Positions 1 through 64,000 of a DNA stretch of 64,000 bases are shown piece by piece. The stretch comes from Byssothecium circinans (lineage: Eukaryota > Ascomycota > Dothideomycetes > Pleosporales > Massarinaceae). The notes under the pieces are model-generated. The model was given only the letters and a program-made list of their open reading frames with translations. It was not told the origin of the DNA and did no database searches. Where the stretch lies: contig ML976999.1 in NCBI GenBank assembly GCA_010015675.1, positions 620,059 to 684,058 of the forward strand, read 5' to 3'. The number at the start of each line of letters is the position of its first letter. Position 1 is the stretch's first letter. The translations under genes were made by a program, and so were the position numbers.

Positions 1-1898
1 GCTGTGGCTTTTGACGTTCCAGTTCCCGGATATGAGACACCGACTTGCAACAACCTTCGTCTTTGGGCCAGCAAGGCAGCTAGCGGGGAGTTTGACTTTC
101 AAAAGTTCAATGCCGGAGATTACGAGAGCTCAGTCGCTGATCAGCAGCGTGCTGAGACTATTTCAGCTGTGCTCTATCCTAATGACAACTTGGAGCGTGG
201 CAAGGAGCTTCGTCTGAAGCAGCAGTACTTCTGGTGCGCTGCATCTCTCTACGACATCGTCCGCCGGTTCAAGAAGTCGAAGCGTTCCTGGAAGGAGTTC
301 CCCAACCAAGTAGCTATCCAGCTCAACGACACTCACCCGACTCTCGCGATTCCTGAGCTTCAGCGAATTTTGGTCGATCTTGAGGGTTTGGAATGGGATG
401 AGGCTTGGAGCATCGTGACCAAGACCTTTGGTTACACGAATCACACTGTGCTTCCCGAAGCTCTGGAGAAGTGGTCCGTCCCGCTATTCCAGCACCTCCT
501 TCCCCGTCATCTCCAGATCATCTACGACATCAACCTCAACTTCCTACAGTATGTTGAGCGCAACTTCCCCAAGGACCGCGAACTGCTCGGTCGTGTGTCA
601 ATCATCGAGGAGTCAAACCCCAAGTCGGTTCGCATGGCCTACCTCGCGCTCATCGGCTCGCACAAGGTCAATGGTGTAGCCGAGCTGCATTCTGATCTGA
701 TCAAGACCACCATCTTCAAAGACTTTGTAAAGATCTACGGACCAGACAAGTTCACTAATGTGACCAACGGTATCACTCCCCGACGGTGGCTGCACCAGGC
801 CAACCCAAGGTTGTCGGAGCTCATTGCGTCCAAACTGGGCGGACACGAGTTTTTGAAAGATTTGACACTGCTGCACAAGCTTGAGTCATTTGTTGACGAT
901 AAGGAGTTCCGAAAGGAGTTCCGCGAGATCAAGTACGCGAACAAGGTGCGACTTGCGAAGCACATCAAGGAACACAACGGCGTCACAGTAAACCCGACCG
1001 CACTGTTCGACGTGCAGGTCAAGCGTATACACGAGTACAAGCGCCAGCAGCTCAACATCTTTGGTGTTATCCACCGCTACCTGCAGATCAAGCAGATGCC
1101 TGCTGAAGATAGGAAGAAGCTCGCTCCCCGCGTGTCTATCTTCGGTGGCAAGGCGGCACCGGGATACTGGATGGCGAAGACTGTCATTCACCTCATCAAC
1201 CAGGTCGGCAAGGTCGTGAACAACGACGCCGATGTTGGCGATCTGCTGAAGGTCATCTTCTTGGAAGACTACAATGTCAGCAAGGCGGAGATCATCTGTC
1301 CGGCTAGCGACATCTCTGAGCACATCTCGACCGCCGGTACTGAGGCTTCGGGTACGAGCAACATGAAGTTCTGCCTGAACGGAGGTCTTATCATCGGTAC
1401 CTGCGACGGTGCCAACGTAAGTGCTTGGTCCTTGCCAATGAAAATACTTCTCACTAACCAGCCTCGCAGATTGAGATCACACGCGAAATCGGCGAGCAAA
1501 ACATCTTCCTCTTCGGCAATCTTGCCGAGGACGTCGAAGAGCTCCGTCACGGCCATCTCTACAACCACTACCAGCTCGACCCTGCCCTCGCGAACGTCTT
1601 CGACAGCATCCACTCTGGCACGTTTGGCGATGCCGGTTCCTTCACCGCGCTCCTCAACGGCATCGTCGAGCACGGCGACTACTACCTCGTCTCGGATGAC
1701 TTTGCGTCGTACATCAAGACGCAAGAGCTCATTGACGAGAGCTACAAGAACACTGAGGAGTGGACTACCAAGGCGATTACTACGGTCGCGAGGATGGGCT
1801 TCTTCTCGAGTGACCGGTGCATTGACGAGTATGCGGAGAGTATCTGGAATATCGAACCCCTTACTCCGAAGAAGGGAGAGGACGGGGTAGAGGCTTAG
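1..1898 (+). CDS. GPH1: Glycogen phosphorylase, C-terminal part (gene enters from left edge)
   Basis: Pyridoxal-phosphate enzyme that releases glucose-1-phosphate from glycogen in the cytosol. Two exons are seen: 1-1416 (open from base 1 in frame 1) and 1470-1898. The 53-bp intron 1417-1469 has a GTAAGT donor, a CTAAC branch site and a CAG acceptor; without splicing the frame turns into Ser/Arg-rich nonsense. The spliced product has 614 residues, so roughly the first 260 of the usual 880 lie outside the window. Family marks visible are VPGYETP near the left edge, QLNDTHP, NVTNGITPRRW, QVKRIHEYKRQ, SIFGGKAAPGY and EASGTSNMKF, whose Lys binds the cofactor phosphate, followed by LNGG and GTCDGAN. 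The end of the frame gives a normal C-terminus (IEPLTP...). No damage is visible, so it should be a working housekeeping gene. GPH1 is the yeast name. Confidence 0.97.
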
Positions 1899-2691
1899 AT
1901 GCGGATGCTTGGGATGGGATGAATAGAGGGAGGTTTAGTGATTTTCTCTCCTTTATGCATCTTGTTCACGAGTTACTTGCATGTTTCTAAATGGCAATGT
2001 GAAGCCGCGGAGGTGTGTATTCGTAATTGTTCTGTGATGAGTTTTATTCGTTGTGATGCACGTGTTGAGGCAGCCACCTGCACCTGGGCACTGGCGTGGG
2101 CTAAAGATTGCAGTGCAAGGGCCAAGACGCGTCCACCGTTTCGGCTGACATTGATCCGGCATAGGCTTAGTCAGATGAGTTCAATGGATCAAACCAAAGA
2201 CAACCTGTGTATATTTCGCTGAATGCTTTCTCGCCTTCACCGAGGTGGGTGTTGATGAGTAACATGACGTGAATCGCACTTTCCCGTCTTAGTCATCTCT
2301 GCTCGGGGCCACTGGACTACACCTCACCACATCACCACCTCACTTCAACGGCGGCCCCGTGAGGCGCTGCTGCCTCTGCCTCTGCCTCTTTCTCCCTCTC
2401 ACCCTTTACGTTTTTCCGTTCTGCGTCGCTCTGCCCTCTCCCCTTCACCCATTTTGCGATCAAGTTGCCACGTCGCTCGCTCCGCCCGCACTTCCACAGC
2501 TTGTCGATACCTTGTCATCGAGCAGGAAAAGCTGCGCCCGTCGTCTGCAGGTACAAACGCCAGCGTCACCGGACCTCCTACGACTCCATTGGCTTCTACT
2601 TCTTCTGGTTCAACTACATCGCCGTGACGAGGGCGTACATCCACATCACCACCACACGGTAGCTCGCGGCTCGCAACTCCCGTCCACCAGC

Positions 2692-3672
2692 ATGACGACC
2701 TTAAAGGATATCACCATGTCCGACTCCCCCGACGCGCGTACCCGTCACCATGAATACTCTTATCGCCTGCCGACTCCGCCGCGGATCGTTGTACCTCCGC
2801 CGACCCTTACCACCGAGCCACCCGAGCTTCATTTGCCCAACCAGCGTGCGCACGATGAGGAGATCGATACGAGCTTCCTCAAGAACATCAACCTTGACAG
2901 CGTCGTGCAGACGAATACGCTGCTCGAGTGGCACTACGCGAAACGCAGGCAGGCGCAGATGATCCTGCCGTGGCTGTATCTTGGCCCGTTGTCGGCTGCC
3001 AAGGACAAGGAGTTTCTCGCACGGGAAGGCATCACCATGGTGTTTGCCATTCGCGCAAACACCAACAGTATGAGGGGTTTGTTGCAGGCCGCACTGGAGG
3101 TTTGCCATGAAGTCGCGGCTGTCGAAGCCTCCAACTGCTTCTCCTTGACTGGCAAGTTCGCCGACGCGACCAGGATCATCAACACCCATGTCGCCAAATT
3201 CTGGAAGTACACGCAAGCTACTGGGAACCCACAGCTTGGAAAAGTGCTTGTCTTTTGCGAGTCTGGGAACGACAAGTCGGCAGCGGTGGCCGCGGCGTAT
3301 CTGATGGAGCTTCTCGACGACTTTGACCACATCAAGAGCATGCAGGTGTGTCAGGCGCAGCGCTTCTGCGTCAACTTCGACGACGCGCTCAAACTATCTC
3401 TTCAGTCATACTGGGATATCCTTCAAGCGAGACGGTCCGTTTCGAATGCACGAGCTGAGTTGCTCTCCGCCCAAGGTCTCGCGGATGCGCTGTTAGACGT
3501 AGACCCGGGTGTGCGAAGGATGCACGAGCCCAGCAAGCCCAAGAGATCGATCGAGGAACTGAGGGATGACGATGTCGATATGGGAAGTGATTTCGATGAT
3601 GACCCATCAATCAGGCCACGACGGGGCAATCTTGAGTCGCTCGCGCCCTTTGCTCAGCGCTATCGACCTTAG
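2692..3672 (+). CDS. STYX-like dual-specificity (pseudo)phosphatase domain protein
   Basis: Single-exon gene, 326 aa from the ATG at 2692; a second Met at 2716 is a possible start. The frame is open further upstream, but there it is low-complexity CT-rich DNA without an ATG, so it is taken as 5' leader. Residues about 90-230 look like a dual-specificity phosphatase fold: ILPWLYLGPLSAAKD, then EGITMVFAIR, then LVFCESGNDKSAAVAAAYLM. The last segment sits where active enzymes have HCxxGxxRS. Here Cys189 is kept, but the preceding His is Phe and the P-loop Arg is Lys195, so catalysis is probably lost and the protein may bind phosphoproteins as STYX does. The C-terminus is acidic (DDDVDMGSDFDDD) followed by a basic stretch. 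The family call rests on motif order only. Confidence 0.8.
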   Translation: MTTLKDITMSDSPDARTRHHEYSYRLPTPPRIVVPPPTLTTEPPELHLPNQRAHDEEIDTSFLKNINLDSVVQTNTLLEWHYAKRRQAQMILPWLYLGPLSAAKDKEFLAREGITMVFAIRANTNSMRGLLQAALEVCHEVAAVEASNCFSLTGKFADATRIINTHVAKFWKYTQATGNPQLGKVLVFCESGNDKSAAVAAAYLMELLDDFDHIKSMQVCQAQRFCVNFDDALKLSLQSYWDILQARRSVSNARAELLSAQGLADALLDVDPGVRRMHEPSKPKRSIEELRDDDVDMGSDFDDDPSIRPRRGNLESLAPFAQRYRP

Positions 3673-4761
3673 AGTTCTGATTCCCCTTGTTTTGGTGTTT
3701 AACTGCTTTTCATCGTCTCTCAAGATACCCACATGATATTGGCGTAAGGGTCGCAGGGAGTACAGGGGCAGGATATGGTCTTTTGCTGTTACTCCATTTG
3801 GGGTTGCTTGGAAAGAGCGAGATGTCCTGGTACGGTAGCTTGACTACACATGGTTTTACGTCTTTGCGGCTACCTCGGAGGGCTCTCCAGTGGAGTCACA
3901 CCATAGGTTATATGGCCTTCTCACACGACGTTTCTTATCCTGTCAAAATCAATGCATGCGCTTCCTTATTATTCACGCTTCTTTATCTCTTCTTGTGTGC
4001 AATGTATCTTTCCTTGACCTATTTCAGACAGCGTGCCGCTGTGACTGAACGGTGATGTAAGTGCGTCCTCACTTCTGTATGTGGTCTAGGCTGAGTCATT
4101 TGTAGATTGTCTGAACTCGGTTTGAAAGTATGTGTGATCAAGTGTTGTGTCATACGCTCGAGCTGGGCAGTGTGTCATACAATATGACCCTACGATTGTA
4201 TGTCGCATACTTGACCACCGCGAGACACCTCTTTGCAATAACATTCTTCAAAAGTGAAAGAGGGGGTCACTAGTATCGTCAGGCAACGAGGCGAGATGGT
4301 TGATCCTACGTTCAGGCAGCTATATGGCACAGGTGAGGGTAGAAAATATGGCGATCGGAAACGTCTTGGGTACATACCTTACGAGCCGCCTCAAATCGCG
4401 CCTCTCTAACCTTAGCTAAACAATACTGCTTCCCAAGCGTCTTCGGTGTGTCAGAAGTTGCCTCCATACAGCGGGCATACATCATTGTGTAATACTTTCG
4501 CACTCTGCCGTTCTGTCGCAAACGAACAAATACGGAGCGCCTGGAACCAACTTAAGCTCAATAGGCAGGTTGCCGTGCAAACCGGGTGCCGGGGGCTCGA
4601 CAGTGAACGCCAGCTCAAAGTTTTACAGCCAGTCTTCCTGATAAACAACAATAAGAATCCTCTTTCACTCGAACAACAGCAGCAGCAAAGAAGAAAAAAG
4701 TGGGTCACCATCATGTCACGTCACGTCCCATCCGGCTCTCTGGTTTCCACGCTCACCTAGA
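3673..4761. other. Intergenic stretch without a confident gene
   Basis: Holds the 3' flank of the pseudophosphatase gene and the upstream region of the next gene. Short open frames occur on both strands. The best is on the minus strand at 4312-4521, ending in a GTATGT that could be a donor, but it lacks a proper start and no domain is recognised. CAA/CAG-rich sequence near 4670-4700 is simple repeat. Confidence 0.5.
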
Positions 4762-7700
4762 ATGGAAAATACAGCAATGCGTCAGAGCGGCCGTTACCGC
4801 AAACCACCGAAACGGTATCAAGGCGACGGTACTTTTACTGACGGAACTACGACACCGACATCGCCATCGCCATCGCTATCGCCAGCAGCTTCGCCGGAAG
4901 CTACACATATATCTGTGAGTCTCCCCCCCGCAGGCTGTGTATGAGTATGAGTGAGTGAGGTTACGGGAGTGAAGGGAGGGAGTCATTGGGAGGCGAAACT
5001 TTACTTTGAGTCAATTGCTAACATCGATGTGCGAGTCAAAGGCCGCGACGAGTCTTTTGGATCATCGCACGTTGGAATCGGACCTACCGTTGAGACCAAG
5101 CAGAAGCAGAAGCAGATCTTTGCAACAGTCACAGTCACAGCGTGCGTCGTCATCGTCATTGTATACACCAGCGTCTTTGCAGCACCGCGTTGACGTTGAG
5201 GACGTCACTGGAGCTAGACGGTCTACTACAGCTACAGCTACAGACTCATCACCGTATATCGATTCAGCGGGCGGGCTTTTGGTAACACCGTCGCGCGACT
5301 ACGCAACAACAGCGGCATCGGTATCACGTGCCTACCGTACAAAGGCAAACGAACCTGAAGACTCTGACGACATGCTCATACTGGAGCCCGGTGACTACGT
5401 ACCGGATCGCTCCACGCGAGAGAGGAAACCGGTCTCGTATGCGTACACTGATCCGCCGCGCACGGCTACTAAACGCGCTGCTAGCGTTGACCCTGGGGTT
5501 GTGAAGGAGAAGAGGAGTGTAGGGCGACCAAGCAAGCGGGCTAGAGTTAGGATTATGTCGGGTGAGGGCGAGGACGCTGGGTTCGATGGGAGTTACATGC
5601 CGCCGCCGCCCAAGCGAGCCAGAGTCAGAATTATGCCGGACGAGGGCGACAGCGCTGAATTCGACGATAGCTACGTACCGCCACCGCCCAAGCGAACTAG
5701 AGCCGTCAAATTCGCCTTGACCGACGACGTCGCAGAGGTGACTACACCTGTGAATGGGCACGACCATGAGGAGCCGCAGACCAGGAACATGTCGGCTGCT
5801 GGCAAACTCGCAGCCTTCCCATCACTGACCACTCCCGTTCCCCCTGCCCTCACCGATACAGACGAGGCACGATACACGCTGAAGCAAATGGTCGATGACC
5901 GCGCCAGCGGCGACGAAGAGAGAATCGGCGCGAGCAGGCGTGTCATGCAGATGCTATGGTCCTGCGAAGCCTTCCCCAAAGCCGTGAAAGAAAAGGAGAG
6001 GGTCTGGTACGCGAACTTCAAGGCGAATTCTAGAGAGATTCCCGTGGATTTGGGTGTACGTACACTCCCATCCCATGTATCATACTCACTACCCTGCCCT
6101 GCCCTGCACTGTATTACTGAACTTCAGTCATCTTTTGCCTCCTCCCCAACGACTCACAAGTATGAGTATGAGTACGAGTATGAGTAACTAGTCCTCTGAC
6201 TAACACCCTTCCCCTTCCCCTCTAGATACCCTTCGCCTCCCTGCACCCCACGCTCCGCGTCGCCATCCTCGACACTATCACCGAGCACACCTCGGCCACG
6301 CGATTCTCGGGCTCTTTCGCAAATAACACAGCGTACTCCGATCCGGCTTACGGCTCCCCCTGGTACCCGCACTGCGTCCTCTTGGACATCGATAAAGAAG
6401 AGTATTGGTGGATTGTAAGGGATAACATCAGGTTTACGCAGGAAGATCCCGGGGAGGTGCCGCGGTGGTGGACGGAAAAGTTCCCGGGGGTGGTGTTTGA
6501 TCCCGAGACGCCCGAGCCGAGGGAGGTTGTTAAGGCGTTGAGGTTTTGTAGACAGATGGGGTTGCCGGGGTTGTTGGTGGGGGAGTGGGCGGGGGTTTTG
6601 CCCGAGGGGGGGCTGTTGGGGGAGGTATGTTACGTTTTTCTCTGTGGGGTGGTGCTGGGGGTGTGTATGTTGGAGAGTGATTGCTGACTTGATTGAAAGC
6701 CTCATGATGTTACTGAGGCGATGCTCGCGGGTGGGAAGGGAACTGGCGGTGTTGATGTTGAGGAAGAGGGACAGTTCAAGGAAGACGGACGGGATATTAA
6801 TACAGTCGTCGAGACTGACCTGGTGCCCGACACCGTCCCCGTCCCCAACGATCTTCAAGGCGCGGAACTCGCCCGCCTCAGAGCCTGGGGGATTGATGGC
6901 CTCACGCCGTACCAACCCCCCGACGAAGACAACGGAGAACGTACGCCCGACCCACCGGCTCTATTCGAATTCGTCGACTTCGACGATGCCGCGTCTGTTC
7001 ATTCAGGTATCTCAAATGCACCATTCTCACGGGATGTTACTGCTGAGCCGTATTCCGGACTACCCGCCGTGTATGGTCCTAGCGAGGATGGCGAAGATGA
7101 GGATGAAGATATGCAGAAGACTATTGAGCAGTCTTTCGACGATAGCAAGAATGGTTATATGAACAAAGGTGCGGAGAACAGCGAGTCGCCGATTGTCTTT
7201 CATTCCACCAGTGGCAAGGGGGGAACTGGAGGTGGAAAGATGGCTGGGAAGACACCGGCGACGACGGCGATGCGGAAGAAGACGCCGGTTAAGAAGAGGC
7301 AGTATAAGAAGAAAAAGGCGCTTGAGGGTCTTGCTGAGGGCTTGGGGACTGGGGGTTCGGCGGGGCCGCAGCGGCCGACAAATAAGAAGACGGCTGAGCC
7401 TGTGCAGGGAGATGAACGGACAGCGATCATGAAGCAGAATCTGGAGAAGTTCGAGGGCGTGGTAAATGAGCAGATGATGCATCCTGTTTACACTTTTAAC
7501 AAGCGTAAGTCCTCCTCTCTGGTCTAGTCATAACAAGTAACTTTCTTCTAACAATCCATGCAGGAAAAATGCACGAAGAGACTACAGAAGCTCTTCAAAA
7601 CCTCGTCGAGTACGCGAACAAGAGGCAAAAGATCTTTGAGGCTGCCGGATACACCACCATCACGGGAAATGAGCCGCAGTCTACAAAGTTACCGCCGATG

Positions 7701-8405
7701 GGCCTTATGGCACCTCCGCAGGTCAACACTCCCACTACACAACAAGGGCGCTTCTATAACGGCCACGCTGCCCATATGCAGCAGCCGAGCGCGCACACTA
7801 CTTCGTCCTTCAATCATCCGAGCCAGGCTGGAGGAGAGTTCGAAATCAATCCTCAGAATCCGACCTCCGCACGTTACAACGCTCCTACACGTTACAACCC
7901 TCCGCTCGACACTTATTCAACATCGTACTACGGAACTATGCCGGGCTCACAAGTCTTGGGTTCGAATATGCGACCTAACGGCTTCGCAGGCGGGTCCTCG
8001 CCGTACGGCCATGGAGGGAACTCGTCGGCGAATGAGTTTCTGAGTTCGCACCGTGAACAATTTCGGGCTCAGGCTCAGGCGATGATTCTGCAGCAGCAGC
8101 AGCAGCAGGAGATGCAGATGCAGAACGGATATCCGACCCCGGCGGTGCCGAACCCGCAGAATTATAACGGCGGGCAGATGTCGCAGAACAATAGCAGGAC
8201 TCAGGTGCCACAGAACAACAGTGGAGGGGGTGGGAAGGTCAATGTCAGCAGTGTTCACGATGTCAACCATTTGTTGCGCGCGGCGAGGGGTGGCAAGTTT
8301 GGGACTAGTAAAGGTGGTAAGGTGGATCCGAGGATTACATTACTGACGAAGGATAATGGAAGCGGAGGAGGTGCAGGTGCGGGACAGCAGGGAAAGCTGG
8401 AGTGA
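4762..8405 (+). CDS. Five-exon nuclear-type protein of unknown function (about 1,072 aa)
   Basis: I do not recognise the family. Proposed exons are 4762-4914, about 5036-6055, 6226-6624, 6700-7504 and 7564-8405. All joins keep frame; donors are GTGAGT, GTACGT, GTATGT and GTAAGT. The first acceptor is the least sure (5035 or 5041), after a GCTAACA branch site. The protein is basic and disordered at its start. It has an AT-hook-like GRPSKRARV near residue 213 and a 26-residue tandem repeat (KRARVRIM...PPPPKR; DNA period 78 bp from 5534). The middle, about residues 330-540, is the only globular-looking part (RYTLKQMVDDRASGDEERIGA, SLHPTLRVAIL, YWWIVRDNIRF, Trp-rich). Then come an acidic stretch, a Lys-rich patch (KKRQYKKKK, about residue 716), a short helix (TTEALQNLVEYANKRQKIFE) and a Gln/Asn-rich tail with a (CAG)n Gln run. 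Composition suggests a nuclear DNA- or chromatin-associated protein; this is inference. Confidence 0.75.
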
Positions 8406-8928
8406 TGAGGGCTTGGACATGCGGGTTGCCGTCTTGAATAGAGGGGTTGACCGTAGGGTTGGAGCTTTTGGATACTGGGGAATTGGTCTGTTTAGGACGG
8501 GTCTTGGGGAATTGAGCTGGGGATTCTTTTCTTTCATTTGGAGGGGTTGGGTTCAATCAGCTATAGGCGTTTTCGGAGATTTGCGTTGACGCACTGCCTT
8601 GCGTATGCGTCTATCGATTACTATGGTAGTCAACCGTGAGCGTTGGAGATTGCCGTTGAGTATGGCACTTGATGAAATGAGAAGCTTGATCTGGACCGTG
8701 CTTCATTTACTACAACTGTAAACTCTACACTCTTCAAACGGCTTCCTACCTCAAAACCATCATGTGAATATCTGCCGCCACGTAGCCAGCAGCAGGGGCA
8801 TCCGCCAAGCAATGAAAGCCACACCCGCTCCTCTCTGATTGGCCAACATCTACGTCTCACATCAACATCACACCAACACCTCAACCTCCCCCGAACTCTC
8901 CCCTTCCCACCACACGCTCCGACCCACG

Positions 8929-11900
8929 ATGGAATCCATAGAAACCCAACTCTTAAACAAATACAACATCCCCACGCTCTTCCCCGCAGCCTGGCCCTCG
9001 GAAAAAGACGCCAATGACTCCGACTCCGCCTCCGCCGCGTCGGACGACGACGCCCCGCCCGCCATGTCGGCGCGCATGAGCAGCGTGCAGCGCCGGAAAT
9101 CGCGGTACTCGGTGCTAGAAGGTGCAGGCGGGTTTGCGAGGAAGAGGGATGGGGTTGAGAAGACGAAGGACGGGGTGGAGAATCTGGTGCAGAAGGACGA
9201 GGGGGATCCGCTGGGGACGTATCCGTCGGTTGTGCAGGTCTTGAGGCAGAGGGGGTTGGGGGTGGAGGAAGACGTCAAGCTACGTATGTGAGATCTTTTA
9301 CGGGAAGGATGAGGATCTCGGGGGATGTTTTTTGGGGTGTGATGCTGATTTGGGGTGCAGGGAATAGGTTTTTATTGAGCTCGACGACGTTCTCTCCCGC
9401 GCTGTTCCTCTCGCAGGTGCATAACCAGGCCTCGACCGATTCACTCCTGCAAGGCCTTGATTTCCTCTCGCGCTCCATCGAGAAGAAATCCGCGTCCCTG
9501 AAAGTCCTCGTCGAGGCAAACTTCGAGCGCTTCGTTGGCGCGAAGGCGACTATCGACCGCGTGTATAGCGAGATGCGCGATGTGGGCGCCGAGCCGGAGA
9601 CGCCGGCGAGTCCGGGGAGACGTCCGGGGCATTCGAGGGGAGCGAGTCGGAGTAGCTTTTCTGCGAGGAAGACGAGCGCGTCGTTGACGCCGGATATGGT
9701 GGGGAAGCAGGTCGATGAGAAGAAGAAGAAGAATGCGCTGGTGAAGGAGAGCGAGTATGGCGTGCATGGCATCAAGGTGCCGCTTACGGAAGTTGCGGTT
9801 AAAGCGGAGGAGGTTTGGGGTCCGGCTTTGGGAGGGAGGGAGAAGGAAAAGACGCTCAAATCGATACTTTCGTCTGTGGAGAAGAACCGAGGGTTGTTTG
9901 AGGTCGGGTCTGCCATTCAGGATGCTATAAGGAGAAAGGATCACGAGACGATTGTGGAGGAGTACACGAGGGCGCGGAAGTTTGCTGAAGACGCGAGATA
10001 TATTGTCGAGCAGGCGAATTATTCAAAGGCGCCGTTGACGGATGTGCAGGTCCATCAGATCATCGTCACGGCGAGGATGTGGTCGGACGTCGAGCATCAG
10101 GTTGAAGCGTTCAAGCGCGACGCGTGGAAGAGGTTGACGAGCACGCATTTTACGAAACAGCTGAATCTTCACCAGAGCAGTACCGAGGATGCGAAGAGCG
10201 AGCAGTATATGGAGCTTATATCGATCATGTTGGAACTGGGCGTCGAGGACAATCCGATTTGGATATGGCTGCTTTCACGATACGAGTATCTCAAGTCACG
10301 GCTTACGAATACCTGCGAGCGCATCCAGGTTGAGATTGAGGTGCTGCGGAGGCACTTGGCGAATAGTCCCAAGCCGAGCTTGAAGCTGCTGTTGAAGCAT
10401 CTGCGAGCTGTGCCAACGAGTAAGAATATCAGTGTGGAGTCGGGGAAGCTGGATTCGGTCAAGGTGGTGGAGTTTTGGGAGCATTTGTATGCTTCCACGA
10501 CTGCGCTGTTAGGCATCAATGGTGGGCTGTTGGGGGAGCTCGTTGAGTATTGGGAGATCGTACAATCGTTTGTGGAAGGTCGCGCGCAGAGGAACTTGCC
10601 TATGGGCTTCAACAATCAGTCTTCGGTTCATCACTCCCTGTCGTCGAGCAACCTAAATGACCTGGAGAGTGGGATGGTGGAGCTTATCAACGTTATTCGC
10701 GAGATGCTCTTTTCCTTCTTTGCTGAGCCGCCGATCGATGATATTTCGCTGCTCTTCTCGCCGATGCCGAATTCACCTGAACCAACGACACCGCGGACCC
10801 CCCTGAGCGCGGCGTTGAGTCCGTCAATGGGCTCGAAATTCCGCCTCGATCCGAACAATGTTCCTCCGCCGTCTCCTGGACGCGGTGAGGCATGGGAGAA
10901 GTACGCTTTCTGGCCACCTAACTCGAATGCTTTGTCCGGCTGCCACTACCTGGCAAAGACACTGGTTTTGATCGGCACTGCAGCGAACGAGCTAGCATCG
11001 CTTCGTCTTCAGGAGACAGGGTCGAAGGCTAAGATCGACGATGTGCTACGCCATCTCGTCGGCGGTATTCGCGAGCGATGTGTGCAGGCTGTGTGCGCAG
11101 CTTGGAACACGGATGCCGAGAACATCAAAGTGCTCGAAGATTGGACGCGCGATCCTGACCGCAAGGACATCACTTCACTGCCTAGCCGCTTCCTTGCTGT
11201 GCAGAGCTTCTTGCTCAACAATCTCCAGAAGATCATGTATATCGAGGCATCGACCAAGACTAATGTCGATATCATCGTGCCGCCGAGCAGTAAGCTATTG
11301 CAGATGGTGAGAAGCCAGTTTGTGACGAGCTTGTATCGGACGTTGAGTGGCATGGTGGAGTGTGCGGAGAAGGGGAGACGGGCGCTAGGGAAGGAGTTTG
11401 AGGTTAAGGATGATGATTTGGCGGTTAATGAGGAGGAGGTCGAGGATGGGACGTGGGGGAAAGTAGATGCTACGAAGCAGGTACGTTCATATGAACTTGA
11501 CACTCAAAATGTGGATACTAACTCTGAACAGTCTATCCGCCTCCTCCTCACCCTATCAAACATGTCCTCGTTCCAAACGGAAATCACCCCTCAACTCCTC
11601 AGCCTCTTCGAAACCCTCTTCTCCGTCCAGCTCACCGACGAAACAAACCGCATCCGTGACGTCCTCTCGCAACTCGACGCCCAACTCTTCCGCTCCTACA
11701 CCAAACCCCACTCTATCCGCATCGCCTCCACTCTCAATGCTGGTATCTTCTCTCCCACCTGGGCCCCGCCCCCGATCCCCGGAAAATCCGTCGCAGACCG
11801 CGATCCCTCCCCCTACGTCTTCACCGTACTCCTCGACCTCGTCATCGTCCACACAGAAGTCAGCACCACCTCTCCCCCACTAACCTCGCGCATCCTGCGT

Positions 11901-12215
11901 GCGCTCTTCGAATCGACATCGACCTCGCTCATCGCGACGTTCAGTAAGCTCGAGAAGTGCAATCTGAGCTCGCTCATGCAGGCCACGCTCGACGTGGAGT
12001 TTATGGCACAGACGCTCGCGGCGTATACCACGGAGAAGGCGAGCCAGGTCCAGACGGATATTTATCAGGTGTTGGATGCGAAGACGGATAATGGGGCGAG
12101 GGTGCGGTTGCAGGAGGAGTTGGGGGCTTTGAGGGGTGTGTTGAAGAGGTTGAGGGATGGGACGAGGGTGGAATTTGCGTGTTTTAGGAGGAAGAGGGAT
12201 GCGGGGCAGAGGTGA
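8929..12215 (+). CDS. SEC5: Exocyst complex component Sec5
   Basis: Subunit of the octameric exocyst, which tethers secretory vesicles to the plasma membrane at sites of polarised growth. Exons are 8929-9283, 9361-11480 and 11532-12215, giving 1,052 aa, normal for fungal Sec5. Intron 1 (77 bp, GTATGT..CAG) splits a codon; without it the first frame stops at once. Intron 2 (51 bp, GTACGT, TACTAAC branch, CAG) is a multiple of three without a stop, so retention would only add 17 residues. The N-terminus has the short MESIETQLLNKYNIPTLFP lead and a Ser/Asp-rich stretch. Then comes the Sec5 signature, FSPALFLSQVHNQASTDSLL and a helical region with LVEANFERFVGAKATIDRVY. The rest is long helical-rod sequence with a Pro-rich insertion (PEPTTPRTP). 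No damage is seen. Confidence 0.93.
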
Positions 12216-12428
12216 GGGGTTGGTGGGTAGTGTGGGTAGTGTGGGGGAAAGGAGGGAGGGGAAGGGAGGTTATGGATAGCTACGGTAATATGTTCAATTG
12301 AAGATACATTCAGCTTGTTCTACGCCAGTCTTCCAGGTATATTCGCAATCATGCTGTGCACCAAGGGTGTAGCGTAATGATGCTATGCATCACCACTCCT
12401 TTACAATAACACCTCAAATTCCCCACAC

Positions 12429-12598
12429 GTCCTCTCTGCACACACTCCTCTCCGCACACACTCCTCTCCGCACACACTCCTCTCCGCACACACTCCTCTC
12501 CGCACACACTCCTCTCCGCACACACTCCTCTCCGCACACACTCCTCTCCGCACACACTCCTCTCCGCACACACTCCTCTCCGCACACACTCCTCTCCA
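12429..12598. repeat. 16-bp minisatellite, about ten tandem copies
   Basis: Tandem array of CACACACTCCTCTCCG, nearly perfect, just downstream of SEC5. One early copy has CTG for CCG and the last is cut after CTCTCC. Sixteen is not a multiple of three, so all frames stay open across it and give false repeat proteins; it is not coding. There are no unique spacers, so it is not a CRISPR array. Confidence 0.9.
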
Positions 12599-15500
12599 TG
12601 CTGCTTACATTAGCCACTTTTATCAAAACTTTTATCCCCGCGTCGCAATCTCCGACAAACGCATAACAGACGTTCTCCACCACGAACCAATTTAGCTCAA
12701 CAATTCCTTCTCAACCCTTCCATGGGTGGGGAAGTTGGGGACTTTTAAATCGCATGACGATACCGCGTCTTATTTTTGAAAAGCTTAGAGGGCGCTGGTC
12801 CGCGGAGCCATGGGACGACGTGCATCCAATTTTATTTAGTGCACGAGGGAAGGGGGGGAGAAGGCGCCACACATGAACCATGTGGCCCAGCAGTTTTTTA
12901 GGATGGGGGAAGGCGACGTCGCTCCATGTATAACCTCATCTGTGTTGGAATTATCGTGCTCGGTCTGCCGAGGAGAAGGGGAGAGAGTTGGGGGAAAGAG
13001 GAACAGGAGACGGAGAAAAAAGAGAAGCCTTGCCCGCGGCATTCTTTGGGCGATCAGCAATGGATTGCGGAAGGCGGAACGGAACACGCAGGCATGGCGT
13101 CGGGTTTCGTCGCGTTTTTGGGTTTCGTCTCGGGATCTCCACGACATGCGTTCGATTCCGATCTCTTTTTAGTTATGGGGATTCGGTGTAGGAGGGGAGG
13201 CGGCATACTCTGGTCGGCTAACCTGTTTTGTTCTGAGAGCGGGAAGAGGGAGTGAAGAGGAAGTGAAGAGGAGAGGGCAGGAGGGCAAACATTTTATCGT
13301 TCAATGGGCGTTTTAGTCGATATTTATCATGGTTCTTGTCGCTGGCGGCCGGATCCTCCGCATGAAGGCGTACCGCGGATTTTTATTTTTTTTTTCAATC
13401 TGGGGGAATTTGGTCCGGGAGGGGCTGCGGCATGCTAGTTGTTCATTCCATTTTGGAGGGAAGGATGGAGAGGAGGACATCAGTCGTGTATGGTTTTGTT
13501 TTTGGGGACGGACAGACGGAATATCCTCGGTTTTTCTGGCGCGTTTTGGTGTTTTTGGTCCGTAGGTGAGGAGAGACGCACACATCCGCTCGATTGGGGG
13601 GGTCTGGGAACGGAACATGATACTGGATCTAAGCGGTTTTGGCGGATAGGCAAGGAAGTGAGGAGACTTTGGATGAGAAATATTGAAGAGACTGGCTCAA
13701 AGACTCGGAAACATCATATCCTGCGTAGACAGTTTTGGAAGGGGAGGAGACATCGCTCGCTCTTGAGGAAGATTTTAATCGATTTTTCGGATCGTACCTC
13801 ATAGTTCTGGTATATTCGAGTTGAGGGAAGGAGAAGAAGACAGAGACATGCAGAGTCCTAACATCGCGTTTGAAGAGGAGATAAACATTTTTGTGGCTCT
13901 GTGGATACTTTCATTTTTGGGTGTTGAGGTTTGGGGGGAGAAGAACAGACATCGCAAGCCTGACACGCGGTTTTTCGACAGTGGTCGGTTGGATAATTGG
14001 ATAGAAATATTGTATCATTTGTCTTCGGAATCTGGGTCGGAGCTAAGCGAAGGAGGGAAGAAGATAGGAACAGACATTACGCATGTCGCTTCATGTTTTA
14101 ACACACTGGTTTTGCGGATGCTCAGAGAGAGATGTGGGATTAGTCGTCTTTTAAGTCTGGGCTTGAAGAGAAGGTATACATCGAACGTCTGCAGATATTG
14201 TCCGCGCACGACTTCCAACATATAAATCGGGTGGGCGTATTTTTTATTTTGTGAATTGGAAGGAGAAGGAACAATATTGGGGAATCATAGTCCAGGGATA
14301 CCACATCGTAATCGCGGATGGCTACTTTTGAAGTATCGGAGAAAATCGTGCGTTGAGCGGAGTGATCTGGTGGTCGTAAGGGAAGAAGGCACATCATGTG
14401 TTTGAATGGCTATCCTTTGTAGGTCTTCCGAACAACAGGCAGAACAGATTTTAAGCTGCTGTGATTCCATTTTATGATGGCCTGCATGTTCTAATTCTGC
14501 GTGTGCAAGCGTGCAAGCCCAAGGCATACATCTCAGGCCATCTAACTTTAGCATATTCCAAGTCAGAGACAGATACAGAACCTCTATATAGGCAGTATCT
14601 TCTAGGCTGCTCATTACGATGTCGTCCTCGAGAAGTGGGGTAACACACACGAACATAACAAACGCTCTCCCCCACCACTCTTTCTCCTGCCTACGCCCAA
14701 ATGCAATATGCCACCCCAAATATTCCCCTCTCCCAATTCAACCTACTATATATATAAATTTGTTTCTACTATATTTAATTCAAAACAAGCCAAAGAGCGC
14801 TAGCACGGCCGACTGTGGAGAGGGCACCATAAATTCTCCCAGCCGGATATAGTAGCAAACTGTGTAGCGTTCGAGTCCCACTTCAACCTTATTTATTCCC
14901 ACGATTCTTCGGATATGGAATATAATTAGTTGAATATAGTGGCGAGTTGAAAGTCCCCCGCTTCGTTGGGCAAAGTACAGAAACACGCTTATTCAGTTGA
15001 GAAACTGGGCGGGTTTCTGGTCGATGGTGCCCGTCGATTCTTTTTGCACTTTTCTTTTTGTTGTGAATCTGTTAGTGACCTAGTTTGGTCACGTGATTCT
15101 TTTATTTTGCAGGTGTGACGAGGCCTTGCGGTATTGATTTCGGCCGATCGAGTAAGTTTGTTTAAAAGATTGGCGACACCAGGACCTGATTATTAGAGTG
15201 GCACAAACATTGCGAGTTATCCTCGTTACTTTTCGTGCTGTAAAGAGTCAGTTTCCCACAGAGACTATTTCTCCATGCTGTCAGCAGCTGTGGAAGGCTG
15301 AATCCGGCCGGAGAAGCACAGTGCGGCAGCGTATTATTTTGAAGAATGGAGAAGAGGCAGGCGCCATGCTCATCTAAATTTTCCTATCTTATACACCCTC
15401 ACCTTACGGTAAGGATAGAGTAGACGTGTTTGGGGGCTCGAATAGTATATATGCTTCTCCATTTTAAAGGGGAGAGAAAGCGCGCATATACTGGAGTCAT

Positions 15501-15873
15501 AACTTATTTTTAGTGAAGATGTCTGCCAGGATAGAAACATGTAGTGTATGTAGCGGTGTTTTTAATAGATAGTAGAGTAATAAAATCCATCCTATGATTA
15601 GCGATTGAGCCTATTCTAGACGGCCGAAGACGTTCATAGGGGAGAAAATTTAACGCCAGGAAGGGATAAATGCGAGAGGTTTCCGTTCATTTATAAATTC
15701 GCAACTTGGAGCTGCGAGGAATTGTTAGTGCGATAGAGCCGGTGTTTTAGGTTAGGGTTAGGTTAATGTCGTAAAATCTTGTTCCCTAACAATAATGGGT
15801 TTTTTTTGTGGGTATTCTTACGACTGGAGAATATCATACTTATAGCGAACCATTTTGGTGCTCTGTCATAGGC
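12599..15873. other. Gene-poor stretch with degenerate purine-rich motif
   Basis: No supported gene. Between about 13,440 and 14,290 a loose motif recurs every 90-120 bp: a GGAGG/GAAG purine run followed by AGACAT or ACAGACAT(C/T) and then a T-run (near 13,455, 13,740, 13,830, 13,940 and 14,055). Every frame through it is interrupted or of poor composition. Further right are scattered A+T patches and a short telomere-like TTAGG/TTAGGG string at 15,747-15,766. A B-box-like string at about 14,868 was examined and rejected as a tRNA. Confidence 0.5.
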
Positions 15874-16032
15874 TGTTGGTCAGCTGAGACTTGAGAGCAT
15901 GAGAGAAAAGGATGGACTGAGTCTCGAGAAAGGGGAGCTCAGGAGACGAGACTATATAGGCGAGCGTGACTCAGGCTAGACCAGATAGAGGCACAAAACT
16001 GAGAGGAACGGTTTAGTACTGTGGGTCCGGCA
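15874..16032. mobile_element. Solo LTR (small TGTTGG...CA family), copy 1
   Basis: A 159-bp element starting TGTTGGTCAG and ending TCCGGCA, flanked by a perfect 5-bp target duplication TAGGC (15,869-15,873 and 16,033-16,037). It shares its body (GAGACYTGAGAGCATG, CTCAGGAGA, ACTATATAGGC, AGTACTGT) with the copies at 37,152 and 57,601. It lies outside the A+T-rich island and differs from the others by scattered changes rather than dense RIP-type ones. An LTR left after recombination fits the TG..CA ends and 5-bp duplication. Confidence 0.85.
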
Positions 16033-16601
16033 TAGGCCATTTCATGCGCGTATGTCGCTCGAGTGTTGACGGGAAACTGTGCGTGTCAATGGATAAACTA
16101 GGGGACGGAATCTGGAAGCCATAAAGCGGTGCAACATCTGTTTTGATGGCAATCTGGAGCTGATATGGAACGCCCACATGCCGTCCAGCCAGGGTTCCTC
16201 TCATCAGGAGGCTCCCATTTTGCATGCTATCAATTCGAAAATGATGCGTTTTTGAGATTTGGAAGAGCTGGAAAGCGAACGAGAAAGGGAAGGGTGAGTC
16301 AATTATTATGCACGGAGACCGGTCCATAGCACGGACATTTGTGTAATTTGAACCCTTCAAGCTCCAGCCATATGATTGTGCTTGGTGCTTCTTCGACTCA
16401 TGCTCTCGGATGGGTTTGTGGGGTGCCTATTAATGCTCTCTCCGGAGGGTGAAATTGATTTTTATAGAGCTTTCGAACGATAAAAAGCCCGCAGGGGAAG
16501 GCAGGAGTCATATGCTCGCACCTCCACCACATTTCGGTCTCTAGTTTCAGTGGAGCTGATCATTCGAGGAATTTGGCAGGTGTAACTTCGCGACAGCGCA
16601 A

Positions 16602-16853
16602 GATGAGTATCATAAAGCTAAGGAGCCATTCGAGAGGCACGTTTTGAATGAGCCCAGTGGCGTTGGTGCATTTAAGCCCCACCTATTGGACCCATCAGAT
16701 GACCGGCCAATGGAGGAGCTGCTGTGCGAGCTGCGCGCCGCGCAGACCATCAATGTGCTGTCGCATCGCTGTGCGGAGAATCGGCACCACTAGAGCGAGT
16801 GGAACAATCGCGTGCACACCAAGGTCTTTGGAGCTGGCGCTGGGGAATGATGA
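16602..16853 (+). pseudogene. Relic of a PD-(D/E)XK nuclease-like fungal protein
   Basis: The frame from 16,602 gives a coherent segment with ELLCELRAAQTINVLS, RCAENRHH and EWNNRVHTKVF. These resemble the start of the domain in a large Pezizomycotina family of PD-(D/E)XK nuclease-like proteins (ELRAA...C......W...VH). The frame is broken by TAG at 16,791 inside the domain and by TGA TGA at 16,848-16,853. The expected downstream catalytic part is not recognisable. Family assignment is from memory of the motif pattern, so moderate. Confidence 0.5.
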
Positions 16854-17905
16854 GGCCAGCGTTGGATTTCGGAGTGTGTGAGTTATAATCAGCAGTCGTT
16901 CAGCAGTCACACGGTGGTAACCGTGATGATGATGGTAACACATTACTGGCTAATTTGATGGTCGGGGCGGATAACACGAAGATGCACGTGGCAGAATGAG
17001 TCGAACTCTTGGTATGTACTTGGGTAGTCTGAAACATCAGAGTATGAGCAAATATTGTTGTCCCTCGTCAAGAGCTGAACTACCGCCTCCCCTGCCAAAG
17101 TTCTATTACCCTTCCCATAAGTATGTACGTCCATACAGAATATTGCACTATCGCATTTTACCGCAGCAATAGAGTGAATAGAGCGGTTTCAAACTTTTCT
17201 CCTCGATCATATAAGCATTGAAACCAATTTTGATCGCCATCTGGGAATAAGCCCTGAAGATTGATCCGGTCCGTGCGGTGGTACAGATGTTGGAGTCACA
17301 ACGGGCCATCGGTGCCCAACTTACCGCGCCTTACCAGTGCCAACAGGACATCCTAGGATTGCAAATCGTATTGATATTGTTTTCTGATTGGATTAGAACT
17401 GTCGATGTTAATCAACCCAGGTATACACTCGGTATTATTGTACGACTAAGTACCCTAGCATACCCTATGTTTCGGACAAGAGTAGAAGTCGGTGCGCATA
17501 ACCAGTCACCTGGGACCTTGATTTTCGGAAGTTTGCCGGTCGATCAAAAAAGAAAGTAGGCGTTGTAAATAGTGCACGCTTGTCGTTAGAAAGCTGAGTG
17601 TCTAATCGTTATTTCCGATACGCGGGAAGACATGATTGTTCAGCCCCACCATCTATGAGTGCGTGTTTGACCGCTCTCATTGACTGTATCAGTGACTCTT
17701 CCGGTCCTTGAGGACTCATATCCTGTATCTGACTCAACAATTACTTGGCAAGTAGTATAAAGCTTCGCTTTCTGAACACCTGGCACAGCACACTCTTGTT
17801 CATACTCTTTGATTGATATCGACATACCCTGAGTTTTATATATCTTTGAACCGAATTTGCAGAACAAAAACCAGCGTTTCTACCAGAGTACGGTAGCTCG
17901 GAAAG
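16854..17905. other. Non-coding or decayed stretch
   Basis: Only short open frames on both strands. It may contain the decayed remainder of the nuclease-like relic to the left, but no catalytic motif can be read. No repeats or RNA genes seen. Confidence 0.4.
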
Positions 17906-19032
17906 ATGTCCTCTAGTCAAGGCGCTGTCCTTCGCGGCTTAGGCGGCGAGATATACTCTCAAAAAAATGGTGGCCTATATGATGATTCTGAGATACGCAG
18001 ATATGTAGAGGCTTACGCGCATCTAAGCTACAATACTTATGCAAGCTATAAAGCGAGCGGAGGGACCGAAGGAGCTATCTATACATTGGGCAAAATCCTC
18101 CCAGCCGGTTAGGAAAACTCTACAGGATTATTTCTCGGGAAATCTTGCTCCCGAATTGAACACCGCAGCCAAAATGGAAGCGAGATGGGAAAGCGCACTG
18201 GATGTTTGGTACCTGAGCAGCGAGAAGACGATTTTAGAGCAATGGAACGGCGTACTCGAAGAAACAATCGGCTGGACATACCCCCCTACCAGGTTCCTCC
18301 TAGTTGGGTTACCTTCTATGGAGGTGCGGAGGTTCCACAGTTTTGCGTATCTGCATCATGTATTCGTTTACCATCTCTGCCAAGACATGATTGATCGAAA
18401 CCTTACCCACAAACCCGACGTCGTAACCGAAATTATCATATGTCTCGCATCTGACGACAAAAGACCGGATAGTCCTCAAAAAACAATGCGACAGGCCTGA
18501 TTGCTCCTGCAAGGTCACATTCACTACACTAGGCCAGATATACGAGATCCAGGATATGAAAGGCTGTTTCTTAATTATTTTGCGGCCATACAATCCAGTT
18601 CGATAAATGTTCGCCGAACGAGCGCTTCTCCGTAATGTTCAACCCCCAATTGACATCTGTCTGCCAGCCGATATTAGTGCTACGCCCGATTCTGACAGCC
18701 AACCATTCTTTTTTGGAGACCCGACTTCGGAGACCGTTGAAGATTGGCTGGAACGCTATTCGGTCTTTGCAGCTAGCAATAAACCCAAGCCAAGCACCGA
18801 CGAAATCGTTGAAAAAGATGCAGTTCTTTGGGCTGTTAAGCTATTCGTTAGTAAAGCGATGTTAAGGAACGCTCCAACGGGGTTTCAAGCTAGCGCAACT
18901 GCGCAAGGAGTTGGTATTTTGACCGGAACGCATCTTGGGGTGGCAGGCCAAGGTGGTAGCACCAGTGGGGGAAATGTACCGCCAGTTCTTCCGCCTCTAG
19001 ATCTGAAGGAAGCCCCGGAATCTTTATGTTAG
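17906..19032 (+). pseudogene. Frameshifted pseudogene of an unknown fungal protein
   Basis: Three consecutive plus-strand frames read as one protein. ATG 17,906 to about 18,108 is in frame 2 (MSSSQGAVLRGLGGEIYSQ...). About 18,110-18,441 is in frame 3 (KTLQDYFSGNLAPELNTAAK, RFLLVGLPSMEVRRFHSF). From 18,442 on it is in frame 1 (CDRPDCSCKVTFTTLGQIYE), then TAA at 18,604, then ATG and MFAERALLRNVQPPIDI to the stop at 19,032. Both shifts look like single-base insertions, and neither break has acceptable splice sites. I do not recognise the family. The middle has two close Cys residues (CDRPDCSC). A functional multi-exon gene with unusual splicing is less likely but not excluded. Confidence 0.5.
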
Positions 19033-22000
19033 TTGAATCGTTGGGAAGGGGTATCTGGAAGTATGTGTTTTCCTGGGTTTCCAATTATTTGATTGGTGCG
19101 ATAATTGGCCTACGCTTCTCTTTACGGAAGTAAAGGCGATGCACTCATTTCTAGGTAGTTTGGATTTTGGCGCGTGCGATGTTTGTCCAATATTCCTTTT
19201 ACTGAGGTAATGGAAATGTACTTATTTGTAGGTAGTTTAGATTACAGAATATATAAATCTTTTGTGAACTGCTACTCCTTGCATGTGGGACTACGGGTTG
19301 CGAATAAGGCAAAAAACTGCACCCTCTCTTAGATCGTCGGTCCTTGAGACGCTAAATTGGAGTAAGAAAAATATATATAGCTTTCATATTAGCACAGCTG
19401 AAACAACAACGCTAGAGCGCTTTCTGACCTTCAGTGGTGAAAGAAGTAGTCACGTGACTTTACATGACCATCCCACAGCCGGTGGGGGAATGCGACTTGC
19501 GCAAAATCATCCCGTTACCTTGATAATAAGCCTATGTTTATTTCAAATTAAGGCTGGTATATCTCCTATGACACAGAAGGGTCACATATGTAGAAGCTTT
19601 TCCCCATCATGTGGAATCAATTTTTATCTCACCCTTCCATAGTTAGCGCAATAATTAAGGTAAGTAATGGGAGCTCTTATGACCGATAATTCCTCGGCTT
19701 AAGAGCCAAAGAACGGCCTATACCTCTGTTAGCATTGCTTTTTAGTGAGGTCGCGAAGCCCAAGCGGATGCATAACATGAGAGTTCCATTTAGTTTTGGT
19801 TTCCAGGGCTTCGCATATTCTTCACCGTTGATATCTTAACAAGGCCTCTATCTAACCAGGAGGTGGAGATATGACGCGGCATGCCCTCAATCTTTGGTAT
19901 TAAGTAGCCCTGTACGCTCAACATGGCCGGAATTGGTTGTATATTACAGTCTGAAAACAGCCGACGCAATCACATCAAAGTTTTTGGAGAGTATTCCACT
20001 AGAGCCACCGCTCGAGTGGTTCATTCATAACAGAAACTCTTAGTTTTAAAGCGGCGATAGATTTAAGAAGCATAAAAATATTCGGCGGAGTGGTGACTGT
20101 CTTTGGAGGACCGGAAGAGGTCAGAATCCATATAACCCATGGCTATCCACTTGGTCATTTTCAAGAAGTGCCATTATCGCTCGTAGAAACTCCTCTTGAA
20201 GATTTTTTCTGTTTAAGAGATCTCAGAGACGCCACACATACGTAATTCCATGTAAACGTTTCGGTACAAGGCTTTATAATGAATTAGAATATGATCTCAC
20301 GTTCGCATGATTGTTGTGCCAGAGTGAATTGTGCTTGTAATTAAATTGATGTTCTGTGGTGGGATGCGGAACAGACATCACCCTTACGGCAACTCATTTT
20401 TTAAACCTTAGGATTTTGTTGCCGTAAAGCTTAAAGAAAAATCCGATTCCATAGAGAGAACCGTTCGCAATGTTTGATGATTCCAACATTTAGCTCAAAG
20501 ACTCTCATTTGCGATATTGGTTCCGCGTTTTAGACTCAGAGGCGAATTCCGGCTAGACATTGCTGGATCCTCGTTGAGTTTTACACACTCAAGTAGCGAA
20601 AACCTTCCACATGTGCACACATAGCGCGCATGAAGATCTCTATTGGTGGAAGGGGTGCTCACGTAGCCTTCCATTGCCTGTGTGTCTCCTCGTTCTAATC
20701 TTGATCCCCAGAAGCTTTTGTAAATGGAAAAAGCCTACAGCGCAGAACACATGACGGTGATGTTTGCTGGCCTTTTCTCTGTTCCGACAACCCGGCAATC
20801 TAAGCATGAACAGTTGAACGGGGCACTTTCGACACTGGATATCCAAGCGCAGATCTCCTTATCCGGTTCTCGAAATATTCTTGTTAAAGACATGATAACC
20901 ATACCATTCAATCGATAGCCATTGGAGGTTTCCACATACTTTTGGGGGAAAGAGTGCGAAAACCACATGAGCTCCTCGATCGACCAATTGAGAAAATGTG
21001 AAAAGCGCAAAGGTAAACATGGAATTCGGTAGTTGAGATCTTTCGCACAAGACGGGGCGAGCCAACAACATTCAGACGATGTGTTCCCAATTTGATACAA
21101 ACAGGCAAAGTCCCGGATATGCCACTGTAAACATCCATCTTTTAAGTGCTATTATAAGCGTTGGACGTAGGCTGTGTGCGCAGCTCCATGGTTGGCGATG
21201 ACTTTCCTTTTCGTTCAATCCCTCTATCTTGCGCCGTCGAAGCGAAGAACTCGAGCCAACAAAGTCTGCCATTCCATCTCATCACTTTTCTTTATCGTTC
21301 ATAGAAGAGGACGAACCGTCCCCTACGTACTTGAGCGGTATCACAAACTTTTATTTCTCTCCCCGAAGCCATTTTGGGTTGTGAAAGCGACAATCCCCCT
21401 TCAGAGAATAAAACCTGCGGATATTTTTCCGCAACAACATCGTGAGGTACAATCTTCAATAACATTCAAATTGGAGTATTGTCTTCTCTTAGACATAAGA
21501 CACTCCCATGGATCTGTGCAGATCGGACTTGTATTCGGGAAGAAAGACGATGAAGGTCCACACATCAATAGTAGCAATCCACGTTTCTAGATGGGGGCGA
21601 GAGAAGGTGCCGCATAAGAATATTCCATATCGTCTTCAAATCCAAAGGAGCGGAGGCCACACATTCACAGGGCCTTCGCCTGTTTTTCATTAAGAAAAAG
21701 CAAAGGGAGATCCGACTTCCACACATCAACCCTCCCACGGAGTATTTTAATGTTACAAGGGAGGAGAGACGAGCTCGCACACATGCGTTGCGAAGTGACG
21801 AACTTGTGGTTCGACAAGATGACGCGCCGAAGGCTGGCCATCACAAGGCCCTCGGCAATTTTTGGACTAAGATAGGGGATCGAATTCAGTTCGGTAATTC
21901 CAAGGTCATGGGCTGAATCCTTGTGAGAAGGGGAGGCAGCCGGGTCTCCAAACATACATATTGCACCCTGGAATTTCAACATTTCGCGGGAAGGAGAGTG

Positions 22001-22837
22001 TGCGAGGGAAGAGTGCCTGCATGCAGACATAATTGACTCGGTCAGCGATTTTGGACTTTGAAGCCGGTTGGCTAGAAGCCCAGAGCTCTAAAACATGAGC
22101 ATTTCATCCGTGCCATCTTTATCAATCACCGTCACGGAAAATGCCTCAAGCGCCGAACATAATCCGGAAAGGCTGATATTTGAAGACATTTTCCCGGAAA
22201 AGCAGGCCTCCATCGACAATATCGAGTTTGGTTGGAGAAATACACGTATGGAGAAGCGCCATGATTTTTGATTGCAGGCGGTCCACGGCACGCAGACATA
22301 GGAAGCTCCCACTTTAGTTTTAGTGGTAAGTCCAGCGGCGAGGTGTGTGGGAAGAAGAGGGGGAAGTCAGGTAAGGGATGCTTTATATAGCCGTGCCAAG
22401 GCGACTTTCCAACTTAAGTTTAGGGACCCAATCGCACGGTCCCGCAGCAAGCGGGACGTCTTTTTGATGACGATGATGAACTCCGGTGTGAGAAAGATTG
22501 AAGTCGAATAGAGAATTAGTCGTAGTTCGATTCTTGGTGCAGCACTATAGGCTGATAAAATGAAGCACGGCCGAGATGCAAAGTGGTTCTGGAGAGAAAT
22601 ATGTGTTTACACCGTATGCATGCTTCGCATGTACAGTACCTATTCGTCCAACCCATCATCATCGTCATCCTGTGCGCCTGTGCGCCAATATCGCGATACA
22701 CGGAAATGATTTTTACCAAATGAACGGCCAAGAGGATCATCAACATAAGGAAGAAAGGCGGCGCGATGAAATATTATATACTAAACAAATGGAATATCCA
22801 ATGATGCACAATAAGAAAAGCAAAAGTATGGGTATTA
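19033..22837. other. Gene-poor stretch with broken short ORFs
   Basis: No confident gene. Minus-strand fragments between about 20,640 and 22,312 (for example 21,665-22,030 and 22,088-22,312) show plausible amino-acid composition, but they are interrupted repeatedly and match nothing I recognise; they may be remains of one decayed minus-strand gene. The rest, especially 19,650-20,640, has frequent stops in all frames. Confidence 0.4.
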
Positions 22838-24663
22838 TCACGTGGCGGCGGTCCTCGAGGGTGAAAGAATGTTAGCAGTAAGCGCAATCTTGTATTTTGG
22901 AATCCGATGTGGACTTGGTGTATCTTTTGCGCCGTCCGTCGGAGGTTGCTTCTTCTTTCGTTGCGGCGTAGGAGATGTTGGAGGACTGCCGTTGCTCGAT
23001 GGAAGGCTGACGTTGGGAACGGGGTCGTCTCCATTGGTCCATTGCTCGCGCAGTGCTTCCGGCGACGGGGTGCCGTTGATAGACGAGACCAGGTCGTCAG
23101 ATGACCGTTTTGTCTGCGAAAAAGATGGATCCACGAGAACACTTGATATTCCCAAACCTTCAATCTTCGCCCTTTCCACTTCTGCTTGCCGTTCCTCGTT
23201 ATCAGGCTCCGTTATGATGGATGATGGGATGCTGAAGTCATCCAACGAGTCACCCATCCTGTCTCCTTCTAGTGCTCCATTGACCGCTGACGTCGCGGCT
23301 TTTGACGTGATTAATGGCCCCTTCCATTCTGGGTGTGGTATTCGTCCAATAATCCCCAATCTTCCAGTCCCTGACTTCGCCCACTGCCAGATGCCACGCG
23401 GAGGCGACGTCTGCTCTTCCGCTTTGTGAGAAGGTTCAGATGGGGCGCTCTTGTCGCTGCTCCAGCTATCCTGGAGTTGGCGAGACGTGCCGTCTGAGCT
23501 TCGGCGGCGGACGTCTGGGGCTGGGTGAGACGCCGTCTCCTCGACCAAGGGCGGATCTCGAAGGCGTTGCTCCGGCGGTGTCACCCGGCGAAACTTGTCG
23601 CGCTGCTCCTTCGGGCTTGGAGGACTCGCCGTCACGTTCTCCGTTGACGTCTCGACTGTTGAAGAAGCCGGACTGGTTAGGCGACGGCGGAGAGGTCCGA
23701 CGCTTGTGCCGTTCTGTTGGTGAGCCTGCCGGGGAGGCGGTGGGGGATTCTGCAGGAGAGGAATCGGGCGGTGAGGGCGGAGGGGAAGGACGGAGTTTGT
23801 GGATACTTCCGATCTGGCGTATTTGGGGTCGCGCGGGCGGGCTGGGGCCTTCAACGCTAGAGTCAATGAGTGTTACCATACATCTTCGCAGGACGAACCG
23901 GTAATAAGAGAGTGCTCTTCTTCGCCGCAGCTGGGACGACTTGAGCACGAGACGAACAGGCGCTATGTGAGATCTATTTACCTTGCTTCTGTCTGCCTTT
24001 GCCTTTAATATGGCAGTTTGGGCCGGCTTCGTGATCGTGATACTCGCAGCCATCGCCCTGCTCGGTCGGGTCAGCGAACAGGATGCCCCCAGTGCCGTGC
24101 TTGATCGCTTTCACGAGATCGACAGCGAAGTCGGGATTGTTCTCGAAGCATTGTCGATAGGTTTCCACATCGCGGTCGTTGTCAGGGTCCATGATTTGCC
24201 GCGCCGCTATCCGCGCCATCAAGCGCCTGAAGGGCGACCCGTCTGGACTCTGGCGGTAGATCTCATCAATCTCCTCTGCGTCCGGTACGAGCTCGGCCTC
24301 GTTGAGGCCTTTTCGATACTGATCCATTGCGACATTCTTTAGCTGCGGCATGTCGAAGCGGTCGCAAAGGAGATAGAGCTTGTGGCAGCTGACTGCGTAG
24401 TCGTACTTCTGGTTCGCATCCGGCATGTTGGAGACATCGTCGAGCCTGCCTTGATAGAGCCATTTGACCAGCAGTTCGAACCCGGCCGGGTCATATTCAT
24501 GCAGCTCGAGCTTGTTCAACTTCTTGCCGCCATTGTCATGGAGCTCGTTCTCGAGCCGCTCCGAGTGGTGGAGAAGCAGGTTACGATGCAGGGACCAATG
24601 CCGCTTGGTCTCCCCGACGTAGACGTCTAACATGGGCCCGGAGAGAAGTCTATCGGACTGCAT
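22838..24663 (-). CDS. BTB/POZ domain protein with long Pro/Ser-rich tail
   Basis: Two exons on the minus strand, 24,663-23,982 and 23,856-22,838, joined by a 125-bp intron (GTAAAT donor; TTGACTC branch, CTAG acceptor), give about 566 aa. The BTB fold follows the start: LLSGPMLDVYVGETKRHWSL, NLLLHHSERLENEL, YDPAGFELLVKWLYQGRLDD, HKLYLLCDRFDMPQLKNVAM. A tail motif CEYHDHEAGPNCHIKG, seen in related fungal BTB proteins, precedes the intron. The second exon is disordered and rich in Pro, Ser, Arg, with one ordered patch (GIWQWAKSGTGRLGIIGRIP). The frame is open upstream to ATG 24,978 (105 more residues), but that part has poor composition; Met at 24,663 is preferred. BTB domains mediate dimerisation or cullin-3 binding; the partner here is unknown. 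Confidence 0.8.
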
Positions 24664-26161
24664 TTTAGCAAGAGCACGAACGAACACACGGTGAGAATCG
24701 AGACGATGGGCCAGCGGACGGACCGGAGGGCATCGTGCAAGGCGCAGGGAGCGTCGCATCGCATCCCCACCCACCACGGCCGCTTCATCGCATGCCCGCG
24801 ATCCACCCTCTGACGGCACCGCAGATGCGCCGTCGTCTACTCCGGTAAGAAATGGCTCGACATACTCAGCAAAAACATGGGCAGGCACCTCGGAGATGTT
24901 TCCCGTTGCCATGCGGGCGCGTCGTCTGGACGTATATGCGAAGTCACGGAAATAAACGTTGCGATCCTGCCATCCCATACGTGATGGCACGAACGGCGGT
25001 GGTCATAGGGGAGGGTGATGTTGATGGATGCTGGCAGGTGATGTTGTGACAGTTGGGAGCAGAGCACAACGGAAGCGGGGACAGGAGGCTGGGGATGCTG
25101 ACGTAGCTGTGGCTGAACAAGGACGCCACAGCGCCACGCCTCGTCAACATCTCATGATATCCTGGACATGCATGCACGACATTCCGGGCCAGCCGTTTGT
25201 CGAAAATGCTGACTGCCGATCCTTCGGCTATCGAGTCCGACTTCTGTTCTATTGCGTTCCGACGGTTCCGAAGACTCGAGCCTTTGGCACGAACAGCAGC
25301 AGCCGGAAGGGACGCGTCAACAGCAGCGATCACAAAAGGAGTTGGTACCTGTGGAGGACGCGGAAGGTTGACGGAATCCTCTCGGACCATTCAGTCCTAG
25401 CGGTCGGATGAAACCGCCACGTCCCGTACCCATTCATCGGCGTATAGCCCGTTCTCCCGGAGCACAGTCCGCCCTCCTCTTAAGACCATCTGGACTAGCT
25501 CTGAACAGACCTCCAAGGTCCACGGTGCCACGATGGAGATCTGAAGCGACCCGTCGCTTGCCCGCTTGCCTTCTGTTTGAGCTAGAACATGAGGCAATGC
25601 TTGTTCTCTGCACGTTGCCGGTAAAACACTAGCTCGGCTGGTTGATAAAACCCAAACCTAGTGAACCAGCCATGAGAGTGGCTCGAGCTTCTGAGCCGCT
25701 ATGTGTCCCTAATCTTCGGGTGAGATGAAATGTGTACTTGCTAGATGGCAACCACTCATGCGTAGAATAGGCCAACGCCTTCTACTCAAGGGAAACCTTT
25801 CACGATCAATCTCATAAGAAACTCCAATCAGACAACAGCCCATGATTAACGAACGCCATCTATGTACCAGATAACTGAACAGTCATGCTGGTCCTTGTTG
25901 CGTTAGAGCCCAGTTAAACACCTACGCTTTATGCTCGACATCCCTCAAGCTTCGAGTCTCATCTCTGCAGGTGGATAAACCCTGCAGCTCTCCTGACAGT
26001 TTGGCACCCTGCGTTATTATTGAACCGTAGCAGAGAACTAAAGATGGGCTGATGTTTACTAATGAACAAGTGTACGTCTTTTAACAACTCAGATAGGTAC
26101 CCGTGTCCCAGATCGTCTCTTTGAGCTCATATCAATTCTACCTACAACAGTGCTTCTCGCC
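24664..26161. other. Divergent intergenic region
   Basis: Upstream regions of the BTB gene (minus) and of the rhodopsin-domain gene (plus). Open frames on either strand near 24,944-25,411 overlap one another and show no domain. Nothing else recognised. Confidence 0.4.
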
Positions 26162-27520
26162 ATGTACACAGGGCCGACCGAAGGAGAACGGGCAACATGG
26201 CCAGCTCCCAACTACATCAATCCGGACACCCGAGTTCCCATGGTGCTGGGAGTTGAGATAACGTGCCTCACACTCGTCGTACTTTTCACGGCGCTCCGAT
26301 TCTATACCCGCATATTCATCGTTAAAGGTCTCGGTTTGGTATGCCTCGCTCGTCAAAAATGATTTATTGGGTTTCTCTGACCAAATAACCAGGACGATTT
26401 CATAATGCTCTTTGCATCTTGTGCTTCGGTTGGAACGAGTCTCATGATGTGCATATCGACCAGGCCCAAATACCAAACTGGATACCATATGTGTATGCTT
26501 CACTGTGCTTCTTCAAAGATGGCCCTCATAATTTTCAGGGGATCTGCTACCATCACTAGCTTTCGACGCTGCTGCAAAGGTGTGAGATTTTGCTCCCAAA
26601 CCTGTCTGAATGGCTACTCACAGCTACTCAGATAGGCATGGCAGCACAGCTTTTATTTGTGACTATTTCCGTGTTCATGAAGACCTCAGTACTTCTGACA
26701 TACCTTCGTAAGTCTTCTCTTCCCCAAGCTGATACCCCGCTCATCCCCGCAGGTATCTTTCCTTCAAAAACTAACAAAACCTTCTGCTACTCCATGTTTG
26801 CTTACGTGGTATTCTGGGGGATCGGCTCAACCAGCTTATCTCTCTTTCAATGCGAGTGAGTGCTTCGACTCTGGTGCTCCACCTGCAATACCTCAACTAT
26901 GATGCCGAGCATTAGCTGACCGCACGCAACAGTCCTATCCAAGCCTACTGGCTGCCATTTGAATACCCGAATGCGAAATGCATACCAATGCGGCTAGTTT
27001 TTCATATCCCTGGGGTAAGGGCGGCCTAAGCCCTCAGAAAATGCGACTGCTTACCACTTCCGCAGACTTCCAATATCCTCAGTGACTTCCTAGTAAGCCC
27101 TATCCATCCGAAATTGGATTCTGGCTAATCAACTTTAAAGATCTTTCTATGGCCTGCGAAAGACTTGTGGAAACTTCACCTTCCACTCAAGCAGCGCATC
27201 AACCTTGTCATAACGTTCAGCTTGGGTGCGATGTATGCTGCCATCTATCCACTGATCCACGTACTTACAGCTAACCTTATCAGCGTGTGCGTAGCAGGCG
27301 TATGTCGACTGTGGTACGCCACTATCTATGTAGCGAGCTCAGACGTGTTGTGTATACCATCCCCTCTATTCCCGTGACTATCCACGCGAAGACTGGGAAG
27401 CTGACATGAAAAACAGGGAATGGAGCATACTTCTACGTCATCGCCACAATCGAAACCAGTGTCGGAATCATCTGCGGCTGCATTCCCTCGTGCAAAGCTC
27501 TCTTGATTTCGGCTGCATAG
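26162..27520 (+). CDS. Fungal rhodopsin-domain integral membrane protein
   Basis: Ten exons can be placed: 26162-26338, 26393-26492, 26539-26579, 26632-26707, 26753-26855, 26933-27014, 27066-27092 (27-bp micro-exon), 27141-27232, 27284-27351 and 27417-27520. They sum to 870 bp, 289 aa, and every junction is GT..AG. The joined protein follows the seven-helix fungal 'rhodopsin domain' family step by step: LRFYTRIFIVKGLGLDDF, then GYHMWDL formed across intron 2, AAQLLFVTISVFMKTSVLL, then TSNILSDFL with IFLWPAKDLWKLHLPLKQR, VCVAGVCRLWYAT, and WNGAYFYVIATIETSVGIIC ending CIPSCKALL. Each intron is needed to restore the motif, so this is a real gene. It stops at TAG 27,518 directly after the last helix; most relatives have a longer cytoplasmic tail. 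Function in the family is mostly unknown; no retinal-binding claim is made. Confidence 0.88.
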
Positions 27521-28426
27521 TTTCATTGCGGCGTCGCAGAGCTCCAATGCGAAGTACACCATTACGAAAAGGACTGAGATTCAAATCACAGGCGGGGAGT
27601 GTCCCTCGAGCCCCGGAAGGATGAGCATGATGCCCACGGAATCGGATATTAGTCAAAAAAACTGAGGGAGGGCCATGTTGCAGGATCGGATAATGACAGT
27701 GGAAAGAAGCGAAGCGGAAGAAATTTGCTAGAGACGGCAACTCTTCTCCCGACGAACCCTTCACGGAGACTGGGGATGATGGGAGTAAGGCGGGTCCGCA
27801 CTTTGAAGATAAGGTATAGATGGGCATGGGCAGGCGGCCCTTGGGAACAAAGATTAGACAATGGGATGCTACCATGACTTGCTGGATGACTTATGATTGT
27901 GATATCGATGGTTTTATAGACGTTTCTGTACCATATGTTGAAGCAGGTGTGAAGGATGTGACCGTCTTTTCACGCGAAGACTTCCTGTTACGAATTGTTT
28001 TATATTTTCCCACGCTGTTTTGTTCATCACTCTATCACTCCTTTCGTCGGCTGCTTCTGTCGAAGCATGTGCCGCCGTACATGTGTTTATTTCATGTTGT
28101 CGCATCGTTCCTTCTCTTCTGGGAGGCGCAAAGTTTTCCCGCTTTCCGACAGCCATCCGCAATCTCCACCTCCACCACCATTGAACCTCTCATCCATGAG
28201 CACTACTTGTTAGAACCCTCCATCGAGAAATTTCGCATAAAATCGCCACTGTCAACGCCATCAGGCTGATGATAACGAGCATTACCACCACGGGGAACAC
28301 TAGCGGCGCGGTGATGCCGGGAGAGTCATCCGCCGTGGAACAACAATCACCCGATCGCGACCCCACAGCAACTCTCAGACACCAGTCATTCTCACATGCC
28401 AAATCCGTTACCATAGACTGTTTCGT
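27521..28426. other. Intergenic region, possibly with lost tail of the preceding gene
   Basis: Short frames after 27,520 (around 27,590-27,660) read as hydrophilic tail-like sequence, but in changing frames, so they may be remains of the rhodopsin-domain protein's C-terminal tail. A minus-strand frame around 28,190-28,420 contains one hydrophobic segment (PLVFPVVVMLVIISLMALTV) but has no clear start or relatives. Confidence 0.35.
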
Positions 28427-30828
28427 ATGAGTCAACGTATGAATCAAGACATGGCTGCCTTGTGGCCGATCGAGCTGCCTTACGGCCTGAGTCACTACCA
28501 TCAACATATCCAAACGCTGGGCCAAGGTAAAGATAAAGGTAAAGGTAATGGTCAAAGTAAAAATATAGCGATCCCCCTCGGTGACCTTCAATTCTGCTGT
28601 CCTTCTTTAGTAGACCTCCGACACGGCCTCACGCCATCTCTTTCTGCGACACCTCGCCGACCCCGCCATTCTCTCGCCACTCTGCCTCGCGAGCCTCGCC
28701 TTCTTCCACTGGGACTGGAACTCCAGAATCAGCGGAGGGGAAAAAGGAGGGAGAGAGAGGACATTGCTATTCAAGTACCGAAGAGGCCTATGAGGCTAGG
28801 CGGGCAGGTAGTAAAGAGGCGGACGAGGGCACTAAAACCGAAGCCGAAGGCAAAGGCTACGAGAGAGCCAAAGAAGGGCAGACCTTTTGGAGAAAAGGTG
28901 GGGCTGAGGAAGCAACAACAACAAGCTATCGTAATCGATGATAGCGACGAGGAGATGCAAGAAACGAATACTACAACGAATTCACCGCTAGCAGCATCCT
29001 CACGGAGCCACAAGTCGAACGGCCCGTCCGATTGGCTGCAAGATTCAATTCGCTCTTATCGAATTATCACCGCGCCCATACCATACTTGGACATTTATCG
29101 GTACACCGCAAGCCCCGCACCGTTCAGCGACCCGATTGATACCTTGTACCGCAATCAAAGGGGTTTTACACTGAAGAAGGACTTCCCCGTGCCCCAAATC
29201 GAACCCATACCGAGTGAAGTGATCTAGTAAGTCTTGCAGTAGCTTGATACAATACTTCTAGTAATGTATGCACTGACAGTGTATTAGTGAAGGAACACCG
29301 CCTAAGATCGCAAACTATTCCTTTCCGCAGTCCAGATCTGCCACGCCGCTTGTGTTTCGAACATCTTACGACTCCTTTGCGCACCCCCAGGAAGCATATG
29401 TTACCCCAACTCCGACGAGGGGAACGACATTGTGTGTAAGCTCACCAAGTTTCGTACAAGCACAAGAGCTGCCGTTCGAAACAGCAAGCCATATACCCCC
29501 AGAGAGGCAGGTCTCTTCACCTTCCCCATTTAGTGACTAGGTTCCTCCACATAATGACGTTTTCCCCACATTCGATACATGCGCCTCCACTCCCGCTTTA
29601 ACATTAGAGCATACGGCTTCGAATTTGACGTTTCCAACATCTTGCTCTACGCCCCAGAAGCCTTTTGCCGAAACCTTCACTCTCGCCGATATATCCGATT
29701 TCGAATTAAGGAAGAACGTGGCTCAACTTATGGCTGTAGCACCAGCGTTACCGGTATGGGATCTGTACAATCTTCTGGTTGAGAAAAAGGGGAAATTCGA
29801 CGAAGCTCGAGATCGAGTCTTTAGACGTTCTCCCCAAGGGCACCGTGAAATCTTTGGGAAAACGCATGCAGTGCCGAAGTCGCCGAGCCCAATGCACGAA
29901 GCCTCCGATCTAGTCATGTTAAATGATGGTGATGGAGATGAGGAGGACGATGTTATGATTAGTGAGTGATAATTTGCAGACGCATACTATGTACGTAATT
30001 ACTAACTATCGAACCCTAGAGCTCGATCTTAACGATCGGAATTTTCTAGATGAGAACGATATACCGTTCTCGCCATCACCCGCCCCTATTCGAAAAAGCA
30101 CAACACGGCGTAAGGAAAGGAACCAGACGACACAAAACTCTAAGACGAAGAAGGCTAAAGCCTTACAGCGCACAAAGCTCCCACAATCGAAGTGTGCGCC
30201 TCCAACTTCAAATGCGCCGTCCACTGTTATAAACCCGACGCTCCCGCAACATCAAACTTCCTTTACCTGCTCAAAACTACCACCGTCCTCCAGGTTAAGG
30301 CCTGAAGCAACGACTAAATCTCACACGCCTAGATCGCCATTGAAGTTACCCAAGTTAAAACGCTCTATCTCAGCTTCGGGGCTATCTCAGTCTCAGTCAA
30401 AACCTAAAGCGAAATCTGTCTGCAGCACGTCTGCTCAAACTGCCAATAAGAGTAAGGGAAACGTCTATCGCAGTCGCGCACGAGCTAGAGCAGTAGCGAA
30501 AGAAGCGCTGCCTCAAGCTGCGTCTAGAAACCGGCCCGGCTTGCTTGAGAAGATTACCTCGGACACCGATGATGACTGGAGGACTCCGCAACGTAAGGTA
30601 ACGGGTCGTCTATCCCTGCTCACTCATGGCGTAGTCTTTGATGAGCCTGAGTGCGATGGCATATACGAGGAGAGTGAAGCTGTCTCGAGCACAGATATCG
30701 AGGAGACTAGTAGTGACGACGACGATGATGATGAAGCGAGCGATGTCGAGATAAAAGAGATCGAGGAAGAGCTGCGGATTGATATGGAGCAGCCATTCCT
30801 CATTAGACCCATCAATGGCTACAGATGA
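28427..30828 (+). CDS. Nuclear-type protein with CUE/UBA-like segment and acidic tail, unknown function
   Basis: Not a family I recognise. Proposed exons are 28427-29226, 29288-29435, 29541-29961 and 30020-30828, about 725 aa. Introns 1 (GTAAGT..TTAG) and 3 (GTGAGT, TACTAAC branch, CTAG) are convincing. The middle intron (GTAAGC..ACTAG, 105 bp) is inferred because otherwise TAG at 29,538 stops the frame while the same frame stays open beyond it; this TAG could instead be a real lesion. The N-terminal half is basic (KRREREDI, KPKPKAKATREPKKGR), then IVIDDSDEE. A helical segment in exon 3 (LRKNVAQLMAVAPALPVWDL, LVEKKGKFDEARDRVFR) looks like a small CUE/UBA-type bundle. The last exon is Ser/Lys-rich and ends in an Asp run before EIEEELRIDM. 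The start codon is uncertain. Confidence 0.55.
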
Positions 30829-31143
30829 GAAGCGTCTCGAACAAGCAGCACTTTCTAACAGTTCGCATTGCTATGAGCGTAAGTTTGGGAATCCATCAAT
30901 TATCAACTCATCATCTCAGAATTATGAGTCTGATGCTGGTGGAAGCTTGCAAGCGTTCTTGATACTTCTCAAAATCATCGCCCTTGCTCTATTAGAATAG
31001 CTATCTCTACCCCAATTTCACTTATATTCAGCGAAGTACTTATTTTCCCTTCGCTCTTGTTAAATATCTTTATTTTAATAGCTCCGTAAATTCCTTGAGA
31101 TGGGTATATTGCTACATCTCAGCCCTTTATACTAGATTAGCTC

Positions 31144-31198
31144 CTGCCTTACCCTTGCTTATACTTTTACCTTCACCTTCACCTTCACCTTTACCATT
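31144..31198. repeat. Short CTTCAC/CTTTAC hexamer repeat
   Basis: Degenerate tandem hexamers (TTTACC, TTCACC three times, TTTACC). A mirror version, (GGTAAA)n-like, occurs near 28,526-28,550. Simple sequence only. Confidence 0.6.
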
Positions 31199-31203
31199 AA
31201 TTC

Positions 31204-33113
31204 GCTAAACAAGATATAGATACCAGCGTCTCTCCCTACTTCCTCTTGTGCACAAACAATCACACCATAAATTCCGCGACCGCAAAGAAGAAACCCAGTG
31301 AGGATGCGCACACGACTGTGACAAAGCGGAGCAAATGCCCTAAACCAAAGGTCAAGCAGCAGCCTTCCCAGATTGCTTATAAGGTAAGCATCCGCCATAC
31401 TCAAAGCAATCAACCAATCCGCCAATCAAAGTCCAGACATCGTGAACCTAAGCTCACCGCAAGTTCAGACCGATCAGAACCCAATGACTGGATTTGCTGA
31501 CAGACAAAGCAGCCGGCCAGCACGAGGCGGGAGTTGAATTGGTATTACTTTAATAGGTGATCTGGATTTGGAAGGGGCGACGGTTACACCACGACGACGA
31601 CGACCGTCTCCGCGTCATTACTTAATTGCTCTACTAACCACCCCCCCCCCTCTCTCTCTAGACTACGAGAGCAGCAAAAGACTACCCCGCCTAAAAGCAA
31701 ACTGTCTTCCACCAACTGTCAAAATTGGCCGTCAACACGAGCAACAACAAGAGCGTTCATTATACCAGCCATCGCAATCACTCTCCCTTACCTAGCACAA
31801 CATCTACCAGTCTAGGACAACTGTCCTAGGTGAAGGCTTGCGGACAGGTAAAGGTGGAAAGCGAGGAGCTTGGGTGAGCAGATCCCTTCACCGAGGCTTT
31901 CTTGGCTGCTGCAGTTTGCTAACGGACCCAGCTCTCTCACGACGCTAGATAGCTAGTTAATGCGGACGCCGCCATTGCGGATGGCTTAAGAAAGCTATCT
32001 TATGCGTTTAATTATATTGGCCGTCCTCTGTCGCAGCTTCTAGAGTGGGCCTTGGACAACTTGTCTTCACCAAAGTCGCCTTCACCTCGACTTGCACCCA
32101 AACTACCACGAGCAAACCAAACAACAAATTTAAGTTCCCCTTCGACGTCTTTCCTCGCATTTTTGAAAAGCAGTCCAACTGGCAACGCCATCATGCCAGG
32201 AAAGAAGTCCATACATCAAAGTATACAGGATTCGGGGATAGATGATTTCGTTGAGGATCCAGGTCAAGGTGAAGAGGAGCTTTCGGATGAGGAATACGAG
32301 CCTAGTGGGGATGAAGAGGAAGAAAGTTCTGAAGGGAGTCCACCACCGCGGTTCGCCCAAAAAGTGCAGGCTCGACGCGCAAGGGGGCTTTCACAGAGCA
32401 ATAGCATTGCGCAAGAAGTGGAGGAGTTGAAGGAAAATCAACCGTCAAACAACAAAAGGTCTTCGGCTCGGAAAAGGAAGCAGTGTCCAGCATCGATGCC
32501 GAATTCGGAATATCTGCACCAGTTGTCAAAAAAGTCCTCCAAACACAGTAAAGTCCGCGACACGTCCTCACCATCATACTCTCCCTCCGCATCATCATGC
32601 TCGGACACTACATCATGCGTGAGCCCTGAACCTCAAAACGCTCAACCTAACCGCCGACATCGTCCAATCGTCGATTTCTCCGAAGAAGAAGCATCTACAA
32701 GTGTCATCCCGCCGTTACAAACAAGGCATCAGGACACATCAAAGTATCCTGACCTCGTATCCCCTCAGACTCGCCCCACCCGCAGCCCTACCAACCCCGA
32801 ATATTTCATGAGCTGCGGATTATGGCCGCCGCTTAACCATTCCCTACAACGACGAAGTAACCGCCGTACGCCATGCACGCCTTCCGCATACGTGTCGCCC
32901 GAACCGCCTTCGATACGTCGGCGTTCACCCTTTTCTCACCCACGCTCAAGCTTCCAGGAGGTTCACTTTTCGCCAACCCGTCGACGAGACCCAGACGAAT
33001 ACGACTCGGAGCTCGATGCGGACAGAGACTGGCCCATGCAATCGATTGAAATAACACCTGAGCAGATCGAACGGAATCTCCGATTCAAGAAACGAATCCG
33101 AAGGAGGGAATGA
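31204..33113 (+). pseudogene. Multi-exon acidic/basic protein, apparently broken, unknown function
   Basis: Readable exons are about 31,204-31,383 (KKKPSEDAHTTVTKRSKCPK; no ATG in frame), 31,504-31,556, 31,662-31,812 and about 31,860-33,113. The first two introns are good (GTAAGC..CAG; GTGATC with CTACTAAC and a long pyrimidine tract ..CTAG) and keep frame. After HLPV the frame meets TAG at 31,813, TGA and TAA within 15 codons. Coding-like sequence then resumes in the same frame (SLGEQIPSPRLSWLLQF) until a one-base shift near 31,950 leads into LVNADAAIADGLRKLSYAF and the long last exon. That exon holds a Glu-rich block (EEELSDEEYEPSGDEEEESS), basic stretches and Ser/Pro-rich sequence ending RFKKRIRRRE. 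Either a decayed gene or splicing I cannot resolve. The last part alone (from 32,193, MPGKKSIHQSIQDSGIDDF) could still be expressed. Confidence 0.45.
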
Positions 33114-33642
33114 GACAAAAGTTCAGGTGCATGGACGATGGATGATAAATGAAGTGGTTATAGCGTGGCAGTGAAACGGAGAGTGATTGCGGGGAATTTC
33201 CAGGGGAGATCAGATCTGCGGAGTCTATTTTGGCTCTGTAAGTTCAAGTCTTCTACTTCCGAAAGGTAGGACCGCATCAACTTAGGATCGAGAGAAGGCC
33301 ACAATATCTTTGGCGTTTGGGACCCCCCCAAAAAAAATTGGGGACTTGAATTGAATTAGGACTAATTGGTTTATTCGGCGAGCCGGAGGGGCAAATTTCT
33401 AACCCTCAGTAGGGGAGGTTCCTTAGCTGAGGGGCTCTGTTTCCCATTAACAATTAAAGAAACGGGATAATTCTACGGGTGGTTTGAAAAATCAACCTTA
33501 CGGTGCTGGTGGGTGGTAGTAGCAATTTAAGGCATTGTTTGCCATTTAGAAAGCACAATCTTGCATAAATCAGTTCCTTTCCATAGCTCTTCTACTTCTC
33601 TTAATAATCCGAAAATGCATGAAGGAGCTCTAATACCGGCTG
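33114..33642. other. Intergenic stretch, nothing recognised
   Basis: Contains a short poly-A/C run at about 33,325 and no frame with coding character. Confidence 0.4.
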
Positions 33643-34143
33643 CTATAGTAATCGCGTCCGATGGTTTCTTATATCTTGAGAATAGTCCCTATGCTTATGG
33701 CGATGAGAGTCGCGATGCTTACGTTCGTAACGAGTATTGTGATACGCACGACCGTGCTGCTCCTGATATCCACACTTGTCGTGTCTGCGCCTATCACGCG
33801 TTAAGTCAGGGTTCTTCCCTATGTCTAAATCATCTTTTTCGTCGTTAAGTTGATACTATCTATCATGTCGTTGTCTCCTCTGCCGACCTCTTCCTCTTCT
33901 TCCCTTCTTTAACCAACGATTGAAGTATACGAGCCCTGTTATGCCTGCTATAAGAAGGACAGCGGAGAAACATATGGCTATCTTTGCGCCTTTGTCTAGA
34001 TTGAGGGGTGGTTTGTGGAAGGTCAATTTGGGAAGTGGAGGAGGGAGGTTAGGAGGACTGATTACGGGTGGGTCGTCGAGATACCAGTGTGGTCCGTGTT
34101 TAGTGAGGGTTTGCGAAGGGGTAGCAGATAGAAGGGGTGGCAT
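33643..34143 (-). pseudogene. Small single-pass membrane protein with one in-frame TAG
   Basis: Minus-strand ATG at 34,143 starts MPPLLSATPSQTLTKHGPHW, a Pro-rich segment, then one membrane helix (AKIAICFSAVLLIAGITGLV) followed by a strongly basic tail (KKGRRGRGRQRRQRHDR). TAG at 33,858-33,856 ends the frame after 95 residues. The same frame then runs open for 70 more codons with highly charged Arg/His-rich sequence (DLTRDRRRHDKCGYQEQ, RKHRDSHRHKHRDY) to TAG at 33,645-33,643. This suggests a 166-codon gene with a single nonsense change. Topology by charge is short outside N-terminus and cytosolic basic tail. Either the 95-residue form is real or this is a recent pseudogene. Family unknown. 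Confidence 0.5.
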
Positions 34144-34817
34144 GTTTTAAAGAAATGTGAAAGTTTCGTTTAGGATGTGAATAATATCTATCAGTCTTTA
34201 GATTTAGAGGGATTTCAGTGGCCAGAAGTTTGAGAATTGAGGACGAAAGTGGTAACGTGCATCCACGCGTAACGGAACAACCGCTGTAGCGGAACAACAT
34301 CGTCTTTATTACCATCTTATACATAGCAACGCTACTATCTAGAGCTATACATATTGTTTACTTGTAGATTAGCTATTGCTATATCTATAGTCGAACTCAG
34401 AATAGAAAATTACAATAGCGTGGCGTTGCAGTCAGATATTCTGTTAGCAGCTACTAGCCGGGCTAGCATTGTTTTCCTTGCTAGACGGTTAAATATTGCA
34501 TGCCTTGGGGCTTCGGTGGTATGTGATAAGGGTTTGATTAAGGAAGTTTCTATCCTGACCTATTTGCAGTGCAATATACTTGAAAATGATGAATCCGAGA
34601 GTTTCTCCGTATAGATAGTTAGTAGGCACGATGCTTGGCACATGATTAGACATAGCTAAGTCATTCGTATTAAAAGAAGCGCACTATGCTTAAAATGATT
34701 CTACAGCCACTTTGTGCCTTTGTTCTATTTTTGACGGGTCCACGCCGAAGTGCCCGGCAACGGGTGCGATGAGCTTTCGTGCTCCTCCCATCTCCATCGG
34801 CACCATAGTACATAGCC
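34144..34817. other. Intergenic stretch, nothing recognised
   Basis: Moderately A+T-rich, with short frames only; no domain, repeat or RNA gene seen. Confidence 0.4.
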
Positions 34818-35230
34818 ATGGATCCAGCCAGCCAGGCGCTGGCGCGAAATCTCCCCACAAACATCCGTAGAACCTACGCTGCCCTAGCAGAACACAGCGA
34901 TAGTCGTATATCCCGCACTACCGTGTGGTATCGTGCGAAGGGACGACCATCAAGGCGGACTAAAGCCCAGAACCAGCAGTACCTTACCCCATCCAAAGAG
35001 AAAGCATGCGTACAGCACATATTACGAACGGCGAATCTCGGGTTTCCTTTACGGATTAAGGACATCCCTCCGCTAGCCTTCAGTCGTGAAGCATCCCAAC
35101 TTCGCCAGTTGCCAGCATAATTGCCCCGGCGCCCATGGACTTCTCGCCCAGCCTAGAAGTTCACACGGCGAGTCCCAAGCAGAAGTGGGGCGTTGTGCTT
35201 ATCAGCCGGACGAACGGCAGCCAGCGTCAC
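34818..35230 (+). pseudogene. N-terminal fragment of a Fot1/pogo-type transposase
   Basis: From ATG 34,818 the frame gives the CENP-B-type DNA-binding part typical of fungal Fot1/pogo transposases: TTVWYRAKGRPSRRTKAQNQ, QYLTPSKEKACVQHILR, NLGFPLRIKDIPPLAFS. It then shifts frame and stops at 35,118. Sequence to about 35,230 has weak remains in other frames. The DDE catalytic domain is absent, so this is a truncated dead copy. It is not A+T-biased, unlike the Fot1-like copies to the right. Confidence 0.75.
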
Positions 35231-35362
35231 CATAATCCATCGCACGACCTCGAGGCAACTCCCAACCGCAGGCCACCCGCAGCGCCAGCTTGCGTCCCTC
35301 AGTGTTGCTCAGCAAGATCTTTCTACATTCTAATTATTCTACTCAAATCTACACAAATCAAT

Positions 35363-35596
35363 ATGTGCGGTATTGCATGTAAAACGTATGCCGGTTGTCG
35401 CCGCAACCCTAAACACAACATAAGGACTGGCTATCTGCGCTGTCAAACAGCACAAGCCCGCCCGAACCAACAACTCTGTGTGCCTGCAAGTGGACAGCAA
35501 AGGGACTTGCCTTTGACCCTTGATGTTCAAGATACGAACGTTGCCGGAGACTGTCCTGTTTGGGAGGCTGAGACGCCACCCAATTCCTCAGATTAA
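35363..35596 (+). CDS. Small Cys-containing fungal protein, unknown function
   Basis: A 77-aa frame beginning MCGIACKTYAGCRRNP, with further Cys residues (YLRCQTAQARPNQQLC and DCPVW). The pattern MC..., early tyrosine and spaced Cys/His residues recurs in many short uncharacterised Pezizomycotina proteins. No signal peptide is seen, so a secreted effector is not supported. Single exon, TAA stop. It may be slightly decayed, since relatives usually have a more regular Cys/His spacing. Confidence 0.45.
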   Translation: MCGIACKTYAGCRRNPKHNIRTGYLRCQTAQARPNQQLCVPASGQQRDLPLTLDVQDTNVAGDCPVWEAETPPNSSD

Positions 35597-35706
35597 GATT
35601 GGTCGGTCCCCCATTTGACCCCCATCAACTGGCAGCGCTTGCGAGCGTATTGGCATGCAGCAGCGTTTAGTTGTTCAAATTTGCTAACTCATAACTCAGC
35701 TCGAAC

Positions 35707-36042
35707 TTATGGGAGAGATGTGGTTGCATACAAGTTGCCGTTCTTTCTTACTTTGAAGACTTCGTATGTTATCGTGCTGTCGTCGATGGTCGGGTGTGAG
35801 TTGCAGTGGATGTCCAGAATAATATACATCTTGGAAGATTCGTTGGGGGGGATTAAATGAGAGTAGAAATCATTTAGAGGTTCAGGGCCGTGCAGAGCGA
35901 AGAATTGTTCATTTATTACCGCGTCCTCAAGCCAGTATTGATCGCTGAAACGAAGGACGACTCGCTTCGGGTCGTTGATGGATTCCATCGGCTGTGCTAT
36001 CATCCACTTCCAGCAAAATGTGTGTAGCGTTGTTAGGCGCAA
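35707..36042 (-). CDS. Hypothetical protein fragment
   Basis: Minus-strand open frame with good amino-acid composition, 111 codons. Examples are ESINDPKRVVLRFSDQYWLE and NEQFFALHGPEPLNDFYSHL. The first ATG in frame is some way in (WMIAQPM), so the true start may lie in an upstream exon not identified. No domain recognised. It lies at the border of the A+T-rich island. Confidence 0.3.
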   Translation of the reverse strand: MRLTTLHTFCWKWMIAQPMESINDPKRVVLRFSDQYWLEDAVINEQFFALHGPEPLNDFYSHLIPPNESSKMYIILDIHCNSHPTIDDSTITYEVFKVRKNGNLYATTSLP

Positions 36043-37151
36043 TGTAGATCCGGTATCAAGCTGTGCAAAGGACGGTGGTAGGTTCGAGGACGGTGTGGAG
36101 GGTTGGTCGACGGAGACGCTCTACACTGACGGCGGTGGCCGGCGTCGGTTTGCTGTAGGCTGATAGCTGCAGAAGTTAGTAAAATTGCTGCAAGAGATAA
36201 CGACACTTCACCTTTGGAGGGTGGCCTACTGGATGAGAGATGTAGTTGTGAAATTGGTCCTCCGCAGTGGTCGCTAGGTCAACCTCTCGTGGGGCGAAAT
36301 TCATGGAACAAGCACGGACCTTAACCACCTCCTAAACACGTCTAAAAAAGTTAATAGAATAGTCGAAAGCTATCTAGATTAAGAGAAACCATAGAGACGT
36401 AACGCGAAACTAGTTTAATCTCATAGATTCTCTTGAATAGCTATAATTTACCTTAAAAAGTTGAAGGCTTCCCTTCGTGTTGGTGTTGGTCTGGGTCCGC
36501 GCGCCTCTAGCGTGTCCAGGTGCTGACAAAGGCTGCACAGCCACGTATTATCTAATGAAGAAACGTTGTATCAAAGGACCGCGGAGTCGTCTCGGCGAGC
36601 ATCGGTGATCATCCTGATTGGATCGCTTTCAGTAGAGGTACTAATAGGGGTGGCGATCCCGTATGAATTAAGTACCACTCGCAGCCTCGTAGCTGAATAA
36701 TTCTCTTAAGTGATGCTAATTAAGTCTTAGGCCTATATTAAGGCGCTTTATAGGTTACGTTAGACGCTGATGCGTAGTGGTGACTCTATAGAGAGTCCTG
36801 CTTATTTTTGCTATACAGACAAGCTCTCGTAAGAAAGGCAGGAAGGCATTAACAGATACGTATTTTTTATATAGGTAAGGTACTAGAGATAGAGATGTCA
36901 CTATAGAGTAAGATTTTAGATAAAAAATCTACTATTCAAAAGGCATACTAACTACTTTTAGCTTTTAAAGTCAAAGTACTAGTTCTTATTCTATTATAGA
37001 TAGATAGACATTAGTTAAGAATATTTTTATTATCCTATATTATATAGTATTTCTAATATTGTACTTAAAGGAAGTAGGAATTACCCTTTTATATAATAAT
37101 AGGTAGGGAGTAGTACATATTAAAGAAAAGGGTATTAGATAGTAAACTTAT
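36043..37151. other. Transition into the A+T-rich island
   Basis: Base composition changes from about 36,300 on: CpA-poor, TpA-rich, with stops in all frames. The sequence is probably an unidentified RIP-mutated repeat, since nothing can be read in it. Confidence 0.5.
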
Positions 37152-37308
37152 TGTTGGACAGTAGAGACCTGAGAGCATGCGATGAGAAAGTGATGAATTG
37201 TGTGTGGAGTAGTGTAGCTCAGGAGAGGCGACTATATAGGCAGGAGCTGACGCTAAGCCGGAACGGTACTGAACCGTCCGGAACAGTCAAGTACTGTTCA
37301 GTCCAACA
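37152..37308. mobile_element. Solo LTR, copy 2
   Basis: A 157-bp element with inverted ends TGTTGGAC...GTCCAACA and a perfect 5-bp target duplication CTTAT (37,147-37,151 and 37,309-37,313). Same family as the elements at 15,874 and 57,601. It keeps CpA/TpG sites that are lost in its surroundings, so it may be younger than most of the island. Confidence 0.92.
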
Positions 37309-37606
37309 CTTATTAATAAGCAAGTTAACTTATAGACTTATTTAATAACTTAGTAATTTAGTAATAATATAAAGTAACGTATTCTACTACTAAGATGGCT
37401 AAACTACTAAGATAGCTACTTTTCCTTAGTAATACTAACTTACTTAACTTTATTATTATTATCGTCTGTATTACTACTTGATATAATAAACTAAGTACTA
37501 GCCTCTAATTTAGAAGAACCCTCTTTATCTACTTAATATGTTCTTGCGTTATACCTAGCCTTACTATAGTTACTATAGTAGCGAATACCTAGTTATTATA
37601 CTTTAT

Positions 37607-37618
37607 TTTGCGGAGCGA
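37607..37618 (+). repeat. Helitron 5' terminal inverted repeat
   Basis: TTTGCGGAGCGA, an exact inverted match to 48,453-48,464. One of few G+C-rich strings in this area, so a chance match is unlikely. Confidence 0.75.
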
Positions 37619-40600
37619 GGAATGAGCGTAGCAAATCTACAATCCAAATCGCGCCTGAGGGCTTCCAAAAAATCGCATTTTAACGTACTTCTACCTATTG
37701 AATTTCATTGCTGATTTTTCTATATATGCTAAAAACTGTACCCTTGATAGTTCTACTAATAGCAGCCTGTATTTAATTCGTTGTAATAGGTATGCGTGGA
37801 TAAAACAGTGTTTTTTGAATGATGTTCTTTAGAATCATAACTAATACGCGTGTCGCGTGTCCTGTATTAGGCAGTGAAATAGGGGCTTAGGGTCTAAAAG
37901 CTGCTTGCGCTACTTTATCTACTAGCTACTACATGCGGTAACATGACTAAACCCTATATTATAAAGAAAAATTCACTATACTATAGGCCTAATATCTTGT
38001 AATACTACCTAATACTACTTCCCTCCATCTACGTACTCTTACACGTTATTATAGATGTTCTACACTGTAATTGCTGCAACGCACCTCTTACACCTAGCGT
38101 TAATCAATTTCGCAATAATAAATAGAAGAAGAACTGTCAGGCTTGCCTTATAGTTACTTAGAGTTATAAACGGCAAGTAAATACGTTAGAGTATAAAGCT
38201 ACACCCCCTATAAAGTATTACGTAATGCTAACGTTAGACTCTAGTCCTTTATCTAGTATTCTCTATACTCTAACGCTAGTCTAACCTTAATCTATACTAA
38301 CGTCTATGCCGTATACGCTAACTACACTAGGGACTCTACTTAAGCAGTAGCTTCTTCGTACGGCTAGTATTAGTCTTAGTATTAGGCCACCATCTTAGTC
38401 TTTAAATACGTCGCTATTACCTTACCTATCCTAACTTCCCCTATTAGCACCACTAAGCGCTACAACTCCTATTGAACCCCTATCATCATTATAAACGCTT
38501 TCTAGTCAACTATTACTATAGATAGCTACGATACATTCTACATCACAGCTGTAGTATTCATAATAGCAAAGGGAGGGTATTTTATAGAATACCCCTCTAT
38601 CTTTAGTACAATCATGTGATACTTACTTTAGTATTAGTCCTAGTATTAATCGTACAACCTACACAGCAGCTAAGTCTAAAGAACATGTAGTTGACGAGTT
38701 AGATGATAGTATAGTAGCAGCTAAGTCTTAAGAACATGTAGTTAATAAGTTTAATGATAGTATAGATAGAGAGATGCTTATAAAAGTAGAAGAGAATATA
38801 TATGACTTCCCTCTAGAAGAGCCCCTATTACGAATTTAGGATGATAGTTCCTATCTTTCTAATCCTACATTATCTAATCAAGATAAAACATATATCTCTA
38901 CATTTTATAACGCACTTAAGAAAGAAGAGATAGAGACGTGTACAATTTGCAACCATTATTAGTTTCGCCTAAACGTTTGCTATGGGGAATATGCTACCTA
39001 TTTAACTAATCACGTTAAACATAGTACTAAAGAGGATTAGGTACCTATATTTAGTACTATAAATAATATAGATCTAGGTGTAATGCCTAACCTCCCTTCT
39101 CTTACTAATATTAAGGAGATGCTTATTACCCAGGTTTACTATTTTATGCAGATATGTTAGCATCGTGGGCAGCAGTATAAGTATAAAGGGCATATATATC
39201 ATTTTGCCGTTAATGTAGCTAGGGTATTTTCAAGGCTTCCTATCCTTCTATCTAAGCTTGATATTATTATCCTTAAACTACTATATTCAGATAAGGATGA
39301 CCACGCTTTAGTTGAATGCTAATTCAAGAAGAGTTGGAAAGTAAGGCGCACTATAGTGTTGCGTTAGCTGCAATAGTTAAAGGCACATTACTCTAGATAC
39401 AGCAATATTATTATTAATAATAAGGCTATTCAAGAACTCCCTATTAATAGGTATGTAGATGATTAATTTACTATGCTTTAGCATAGAGATATAGATATTA
39501 GGCTAGGGGATTATCCTAATACATAAGAGCTAGTATTGCTATCCTATACGCTAGACTATTCACCCCTACTATCTATACCTACTGCGACCGCCTATATACT
39601 AGATGAGTTACCACCTAATACTAGGCCTAATACTAGCGCGGATTCCTACTACAATGGTAGCTTAATTTTTGATGAGGACGATAATAATGATAATAGAGCT
39701 AACATAACCATGGTTCCTAATATTATTCCTAATGTTAGTAAATTTAAGACTTTATGTTATTAAATCTAATTAAGACCTTCCTACCTTACTATGGGCTTAG
39801 TATAAAGGACACCTATTTCTAAATATAGTAATTAGGAAAAGATCCTTAGTCTTGCATTTCCTATCTTATATCTAAATGGAATTAGTAACTATATATAACT
39901 AAGGATGTGGGAGGTTGCATATGCGGACTATGTTTAGCACATGATAAGCTATAAGGATGGACGTTTTACTTATTACTTACGTTTCCATTTTACTACCTTT
40001 AATATGCTTCTCCACAGGTAAACTACTATAAAGGCGGGTTTCTTTATAAGGAAGATACTAGACGGCGCTTCTATAACGGCTAAAGATATTTAAGCTTAGT
40101 TTAACAGCGCTGATAGTGGGCAGAGTTTAATTAACGCTATAATATAGTTCTCTACCTTTATTTAAGGTTCTTATGCGTATTAGAAAGTAGAGGGTATAAA
40201 CCTAAAGGCTATGGTACGTGTAGTCTACCTAATACCTAGCTAATACCCTTATTATTAACATCTAACTTTTATTAATAGGTTTGTTAGCTATGATGTCCTT
40301 ATCTATTTGTTACATACTCTGCTACAGATTACTATTAGGCTAATCTTATAAGATTTATAGGAGAGGAGGCCTTTACTAAGTAGCAGACTGTAACTAATGC
40401 ACGTCAAGTAAGGCTGGCACAGGATTTCGTACGTGATAACTTACACATTGTTGCTTACTAGTTCTACCGTTAATTTGAACTATTTAAGAAGCATGTTATG
40501 ACGCCTAAGTTTAACCTTATTAACTTCTAGCATCATTACGAGTGGTAGGGCTATGGTAGTACTCATAACCATAGCCTATACTACTATGGGGATGCACCTC

Positions 40601-41571
40601 ATCCTAATTAGTATTTAGCTTAGAATACTACCAAGCTTAAGAAGCAACGATTAGCAAAGTATTGGGGCTATTACATTAGCGCTGTTCATCCTAACCCACA
40701 TAAGGCTACTCTAGAGCATTCATATGGCTCCCCTTTATCTCTTGCATTTAATTAGATAGTTTTTGACTTTCACGAACTTGCTACTATCTTAACTAAGTGC
40801 TACATGCATGTATGTCATCTTAGTTACTGCCAAAGGAAAAATAAGAAGATGGGTGAGGTAGTCTGTCGCTTTAAGGCTCCCTAGCCACGTATAGCTAATC
40901 CCTACTTTGCTAAATTAGTTAGGAAGTCTTTTTACCGTCTCCACGCTTAACGGAATCATCTACTTCTAAACGCGTACTGTTGAACTCTGGTATTAGGCTG
41001 GCGGGCTAATACTAATATATAGCCCTGCACTAGTACTGCAGGTGTTGTTTAATATGTTAGTCTATATGTTAGTAAGGTAGAGCAGCAGACGACGTCGTTT
41101 AAGGATATGGCTACTGAGATACTGCCTCATATCTAGTCCAAGAATGCTATGTTCAAGTTTGTGGCAAAGTTAATAAACAAATTAGTGGGCCAGAGGGACT
41201 ATAGCGCTCAGGAAGTTTGCTACATCCTCTTTAATCTGCCCCTCACGGATTGTAGTCGTACTATTCTTAACGTTAACCTTTGTTGTGAGGAGGATCAGCC
41301 TAAGACATACGTCTTTCAAGCTAATCGTTAAGTTGATAATGAAGTGTTTAAGGAAGATACACCTTAGTTTACTGAGGGCCGTTCTGTGCTAGTAAAATAC
41401 AAGGAGAGGCCTCCGTCACTTGAAGCCGTATCCTATTTAGACTACCTTCTTCATTACGACCATGCAAAGAATCGAGTTAGGCCCCAGGCTAGGCCTAGGA
41501 TTTTGAAGTTTTACCCTCTATACTCTCCTGAGTTAGATAGGGAAGACTTCTCTCGCGTCAAACTTATGCTA

Positions 41572-42958
41572 CAGTACTAGGACATAAGTATCCGGACCAT
41601 CCGAAAAAGTGGAAACCACCAACCACAGAAAATACCCACCACGATTAGTTTTGTATAGGTAATCGCTTACAATAGTGATCAGCGAGGGTGTAAATAGTAG
41701 TCTATTAATTCAGTACTTTGTTTGCCAGCCTCTAGCTTGGATAACTGCCCGAGTCCTCCGCGGTACGCTCTTAATAAGCTTGTCAATACTAGCCTGTGGT
41801 ATTGCTCTCCACGCTTCTTGAGCGCATTGAGTAAAGTGATCTCTATCGACTCCTCTAAAGCCCTGGCCTTCAAGGTTAGGATACAATTTGACTAGCTTCT
41901 GCTTTAGCAGCCACCAGAGATGCTCGATAGGGTTGATATCTGGTGAGTACGGCGGCCAATCGATGACCTCAATTTCATGCGCGTTAAGCCAATTGGTGGT
42001 TTCTCGCGACTTATGGATAGGAGCGTTATCCTGCATGAATTGGTAGGGCTCATACTCCTCCTCCTCTTGATCAAAGTCCTCCTCCTCCAGCTCATTCCAG
42101 GGTAGTAGGCCATCCTCTAGTGTATTGGTGTATGAGGTAGAGGTGTACCCACGCAAGCCTCTGACGCGTTCCATAGCAATCAATTCACTCCTTCCACCTA
42201 GCCAAATAGCTGCCCAAAACATCTGGCGTAGTACTGATTGCCTAGCCCTACCTTCAACCATCTCCTTATACCACTTCTGCTGTAGTGTACGAAATACCCA
42301 TACGCGTTTCTTACCGCGTCCTTTCTCTACTAAGCACTCGTCAGAGAACTTAACGCGTACCTAGCTTTTGTAGCGGTTGAGACGCGCCCACCTAAGGCGG
42401 TTGCGGGCGTCTAATGGAGAAAGCGCTGGCCGTAGTTTCGCGGCCCACTTCTTTATACCGTACTTGTTTAGTAGGCGAGAGAGCGTTCTTGAGGAAACGT
42501 TAGGCATGCCAATAGCCTCTACTTTCAGCTTTGCGTACTCTATACGCGGGTATTGGCGAACAATCCGCAGTAGTCGACGCTCATCTCAAGCATCCATTTT
42601 CTTTGGAGCTCCTTTACGCGGTAATGAGGTAATTTTCCCGTGCTCATTCCATCTCTTTATAGTGTCGTAGTAGGTTGATTTGCTGACGCGAAACGTATCC
42701 TGGATTACCTTAGGTTTGACGCGATTCTCGACCGCGCTGAGTATAGCCGTGCGTAGGTGTGGGCTTAGCTCTTTCTTGGGTGGGCGCGCACGCAATATAT
42801 CACCTGAAAAGGACCGGCGGAGGGTAGTATGAGGTGGCGCCATTAATTTGACGTAAAAAACGCGTAAACTGAGTAAGGATTGGTGGTGGTAGGTGGTGTT
42901 GAAGTTTAGGTACAATTTGCTCAATTTAGATGGTCCGGATACTTTTGTCTTGGCACTG
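41572..42958 (-). mobile_element. Tc1/mariner-type element, nearly intact
   Basis: A 1,387-bp element with TIRs starting CAGT and sharing AAGTATCCGGACCATC, flanked by TA (41,570-41,571; 42,959-42,960), inserted in the Helitron helicase gene. It is far richer in G+C than its host and holds one transposase frame with only two stops, so it arrived after most RIP of the Helitron. Confidence 0.92.
41710..42843 (-). pseudogene. Tc1-type transposase with two nonsense codons
   Basis: From ATG 42,843 (MAPPHTTLRRSFSGDILRAR) to the stop at 41,710, one frame of 377 codons with no frameshift. The N-terminal helix-turn-helix includes AILSAVENRVKPKVIQ and FRVSKSTYYDTIKRWNEHG. The DDE triad is visible: FSDE, MQDNAPIHKS and SPDINPIEHLWW, with 34 residues between the second Asp and the Glu (DD34E, the Tc1 type). 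An acidic insertion (NELEEEDFDQEEEEYEPY) precedes the second Asp. TGA at 42,588-42,586 (codon 86, likely from CGA) and TAG at 42,363-42,361 (codon 161, likely from TGG) are the only lesions, both of the C-to-T/G-to-A kind made by RIP. Confidence 0.9.
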
Positions 42959-44966
42959 TACATCATCCATTTCGACAGGTATTAGATGTAAAGACCTTTG
43001 CCGGCCAGGAGTACCAGTTATTCTTGCAAGCCTATCGGAACTGCCTATTGGTATGCAATCACCCTTTACCCGATAGCTTTGGAGAGGTGTTACCTAAAAA
43101 CGAGGAAGAAGATCCAGATTAGGAAGACGTGGATTTAGCGGATGAGTCATCGTGGAATGAGCTTGCTGGTCGTCTCCCTGGTGCTGATGGTGTTATCGTT
43201 GATAAGGATAACCTAGGCAGTTAGCCAGTTGATCTAGAGAAGGATTAGAACGTACCTGAGCATAAGGATAGTTACGGCCTTAATGCACGTCAATATTAGA
43301 AGGAGATGAAGACAGCTTATCCAGTCAATTACGCTACTGGACCTAATACCTCGCCTAATACCCTCCAGTCTAAACAGTGGCTACTGTTTGATCTCATCGT
43401 TAATCATTATTAAGCCTACCTAGATAGGAATAGGCTAGAGCAGCTTCTTCTTAACCTTAACGGCTAGGGTAGTACTAGAAAGACGTACGCTATTAAGGTT
43501 ATAACCTCTACTATGGATAGTATTGCGAGGGCTTTAGGGAAGAAATCACCTATTATACAGTGCGCACCAACTGGAGTAGCCACTTTTCTTATTTTAGGAA
43601 AGACTATCTACTCTACCTTCCGCATACTAATTTAACCTCCTGGTGGTGTGCTTCCACCTCTTGCTCTAGTAGCGTTAGCTTAGACCTAAGCGCTATTTAC
43701 TAATGTTTATTACCTTATTATAGATGAGAAGTCTATAGTAGGGCTAACAACACTAGCGTGGTTAAATATAAGGTGCCGTGAGATCTTTCTAGCACAGGCT
43801 AGTTATCCTTTTAGCAGTTTAAACATTATCCTAGCTAGTGATTTTTACTAGTTACCCCTTATCATAAGAAGGCCTATGTTTGATACTATAAAGAGCTACA
43901 GCTCTTTAGATACAGCTAGTGTGGCGCTATATAAACTATTTACTAGAACTATTATTCTAGATGTAGTTATGCGCTAGCAGGGTTCTGAATAGGCTTCCTT
44001 CTATAATGCTCTTACACGTATCCGTGAGGAGAAGCCTAATGTCTATAACTAGCTTCTCCTTATGAAACGCTGCAGCGTTGAGCTTAGTGAGGTAGAACGG
44101 AACTCCTTTAATTCTGCCTTGCGTATATGCGCAAAGAGGATAGAGGTAGCTGCTATTAATCATAACTACCTCTAGGACTCTAGCTGGCCTATCCTTATTT
44201 TATAGGCTACACATGATAGTTAAGATTAAGAGAAGGTGTCTACTAAGGATGCGGGGAATCTCCATAACTAGCTCCCTGTATTTATTAGTGCCTAGGTTAT
44301 GCTACTTAACAATATCTAGACAGAGCGTGGTTTAGTTAATAGGGCTATAGGGGTTATCAATAATATCCTTTAGCAGCCTAATACCTAGGATTATCGCAAG
44401 GCTACACTAAAGGTAGTATTAGTCGCTATAGATAAGTATAATAGGCTGTGTCTTTACAGCCTTCTAGATAATACAAAGGTTATTCTAGTGTTTCCTCTTA
44501 TTTAGGAATTTACTGTTAATTAGAGTATGCATATGCGTATTTAATTCCCTATTACACTTGCCTAGGCTATTACAGTTCATAAATCCTAGGGTTTAAGTGT
44601 AGATAAGGCTGTGATTATGGTTAGTAAGGAGTAAGATCACTGCCCTAGCTTAATGTACGTTACGCTTTTAAGGGTTAAGACTGTTAATAGTTTAATATTT
44701 AAGGATGTGTTTTCCTATCAGTAGTTAAAGCAAAAGAGAAGCAAGGTGTCAAAGATGCGAGAGTGGGATATAAGGCGTAGGGCGCGTCATTACGTTACAG
44801 TGCAGCAGACTATTTTCTAGGTCTAATACCTAGACCAATACTACTGTCATTAAGAGGTTTTATAAGGGTGGTTTCCTATAATATAAGCATTCCTATGAAA
44901 GTTTCCCTAATCTATCTAGATAGATAGAGCGCCTAATACTACAGCCTAATACTCTGTAACTATATC

Positions 44967-46638
44967 CTAATCCCTAGAGTATATAGTCTCTGTATCTATA
45001 CTATCTACTAAATATAGACTTGGATTAACGTCACCCTTATTACCTAGCCTCTTAAGCTCTATGAATTTCATAATGTTAGGCATCTTCACACCATGATTAT
45101 AGCCTTAATAGGGAACCTCTAGCTTAATACCTTCTATTACATCTTCTTCTATTTGCACACCTTCCATTAGTTCGCCTTAGGAAGTATTCTCTGTAGGAAG
45201 TTCTGTAATGATATGGTCAAGTAGATCTACAGCATATCCTACATTCTCGCCCTATACCTTAGGGAAATGTGCGCTATAGTATTTAATAGTGCGTAGATTA
45301 TACGCACTAGGAAGCTTGCATGCTTTACTATTATAAAAGAGTTGGATAGTAGAGTCTGTATAATCCCTATTACGCTGTGCTTAGTAGATTAGAGAGAGTA
45401 GCACGCGTTATTATTAGGGGAATAGCATAGAGAATAGCGGAACAGGTATCTTTGACTTAGTGTTAACGCTAATCAGGTATCTATAAGGCACTTCTAACTT
45501 CTATAGTGCTAATCTTGCAGCGATGATCTATTATAGTTAGCTTATGCCTAATACCCTAACTAATACTACACTTACTTAACCCTATCGCATAGGTAGCTTT
45601 AATTTAGTCTTCTTAAGCACCTTTCAAGTAGCACTAGCCTATTAATGGTTAGTTCTAGACTAATACTAGGTCTAATACCTTACTTACTTATCCTAAACGC
45701 ACTAGCTTCTTTCCAGCTACTAGAAGAGCGACTTAGTTATTAAGTGTTAGGTTAAGCTACTAGATATAGCGCTGCTTAGTATTAGCTATAGTATTAGGTT
45801 AGTTACGTTACACTTATAATAAACATACCTTACGGCATGTATAGAATGAATCCCTGTAGCCTTTAATAATGGAGAATCCTTAACTTTTCCACTATAATGT
45901 TAAGCTCTCTATTCTAGTATCTCTTCACCTGTAGCTAGTAGCTAAGCTCTATTCATTCTTCCCTCTCTTTATTGCTTAGGTTAGGCACTGTTATATCAAA
46001 TTTTTCTTTTTTCTCCTTGATGTCCGTCGTCTTTTTATCCGCTTTGCCTGCGTTAGATTTGCTCTTTTTGCTTAACTTGCTACTCTCTACACTTTCATTA
46101 ATAGTAGACGAGGCAGCGTCAACAATATACTAAGGTGGCATGAACTTATCTTCTAGTGCCTAGACCTTTTCTTAAGGCTTAAAGACTAATCTTATAGTTT
46201 TGTAGTTAGATTCTAGCTTTCTAGTGCGTGCTATAGCTAGCTATATCTAGAGCAGATTCTAACTCTCCCTATGTATTATTAGTTATACCTAATACCAGAC
46301 TAATACTCTTCTCATACCTAGCCTTAAGCGCTACATTGCAACTCTGAATTTGAAGCATGTCCTCAAGTTGCTTACGCTCATTTTCATCTGTAGCGCTATC
46401 AAGCAGGTGCTGAATACGTGGCAAGAACTTCTTTATCTAGAAAGTAGAGCACGCCTTTACTAAGTTAGTATATAATTATTCAGGTATAGGGGGGTTGTTA
46501 TACCTTATTATTAGCGTTTTTTCCCTTTTAAATCATGAAGTCTTCGCCCTGCTTGCTTGCGCGAAGTTTGTTATTTTTAATGGTGCTTGCATTTAATGAG
46601 TATACATTAGTAGCCTTCACCTTCTTCCGGTCTGCCAT
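44967..46638 (-). pseudogene. Helitron cargo gene, unknown, Lys-rich N-terminal part (RIP-damaged)
   Basis: Minus strand from ATG 46,638: MADRKKVKATNVYSLNAST..., then an intron (GTATAA..TTTCTAG, ATACTAAC branch) into IKKFLPRIQHLLDSATDENE and KQLEDMLQIQSCNVALKARY. Next comes a Lys/Ser-rich segment (KLSKKSKSNAGKADKKTTD). Further exon-like pieces follow, such as LLATGEEILE, KDSPLLKATGIHSIHAV and LLVAGKKLVRL. They end with a long piece 45,530-44,967 (NRDYTDSTIQLFYNSKACKL, GENVGYAVDLLDHIITELPT, NHGVKMPNIMKFIELKRLGN). Nearly all breaks are TAG/TAA. It may be one gene with several introns or two genes. I do not recognise it. Its basic, coiled N-terminal part suggests a nuclear DNA-binding protein; that is inference. 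Confidence 0.5.
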
Positions 46639-47454
46639 TGCAGCGAGAGAGCTTAGCAGGATGTATTAGGTAGGTATTAGGCGTTATTTAGTAGTAGGGC
46701 AAAGTTGCGTGTAGTGCATAGACGTTATATAAGGAGTATATAGGAAGTAGTATTAAGTAGCAAATTTTTAGCAATAAGTTTGTTTATAGTTACACGAAAT
46801 TAAAAGTAGGGCTAGGCAGCAATTACAGGAAATTATCACTAGCCTGTTATGTGCGTTAAATGCGCCTAACACTTTACAACATAATTCTAGCATGAGCGTG
46901 TATAGCTTAGTTAGCTGCATAAGTACATACTAGAATCATAGTATTAGGTTAGGTATTAGTCTCTCTTTAGAAGCCATTTCCTATCTTTATACGTAGTTTT
47001 CTTACTAACGTAATGTTTTCTCTCTTATTTTACTTCTCTTTACGCCCTTACCTTTACTACTTACCTTTACCGCTCACCCTTACTAGCTACCTTTATGTTG
47101 CTTTCTTACTTCTCGCGCTTACCTACCACCCCGCACTTTAACAACTCTCAATCTTTGCGATTTTGCTGTCTTTGTGGTCGCAAAGCTTTGCAGCTACAGT
47201 ATAGCTATAACTAAAGTATTAGGCTTAGTATTAGCCTTTCTGTGTATATACTCCCCTATAATTTCCCCTTTTATTGCCTACTAATTTTAACTTCCTTGCG
47301 TACTATCACTATTCCTATTTTTTACTTTTACTGTTCTTATTTCTTACTTTTACTTTCACTGTTAATATTATTAGTTTTCCATCTGTTTTCTAACTAAAAA
47401 GTAGTTAGTTTACGTCTACCTTATTTTCTTTCATACACTTTATAATATACCATC

Positions 47455-48201
47455 ATGGCCGCCAAGAAGAATTGAGGCAAGCTGCCTGCAAAGGCTCCTC
47501 GTGGCAGAGCTGGCAAGGGTCATGGCGCCTAAGGTAGGCTAGGTATTAGTCTTAGTATTAGCTACATGTTAACTATATCTAGCTTTAGGTCCTCGCAAGA
47601 AAGGCTAGAAGAAGCTTCCTACCAATACTAGCACGAACCTATATAAGGGTTGCAAGAAGAAGGGAGGGTCACCGCTACTAACATAGAAGCTAATAAGCTA
47701 CGCTATGTAGAAGGAGCGTGCTCCCATCTATAAAGGCCCTAGCAAGGGAGGCCCTTATATTAGGCGTCGCAAGCCTAGTAGTAAGTTTTTAACCTATATT
47801 ACTATAGCTAGACTAATACTAGTATTAGCCTTTGCTCTAGTAGAGATCCATTTCTACTAGAAGACTCTAGGTGACTTAATTCTAGTAGCGCTATTTAGGA
47901 GATTAGTTCGCAAGGTGCTATAGAATAATTAAGAAGGAAATAGTAACCCTATGTCCCATTTCTAGTCTAAGGCTTTGGACGCCTTACAGGCTACTACTAA
48001 GGCCTTCCTAGTAGACATCTTACAAGGTATTAGTCTAATTTATATAGTATTAGCCTCTGCTAACAATAGTGCCTAGCTATAAACCTTAGTGCTATCTATA
48101 GGAAGCGCGTCACTATTCAAGCTAAGGACGTTAAGCATGTCATTAGTATTAGCAAGATTCTTACTCTATACAGCAAGATTCTGCAGGACTTGCCCGCCTA
48201 A
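47455..48201 (+). pseudogene. Divergent histone H3 / CENP-A-like gene on the Helitron (RIP-damaged)
   Basis: Four exons, 47455-47533, 47589-47780, 47841-48026 and 48077-48201, joined by introns of 55, 60 and 50 bp (GTAGGC, GTAAGT, GTATTA donors; TAG acceptors; GTTAAC and GCTAAC branch sites), make one 194-codon frame. The first 90 codons are a Lys/Gly/Pro-rich tail (KLPAKAPRGRAGKG, GPSKGGPYIRRRKPS). Then the H3 fold follows: EIHFY-stop-KT, LFRRLVRKVL, MSHF-stop-SKALDALQATTKAFLVDIL, INLSAIYRKRVTIQAKDVK. The TAGs at 47,858 and 47,963 lie exactly where H3 has Gln (YQK, FQS), as CAG-to-TAG predicts. There are nine internal stops and no frameshift. The tail is about twice that of H3 (as in CENP-A), loop 1 is about five residues longer, and the last helix diverges after KDVK. 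Now non-functional. Confidence 0.7.
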
Positions 48202-48452
48202 TGCTGTATCTCACTATGCTACCTATCTCCTACATGTCAAGCTTAAGGGTATTAGGCGGTATGAGACATGACTACTAGCGTTAAATGGATATTATCTGCA
48301 AAGTATAGCTTTCTATACTACTTAATTTAAGGAGTTATAATAGACTAGAACACGGAAGGTTTCTAGTATACTAGCTAGGATAGATAGCTTAACTATCTGA
48401 ATGAAAAAGCTTTATTGCGTAACTACTCTTCTTCTCTACCCTAAGTGATAAA

Positions 48453-48499
48453 TCGCTCCGCAAATTCTAATTCCCTTTTACGAAAATTGGAAGGATCTT
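48453..48499 (+). repeat. Helitron 3' end: internal inverted repeat and terminal hairpin
   Basis: TCGCTCCGCAAA (48,453-48,464) is followed by an imperfect hairpin: TTCC-C-TTTT, loop ACG, AAAA-TT-GGAA (48,471-48,492). The last seven bases are GGATCTT. The arrangement matches a Helitron2-type 3' end; it does not show the canonical CTRR terminus. Confidence 0.65.
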
Positions 48500-50669
48500 A
48501 TTTATCCTCTACTCTTACCCTTTTATAGTTCTAAACTGTTCCTAATAGTTTAGAACTAACCTAGTTTACTATAGAACTAAACTATATAGTACTACCCTTC
48601 TAAAGATACTTATATTTATATATTTTAGGCTTAGTTACTACTATAAGTTGCTGTTTAAGCTCTTTAATACGCGCCTTTATAAGCGCAGTATTATGCAGCA
48701 CTAATTTAGTACCTTTAATAAGCTATAAAAGCCTATCCTACGCTATTTATAGTAATTAAGTAATAAAATTATATATAAACTTTAACTATAAGCTAAATTC
48801 GCGTATATTACTTAGAGTCCTTAATAACTATAGCGTCTCTAGTAGTAAGGGTCCTAGTAGAGTACGTATATATATATTAAGGTAATTAAGTACTACCTAC
48901 GCGTTTAGAGGGACTAGCCTTATTACCTTAAAAGCCTTTTAATAGTTCTAAACTATAAATACACTTAAAAACACGTCTTTAAAGGCTAGTAAGAACGCTT
49001 CCTTATTAATATAAAAAACGCGCTATTACGCTAAGCCCTAAATAATATTAGAGTACTTGCGCTTAAGCAGCGAGAATAACACTATATTAAGTAGCTAGAG
49101 GATATGTAACGAGTATAGTAGTATATAGAGCGTAAGGATCTTATTATTATAATAATAATCCTTAAAATCTTAATTAAGGTAGCTTTTATAGCTATCTAAA
49201 ATTAGCAACTAATAGACGCTAACAGTTCTTACCTTTATATGCGTGTTAAAGTGCTTTAACTATATAAGACTAAGCTTATTAGTTGTCTATCTATTCTCTA
49301 AGACTAAGAGCTTCTAATTATATAGTGTATTAGCTTCCTAGTATTATAAAAAGATATAGACGCATCCTTTATATATAATAAATAGTAAGGTAAATATACT
49401 ATTTAAATATATACTCTAGATATCTATTACCTACTCCTTATCGCTTAGCTAAACTATTGTAGGCCTTTCTCGCTTCTCTAAGCTAGTAACTACTTTTATA
49501 GAGCTAATAATACCTCTCTAAAAGCTAGTCTTATTAAAGTTATATATATAATTATTGTGTACGCTATACTTTGCTTTAGTATCCTATATAAGCTTAAACT
49601 ACGCGCTAACTACCTTAGGATCTTCCTATAGTGCCTTTTAATAGTCCTTTAAATAGTTCTAAACTATTTATAACTATTCTAAATAGTCTATAAACTATGC
49701 TACCTAGTTAATACCTACTTTCTTACTACCTTACTTACGTAGTAGTTTATTTACTATATCTAACACTTCGCCTAATATAGGCGAAAATCCTTACAAATTA
49801 AGGTTAAAGATATATTAGATAAGCGTATCCTCTTTAGTTAAGGATAGTTTTAAACAGTTTAGTACTGTTATTAGGCAAAAGGTAATTCTGTTAAGGTAGT
49901 TAGAGAGGCTCTAATAGCGGACGTTAAATACTACTATAGCGCATTAGAGGCTTATAAATTAGCCTAAATAGTAAGCTTAAAGGGCAAGCTTAATTCTACC
50001 CTCTTATTAAATAAGTATCGCGTTTAGTAGTGGAGGTATTTCGTAATAAGTATAGTATTAGTATTGCTAAGGAAAAGTAGCTATCTTAGTAGTTTAGCTA
50101 TCTTAGTAGTAGAATGCGTTACTATTAAAGTAGCTACCTTATTAAAGTAGCTACTTTTCCTTAGTAATACTAATACTATACTTATTATAAAATACCTTAA
50201 CTAATAAATATAATACTTATTTAATAAGAAGGTAGGATTAAGCTTACCCTTTAAGCTTACTATTTAGGCTAATTTATAGGCCTTTAACGCACTACTAAGG
50301 CTTTTAATATTTATTATTAGAGACTCTTTATATACCTTAATAGAATTACCTTTTAACTAATAATAGTACTAAACTATTTAAAACTATCCTTAACTAAAGA
50401 GGATATACTTATATAATATATCCTTAACCATAATTTGCAAGGATTTACGCCTATATTAGGTAAAGTGTTAGATATAGCAAATAAACTATTAGGTAAGTAA
50501 AGTAGAAAAAAGGTTAGTAATAACTAGGTAGAATAGTTTATAAACTATTTAGAACTATTATAAATAGCCTAAAACTATTTAAAAGACTATTAAAGAGTTC
50601 TATAAGAAGATCCTAAGGTAATTTGCACGTAGTTTAAGCTTATATAGAAGACTAAAGTAAAGTATAGTA

Positions 50670-51746
50670 ACGTATTCTACAATCGAGCTGGCCAAACCAT
50701 CGAGCCGGCCACTTTTGCTTGGCAAGGAAAATCAAACTGTATTATCTTAATAACAATTTAAATATAAAAGCTATTAAGCTGAAAATTTAAATATAGATAT
50801 ATATAATATAGAATAAAAGGATTATTGAAAAATATTCTAGGATTTCTAATAGCTTAGTAAGCTATATAGGTATAGAGAATACTAGGCTACTTTTAGTATA
50901 TAGCGTATAAATACCTACTAAACTAGCTAAATAAGCTATAATAACTTTAGAGCTAGTTTATATATATATAATACACCTATTAGCACTAAAATTATAGCGT
51001 GCAGCCTTGACCTATTAGAGAATTAGCGTAGGGAAGGTAGAAATTCCTAAAATTAGAAAACTATAATTAAATATTTTATCTAGCTAGATATCCTTAGTTA
51101 TTTTCTTTTAATAAACTTTATATATATATATATATAATAGTAATATAAATAGTTAGCTATAAAAGATTAGCTTATATAAGCTTTATAATAAGGCAGTGTC
51201 TAAATTTTCTAAAAACCTATACTTCCTAAGCTAGATCTTTTAGTTTTAGAGGTATTTACTTAATTTAAACTTTATATATAGCTTTATTTAGTATATACTA
51301 TCTTCCTCCTAAGAAGAAAGTAGAGATATCTAATATATATAACTTTATTTAAAAGATTTTCTATTTTTTCTTACCCTCTACCTTATACCTACTATTATAG
51401 TATTAAATCTAGGCTGCATGCTATAATAACTTAATAGCAACTAACTAATATACTAACAAGTAAGTTCTAAAAGTTATATAGTATATTACTAACATTTAGC
51501 TATTAATCTATAGTATAAGGTAGGCTTTAGCTGCTAATATTTTATAGGTTAATAACTATTTTATTACGTAAGCTAAGGCAATAAATATTTAATAGCTATT
51601 AGGTTATATATATATCTATCTAGGTTTAAAATTTTAAAAGAAAATATTAAGGTTTAGCTTTGTTATTAAGATAATATGGTTTGATTTTCCTTGCCAAGCA
51701 AAAGTGGCCGGCTCGATGGTTTGGCAGGCTCAATGGTGGAATACGT
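50670..51746. mobile_element. Nonautonomous long-TIR element 1 (Tc1/mariner-type target)
   Basis: ACGTATTC...GAATACGT, flanked by TA on both sides. The terminal inverted repeats are long (about 80 bp, including GGCCACTTTTGCTTGGCAAG and its inverse). The internal DNA is A+T-rich with no coding trace. It interrupts element B. Internal sequence is shared with elements 2 and 3. Confidence 0.85.
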
Positions 51747-52177
51747 TATATATAATAATAATATATATAACTTTAATAAAACTAGCTTTTAGATAGGTAT
51801 TATTAGCTCTATAAAAGTAGTTACTAGCTTAGAGAAGTGAGAAAGGCCTACAATAGTTTAGCTAGGCGATAAGGAGTAGGTAATAGATATCTAGAGTATA
51901 TATTTAAATAGTATATTTACCCTACTATTTATTATATATAAAGGACGCGTCTATATCTCTTTATAGTATTAGGAAGCTAATATACTATATAATTAAAAGC
52001 TCTTAGTCTTAAAGAATAGATAGATAAATAATAAGCTTAGTCTTGTATAGTTAAAGCACTTTAACGCGCATATAAAGGTAGGAACTATTAGCGTCTATTA
52101 GTTACTAATTTTAGATAGCTATAAAAGCTACCTAAATTAGGAGTTTAAGGATTATTATATTAATAATAAGATCCTTA

Positions 52178-53231
52178 ACGTATTCTACTACTGAGCGCGC
52201 CACACTACCAAGCGCGCTAGAATTTCTTGGCAATGAAAATCAAATAGTATTATCTTAATAACAAAGCTAAACCTTAATATTTTCTTTTAAAACTTTAAAC
52301 CTAGATAGATATATATATAATCTAGTAGGTATTAAATTTATATAGCTATAGCTTACGTAATATAGTAGTTATTAGTAAGAGAAGAAATCTTAGGTAAAAC
52401 CTACCTTTACCTATAGATTAATAGCTAAACGTTACTAATAGGCTATATAACTTTTAAGACATACTTATTAGTATATTAGTTAGTAGCTATTAAGTTATTA
52501 TAGCATGCAGCCTAGATTTAACGCTATTATAGTAGGTGTAAGGTAGGGGGTAAGAAAAACTAAAAAATCTTCTAAATAAAGTTCTATATATTAGAAACCT
52601 ATAGTTTTTTCTATAAGAGGGAGATAGTATATACTAAATAAAGCTATATATAAGTTTAAAGTAAGTAATTACCTCTAAAACTAAAAGATCTAGCTTAGGA
52701 AGTATAGGTTTTTAAAAAAATATAAACACTGCTATATAATAAGGCTTATATAAGCTATTTTCTTATAGCTAACTATTTATATTACTTCTATATATATATA
52801 TAAAGTTTATTAAAAGAAAAAAGTAAGAATATCTAGCTAGATAAAATATTTATTTATAGTTTTCTAATTATAGGAATCTCTACCCTCTCTACGCTAATTC
52901 TCTAATAGGTCTAGGCTGCACGCTATAATTTTAGTGCTAATAAGTGTATTATATATATATAAACTAGCTCAAAAGTTATTATAACTTATTTAGCTAGTTT
53001 AGTAGGTATTTATACGCTATATACTAAAAGTAGCCTAGTGTTCTCTATACCTATATAGCTTACTAAGCTATTAGAAATCCTAGAATAGTTTTTTATAATC
53101 CTTTTTATCTATATTATATATATCTGTATTTAAAATTTCAGCTTAATAGCTTAAGTATTTAAATTATTATTAAAGGTTAAATCTTTGATTTTCCGCTAAG
53201 CAAATTTTAGCGCGCTCGGTAGTAGAATACG
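52178..53231. mobile_element. Nonautonomous long-TIR element 2
   Basis: Same family as element 1, in opposite internal orientation. Ends are ACGTATTCTACTACTGAGCG...CGGTAGTAGAATACGT with TA on both sides. It lies at the point where element B stops; the right half of B is not found after it. Confidence 0.8.
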
Positions 53232-53233
53232 TT

Positions 53234-53671
53234 AACGTAAAGCACCATCGAAGCGGCCACTTTTTGCTTGGCGGAAAATCAAACATTCAACCTTTAATAA
53301 CAATTTAAATACTAGAGCTATAAAGCTGAAATTTTAAATATAGATATATATAATATAGATAAAAAGGATTATAAAAAAATATTTTAGGATTTATAATAGC
53401 TTAGTTAGCTATATAAGTATAGAGAATACTAGGTTCGCTTAGGCTTTATACCCTACAACACCTAATAAACTAGCTAAATAAATTATAATAACTTTAGAGC
53501 TAGTTTATATCTATATAATACACCTATTAGTACTAAAATTATAGCGTACAGCCAAGACCTATTAGAGAATTAGCGTAGGGAGGGTAAAGATTCCTAAAAT
53601 TAAAAAAATATAAATAAATATATTATCTAGCTAGATATTCTTACTTTTTTTCTTTTAATAAACTTTATATA
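53234..53671. mobile_element. Nonautonomous long-TIR element 3 (left half only)
   Basis: Begins ACGTAAAGCACC directly after the TA that ends element 2. Its internal sequence matches elements 1 and 2 until it is cut at 53,671 by the insertion of copy C; the other half is not seen after C. Confidence 0.7.
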
Positions 53672-53673
53672 TA

Positions 53674-55524
53674 ACGTATTCTACTACTGAACCGCCTAAA
53701 CTACTAAATTACCTAAAATTCCTTAGCAACACTATTACTATCTTTAACGCGAAAATACCTTAACTATACTAATTAGAATGAGACTAACATAAAGGCAGGC
53801 TACAGCTTACCCTTGCTATATATAATAGAGGCTAATTTAACAGCTACTAACGTGCTGCTAAGGCCTTTAACGTCAAACATTACGTCCTATCTAAACGAGC
53901 TAGAGGAGTACCTTTTTAACTAGAAATAGTTCTAAATAGTTTAAAACTATCCTTGACTAAAGAAGAGACAATCGTCTAATATATCCTTAACCTTAATTCG
54001 CGAGGATTCGCGCCTACGTTAGGCGAAGTATTAGATATAGCGAATAAACTACTGCGCAAGCAGGGTAGTAACGAAGTAGGCATTAACTAGTTAGCATAGT
54101 TTATAAACTATTTAGAACTATTAAAGACAGCCTAGAACTATTTAAAGGACTATTAAAGAATACTATAGGAAGATCCTAAGGTAATTAGTATATAGTTTAA
54201 GCTTATAGAGGATACTAAAATTAAGTACAGCATATATAATAATAATATCTATAACTTTAATAAGACTAGCTTTTAGATAGGTATTATTAGTTCTATAAAA
54301 GTAGTCACTAGCTTATAGAGGCAAGCAAGGCCTACTATTATTTGGCTAGGTAATAAAGAATAGGTAACAGATATCTAAAGTATACGTTTAAATAGTGAAT
54401 ATACCCTACTATTTATTATCTATAAAGAACGCGTCTATATCTCTTTATAGTATTAGGAAGCTAATATACTACGCAATTAGAAGCTCTCTATCTTAGAGAA
54501 TAGATAGACAACTAATAAGCTTAGCCTCGCGTAGTTAAAGCATTTTAATACGCATACAAAGGATACTATAGTAGGCGTCTATTAGTTACTAATTTTAGAT
54601 AGCTATAAAAGCTACCTAAATTAAGATTTTAAGGATTATTATTAAGACAATAAGATCTTTACGCTTTATATACTAGTGTACTCGTTACACATCCTCTAGC
54701 TACTTAATCTAGTGTTATTCTCGCCGCTTAAGCGCAGGTACTCTAAGATTATTTAGGACTTAGCACGCTAACGCGTCTTTTACGTTAATAAGGAAGCGTT
54801 CTTACTAGCCTTTAGAGACGTGTTTAAAAGCGTGTTTATAGTTTAGAACTATTAAAAGGCCTTTAAGGCGTTAGGGCTAGTCCCTCTAAACGCGCAGGTA
54901 GTACTTAATTACCTTAATATGCGTATATATACCCTACTAGGACCCCTACTACTAGAGACGCTATAGTAATTAAGAACACTAAGTAATATACGCGAATTTA
55001 GCTTATAGTTAAAGTTTATACGTAATTCTATTACTCAATTACTACGAATAGCGTAGGGTGGGCTTTTGTAGCTTATTAAAGGTGCTAAGTTAGTGCTGCA
55101 TAGTACTACGCTTATAAAGTTACACATTAAAGAGTTTGAAAAGCAACTTAAAGTAATAACTAAGCGTAAAATACGCAAGCGCAAGTATATTTAGAAGGGT
55201 AGTACTATAGAGCATAGTCCTATAGTAGACTAGAATAGTTTTAAACTATTAAGAACTATTTAGAACTATAAGAGGGTAAGAGTAGAGGGTAAATATAAAG
55301 TATAATAACTAGGTATTTACTACTACAGTAACTACGGTAAGGCTAGGCATAACGCGAGAACGTGTTAAGTAGATAAAGAGGGTTCTTCTAAATTAGATGC
55401 TAGTACTTAGTATATTTTTTTAGATAGCGATACGGACGATAATAATAATAAAGTTAAGTAAGTTAGTATTGCTAAGGAATTTTAGGTAGTTTAGTAGTTT
55501 AGGCGGTTCAGTAGTAGAATACAT
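53674..55524 (+). mobile_element. Fot1/pogo-like element C, full length (1,851 bp), RIP-damaged
   Basis: Complete element with long TIRs (about 56 bp, starting ACGTATTCTACTACTGAACC; right end mirrors it, with GAATACAT) and TA duplications (53,672-53,673; 55,525-55,526). The transposase can be followed in plus orientation through many TAG/TAA codons. This copy sets the unbroken length used to test the nesting of element A. Confidence 0.88.
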
Positions 55525-55715
55525 TATATATTATTTACTTATTTATCTCTTACGCCTAAAAGCTAAATATATACTAAAAAAATACTAAGTCTATTAAGTC
55601 TACTAAGTAAGTCTAGGTAAAAGACTTAACTTACTTAATAAAAACTAGACTACTAACTTAGCTTACTTAGTAACGTAAAGTACTATTAAAGTAGCTACCT
55701 TATTAAAGTAACTAC

Positions 55716-55929
55716 TATTAGCTAGCCCTACCTTAGGAGTGTCCTTTAGTGTGGGTCCTTTTATAGGTTATAGTTAATTCTCCTTTTATTACGTGTGTGC
55801 TTGCACTTCTCTAGCCTAGTGCCTAGTTAGTGCTTCGCTTTATAGTATATAATTCCCTTGCTAGTAAATAATAATAGATTATTAATTCTATTATATACAT
55901 AAATATTCCTTTCTTAGCTATAATCTATA
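55716..55929 (+). repeat. 5' LTR of the copia element
   Basis: 214 bp, matching 61,368-61,581 with mainly C-to-T and G-to-A differences (for example TGTGTGC against TGCATGC). Confidence 0.85.
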
Positions 55930-57600
55930 GGTTATAAGCTCCTTATCTGCTATCTATAACTCTAATTTAATCCTACGCGTTTAAACTAGAGTTACTTAAT
56001 TAACGCGTAGTTCTTCCTTCTATTTTTACTCTAATTTTATCTTACGTTAAGCGTAAGGTATACGGCCTAGAGATACTTCCCTTATCTTACGTTAAATGCA
56101 AGTATATAACCTAGAGATACCCTACCTATTATAGCACCCCTAGATACGCACTAATAGTAACTGCCTAATAGCATGTTATACTTGCTAAGTATAAACTTAG
56201 CTAACATTACTAAATAGAATAAGTAGATACGTAATCTTGCTACTACTAAGTTTACTTTTTTAATCCTTAAAGGTTCTATACTACTAATATTTACTTTAGT
56301 AGATTTACGTACCTTTAAACTTAAGACTCTTACTATTTAACTAAATAAAATGTTAGCATAAATTAAAGCTACTATTACTAAGTAGAAGAGTATAATAAGC
56401 TAGTTTAACCTATTAATAAGGATGTCTACATTTAAAAGGAAACTAAAAATAAGGCTATTACTTAGTAGAATAAAAATAATATGCTTCTTTAGAAGACTAT
56501 TTTAGGTTTTATATATTAACTTTACTATGTAAGCTTACTCTTTTATAGCTCCTCTATAAAGATATATAACTTCTTTTTATCTTTATATAAAGGCAATACT
56601 ATTAATATTAAGCGTAAGGCTTAAGTATAGTTTGTTAACCTTTAAGCTAAAAGTTCTTCTAATATATAAGACTATATTAGACATTTTAAATAAGCTGTAG
56701 TATCCTTAGCTAATACTAGCATCTTTATTAAAACTCTACTTTTTAAGCCTATCTTAGAAATATATATTACTCCTTAAGAGTTAGTCTAAGGAATTTAATC
56801 TACTATAGACTTAGGTGTAAATAAAACTTTAGTTATCTACTTTCTATATAGCCTCTTATAGGCACTACCTAGTTAGGTAAAAGATTAATAGATAGACTAC
56901 TATTATAGACATTTATAGAAACTTAATAAACTTATAACGTTAACTATTATTCTTAATTATGTATCCTATAAGAAAGACAATCCTATTAAGCTTTTTAATA
57001 TTAGAGTAAAGAAAGAAGAAGAAGAATATATTAATAGGCGCTACTAGAATAACCTAAATACTAATAAAAACTATAATAATAATAGTAGTAGCCTTAGCTA
57101 GCAACCTAAACTTTTTAATAATACTATAGGAAACACTAATACTAATAACTAAAACTAACCTAAAGGTAGTAATAGTAGTGCATATAGTCCCTAGAAACTA
57201 AATCTTAATTATAAATATAAAGGCTATTTACCTAATACGTGTTAGTTACTTTACCCTAAACTTGTACTAGACTAGATTAAAGATAGAAAACCTAATCTAA
57301 ATCCCTATAGACCTAGTAATTAAGCTAACGCTAATCTTATAATAGTAAACCCTAATAACCTATAGCTAATGATTATTACCTTAAATATTTTTATAGTATA
57401 TGCTGTTATAGCTGCTGTTTCTACAAATATCCTCGAGAAAGCTATCTATGATAGCTAATACTATAATTAATACTGCTATAATATAGGTACTAATTATTTA
57501 GTAATTAATAATTAATTAAAGTTTATTAATATTAGACCTTCTACTTTTACAAAGGTCTCTAGTATTACTAGGGATTATTCTATTTAAGGATAAAGCATAG

Positions 57601-57758
57601 TATTGGACAGTAGAGACCTAAGAGCATGCAATACGAAAAGTAATCCATTGTGTGTCTAGTGGTGTAGCTTAGGAGAGGTAACTATATAGGCAGGAGCTAA
57701 CGCTAGGCTGGAATGGTACTAAACTGTCTAGAATAGTTAAGTACTGTTTAGTCTAACA
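57601..57758. mobile_element. Solo LTR, copy 3, inside the copia element
   Basis: 158 bp, TATTGGAC...GTCTAACA (TGTTGGAC...GTCCAACA after C-to-T/G-to-A change). Target duplication CATAG (57,596-57,600) and CATAA (57,759-57,763). Same family as 15,874 and 37,152. Confidence 0.88.
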
Positions 57759-60700
57759 CATAACTACTATTTTAGTTGCTAAGAAGAATAGTAATTATTT
57801 ACTCCTTTATTTACGTAACGTAATTCTTTACCCTAATCTAGCAATAAACGTTATTTCTTAAGCTCTATTTAAGAAAGCTAGTGCATACTATTACTTAGGT
57901 AAAGATGCTTTATTTAATATTAATAGTAAATCTAAACTTACTTATCTCTTAAAGATTAATAACATTCTAAACTTTCTAGTTATTAAAGATAAGTTATAAG
58001 CTACTATAGTACTAACTATTGCTTAACTATACACTACTTAATCCTCTTATAGTATTCTAGTAACTTTACGCTCTTTAGCTAAATAGTATTACATTCTTAG
58101 ATATGCTAGTATAGATTAGATATGTTACTTAGCTAATATAGTTAAAGGTATTTATCTATTAAACACTAAACCCTTTACTTATAAACTATATAGACTCTTT
58201 AAATCTATAGCTATTATCTTACGTTAACTATAGGATATCCCTCTTAGAATCCTTAGTATAATATACGTTAACCTAATTAGTCCTATTAAACTATTAGGAA
58301 CTAAGAATATCTTCTATATTATTATTATTACTAATAGTAAATCTTAATACTATTAGATCTTCTTTAGATCTAACTAACTAGCACTTACTACCTAGCTAAT
58401 AGAATTCTTCTATGCTATAAAGAATTAGTATAACCTTTTTATTAGTACTGTTTAATATAATAGCGCCTGTAAGTTTATTAGCTATAAGGTTAAATAATTC
58501 TATACTATAGAAGGTATAACTATTTAAGAGTTACCTCTATATTATTACTTTTAAAATAGTATTGCTAAGGCTACTAGCTTAATTACTAAGATAAAGGTTT
58601 AAATTTTACTTGCTATAGTTAATCTTCTACTCTCTCTTTAGCCTTATACTGCTAAGCGCTTAATTAATCTACTTAATAACATAGTATCTTCTTTAACCCT
58701 AGGTAAGACTCTAAATAAGGTATAGTTTACTAAAATTAGTGTACTTAATCCTTTACTTAATTTTACTTTCTTTTAAGCTTTTAGCTATACTAGATACGTT
58801 AATATTCCCCCTAAATATAAGGATTATGTTACTAGATAGAAATTTAATCCCTAAGCCTATAAGGGCTACTTTATTAGTATAGCTAGTAAATTAATATACT
58901 AGATATACTATCTAGATAATAATACTATATATTAATGAGCTTCTGTTAAGTTTAACCTATATAACGTACACTTTAAGATTAAGGCTAAGGTATCTTTTAA
59001 TAATAATACCCCTACTCTTTTACTTTTCTTAAACCTCTATCCTTTAGTCTATAAAGAGACTAATAAGTTTAAAAAGGATATTACTCTATATTAAGCAATT
59101 CTTAGCTCTATAGGTTTTCTACTCTTAGTAACTAATTATTTATCTTCCTTTACTTTTATAGATAAGTAAGAAGTTTCTTAACCTACTAATACTTTTAATA
59201 AATTATTAGTAATAACCTAGGAATCTGCTAGAAATCTAGGGGATAATTTAGAGGATATAGTTACCCCTAATATCTTAACTAGTATACCTAACTTTAATAG
59301 GCTAGATATTAATACTAAAGGTAACTACTAAATAGATTCCCCTTCTCTTTTACCTACTTGTTAAGCTGCATTACTAATTATACTTATCTCTTCTTAATTA
59401 GAGGCTATTAAGCGTACTTAGACTAGATAGATATTATAGTACCCTAACTAAGATATAAATATTAACTACCCTCTACCTAATTAACTAGACACTTCTTAAG
59501 TTTATTAACGTAATATTCTTCTAAAGAGAGCTAAGCGTACTTAACTCTAACTTACTTTTACTTTAGTAACCTTTAGTTATTACTTTATTTCTTTACTAAT
59601 ATTACCTACTTTACGTACCCTTCTTTTAAGCTTACTACTTCCTTCTTAAAACTATTAAGAGTTTATAAGATATCCTAAGTATAAGCAATTTTAAGGTGCT
59701 ATAAATACTAAGCTTAAATCCCTTATAGATATAAAGACCTAGCGTAAGGCTCTACCTAAAGAGATTATAACTTATATTAAGAATATTATTCCTAGCTAAT
59801 AAGTATAAGATTATAAAGATAATAGTTCTAGCTACTTATTAAAGTTTAAGGCGCGTATTATTACTTATAGTAACTTATAGTAGAAGCTAGACTTCTACTA
59901 GAGTATATATACCTATATTATTTATATAACTACTTTCTAAGCTATCTTTACTCTTATAACTCTATATAATCTAGAGCATAAGTAATATAATATTATTACA
60001 GCTTACTTAAACGCATACCTATAACTAAATAAGGTATAACTTATAAAAGTTTTACTTAGTTACTTAGCTACTAGTATAATTATATAACTACTCTAAAGTA
60101 TCTACAGTCTCTATAAGTCTATACTTTAATAGTATAATAATTTTAAGGTATTACTAAAGAATCTTAGCTTTACACTAATTAAAGCAGAACTATATATCTT
60201 TATTAATAGTACTAGTGCTATTATTATAGCTTATATAGATAATCTTATTTTTACTGCCCCTTCCCCTACTACTCTACAAATACTTAAGAAGCTCCTATTT
60301 AGCTAATATAAAATGCAGAATCTTAGGCCTCTTTCCTTTTATCTAGGTATAAAGATTAAATGTAATTAACCTAATAGAAAGCTTACTATTTCTATAATAT
60401 CTTATTTTAAGCGTCTAGTATCTAACTATTATATAGAGAACTCTAACTTAGTTTAAACTCTATTACCTACTACTATATTAAGTAAAGAACTCTCACATAC
60501 TTTAAATAGAAATCTAGATATAATTAAATATTACTAGTTACTAGTTACCTATCTACTTTATCTAATCTTAATCTACTAACCTAATTTAGTATAGTATGTT
60601 AACTATATAGCTTGCTTCTCTAGCAATCTAACTAAACATTAAATAGATTTGCTAAAGTAGTTAGTTTAATATATTAATACTTAGCCTAACCTTAGTATTA

Positions 60701-61367
60701 CCTATAATAGTAATAACTTTAAAGGCCTTATTAGTTATTATAACTTAGCCTTTAGTAGCACACCTAACTATAAGGTACTAGCTAGTTATTGTTTCTATCT
60801 TACTAGTAGCTTTATCTTATATAAAGCGTACTAATAGTAAATTATAACTACTTCTTTTATAAAAGCTAAGTTTATAGCTATAATGTATGCTATAAAGGAA
60901 GCTCTCTAGCTTTAATACCTTCTTACTTAACTTAGTTACTTTAAGAAAGAACTACTACTTATTAAATTACGCGTTAACTATAAACTAGCTATCTAAATAA
61001 TCTATAGTAAAGGATAATATGCTTATACTAAGTATATTAATATCTACTATTACTACGCTAAGTAAGAAGCTTGTAAAGGGCGTATTAATATTATACACGT
61101 TCCTAGAGTAGCTATAGTAGCTAATAGATTAATAAAGCCCTTAGGTAATACCTAATTCTATAGTTTCTTAAAATTTATTTAACTTTAGACTATGTTAGTT
61201 ACTTAATTAGTATTTAATTAGTTTAAAACTATTCTTTAATTTTATTTCTTTAGGTGTTTATTTCTTACTCTTTTAACACCCCTTATTTATCTTACTAGCT
61301 TCTTTTGTCCTTTGCATACCGAATATCTTATTAGAGTTATAACTCTAGGAGAATTAAGAGGAGGACA

Positions 61368-61581
61368 TGTTAGCTAGCCCTACCTTAGGAGTATCCCTTA
61401 GTGCGGGTCCTTTTATAGGTTATAGTTAATTCTCCTTTTATTACATGCATGCTTGCACTTCCTTAGCTTAGTGCCTAGTTAGTGCTTCGCCTTATAGTAT
61501 ATAGTTCCCTTGCTAGTAAATAGTAATAGATTATTAATTCTATTACATATATAAATATTCCCTTCCTAGCTATAATCTATA
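61368..61581 (+). repeat. 3' LTR of the copia element
   Basis: 214 bp, starts with an intact TG dinucleotide; preceded by the polypurine tract at about 61,355-61,365. Confidence 0.85.
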
Positions 61582-62086
61582 GCTACTTTTCCTTAGTAAT
61601 ACTAACTTACTTAACTTTATTATTATTATTATCTATATTACTATCTAAAAATATAGACTAAGTACTAGCCTCTAACTTAGAAGAACCCTCTTTATTAGCT
61701 TAATAAGTTCTTATATTATACCTAGTCTTACTATAGTTACTATAGTACTAAATACCTAGTTATTATAATTATTATACCTTACTTTTACCCTCTACTCTTA
61801 CTCTTTTATAGTTCTAAACTATTCCTAATAGTTTAGAACTATTATAGTCTACTATAGGACTATACTCTATAGTACTACCCTTCTAAATATACTTATACTT
61901 ATGTATTTTTTACTTAGTTACTACTATAAGTTATTATTTAAGCTCTTTAATACACGCCTTTATAAGTATAGTATTATATAGCACTAACTTAGTACCTTTA
62001 ATAAGCTATAAAAGCTTCTCTTACGCTATTTATAGTAACTAAGTAATAGAATTATATATAAACTCTAACTATAAGCTAAATTTATA

Positions 62087-63913
62087 ACGTAAAGCACTAC
62101 TAAACCGCCTACACCACTAAACCGCCCACGATTCCTTGGCAACACCAACTCCATCTTTAACACAAAAATGCCTTAACAACAAAGGTCTGAACGACTCTAA
62201 CACGAAGGCAGACTATAGCTTGCCCTTAGCGCATACAATAGAGGCTAATTCTAAAGCTATCAAAGCGCTGCTAAGGCCTTTAACGTTAAGCCTCGCGTCC
62301 TCACTAAACGCGCTAAAGGAATACCATTTTGACTAGAAACGGTACTAAACTGTTCAAAACTATCCTTGACTAAGCAGGAAATACTTATCCTATACATCCT
62401 TAACCTTAATTCGCGAGGATTCGCGCCTACATTAGATGAAGTGTTAGATATAGTGAATAAACTACTACGCGAGCAAGGTAGTAAGAAAGTAGGTATTAAC
62501 TAGGTAGAATAGTTCGTGGACTATTTAGAATAGTTATAAATAGTTTAGAACTATTTAAAGGACTATTAGAGGGCACTGCAGGAAGATCCTAAGGTAGTTA
62601 GCGCGTAGTTTAAGCTTATATAGGATACTAAAGCAAAGTACGGCGTACATGATAATAATATACATAACTTTAATGAGACTAGCTTTTAGATAGGTGTTAT
62701 TAGCTCTATGAAAGTAGTTACTAGCTTAGAGAAGTAAGAAAGGCCTATAATAGTTTAGCTAGGTGATAAGGAGTAGGTGATAGATATCTAGAGTATATAT
62801 TTAAATAGTATATTCACCCTACTATTCATTATATACAAAGGACGCGTCTATATTTCTTTATAGTACTAGGAAGCTAATATACCACGCAATTAAAAGCTCT
62901 TAGTCTTAGAGAATAGATAGACAACTAATAAGCTTAGTCTCGCGTGGTTAAAGCACTTTAATAAGCATACAAAGGTAAGAACTATTAGCGTCTATTAGTT
63001 GCTAATTTTAGATAGCCACGAAAGCTACCTAAATTAGGATTTCAAGGATTATTATAAGGATAACAAGATTATTACGCTTTGTATACCTGCGCACTTATTA
63101 CATATCCTTTAGCCACTTAATGTAGTGTTATTCTCGCTGCTTAAGCGTAAGTACTCTTAGACTATTTAGAACTTAGCGCGCTAACACGTCTTTTACGTTA
63201 ATAAGGAAGCGTTCCTACTAGCCTTTAAAGACGCATTTTTAAGCGTATTTATGGTTCAGAACTATTAAAAGGCCTTTAAGGCAATAGGGCTAGTCCCTCT
63301 AAACGCGCAGGTAGTGCTTAATTACCTTAATATGTGTATATGTACTCTACTAGGACCCCACTACTAGAGACGCTATAGCAATCAAGAATACTAAGTAATA
63401 TACGCGAATTTAGCTTATAGTTAAAGCTAGTACGTGATTCTATTACTTAGTCACCATAGATGGCCTAGGGTAAGCTTTTACAGCTCATTAAAGGCGCGAA
63501 GTTAATGCTGCATAGTAGCGCGCTAATGAAGGCGCGTATTAAAGAGCTTGAACAGTAACTTACAGTAGTAACTAAGCAAAAAACACGCAAGCATAAGTAC
63601 CTTTAAAAGGGTAGCACTATAGAGTATAGTCCTATAGTAGACTAGAATAGTTCTAAACTATTAAGAACTATTTAGAACTATAAGAAAGTAAGGGTAAAGA
63701 GTAAACGTAAAGTATAATAACTAAGTGTTTACTACTATAGCAACTATAGTAAGGCTAGGTATAACGCGAGAACGTATTAAGTAAATAAAGAGGGTTCTTT
63801 TAAGTTAGAGGCTAGTACTTAGTTTATCATGTTAAGTAGTAATATAGATAATAATGATAATAAAGTTAAGTAAGTTAGTATTACTAAGGAATTATAGGCG
63901 GTTTAGTAGCATA
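62087..63913 (+). mobile_element. Fot1/pogo-like element E, least damaged copy, right TIR truncated
   Basis: Left TIR ACGTAAAGCACTACTAAACC after TA (62,085-62,086). The transposase is the best readable of the five copies, though still with many stops. Readable pieces are FAPTLDEVLDIVNKLLREQG, LQEDPKVVSA, DNNIHNFNETSF (first catalytic Asp now Asn), VISSMKVVTSLE and LLILDSHESY (second Asp). The order and spacing are those of Fot1/pogo DDE transposases. The right TIR (GGCGGTTTAGTAG) stops about 10 bp short and is followed by another element. Confidence 0.85.
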
Positions 63914-64000
63914 TCTATGCGCGTAACGCCTAGATTCGCGTAACGCCCACCTTTTTACTAGGAAAATTAAAGAAAATAAGTAACTTTAAAGCTATATAAC
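63914..64000. other. Start of a further unidentified element at the right edge
   Basis: After the truncated TIR of E, two AACGCC(C/T)A-type repeats 16 bp apart (GCGTAACGCCTAG, GCGTAACGCCCACC) precede a CTAGGAAAATTAAAG stretch. The arrangement resembles the TIRs of the other elements here, so another insertion probably begins at about 63,930. Not resolvable within the window. Confidence 0.35.

What the first reader, a model, noticed from the sequence alone, without database searches (positions are those of the whole stretch)
47455..48201. A histone H3/CENP-A-like gene carried by a fungal Helitron
Inside the Helitron boundaries lies a four-exon frame that reads as an H3 histone fold with a long basic tail and a lengthened loop 1. 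Two in-frame TAGs fall exactly on Gln positions conserved in H3 (YQK and FQS), which is what RIP of CAG codons predicts, and no frameshift is needed. A mobile element encoding its own H3 variant could alter chromatin or centromere identity around its copies or escape silencing. I know of no described Helitron with an H3-like gene, but cannot search for one.
Basis: partly seen in the sequence, partly recalled or inferred. Interest (0 to 1): 0.88.

Follow-up and report, generated by a model that had tools for sequence, protein, structure and literature searches.

The report
Histone H3-like gene in fungal Helitron
A jumping DNA element repeated about 26 times in the genome of the fungus Byssothecium circinans carries its own divergent histone H3 gene, now disabled by the fungus's mutation defence; histone H3 genes were known before in a different class of fungal transposon, so this is a new carrier of a known kind of cargo.

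Summary
Confirmed and enlarged. The window lies in Byssothecium circinans (Pleosporales). Positions 37607-48499 hold a ~9.5-kb Helitron of the non-canonical fungal (FoHeli-like) type, split by a mariner-type insert. Near its 3' end a four-exon gene (47455-48201) encodes a 199-residue H3-like protein (H3L). The genome holds 27 copies; all 26 near-complete 3' element ends found adjoin one, so the gene is a fixed part of the family. The window copy has nine stops; 24 copies compared with the best-preserved one (contig C62, a single non-RIP stop) differ almost only by C>T/G>A (1631 of 1695): RIP. H3L matches host H3 at 36 of 39 family-conserved positions but 13 of 57 others: old divergence under constraint. 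It falls outside the fungal CENP-A clade, though membership is not rejected (AU p 0.15). hAT transposons with H3-like genes are published in related fungi (PMC3538342, PMC6710886); my searches found no Helitron carrier. An anti-silencing function is inferred, not shown. Also seen: a paired 7-bp motif (GTATTAG, 11-12 bp apart) strewn through the element.

The parts
37607..48499 (+). Helitron element (10.9 kb here, about 9.5 kb without the nested insert); start ambiguous by one T
   Evidence: Left ends of 23 copies and right ends of 26 copies break at the same base; left flank TNAT in 23 of 23, right flank A in 26 of 26; empty sites
37607..37617 (+). 5' terminal TTTGCGGAGCG, one half of the asymmetric terminal inverted repeat
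48454..48464 (-). 3' subterminal inverted repeat CGCTCCGCAAA, about 35 bp from the 3' end
48473..48490 (+). short 3' hairpin before the terminus GGATCTT
39041..39373 (+). Rep-helicase gene: DUF6570 segment (PF20209, E 1e-22 in the C62 copy)
40387..40881 (+). Rep-helicase gene: Helitron_like_N segment (PF14214)
43300..43659 (+). Rep-helicase gene: PIF1 helicase segment (PF05970, E 6e-11 in the C62 copy)
44524..44817 (+). Rep-helicase gene: C-terminal helicase segment (only sub-cut-off helicase matches)
44970..46638 (-). companion gene, multi-exon, about 470 aa, no Pfam or PDB match; divergent from the histone gene
   Evidence: exon joins by eye
46639..47454 (.). upstream region shared by the companion gene and H3L
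   Evidence: inferred from the gene starts
47455..47533 (+). H3L exon 1 (basic tail)
47583..47780 (+). H3L exon 2 (basic tail)
47829..48026 (+). H3L exon 3 (alphaN, alpha1, lengthened loop 1, alpha2)
48077..48201 (+). H3L exon 4 (loop 2, alpha3, C-terminal extension)

Best explanation
This is a RIP-damaged copy of an autonomous-type Helitron family whose 3' module carries, as a fixed gene, a divergent H3-family histone (H3L). Shown: the Helitron, the gene beside all 26 near-complete 3' ends found, the H3 fold and conservation pattern, and the RIP damage. Inferred: while the family was active, H3L was made and paired with host H4 in nucleosomes. Its tail has none of the H3 motifs around Lys4, Lys9 and Lys27, so chromatin on or near the element could not receive the host's silencing marks there (or was otherwise altered), which favoured the element's expression or rolling-circle replication until RIP mutated the copies. 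'An accessory gene kept by selection for the element' I put near 0.6; the anti-silencing mechanism near 0.35.
Against: No expression, protein or chromatin data were available. The constraint may date from before capture, if the source was a diverged host H3 variant. None of the 25 copies compared has an intact 199-residue frame; the C62 copy has a non-RIP stop at codon 4, although its deposited model (P0001, 171 residues) avoids this with another first exon. No relative in another species was shown to lie in a Helitron. Loss of tail motifs could be mere divergence. Beyond P0001 no listed hit covers most of H3L at high identity (lists capped at 120).
Confidence: 0.5

Rival explanations
1. Passenger capture: the Helitron picked up an already diverged H3-variant gene and amplified it without benefit; the constraint reflects its earlier life as a host gene. 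This is close to the reading that Dhillon et al. 2019 give for H3 in hAT elements.
For: Helitrons capture genes (passages); every copy compared is damaged; the published hAT cases were read as transduplication of a housekeeping gene; diverged H3-like proteins occur in other fungi (P0030, P0127, P0132, P0192), perhaps as host genes.
Against: The gene adjoins 26 of 26 near-complete 3' ends, with introns and an upstream region; it is not close to host H3 (52% identity), so it is not a recent local capture; histone H3 recurs as cargo in two transposon classes in one fungal class.
Confidence: 0.3
2. CENP-A-like role: H3L mimics CenH3, marking element copies or directing insertion to centromeric chromatin.
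For: Loop 1 is 5 residues longer than in host H3 and 2 longer than in host CenH3; many of the 120 listed of 621 hits of the histone-domain search are named as fungal CenH3 (two plant proteins with repeated H3 domains rank above them); AU test does not reject grouping with CenH3 (p 0.152); CENP-A complexes are among the tied best fold matches.
Against: Outside the CenH3 clade (93/97 and 95/94 support for CenH3 without it); RFQS instead of RWQS; no CenH3-type C-terminus; H3 nucleosome chains tie with CENP-A in the fold comparison. Copies lie on many contigs; centromeres of this assembly were not mapped.
Confidence: 0.1
3. Poison histone: H3L disturbs host nucleosomes or RIP/heterochromatin genome-wide rather than protecting its own DNA.
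For: Conserved fold with an abnormal tail, loop 1 and C-terminal extension.
Against: Nothing specific; a strongly harmful cargo would be costly to a resident element.
Confidence: 0.1

Closest known systems
H3L in hAT transposons of Pyrenophora tritici-repentis (Manning et al. 2013, PMC3538342)
   Same: DNA transposon of a Pleosporales fungus with an H3-like gene in both described forms, tens of copies (26 there), tail insertions, neither H3 nor CenH3, a further ORF of unknown function
   Different: hAT element with terminal inverted repeats, little RIP, ESTs seen; sequence relation to the present H3L could not be tested
Histone H3 transduplication by hAT elements in Pseudocercospora, Cercospora, Sphaerulina (Dhillon et al. 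2019, PMC6710886)
   Same: RIP-inactivated H3-like copies amplified by a DNA transposon in AT-rich blocks
   Different: hAT, about 9.5 kb, 8-bp target duplications, mostly truncated and intronless H3 copies; here a Helitron, full-length gene with three introns
Non-canonical Helitrons FoHeli of Fusarium oxysporum (PMC5148889; Helitron2 type)
   Same: Rep-helicase, asymmetric terminal inverted repeat with the 3' half tens of bp inside, insertion TNAT^A (the paper's text; its figure legend has TNAT^T), 9-11 kb in one group
   Different: No histone gene is mentioned there (0 occurrences of 'histone'); terminal sequences differ
Fungal CenH3/Cse4
   Same: H3 fold, lengthened loop 1, long variable tail
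   Different: Outside the clade, Phe for the usual Trp at the loop 1/alpha2 boundary, different C-terminus, transposon-borne

Membership tests
Helitron (Helitron2/FoHeli-like) | Rep-helicase protein | tested here: met
   PF14214 39.7 bits in one open piece (cut-off 28.9) and PF05970 42.9 bits (cut-off 25.9); PF14214 64.7 bits read through. HUH and tyrosine motifs were not verified
Helitron (Helitron2/FoHeli-like) | Asymmetric terminal inverted repeat | tested here: met
   37607-37617 against 48454-48464, 11 of 11 bases
Helitron (Helitron2/FoHeli-like) | Insertion between TNAT and A, no target duplication | tested here: met
   23 of 23 left flanks TNAT, 26 of 26 right flanks A; six empty sites, five fitting to the base; the rule is from the text of PMC5148889
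Helitron (Helitron2/FoHeli-like) | Phylogenetic grouping of Rep-helicase with Helitron2 | not tested
   -
canonical Helitron1 | 5'-TC and CTRR-3' ends | tested here: not met
   ends are TTTGCGG and GGATCTT
histone H3 family | Histone profile above curated cut-off and H3 as nearest core histone | tested here: met
   PF00125 88 bits against 26.4; the 60 listed of 176 PDB sequences are all named as H3 types
histone H3 family | H3-type fold with alphaN helix | tested here: met
CenH3/CENP-A | Falls in the CenH3 clade | tested here: inconclusive
   outside it in both trees; AU p 0.152; long branch
CenH3/CENP-A | Trp at the loop 1/alpha2 boundary (RWQ) | tested here: not met
   RFQS; not a strict marker, since P0039, P0077 and P0130, with a CenH3-type C-terminus, also have Phe
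CenH3/CENP-A | Localisation at centromeres | not testable with these tools
   -
hAT-borne H3L (transduplication) | hAT transposase, TIRs and 8-bp target duplication | tested here: not met
   the carrier is a Helitron without target duplication

The most novel reading that the evidence does not exclude
The Helitron made its own chromatin: H3L nucleosomes, seeded on element DNA by a DNA-binding protein (perhaps the divergent companion gene product) that reads the paired GTATTAG-N4-5-GTATTAG motif, which is scattered through the element and is rare elsewhere in the genome, marked the element as self and kept off silencing.
Probability: 0.12. Interest if true: 0.92.

Novelty: new variant of a known kind. 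Interest (0 to 1): 0.62.

Why it matters
Histone H3 genes have now been seen as cargo in hAT elements (published) and in a Helitron (here) within one fungal class. Recurrent cargo from one functional class suggests selection on the transposon rather than chance capture. If so, transposons that carry altered histones are a testable route by which mobile DNA resists heterochromatin, and the diverged H3-like proteins in other fungi become candidates for the same role.

Tried and rejected
Rejected: chance open frame (27 copies, E 7e-25 histone match). Rejected: separate insertion with its own ends, because the gene adjoins the shared element end in all 26 near-complete 3' ends. Rejected: recent capture of the host H3 or CenH3 gene (52% and 51% identity; intron positions of the host genes differ as read by eye).

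Led nowhere: plasmid collection, viral contigs, Rfam on the window (no match), NCBIfam (one archaeal-histone match far below cut-off for P0001), companion gene against Pfam and PDB. Five of 25 left ends at 93% identity or more have no H3L within 11 kb (C30, C23:107105, C69:45192, C14:1081903, C99); no near-complete 3' end was found within 11 kb of them either, so they count as incomplete, not as H3L-less intact elements. In turn 7 of 27 H3L copies have no such left end within 11 kb (C8, C14:912153, C18, C22:12630, C34, C69:66671, C91) (by inspection; these searches score only the best candidates). Four short matches to the 3' end (C107, C33, C7, C17) have no H3L match; of these C33 also matches the 5' terminus and C17 a stretch some 250 bases inside it. 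The link between H3L and P0030 (shared tail motif PIYK, only these 2 of 242 proteins) is a lead; the AU test does not reject grouping them (p 0.215), but the best tree does not group them. The join of H3L with P0009 in the trees was flagged as possible long-branch attraction. The first histone search listed no canonical H3, probably because of its word filter.

Papers: PMC3538342, PMC9145170, PMC10799480, PMC9594970 and PMC5148889 seen as found passages; PMC6710886 outline with abstract, passages and part 1 of 2 of the Discussion; PMC4289320 searched for five terms with no occurrence; all others search listings only. 'Helitron with histone not found in print' rests (open-licence PubMed Central only).

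Full report
What was checked. The window is G000:C23:620059-684058 of a 48.4-Mb fungal genome. A protein identical to the best copy of the gene over its aligned part (84% of the query) is deposited as 'histone-fold-containing protein [Byssothecium circinans]' (P0001), which names the species (Pleosporales, Massarinaceae).

The gene. In the window the frame 47455-48201 splices into four exons of 79, 198, 198 and 125 nt. The best-preserved copy (C62:4019-4765, L034) gives a 199-residue protein with one stop at codon 4 that is not of RIP type (an A-to-T difference from 22 of 24 other copies compared). The deposited P0001 has 171 residues and another start, which avoids this stop. The second intron ends at 47828, which gives the H3 alphaN motif KPGTFALAEIRFYQK. 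Pfam Histone: 88 bits, E 7e-25. Solved structures: the 60 listed of 176 distinct matches are all called H3 types, best E 8e-23.

Copies. A DNA search found 27 copies, the other 26 being 91-95% identical to the window copy; 25 of them cover at least 722 of the 747 bp and one is cut by a contig end. L033 has no match at the first 25 bases and L028 is 2 bp short. I compared 24 copies with L034, leaving out L035 (cut) and L028: 1631 of 1695 differences are C>T or G>A, 1196 of these in CpA/TpG context and most of the rest (327) in CpG; stops per copy 5-11, and 1 in L034; the window copy has 9. RIP indices of the window element are 1.64 (TpA/ApT) and 0.74, against 0.68 and 1.11 for window 1-13000 and 1.16 and 1.13 for the C62 copy.

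The element. BLAST of copies against each other gives a common right end; left ends were fetched for 20 copies and compared with three others. The element runs from 37607 to 48499. The left flank is TNAT in 23 of 23, the right flank starts with A in 26 of 26. The joined window flanks match uninterrupted repeats at six places; five show exactly the four bases that my slice lacked at the joint, one a longer gap, consistent with insertion at TNAT^A without duplication, the rule that the text on FoHeli1/2 of Fusarium gives (PMC5148889). An 11-bp asymmetric inverted repeat and a 3' hairpin are present. The + strand codes for a Rep-helicase with DUF6570, Helitron_like_N and PIF1 segments. The 20 Helitron_like_N matches in the genome (a lower bound) all fall, by position, in elements of this family. 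Twenty of 25 strong left ends have an H3L copy within 11 kb (by inspection); all 26 near-complete right ends adjoin one. In the window a 1.4-kb Tc1/mariner-type element (DDE_3) sits in the Rep gene at about 41570-42958, absent from the 7 copies whose fetched stretch spans the site, with TA on both sides.

Companion gene. Opposite in direction to H3L, starting at 46638, lies a multi-exon gene of about 470 residues with no match in Pfam or PDB.

What H3L is. Over the fold it is 52% identical to host H3 and 51% to host CenH3, which are 71% identical to each other (67 of 94). In a tree of 43 and one of 32 proteins the fungal CenH3 form one group without H3L; H3L stands on a long branch near other diverged fungal or environmental H3-like proteins. 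The AU test does not reject H3L inside CenH3 (p 0.152). So it is best called an H3 variant of neither class, the verdict that Manning et al. reached for the hAT-borne H3L. Conservation is concentrated where the H3 family is conserved (36 of 39 against 13 of 57, p 4e-12). As a control, the other 54 rows kept at least 0.82 of such columns, median 0.97; H3L kept 37 of 39. The columns were chosen on proteins found by similarity to H3L, which favours it somewhat. The AlphaFold model of P0001 shows alphaN, alpha1, a long loop 1, alpha2 and a long alpha3 and matches H3 and CENP-A complexes alike.

Mechanism. Shown: fixed presence, a frame free of indels in 24 of 25 full copies, histone fold and constraint, altered tail. 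Inferred: production, nucleosome entry, benefit to the element. The tail lacks ARTK, TARK, ARKS and STGG, the contexts of Lys4, Lys9 and Lys27 in H3 (recalled), so silencing marks could not be written there. The age of the constraint is the main gap: it may precede capture.

Known or new. hAT-borne H3 genes in Pyrenophora tritici-repentis (26 copies, ESTs) and in six Mycosphaerellaceae (RIP-killed, mostly truncated and intronless) are the precedent. I found no Helitron case in print. The carrier and the full-length diverged protein with introns are new as far as these searches reach; the kind is known.

A further pattern. GTATTAG and its complement occur 41 times in the 9.5-kb C62 copy against 1.9 expected; in the window they occur 44 times in the element and 14 times in the other 53 kb. 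With one mismatch allowed, 16 same-strand pairs in the C62 copy stand 11-12 bp apart, against 0.09 in shuffles. Genome-wide the exact pair with 3-5 bases between occurs 353 times, against 1 for the reversed control; the places listed (the first part only) lie almost all in copies of this element, the exceptions being two simple-repeat arrays and one single site. Its role is unknown; a binding site for an element protein is the simplest guess.

Noticed in passing
whole element 37607-48499; e.g. 46663-46680, 46289-46306, 40229-40246: Paired 7-bp motif GTATTAG at 11-12 bp spacing scattered through coding, intron and intergenic parts; 353 exact pairs in the genome against 1 control, nearly all of the listed ones in this Helitron family.
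   Followed up: partly
41570-42958: Tc1/mariner-type transposon (DDE_3 and HTH frames, inverted ends starting CAGT, TA on both sides) inserted in the Rep-helicase gene of the window copy, absent from 7 copies that span the site.
   Followed up: partly
G000:C33:228556-229567: About 1-kb stretch matching both Helitron ends, without an H3L match: likely a non-autonomous relative.
   Followed up: no
P0030, Venustampulla echinocandica BP5553_06230: 209-residue diverged H3 with a basic tail sharing R-x-PIYK with H3L; 2 member sequences on 3 contigs, so possibly repeated.
   Followed up: partly
48500-64000: AT-rich (25-35% GC), RIP-marked repeats (TpA/ApT 1.85 over 48.5-62 kb), with at least three copies of the repeat into which the Helitron inserted.
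   Followed up: no
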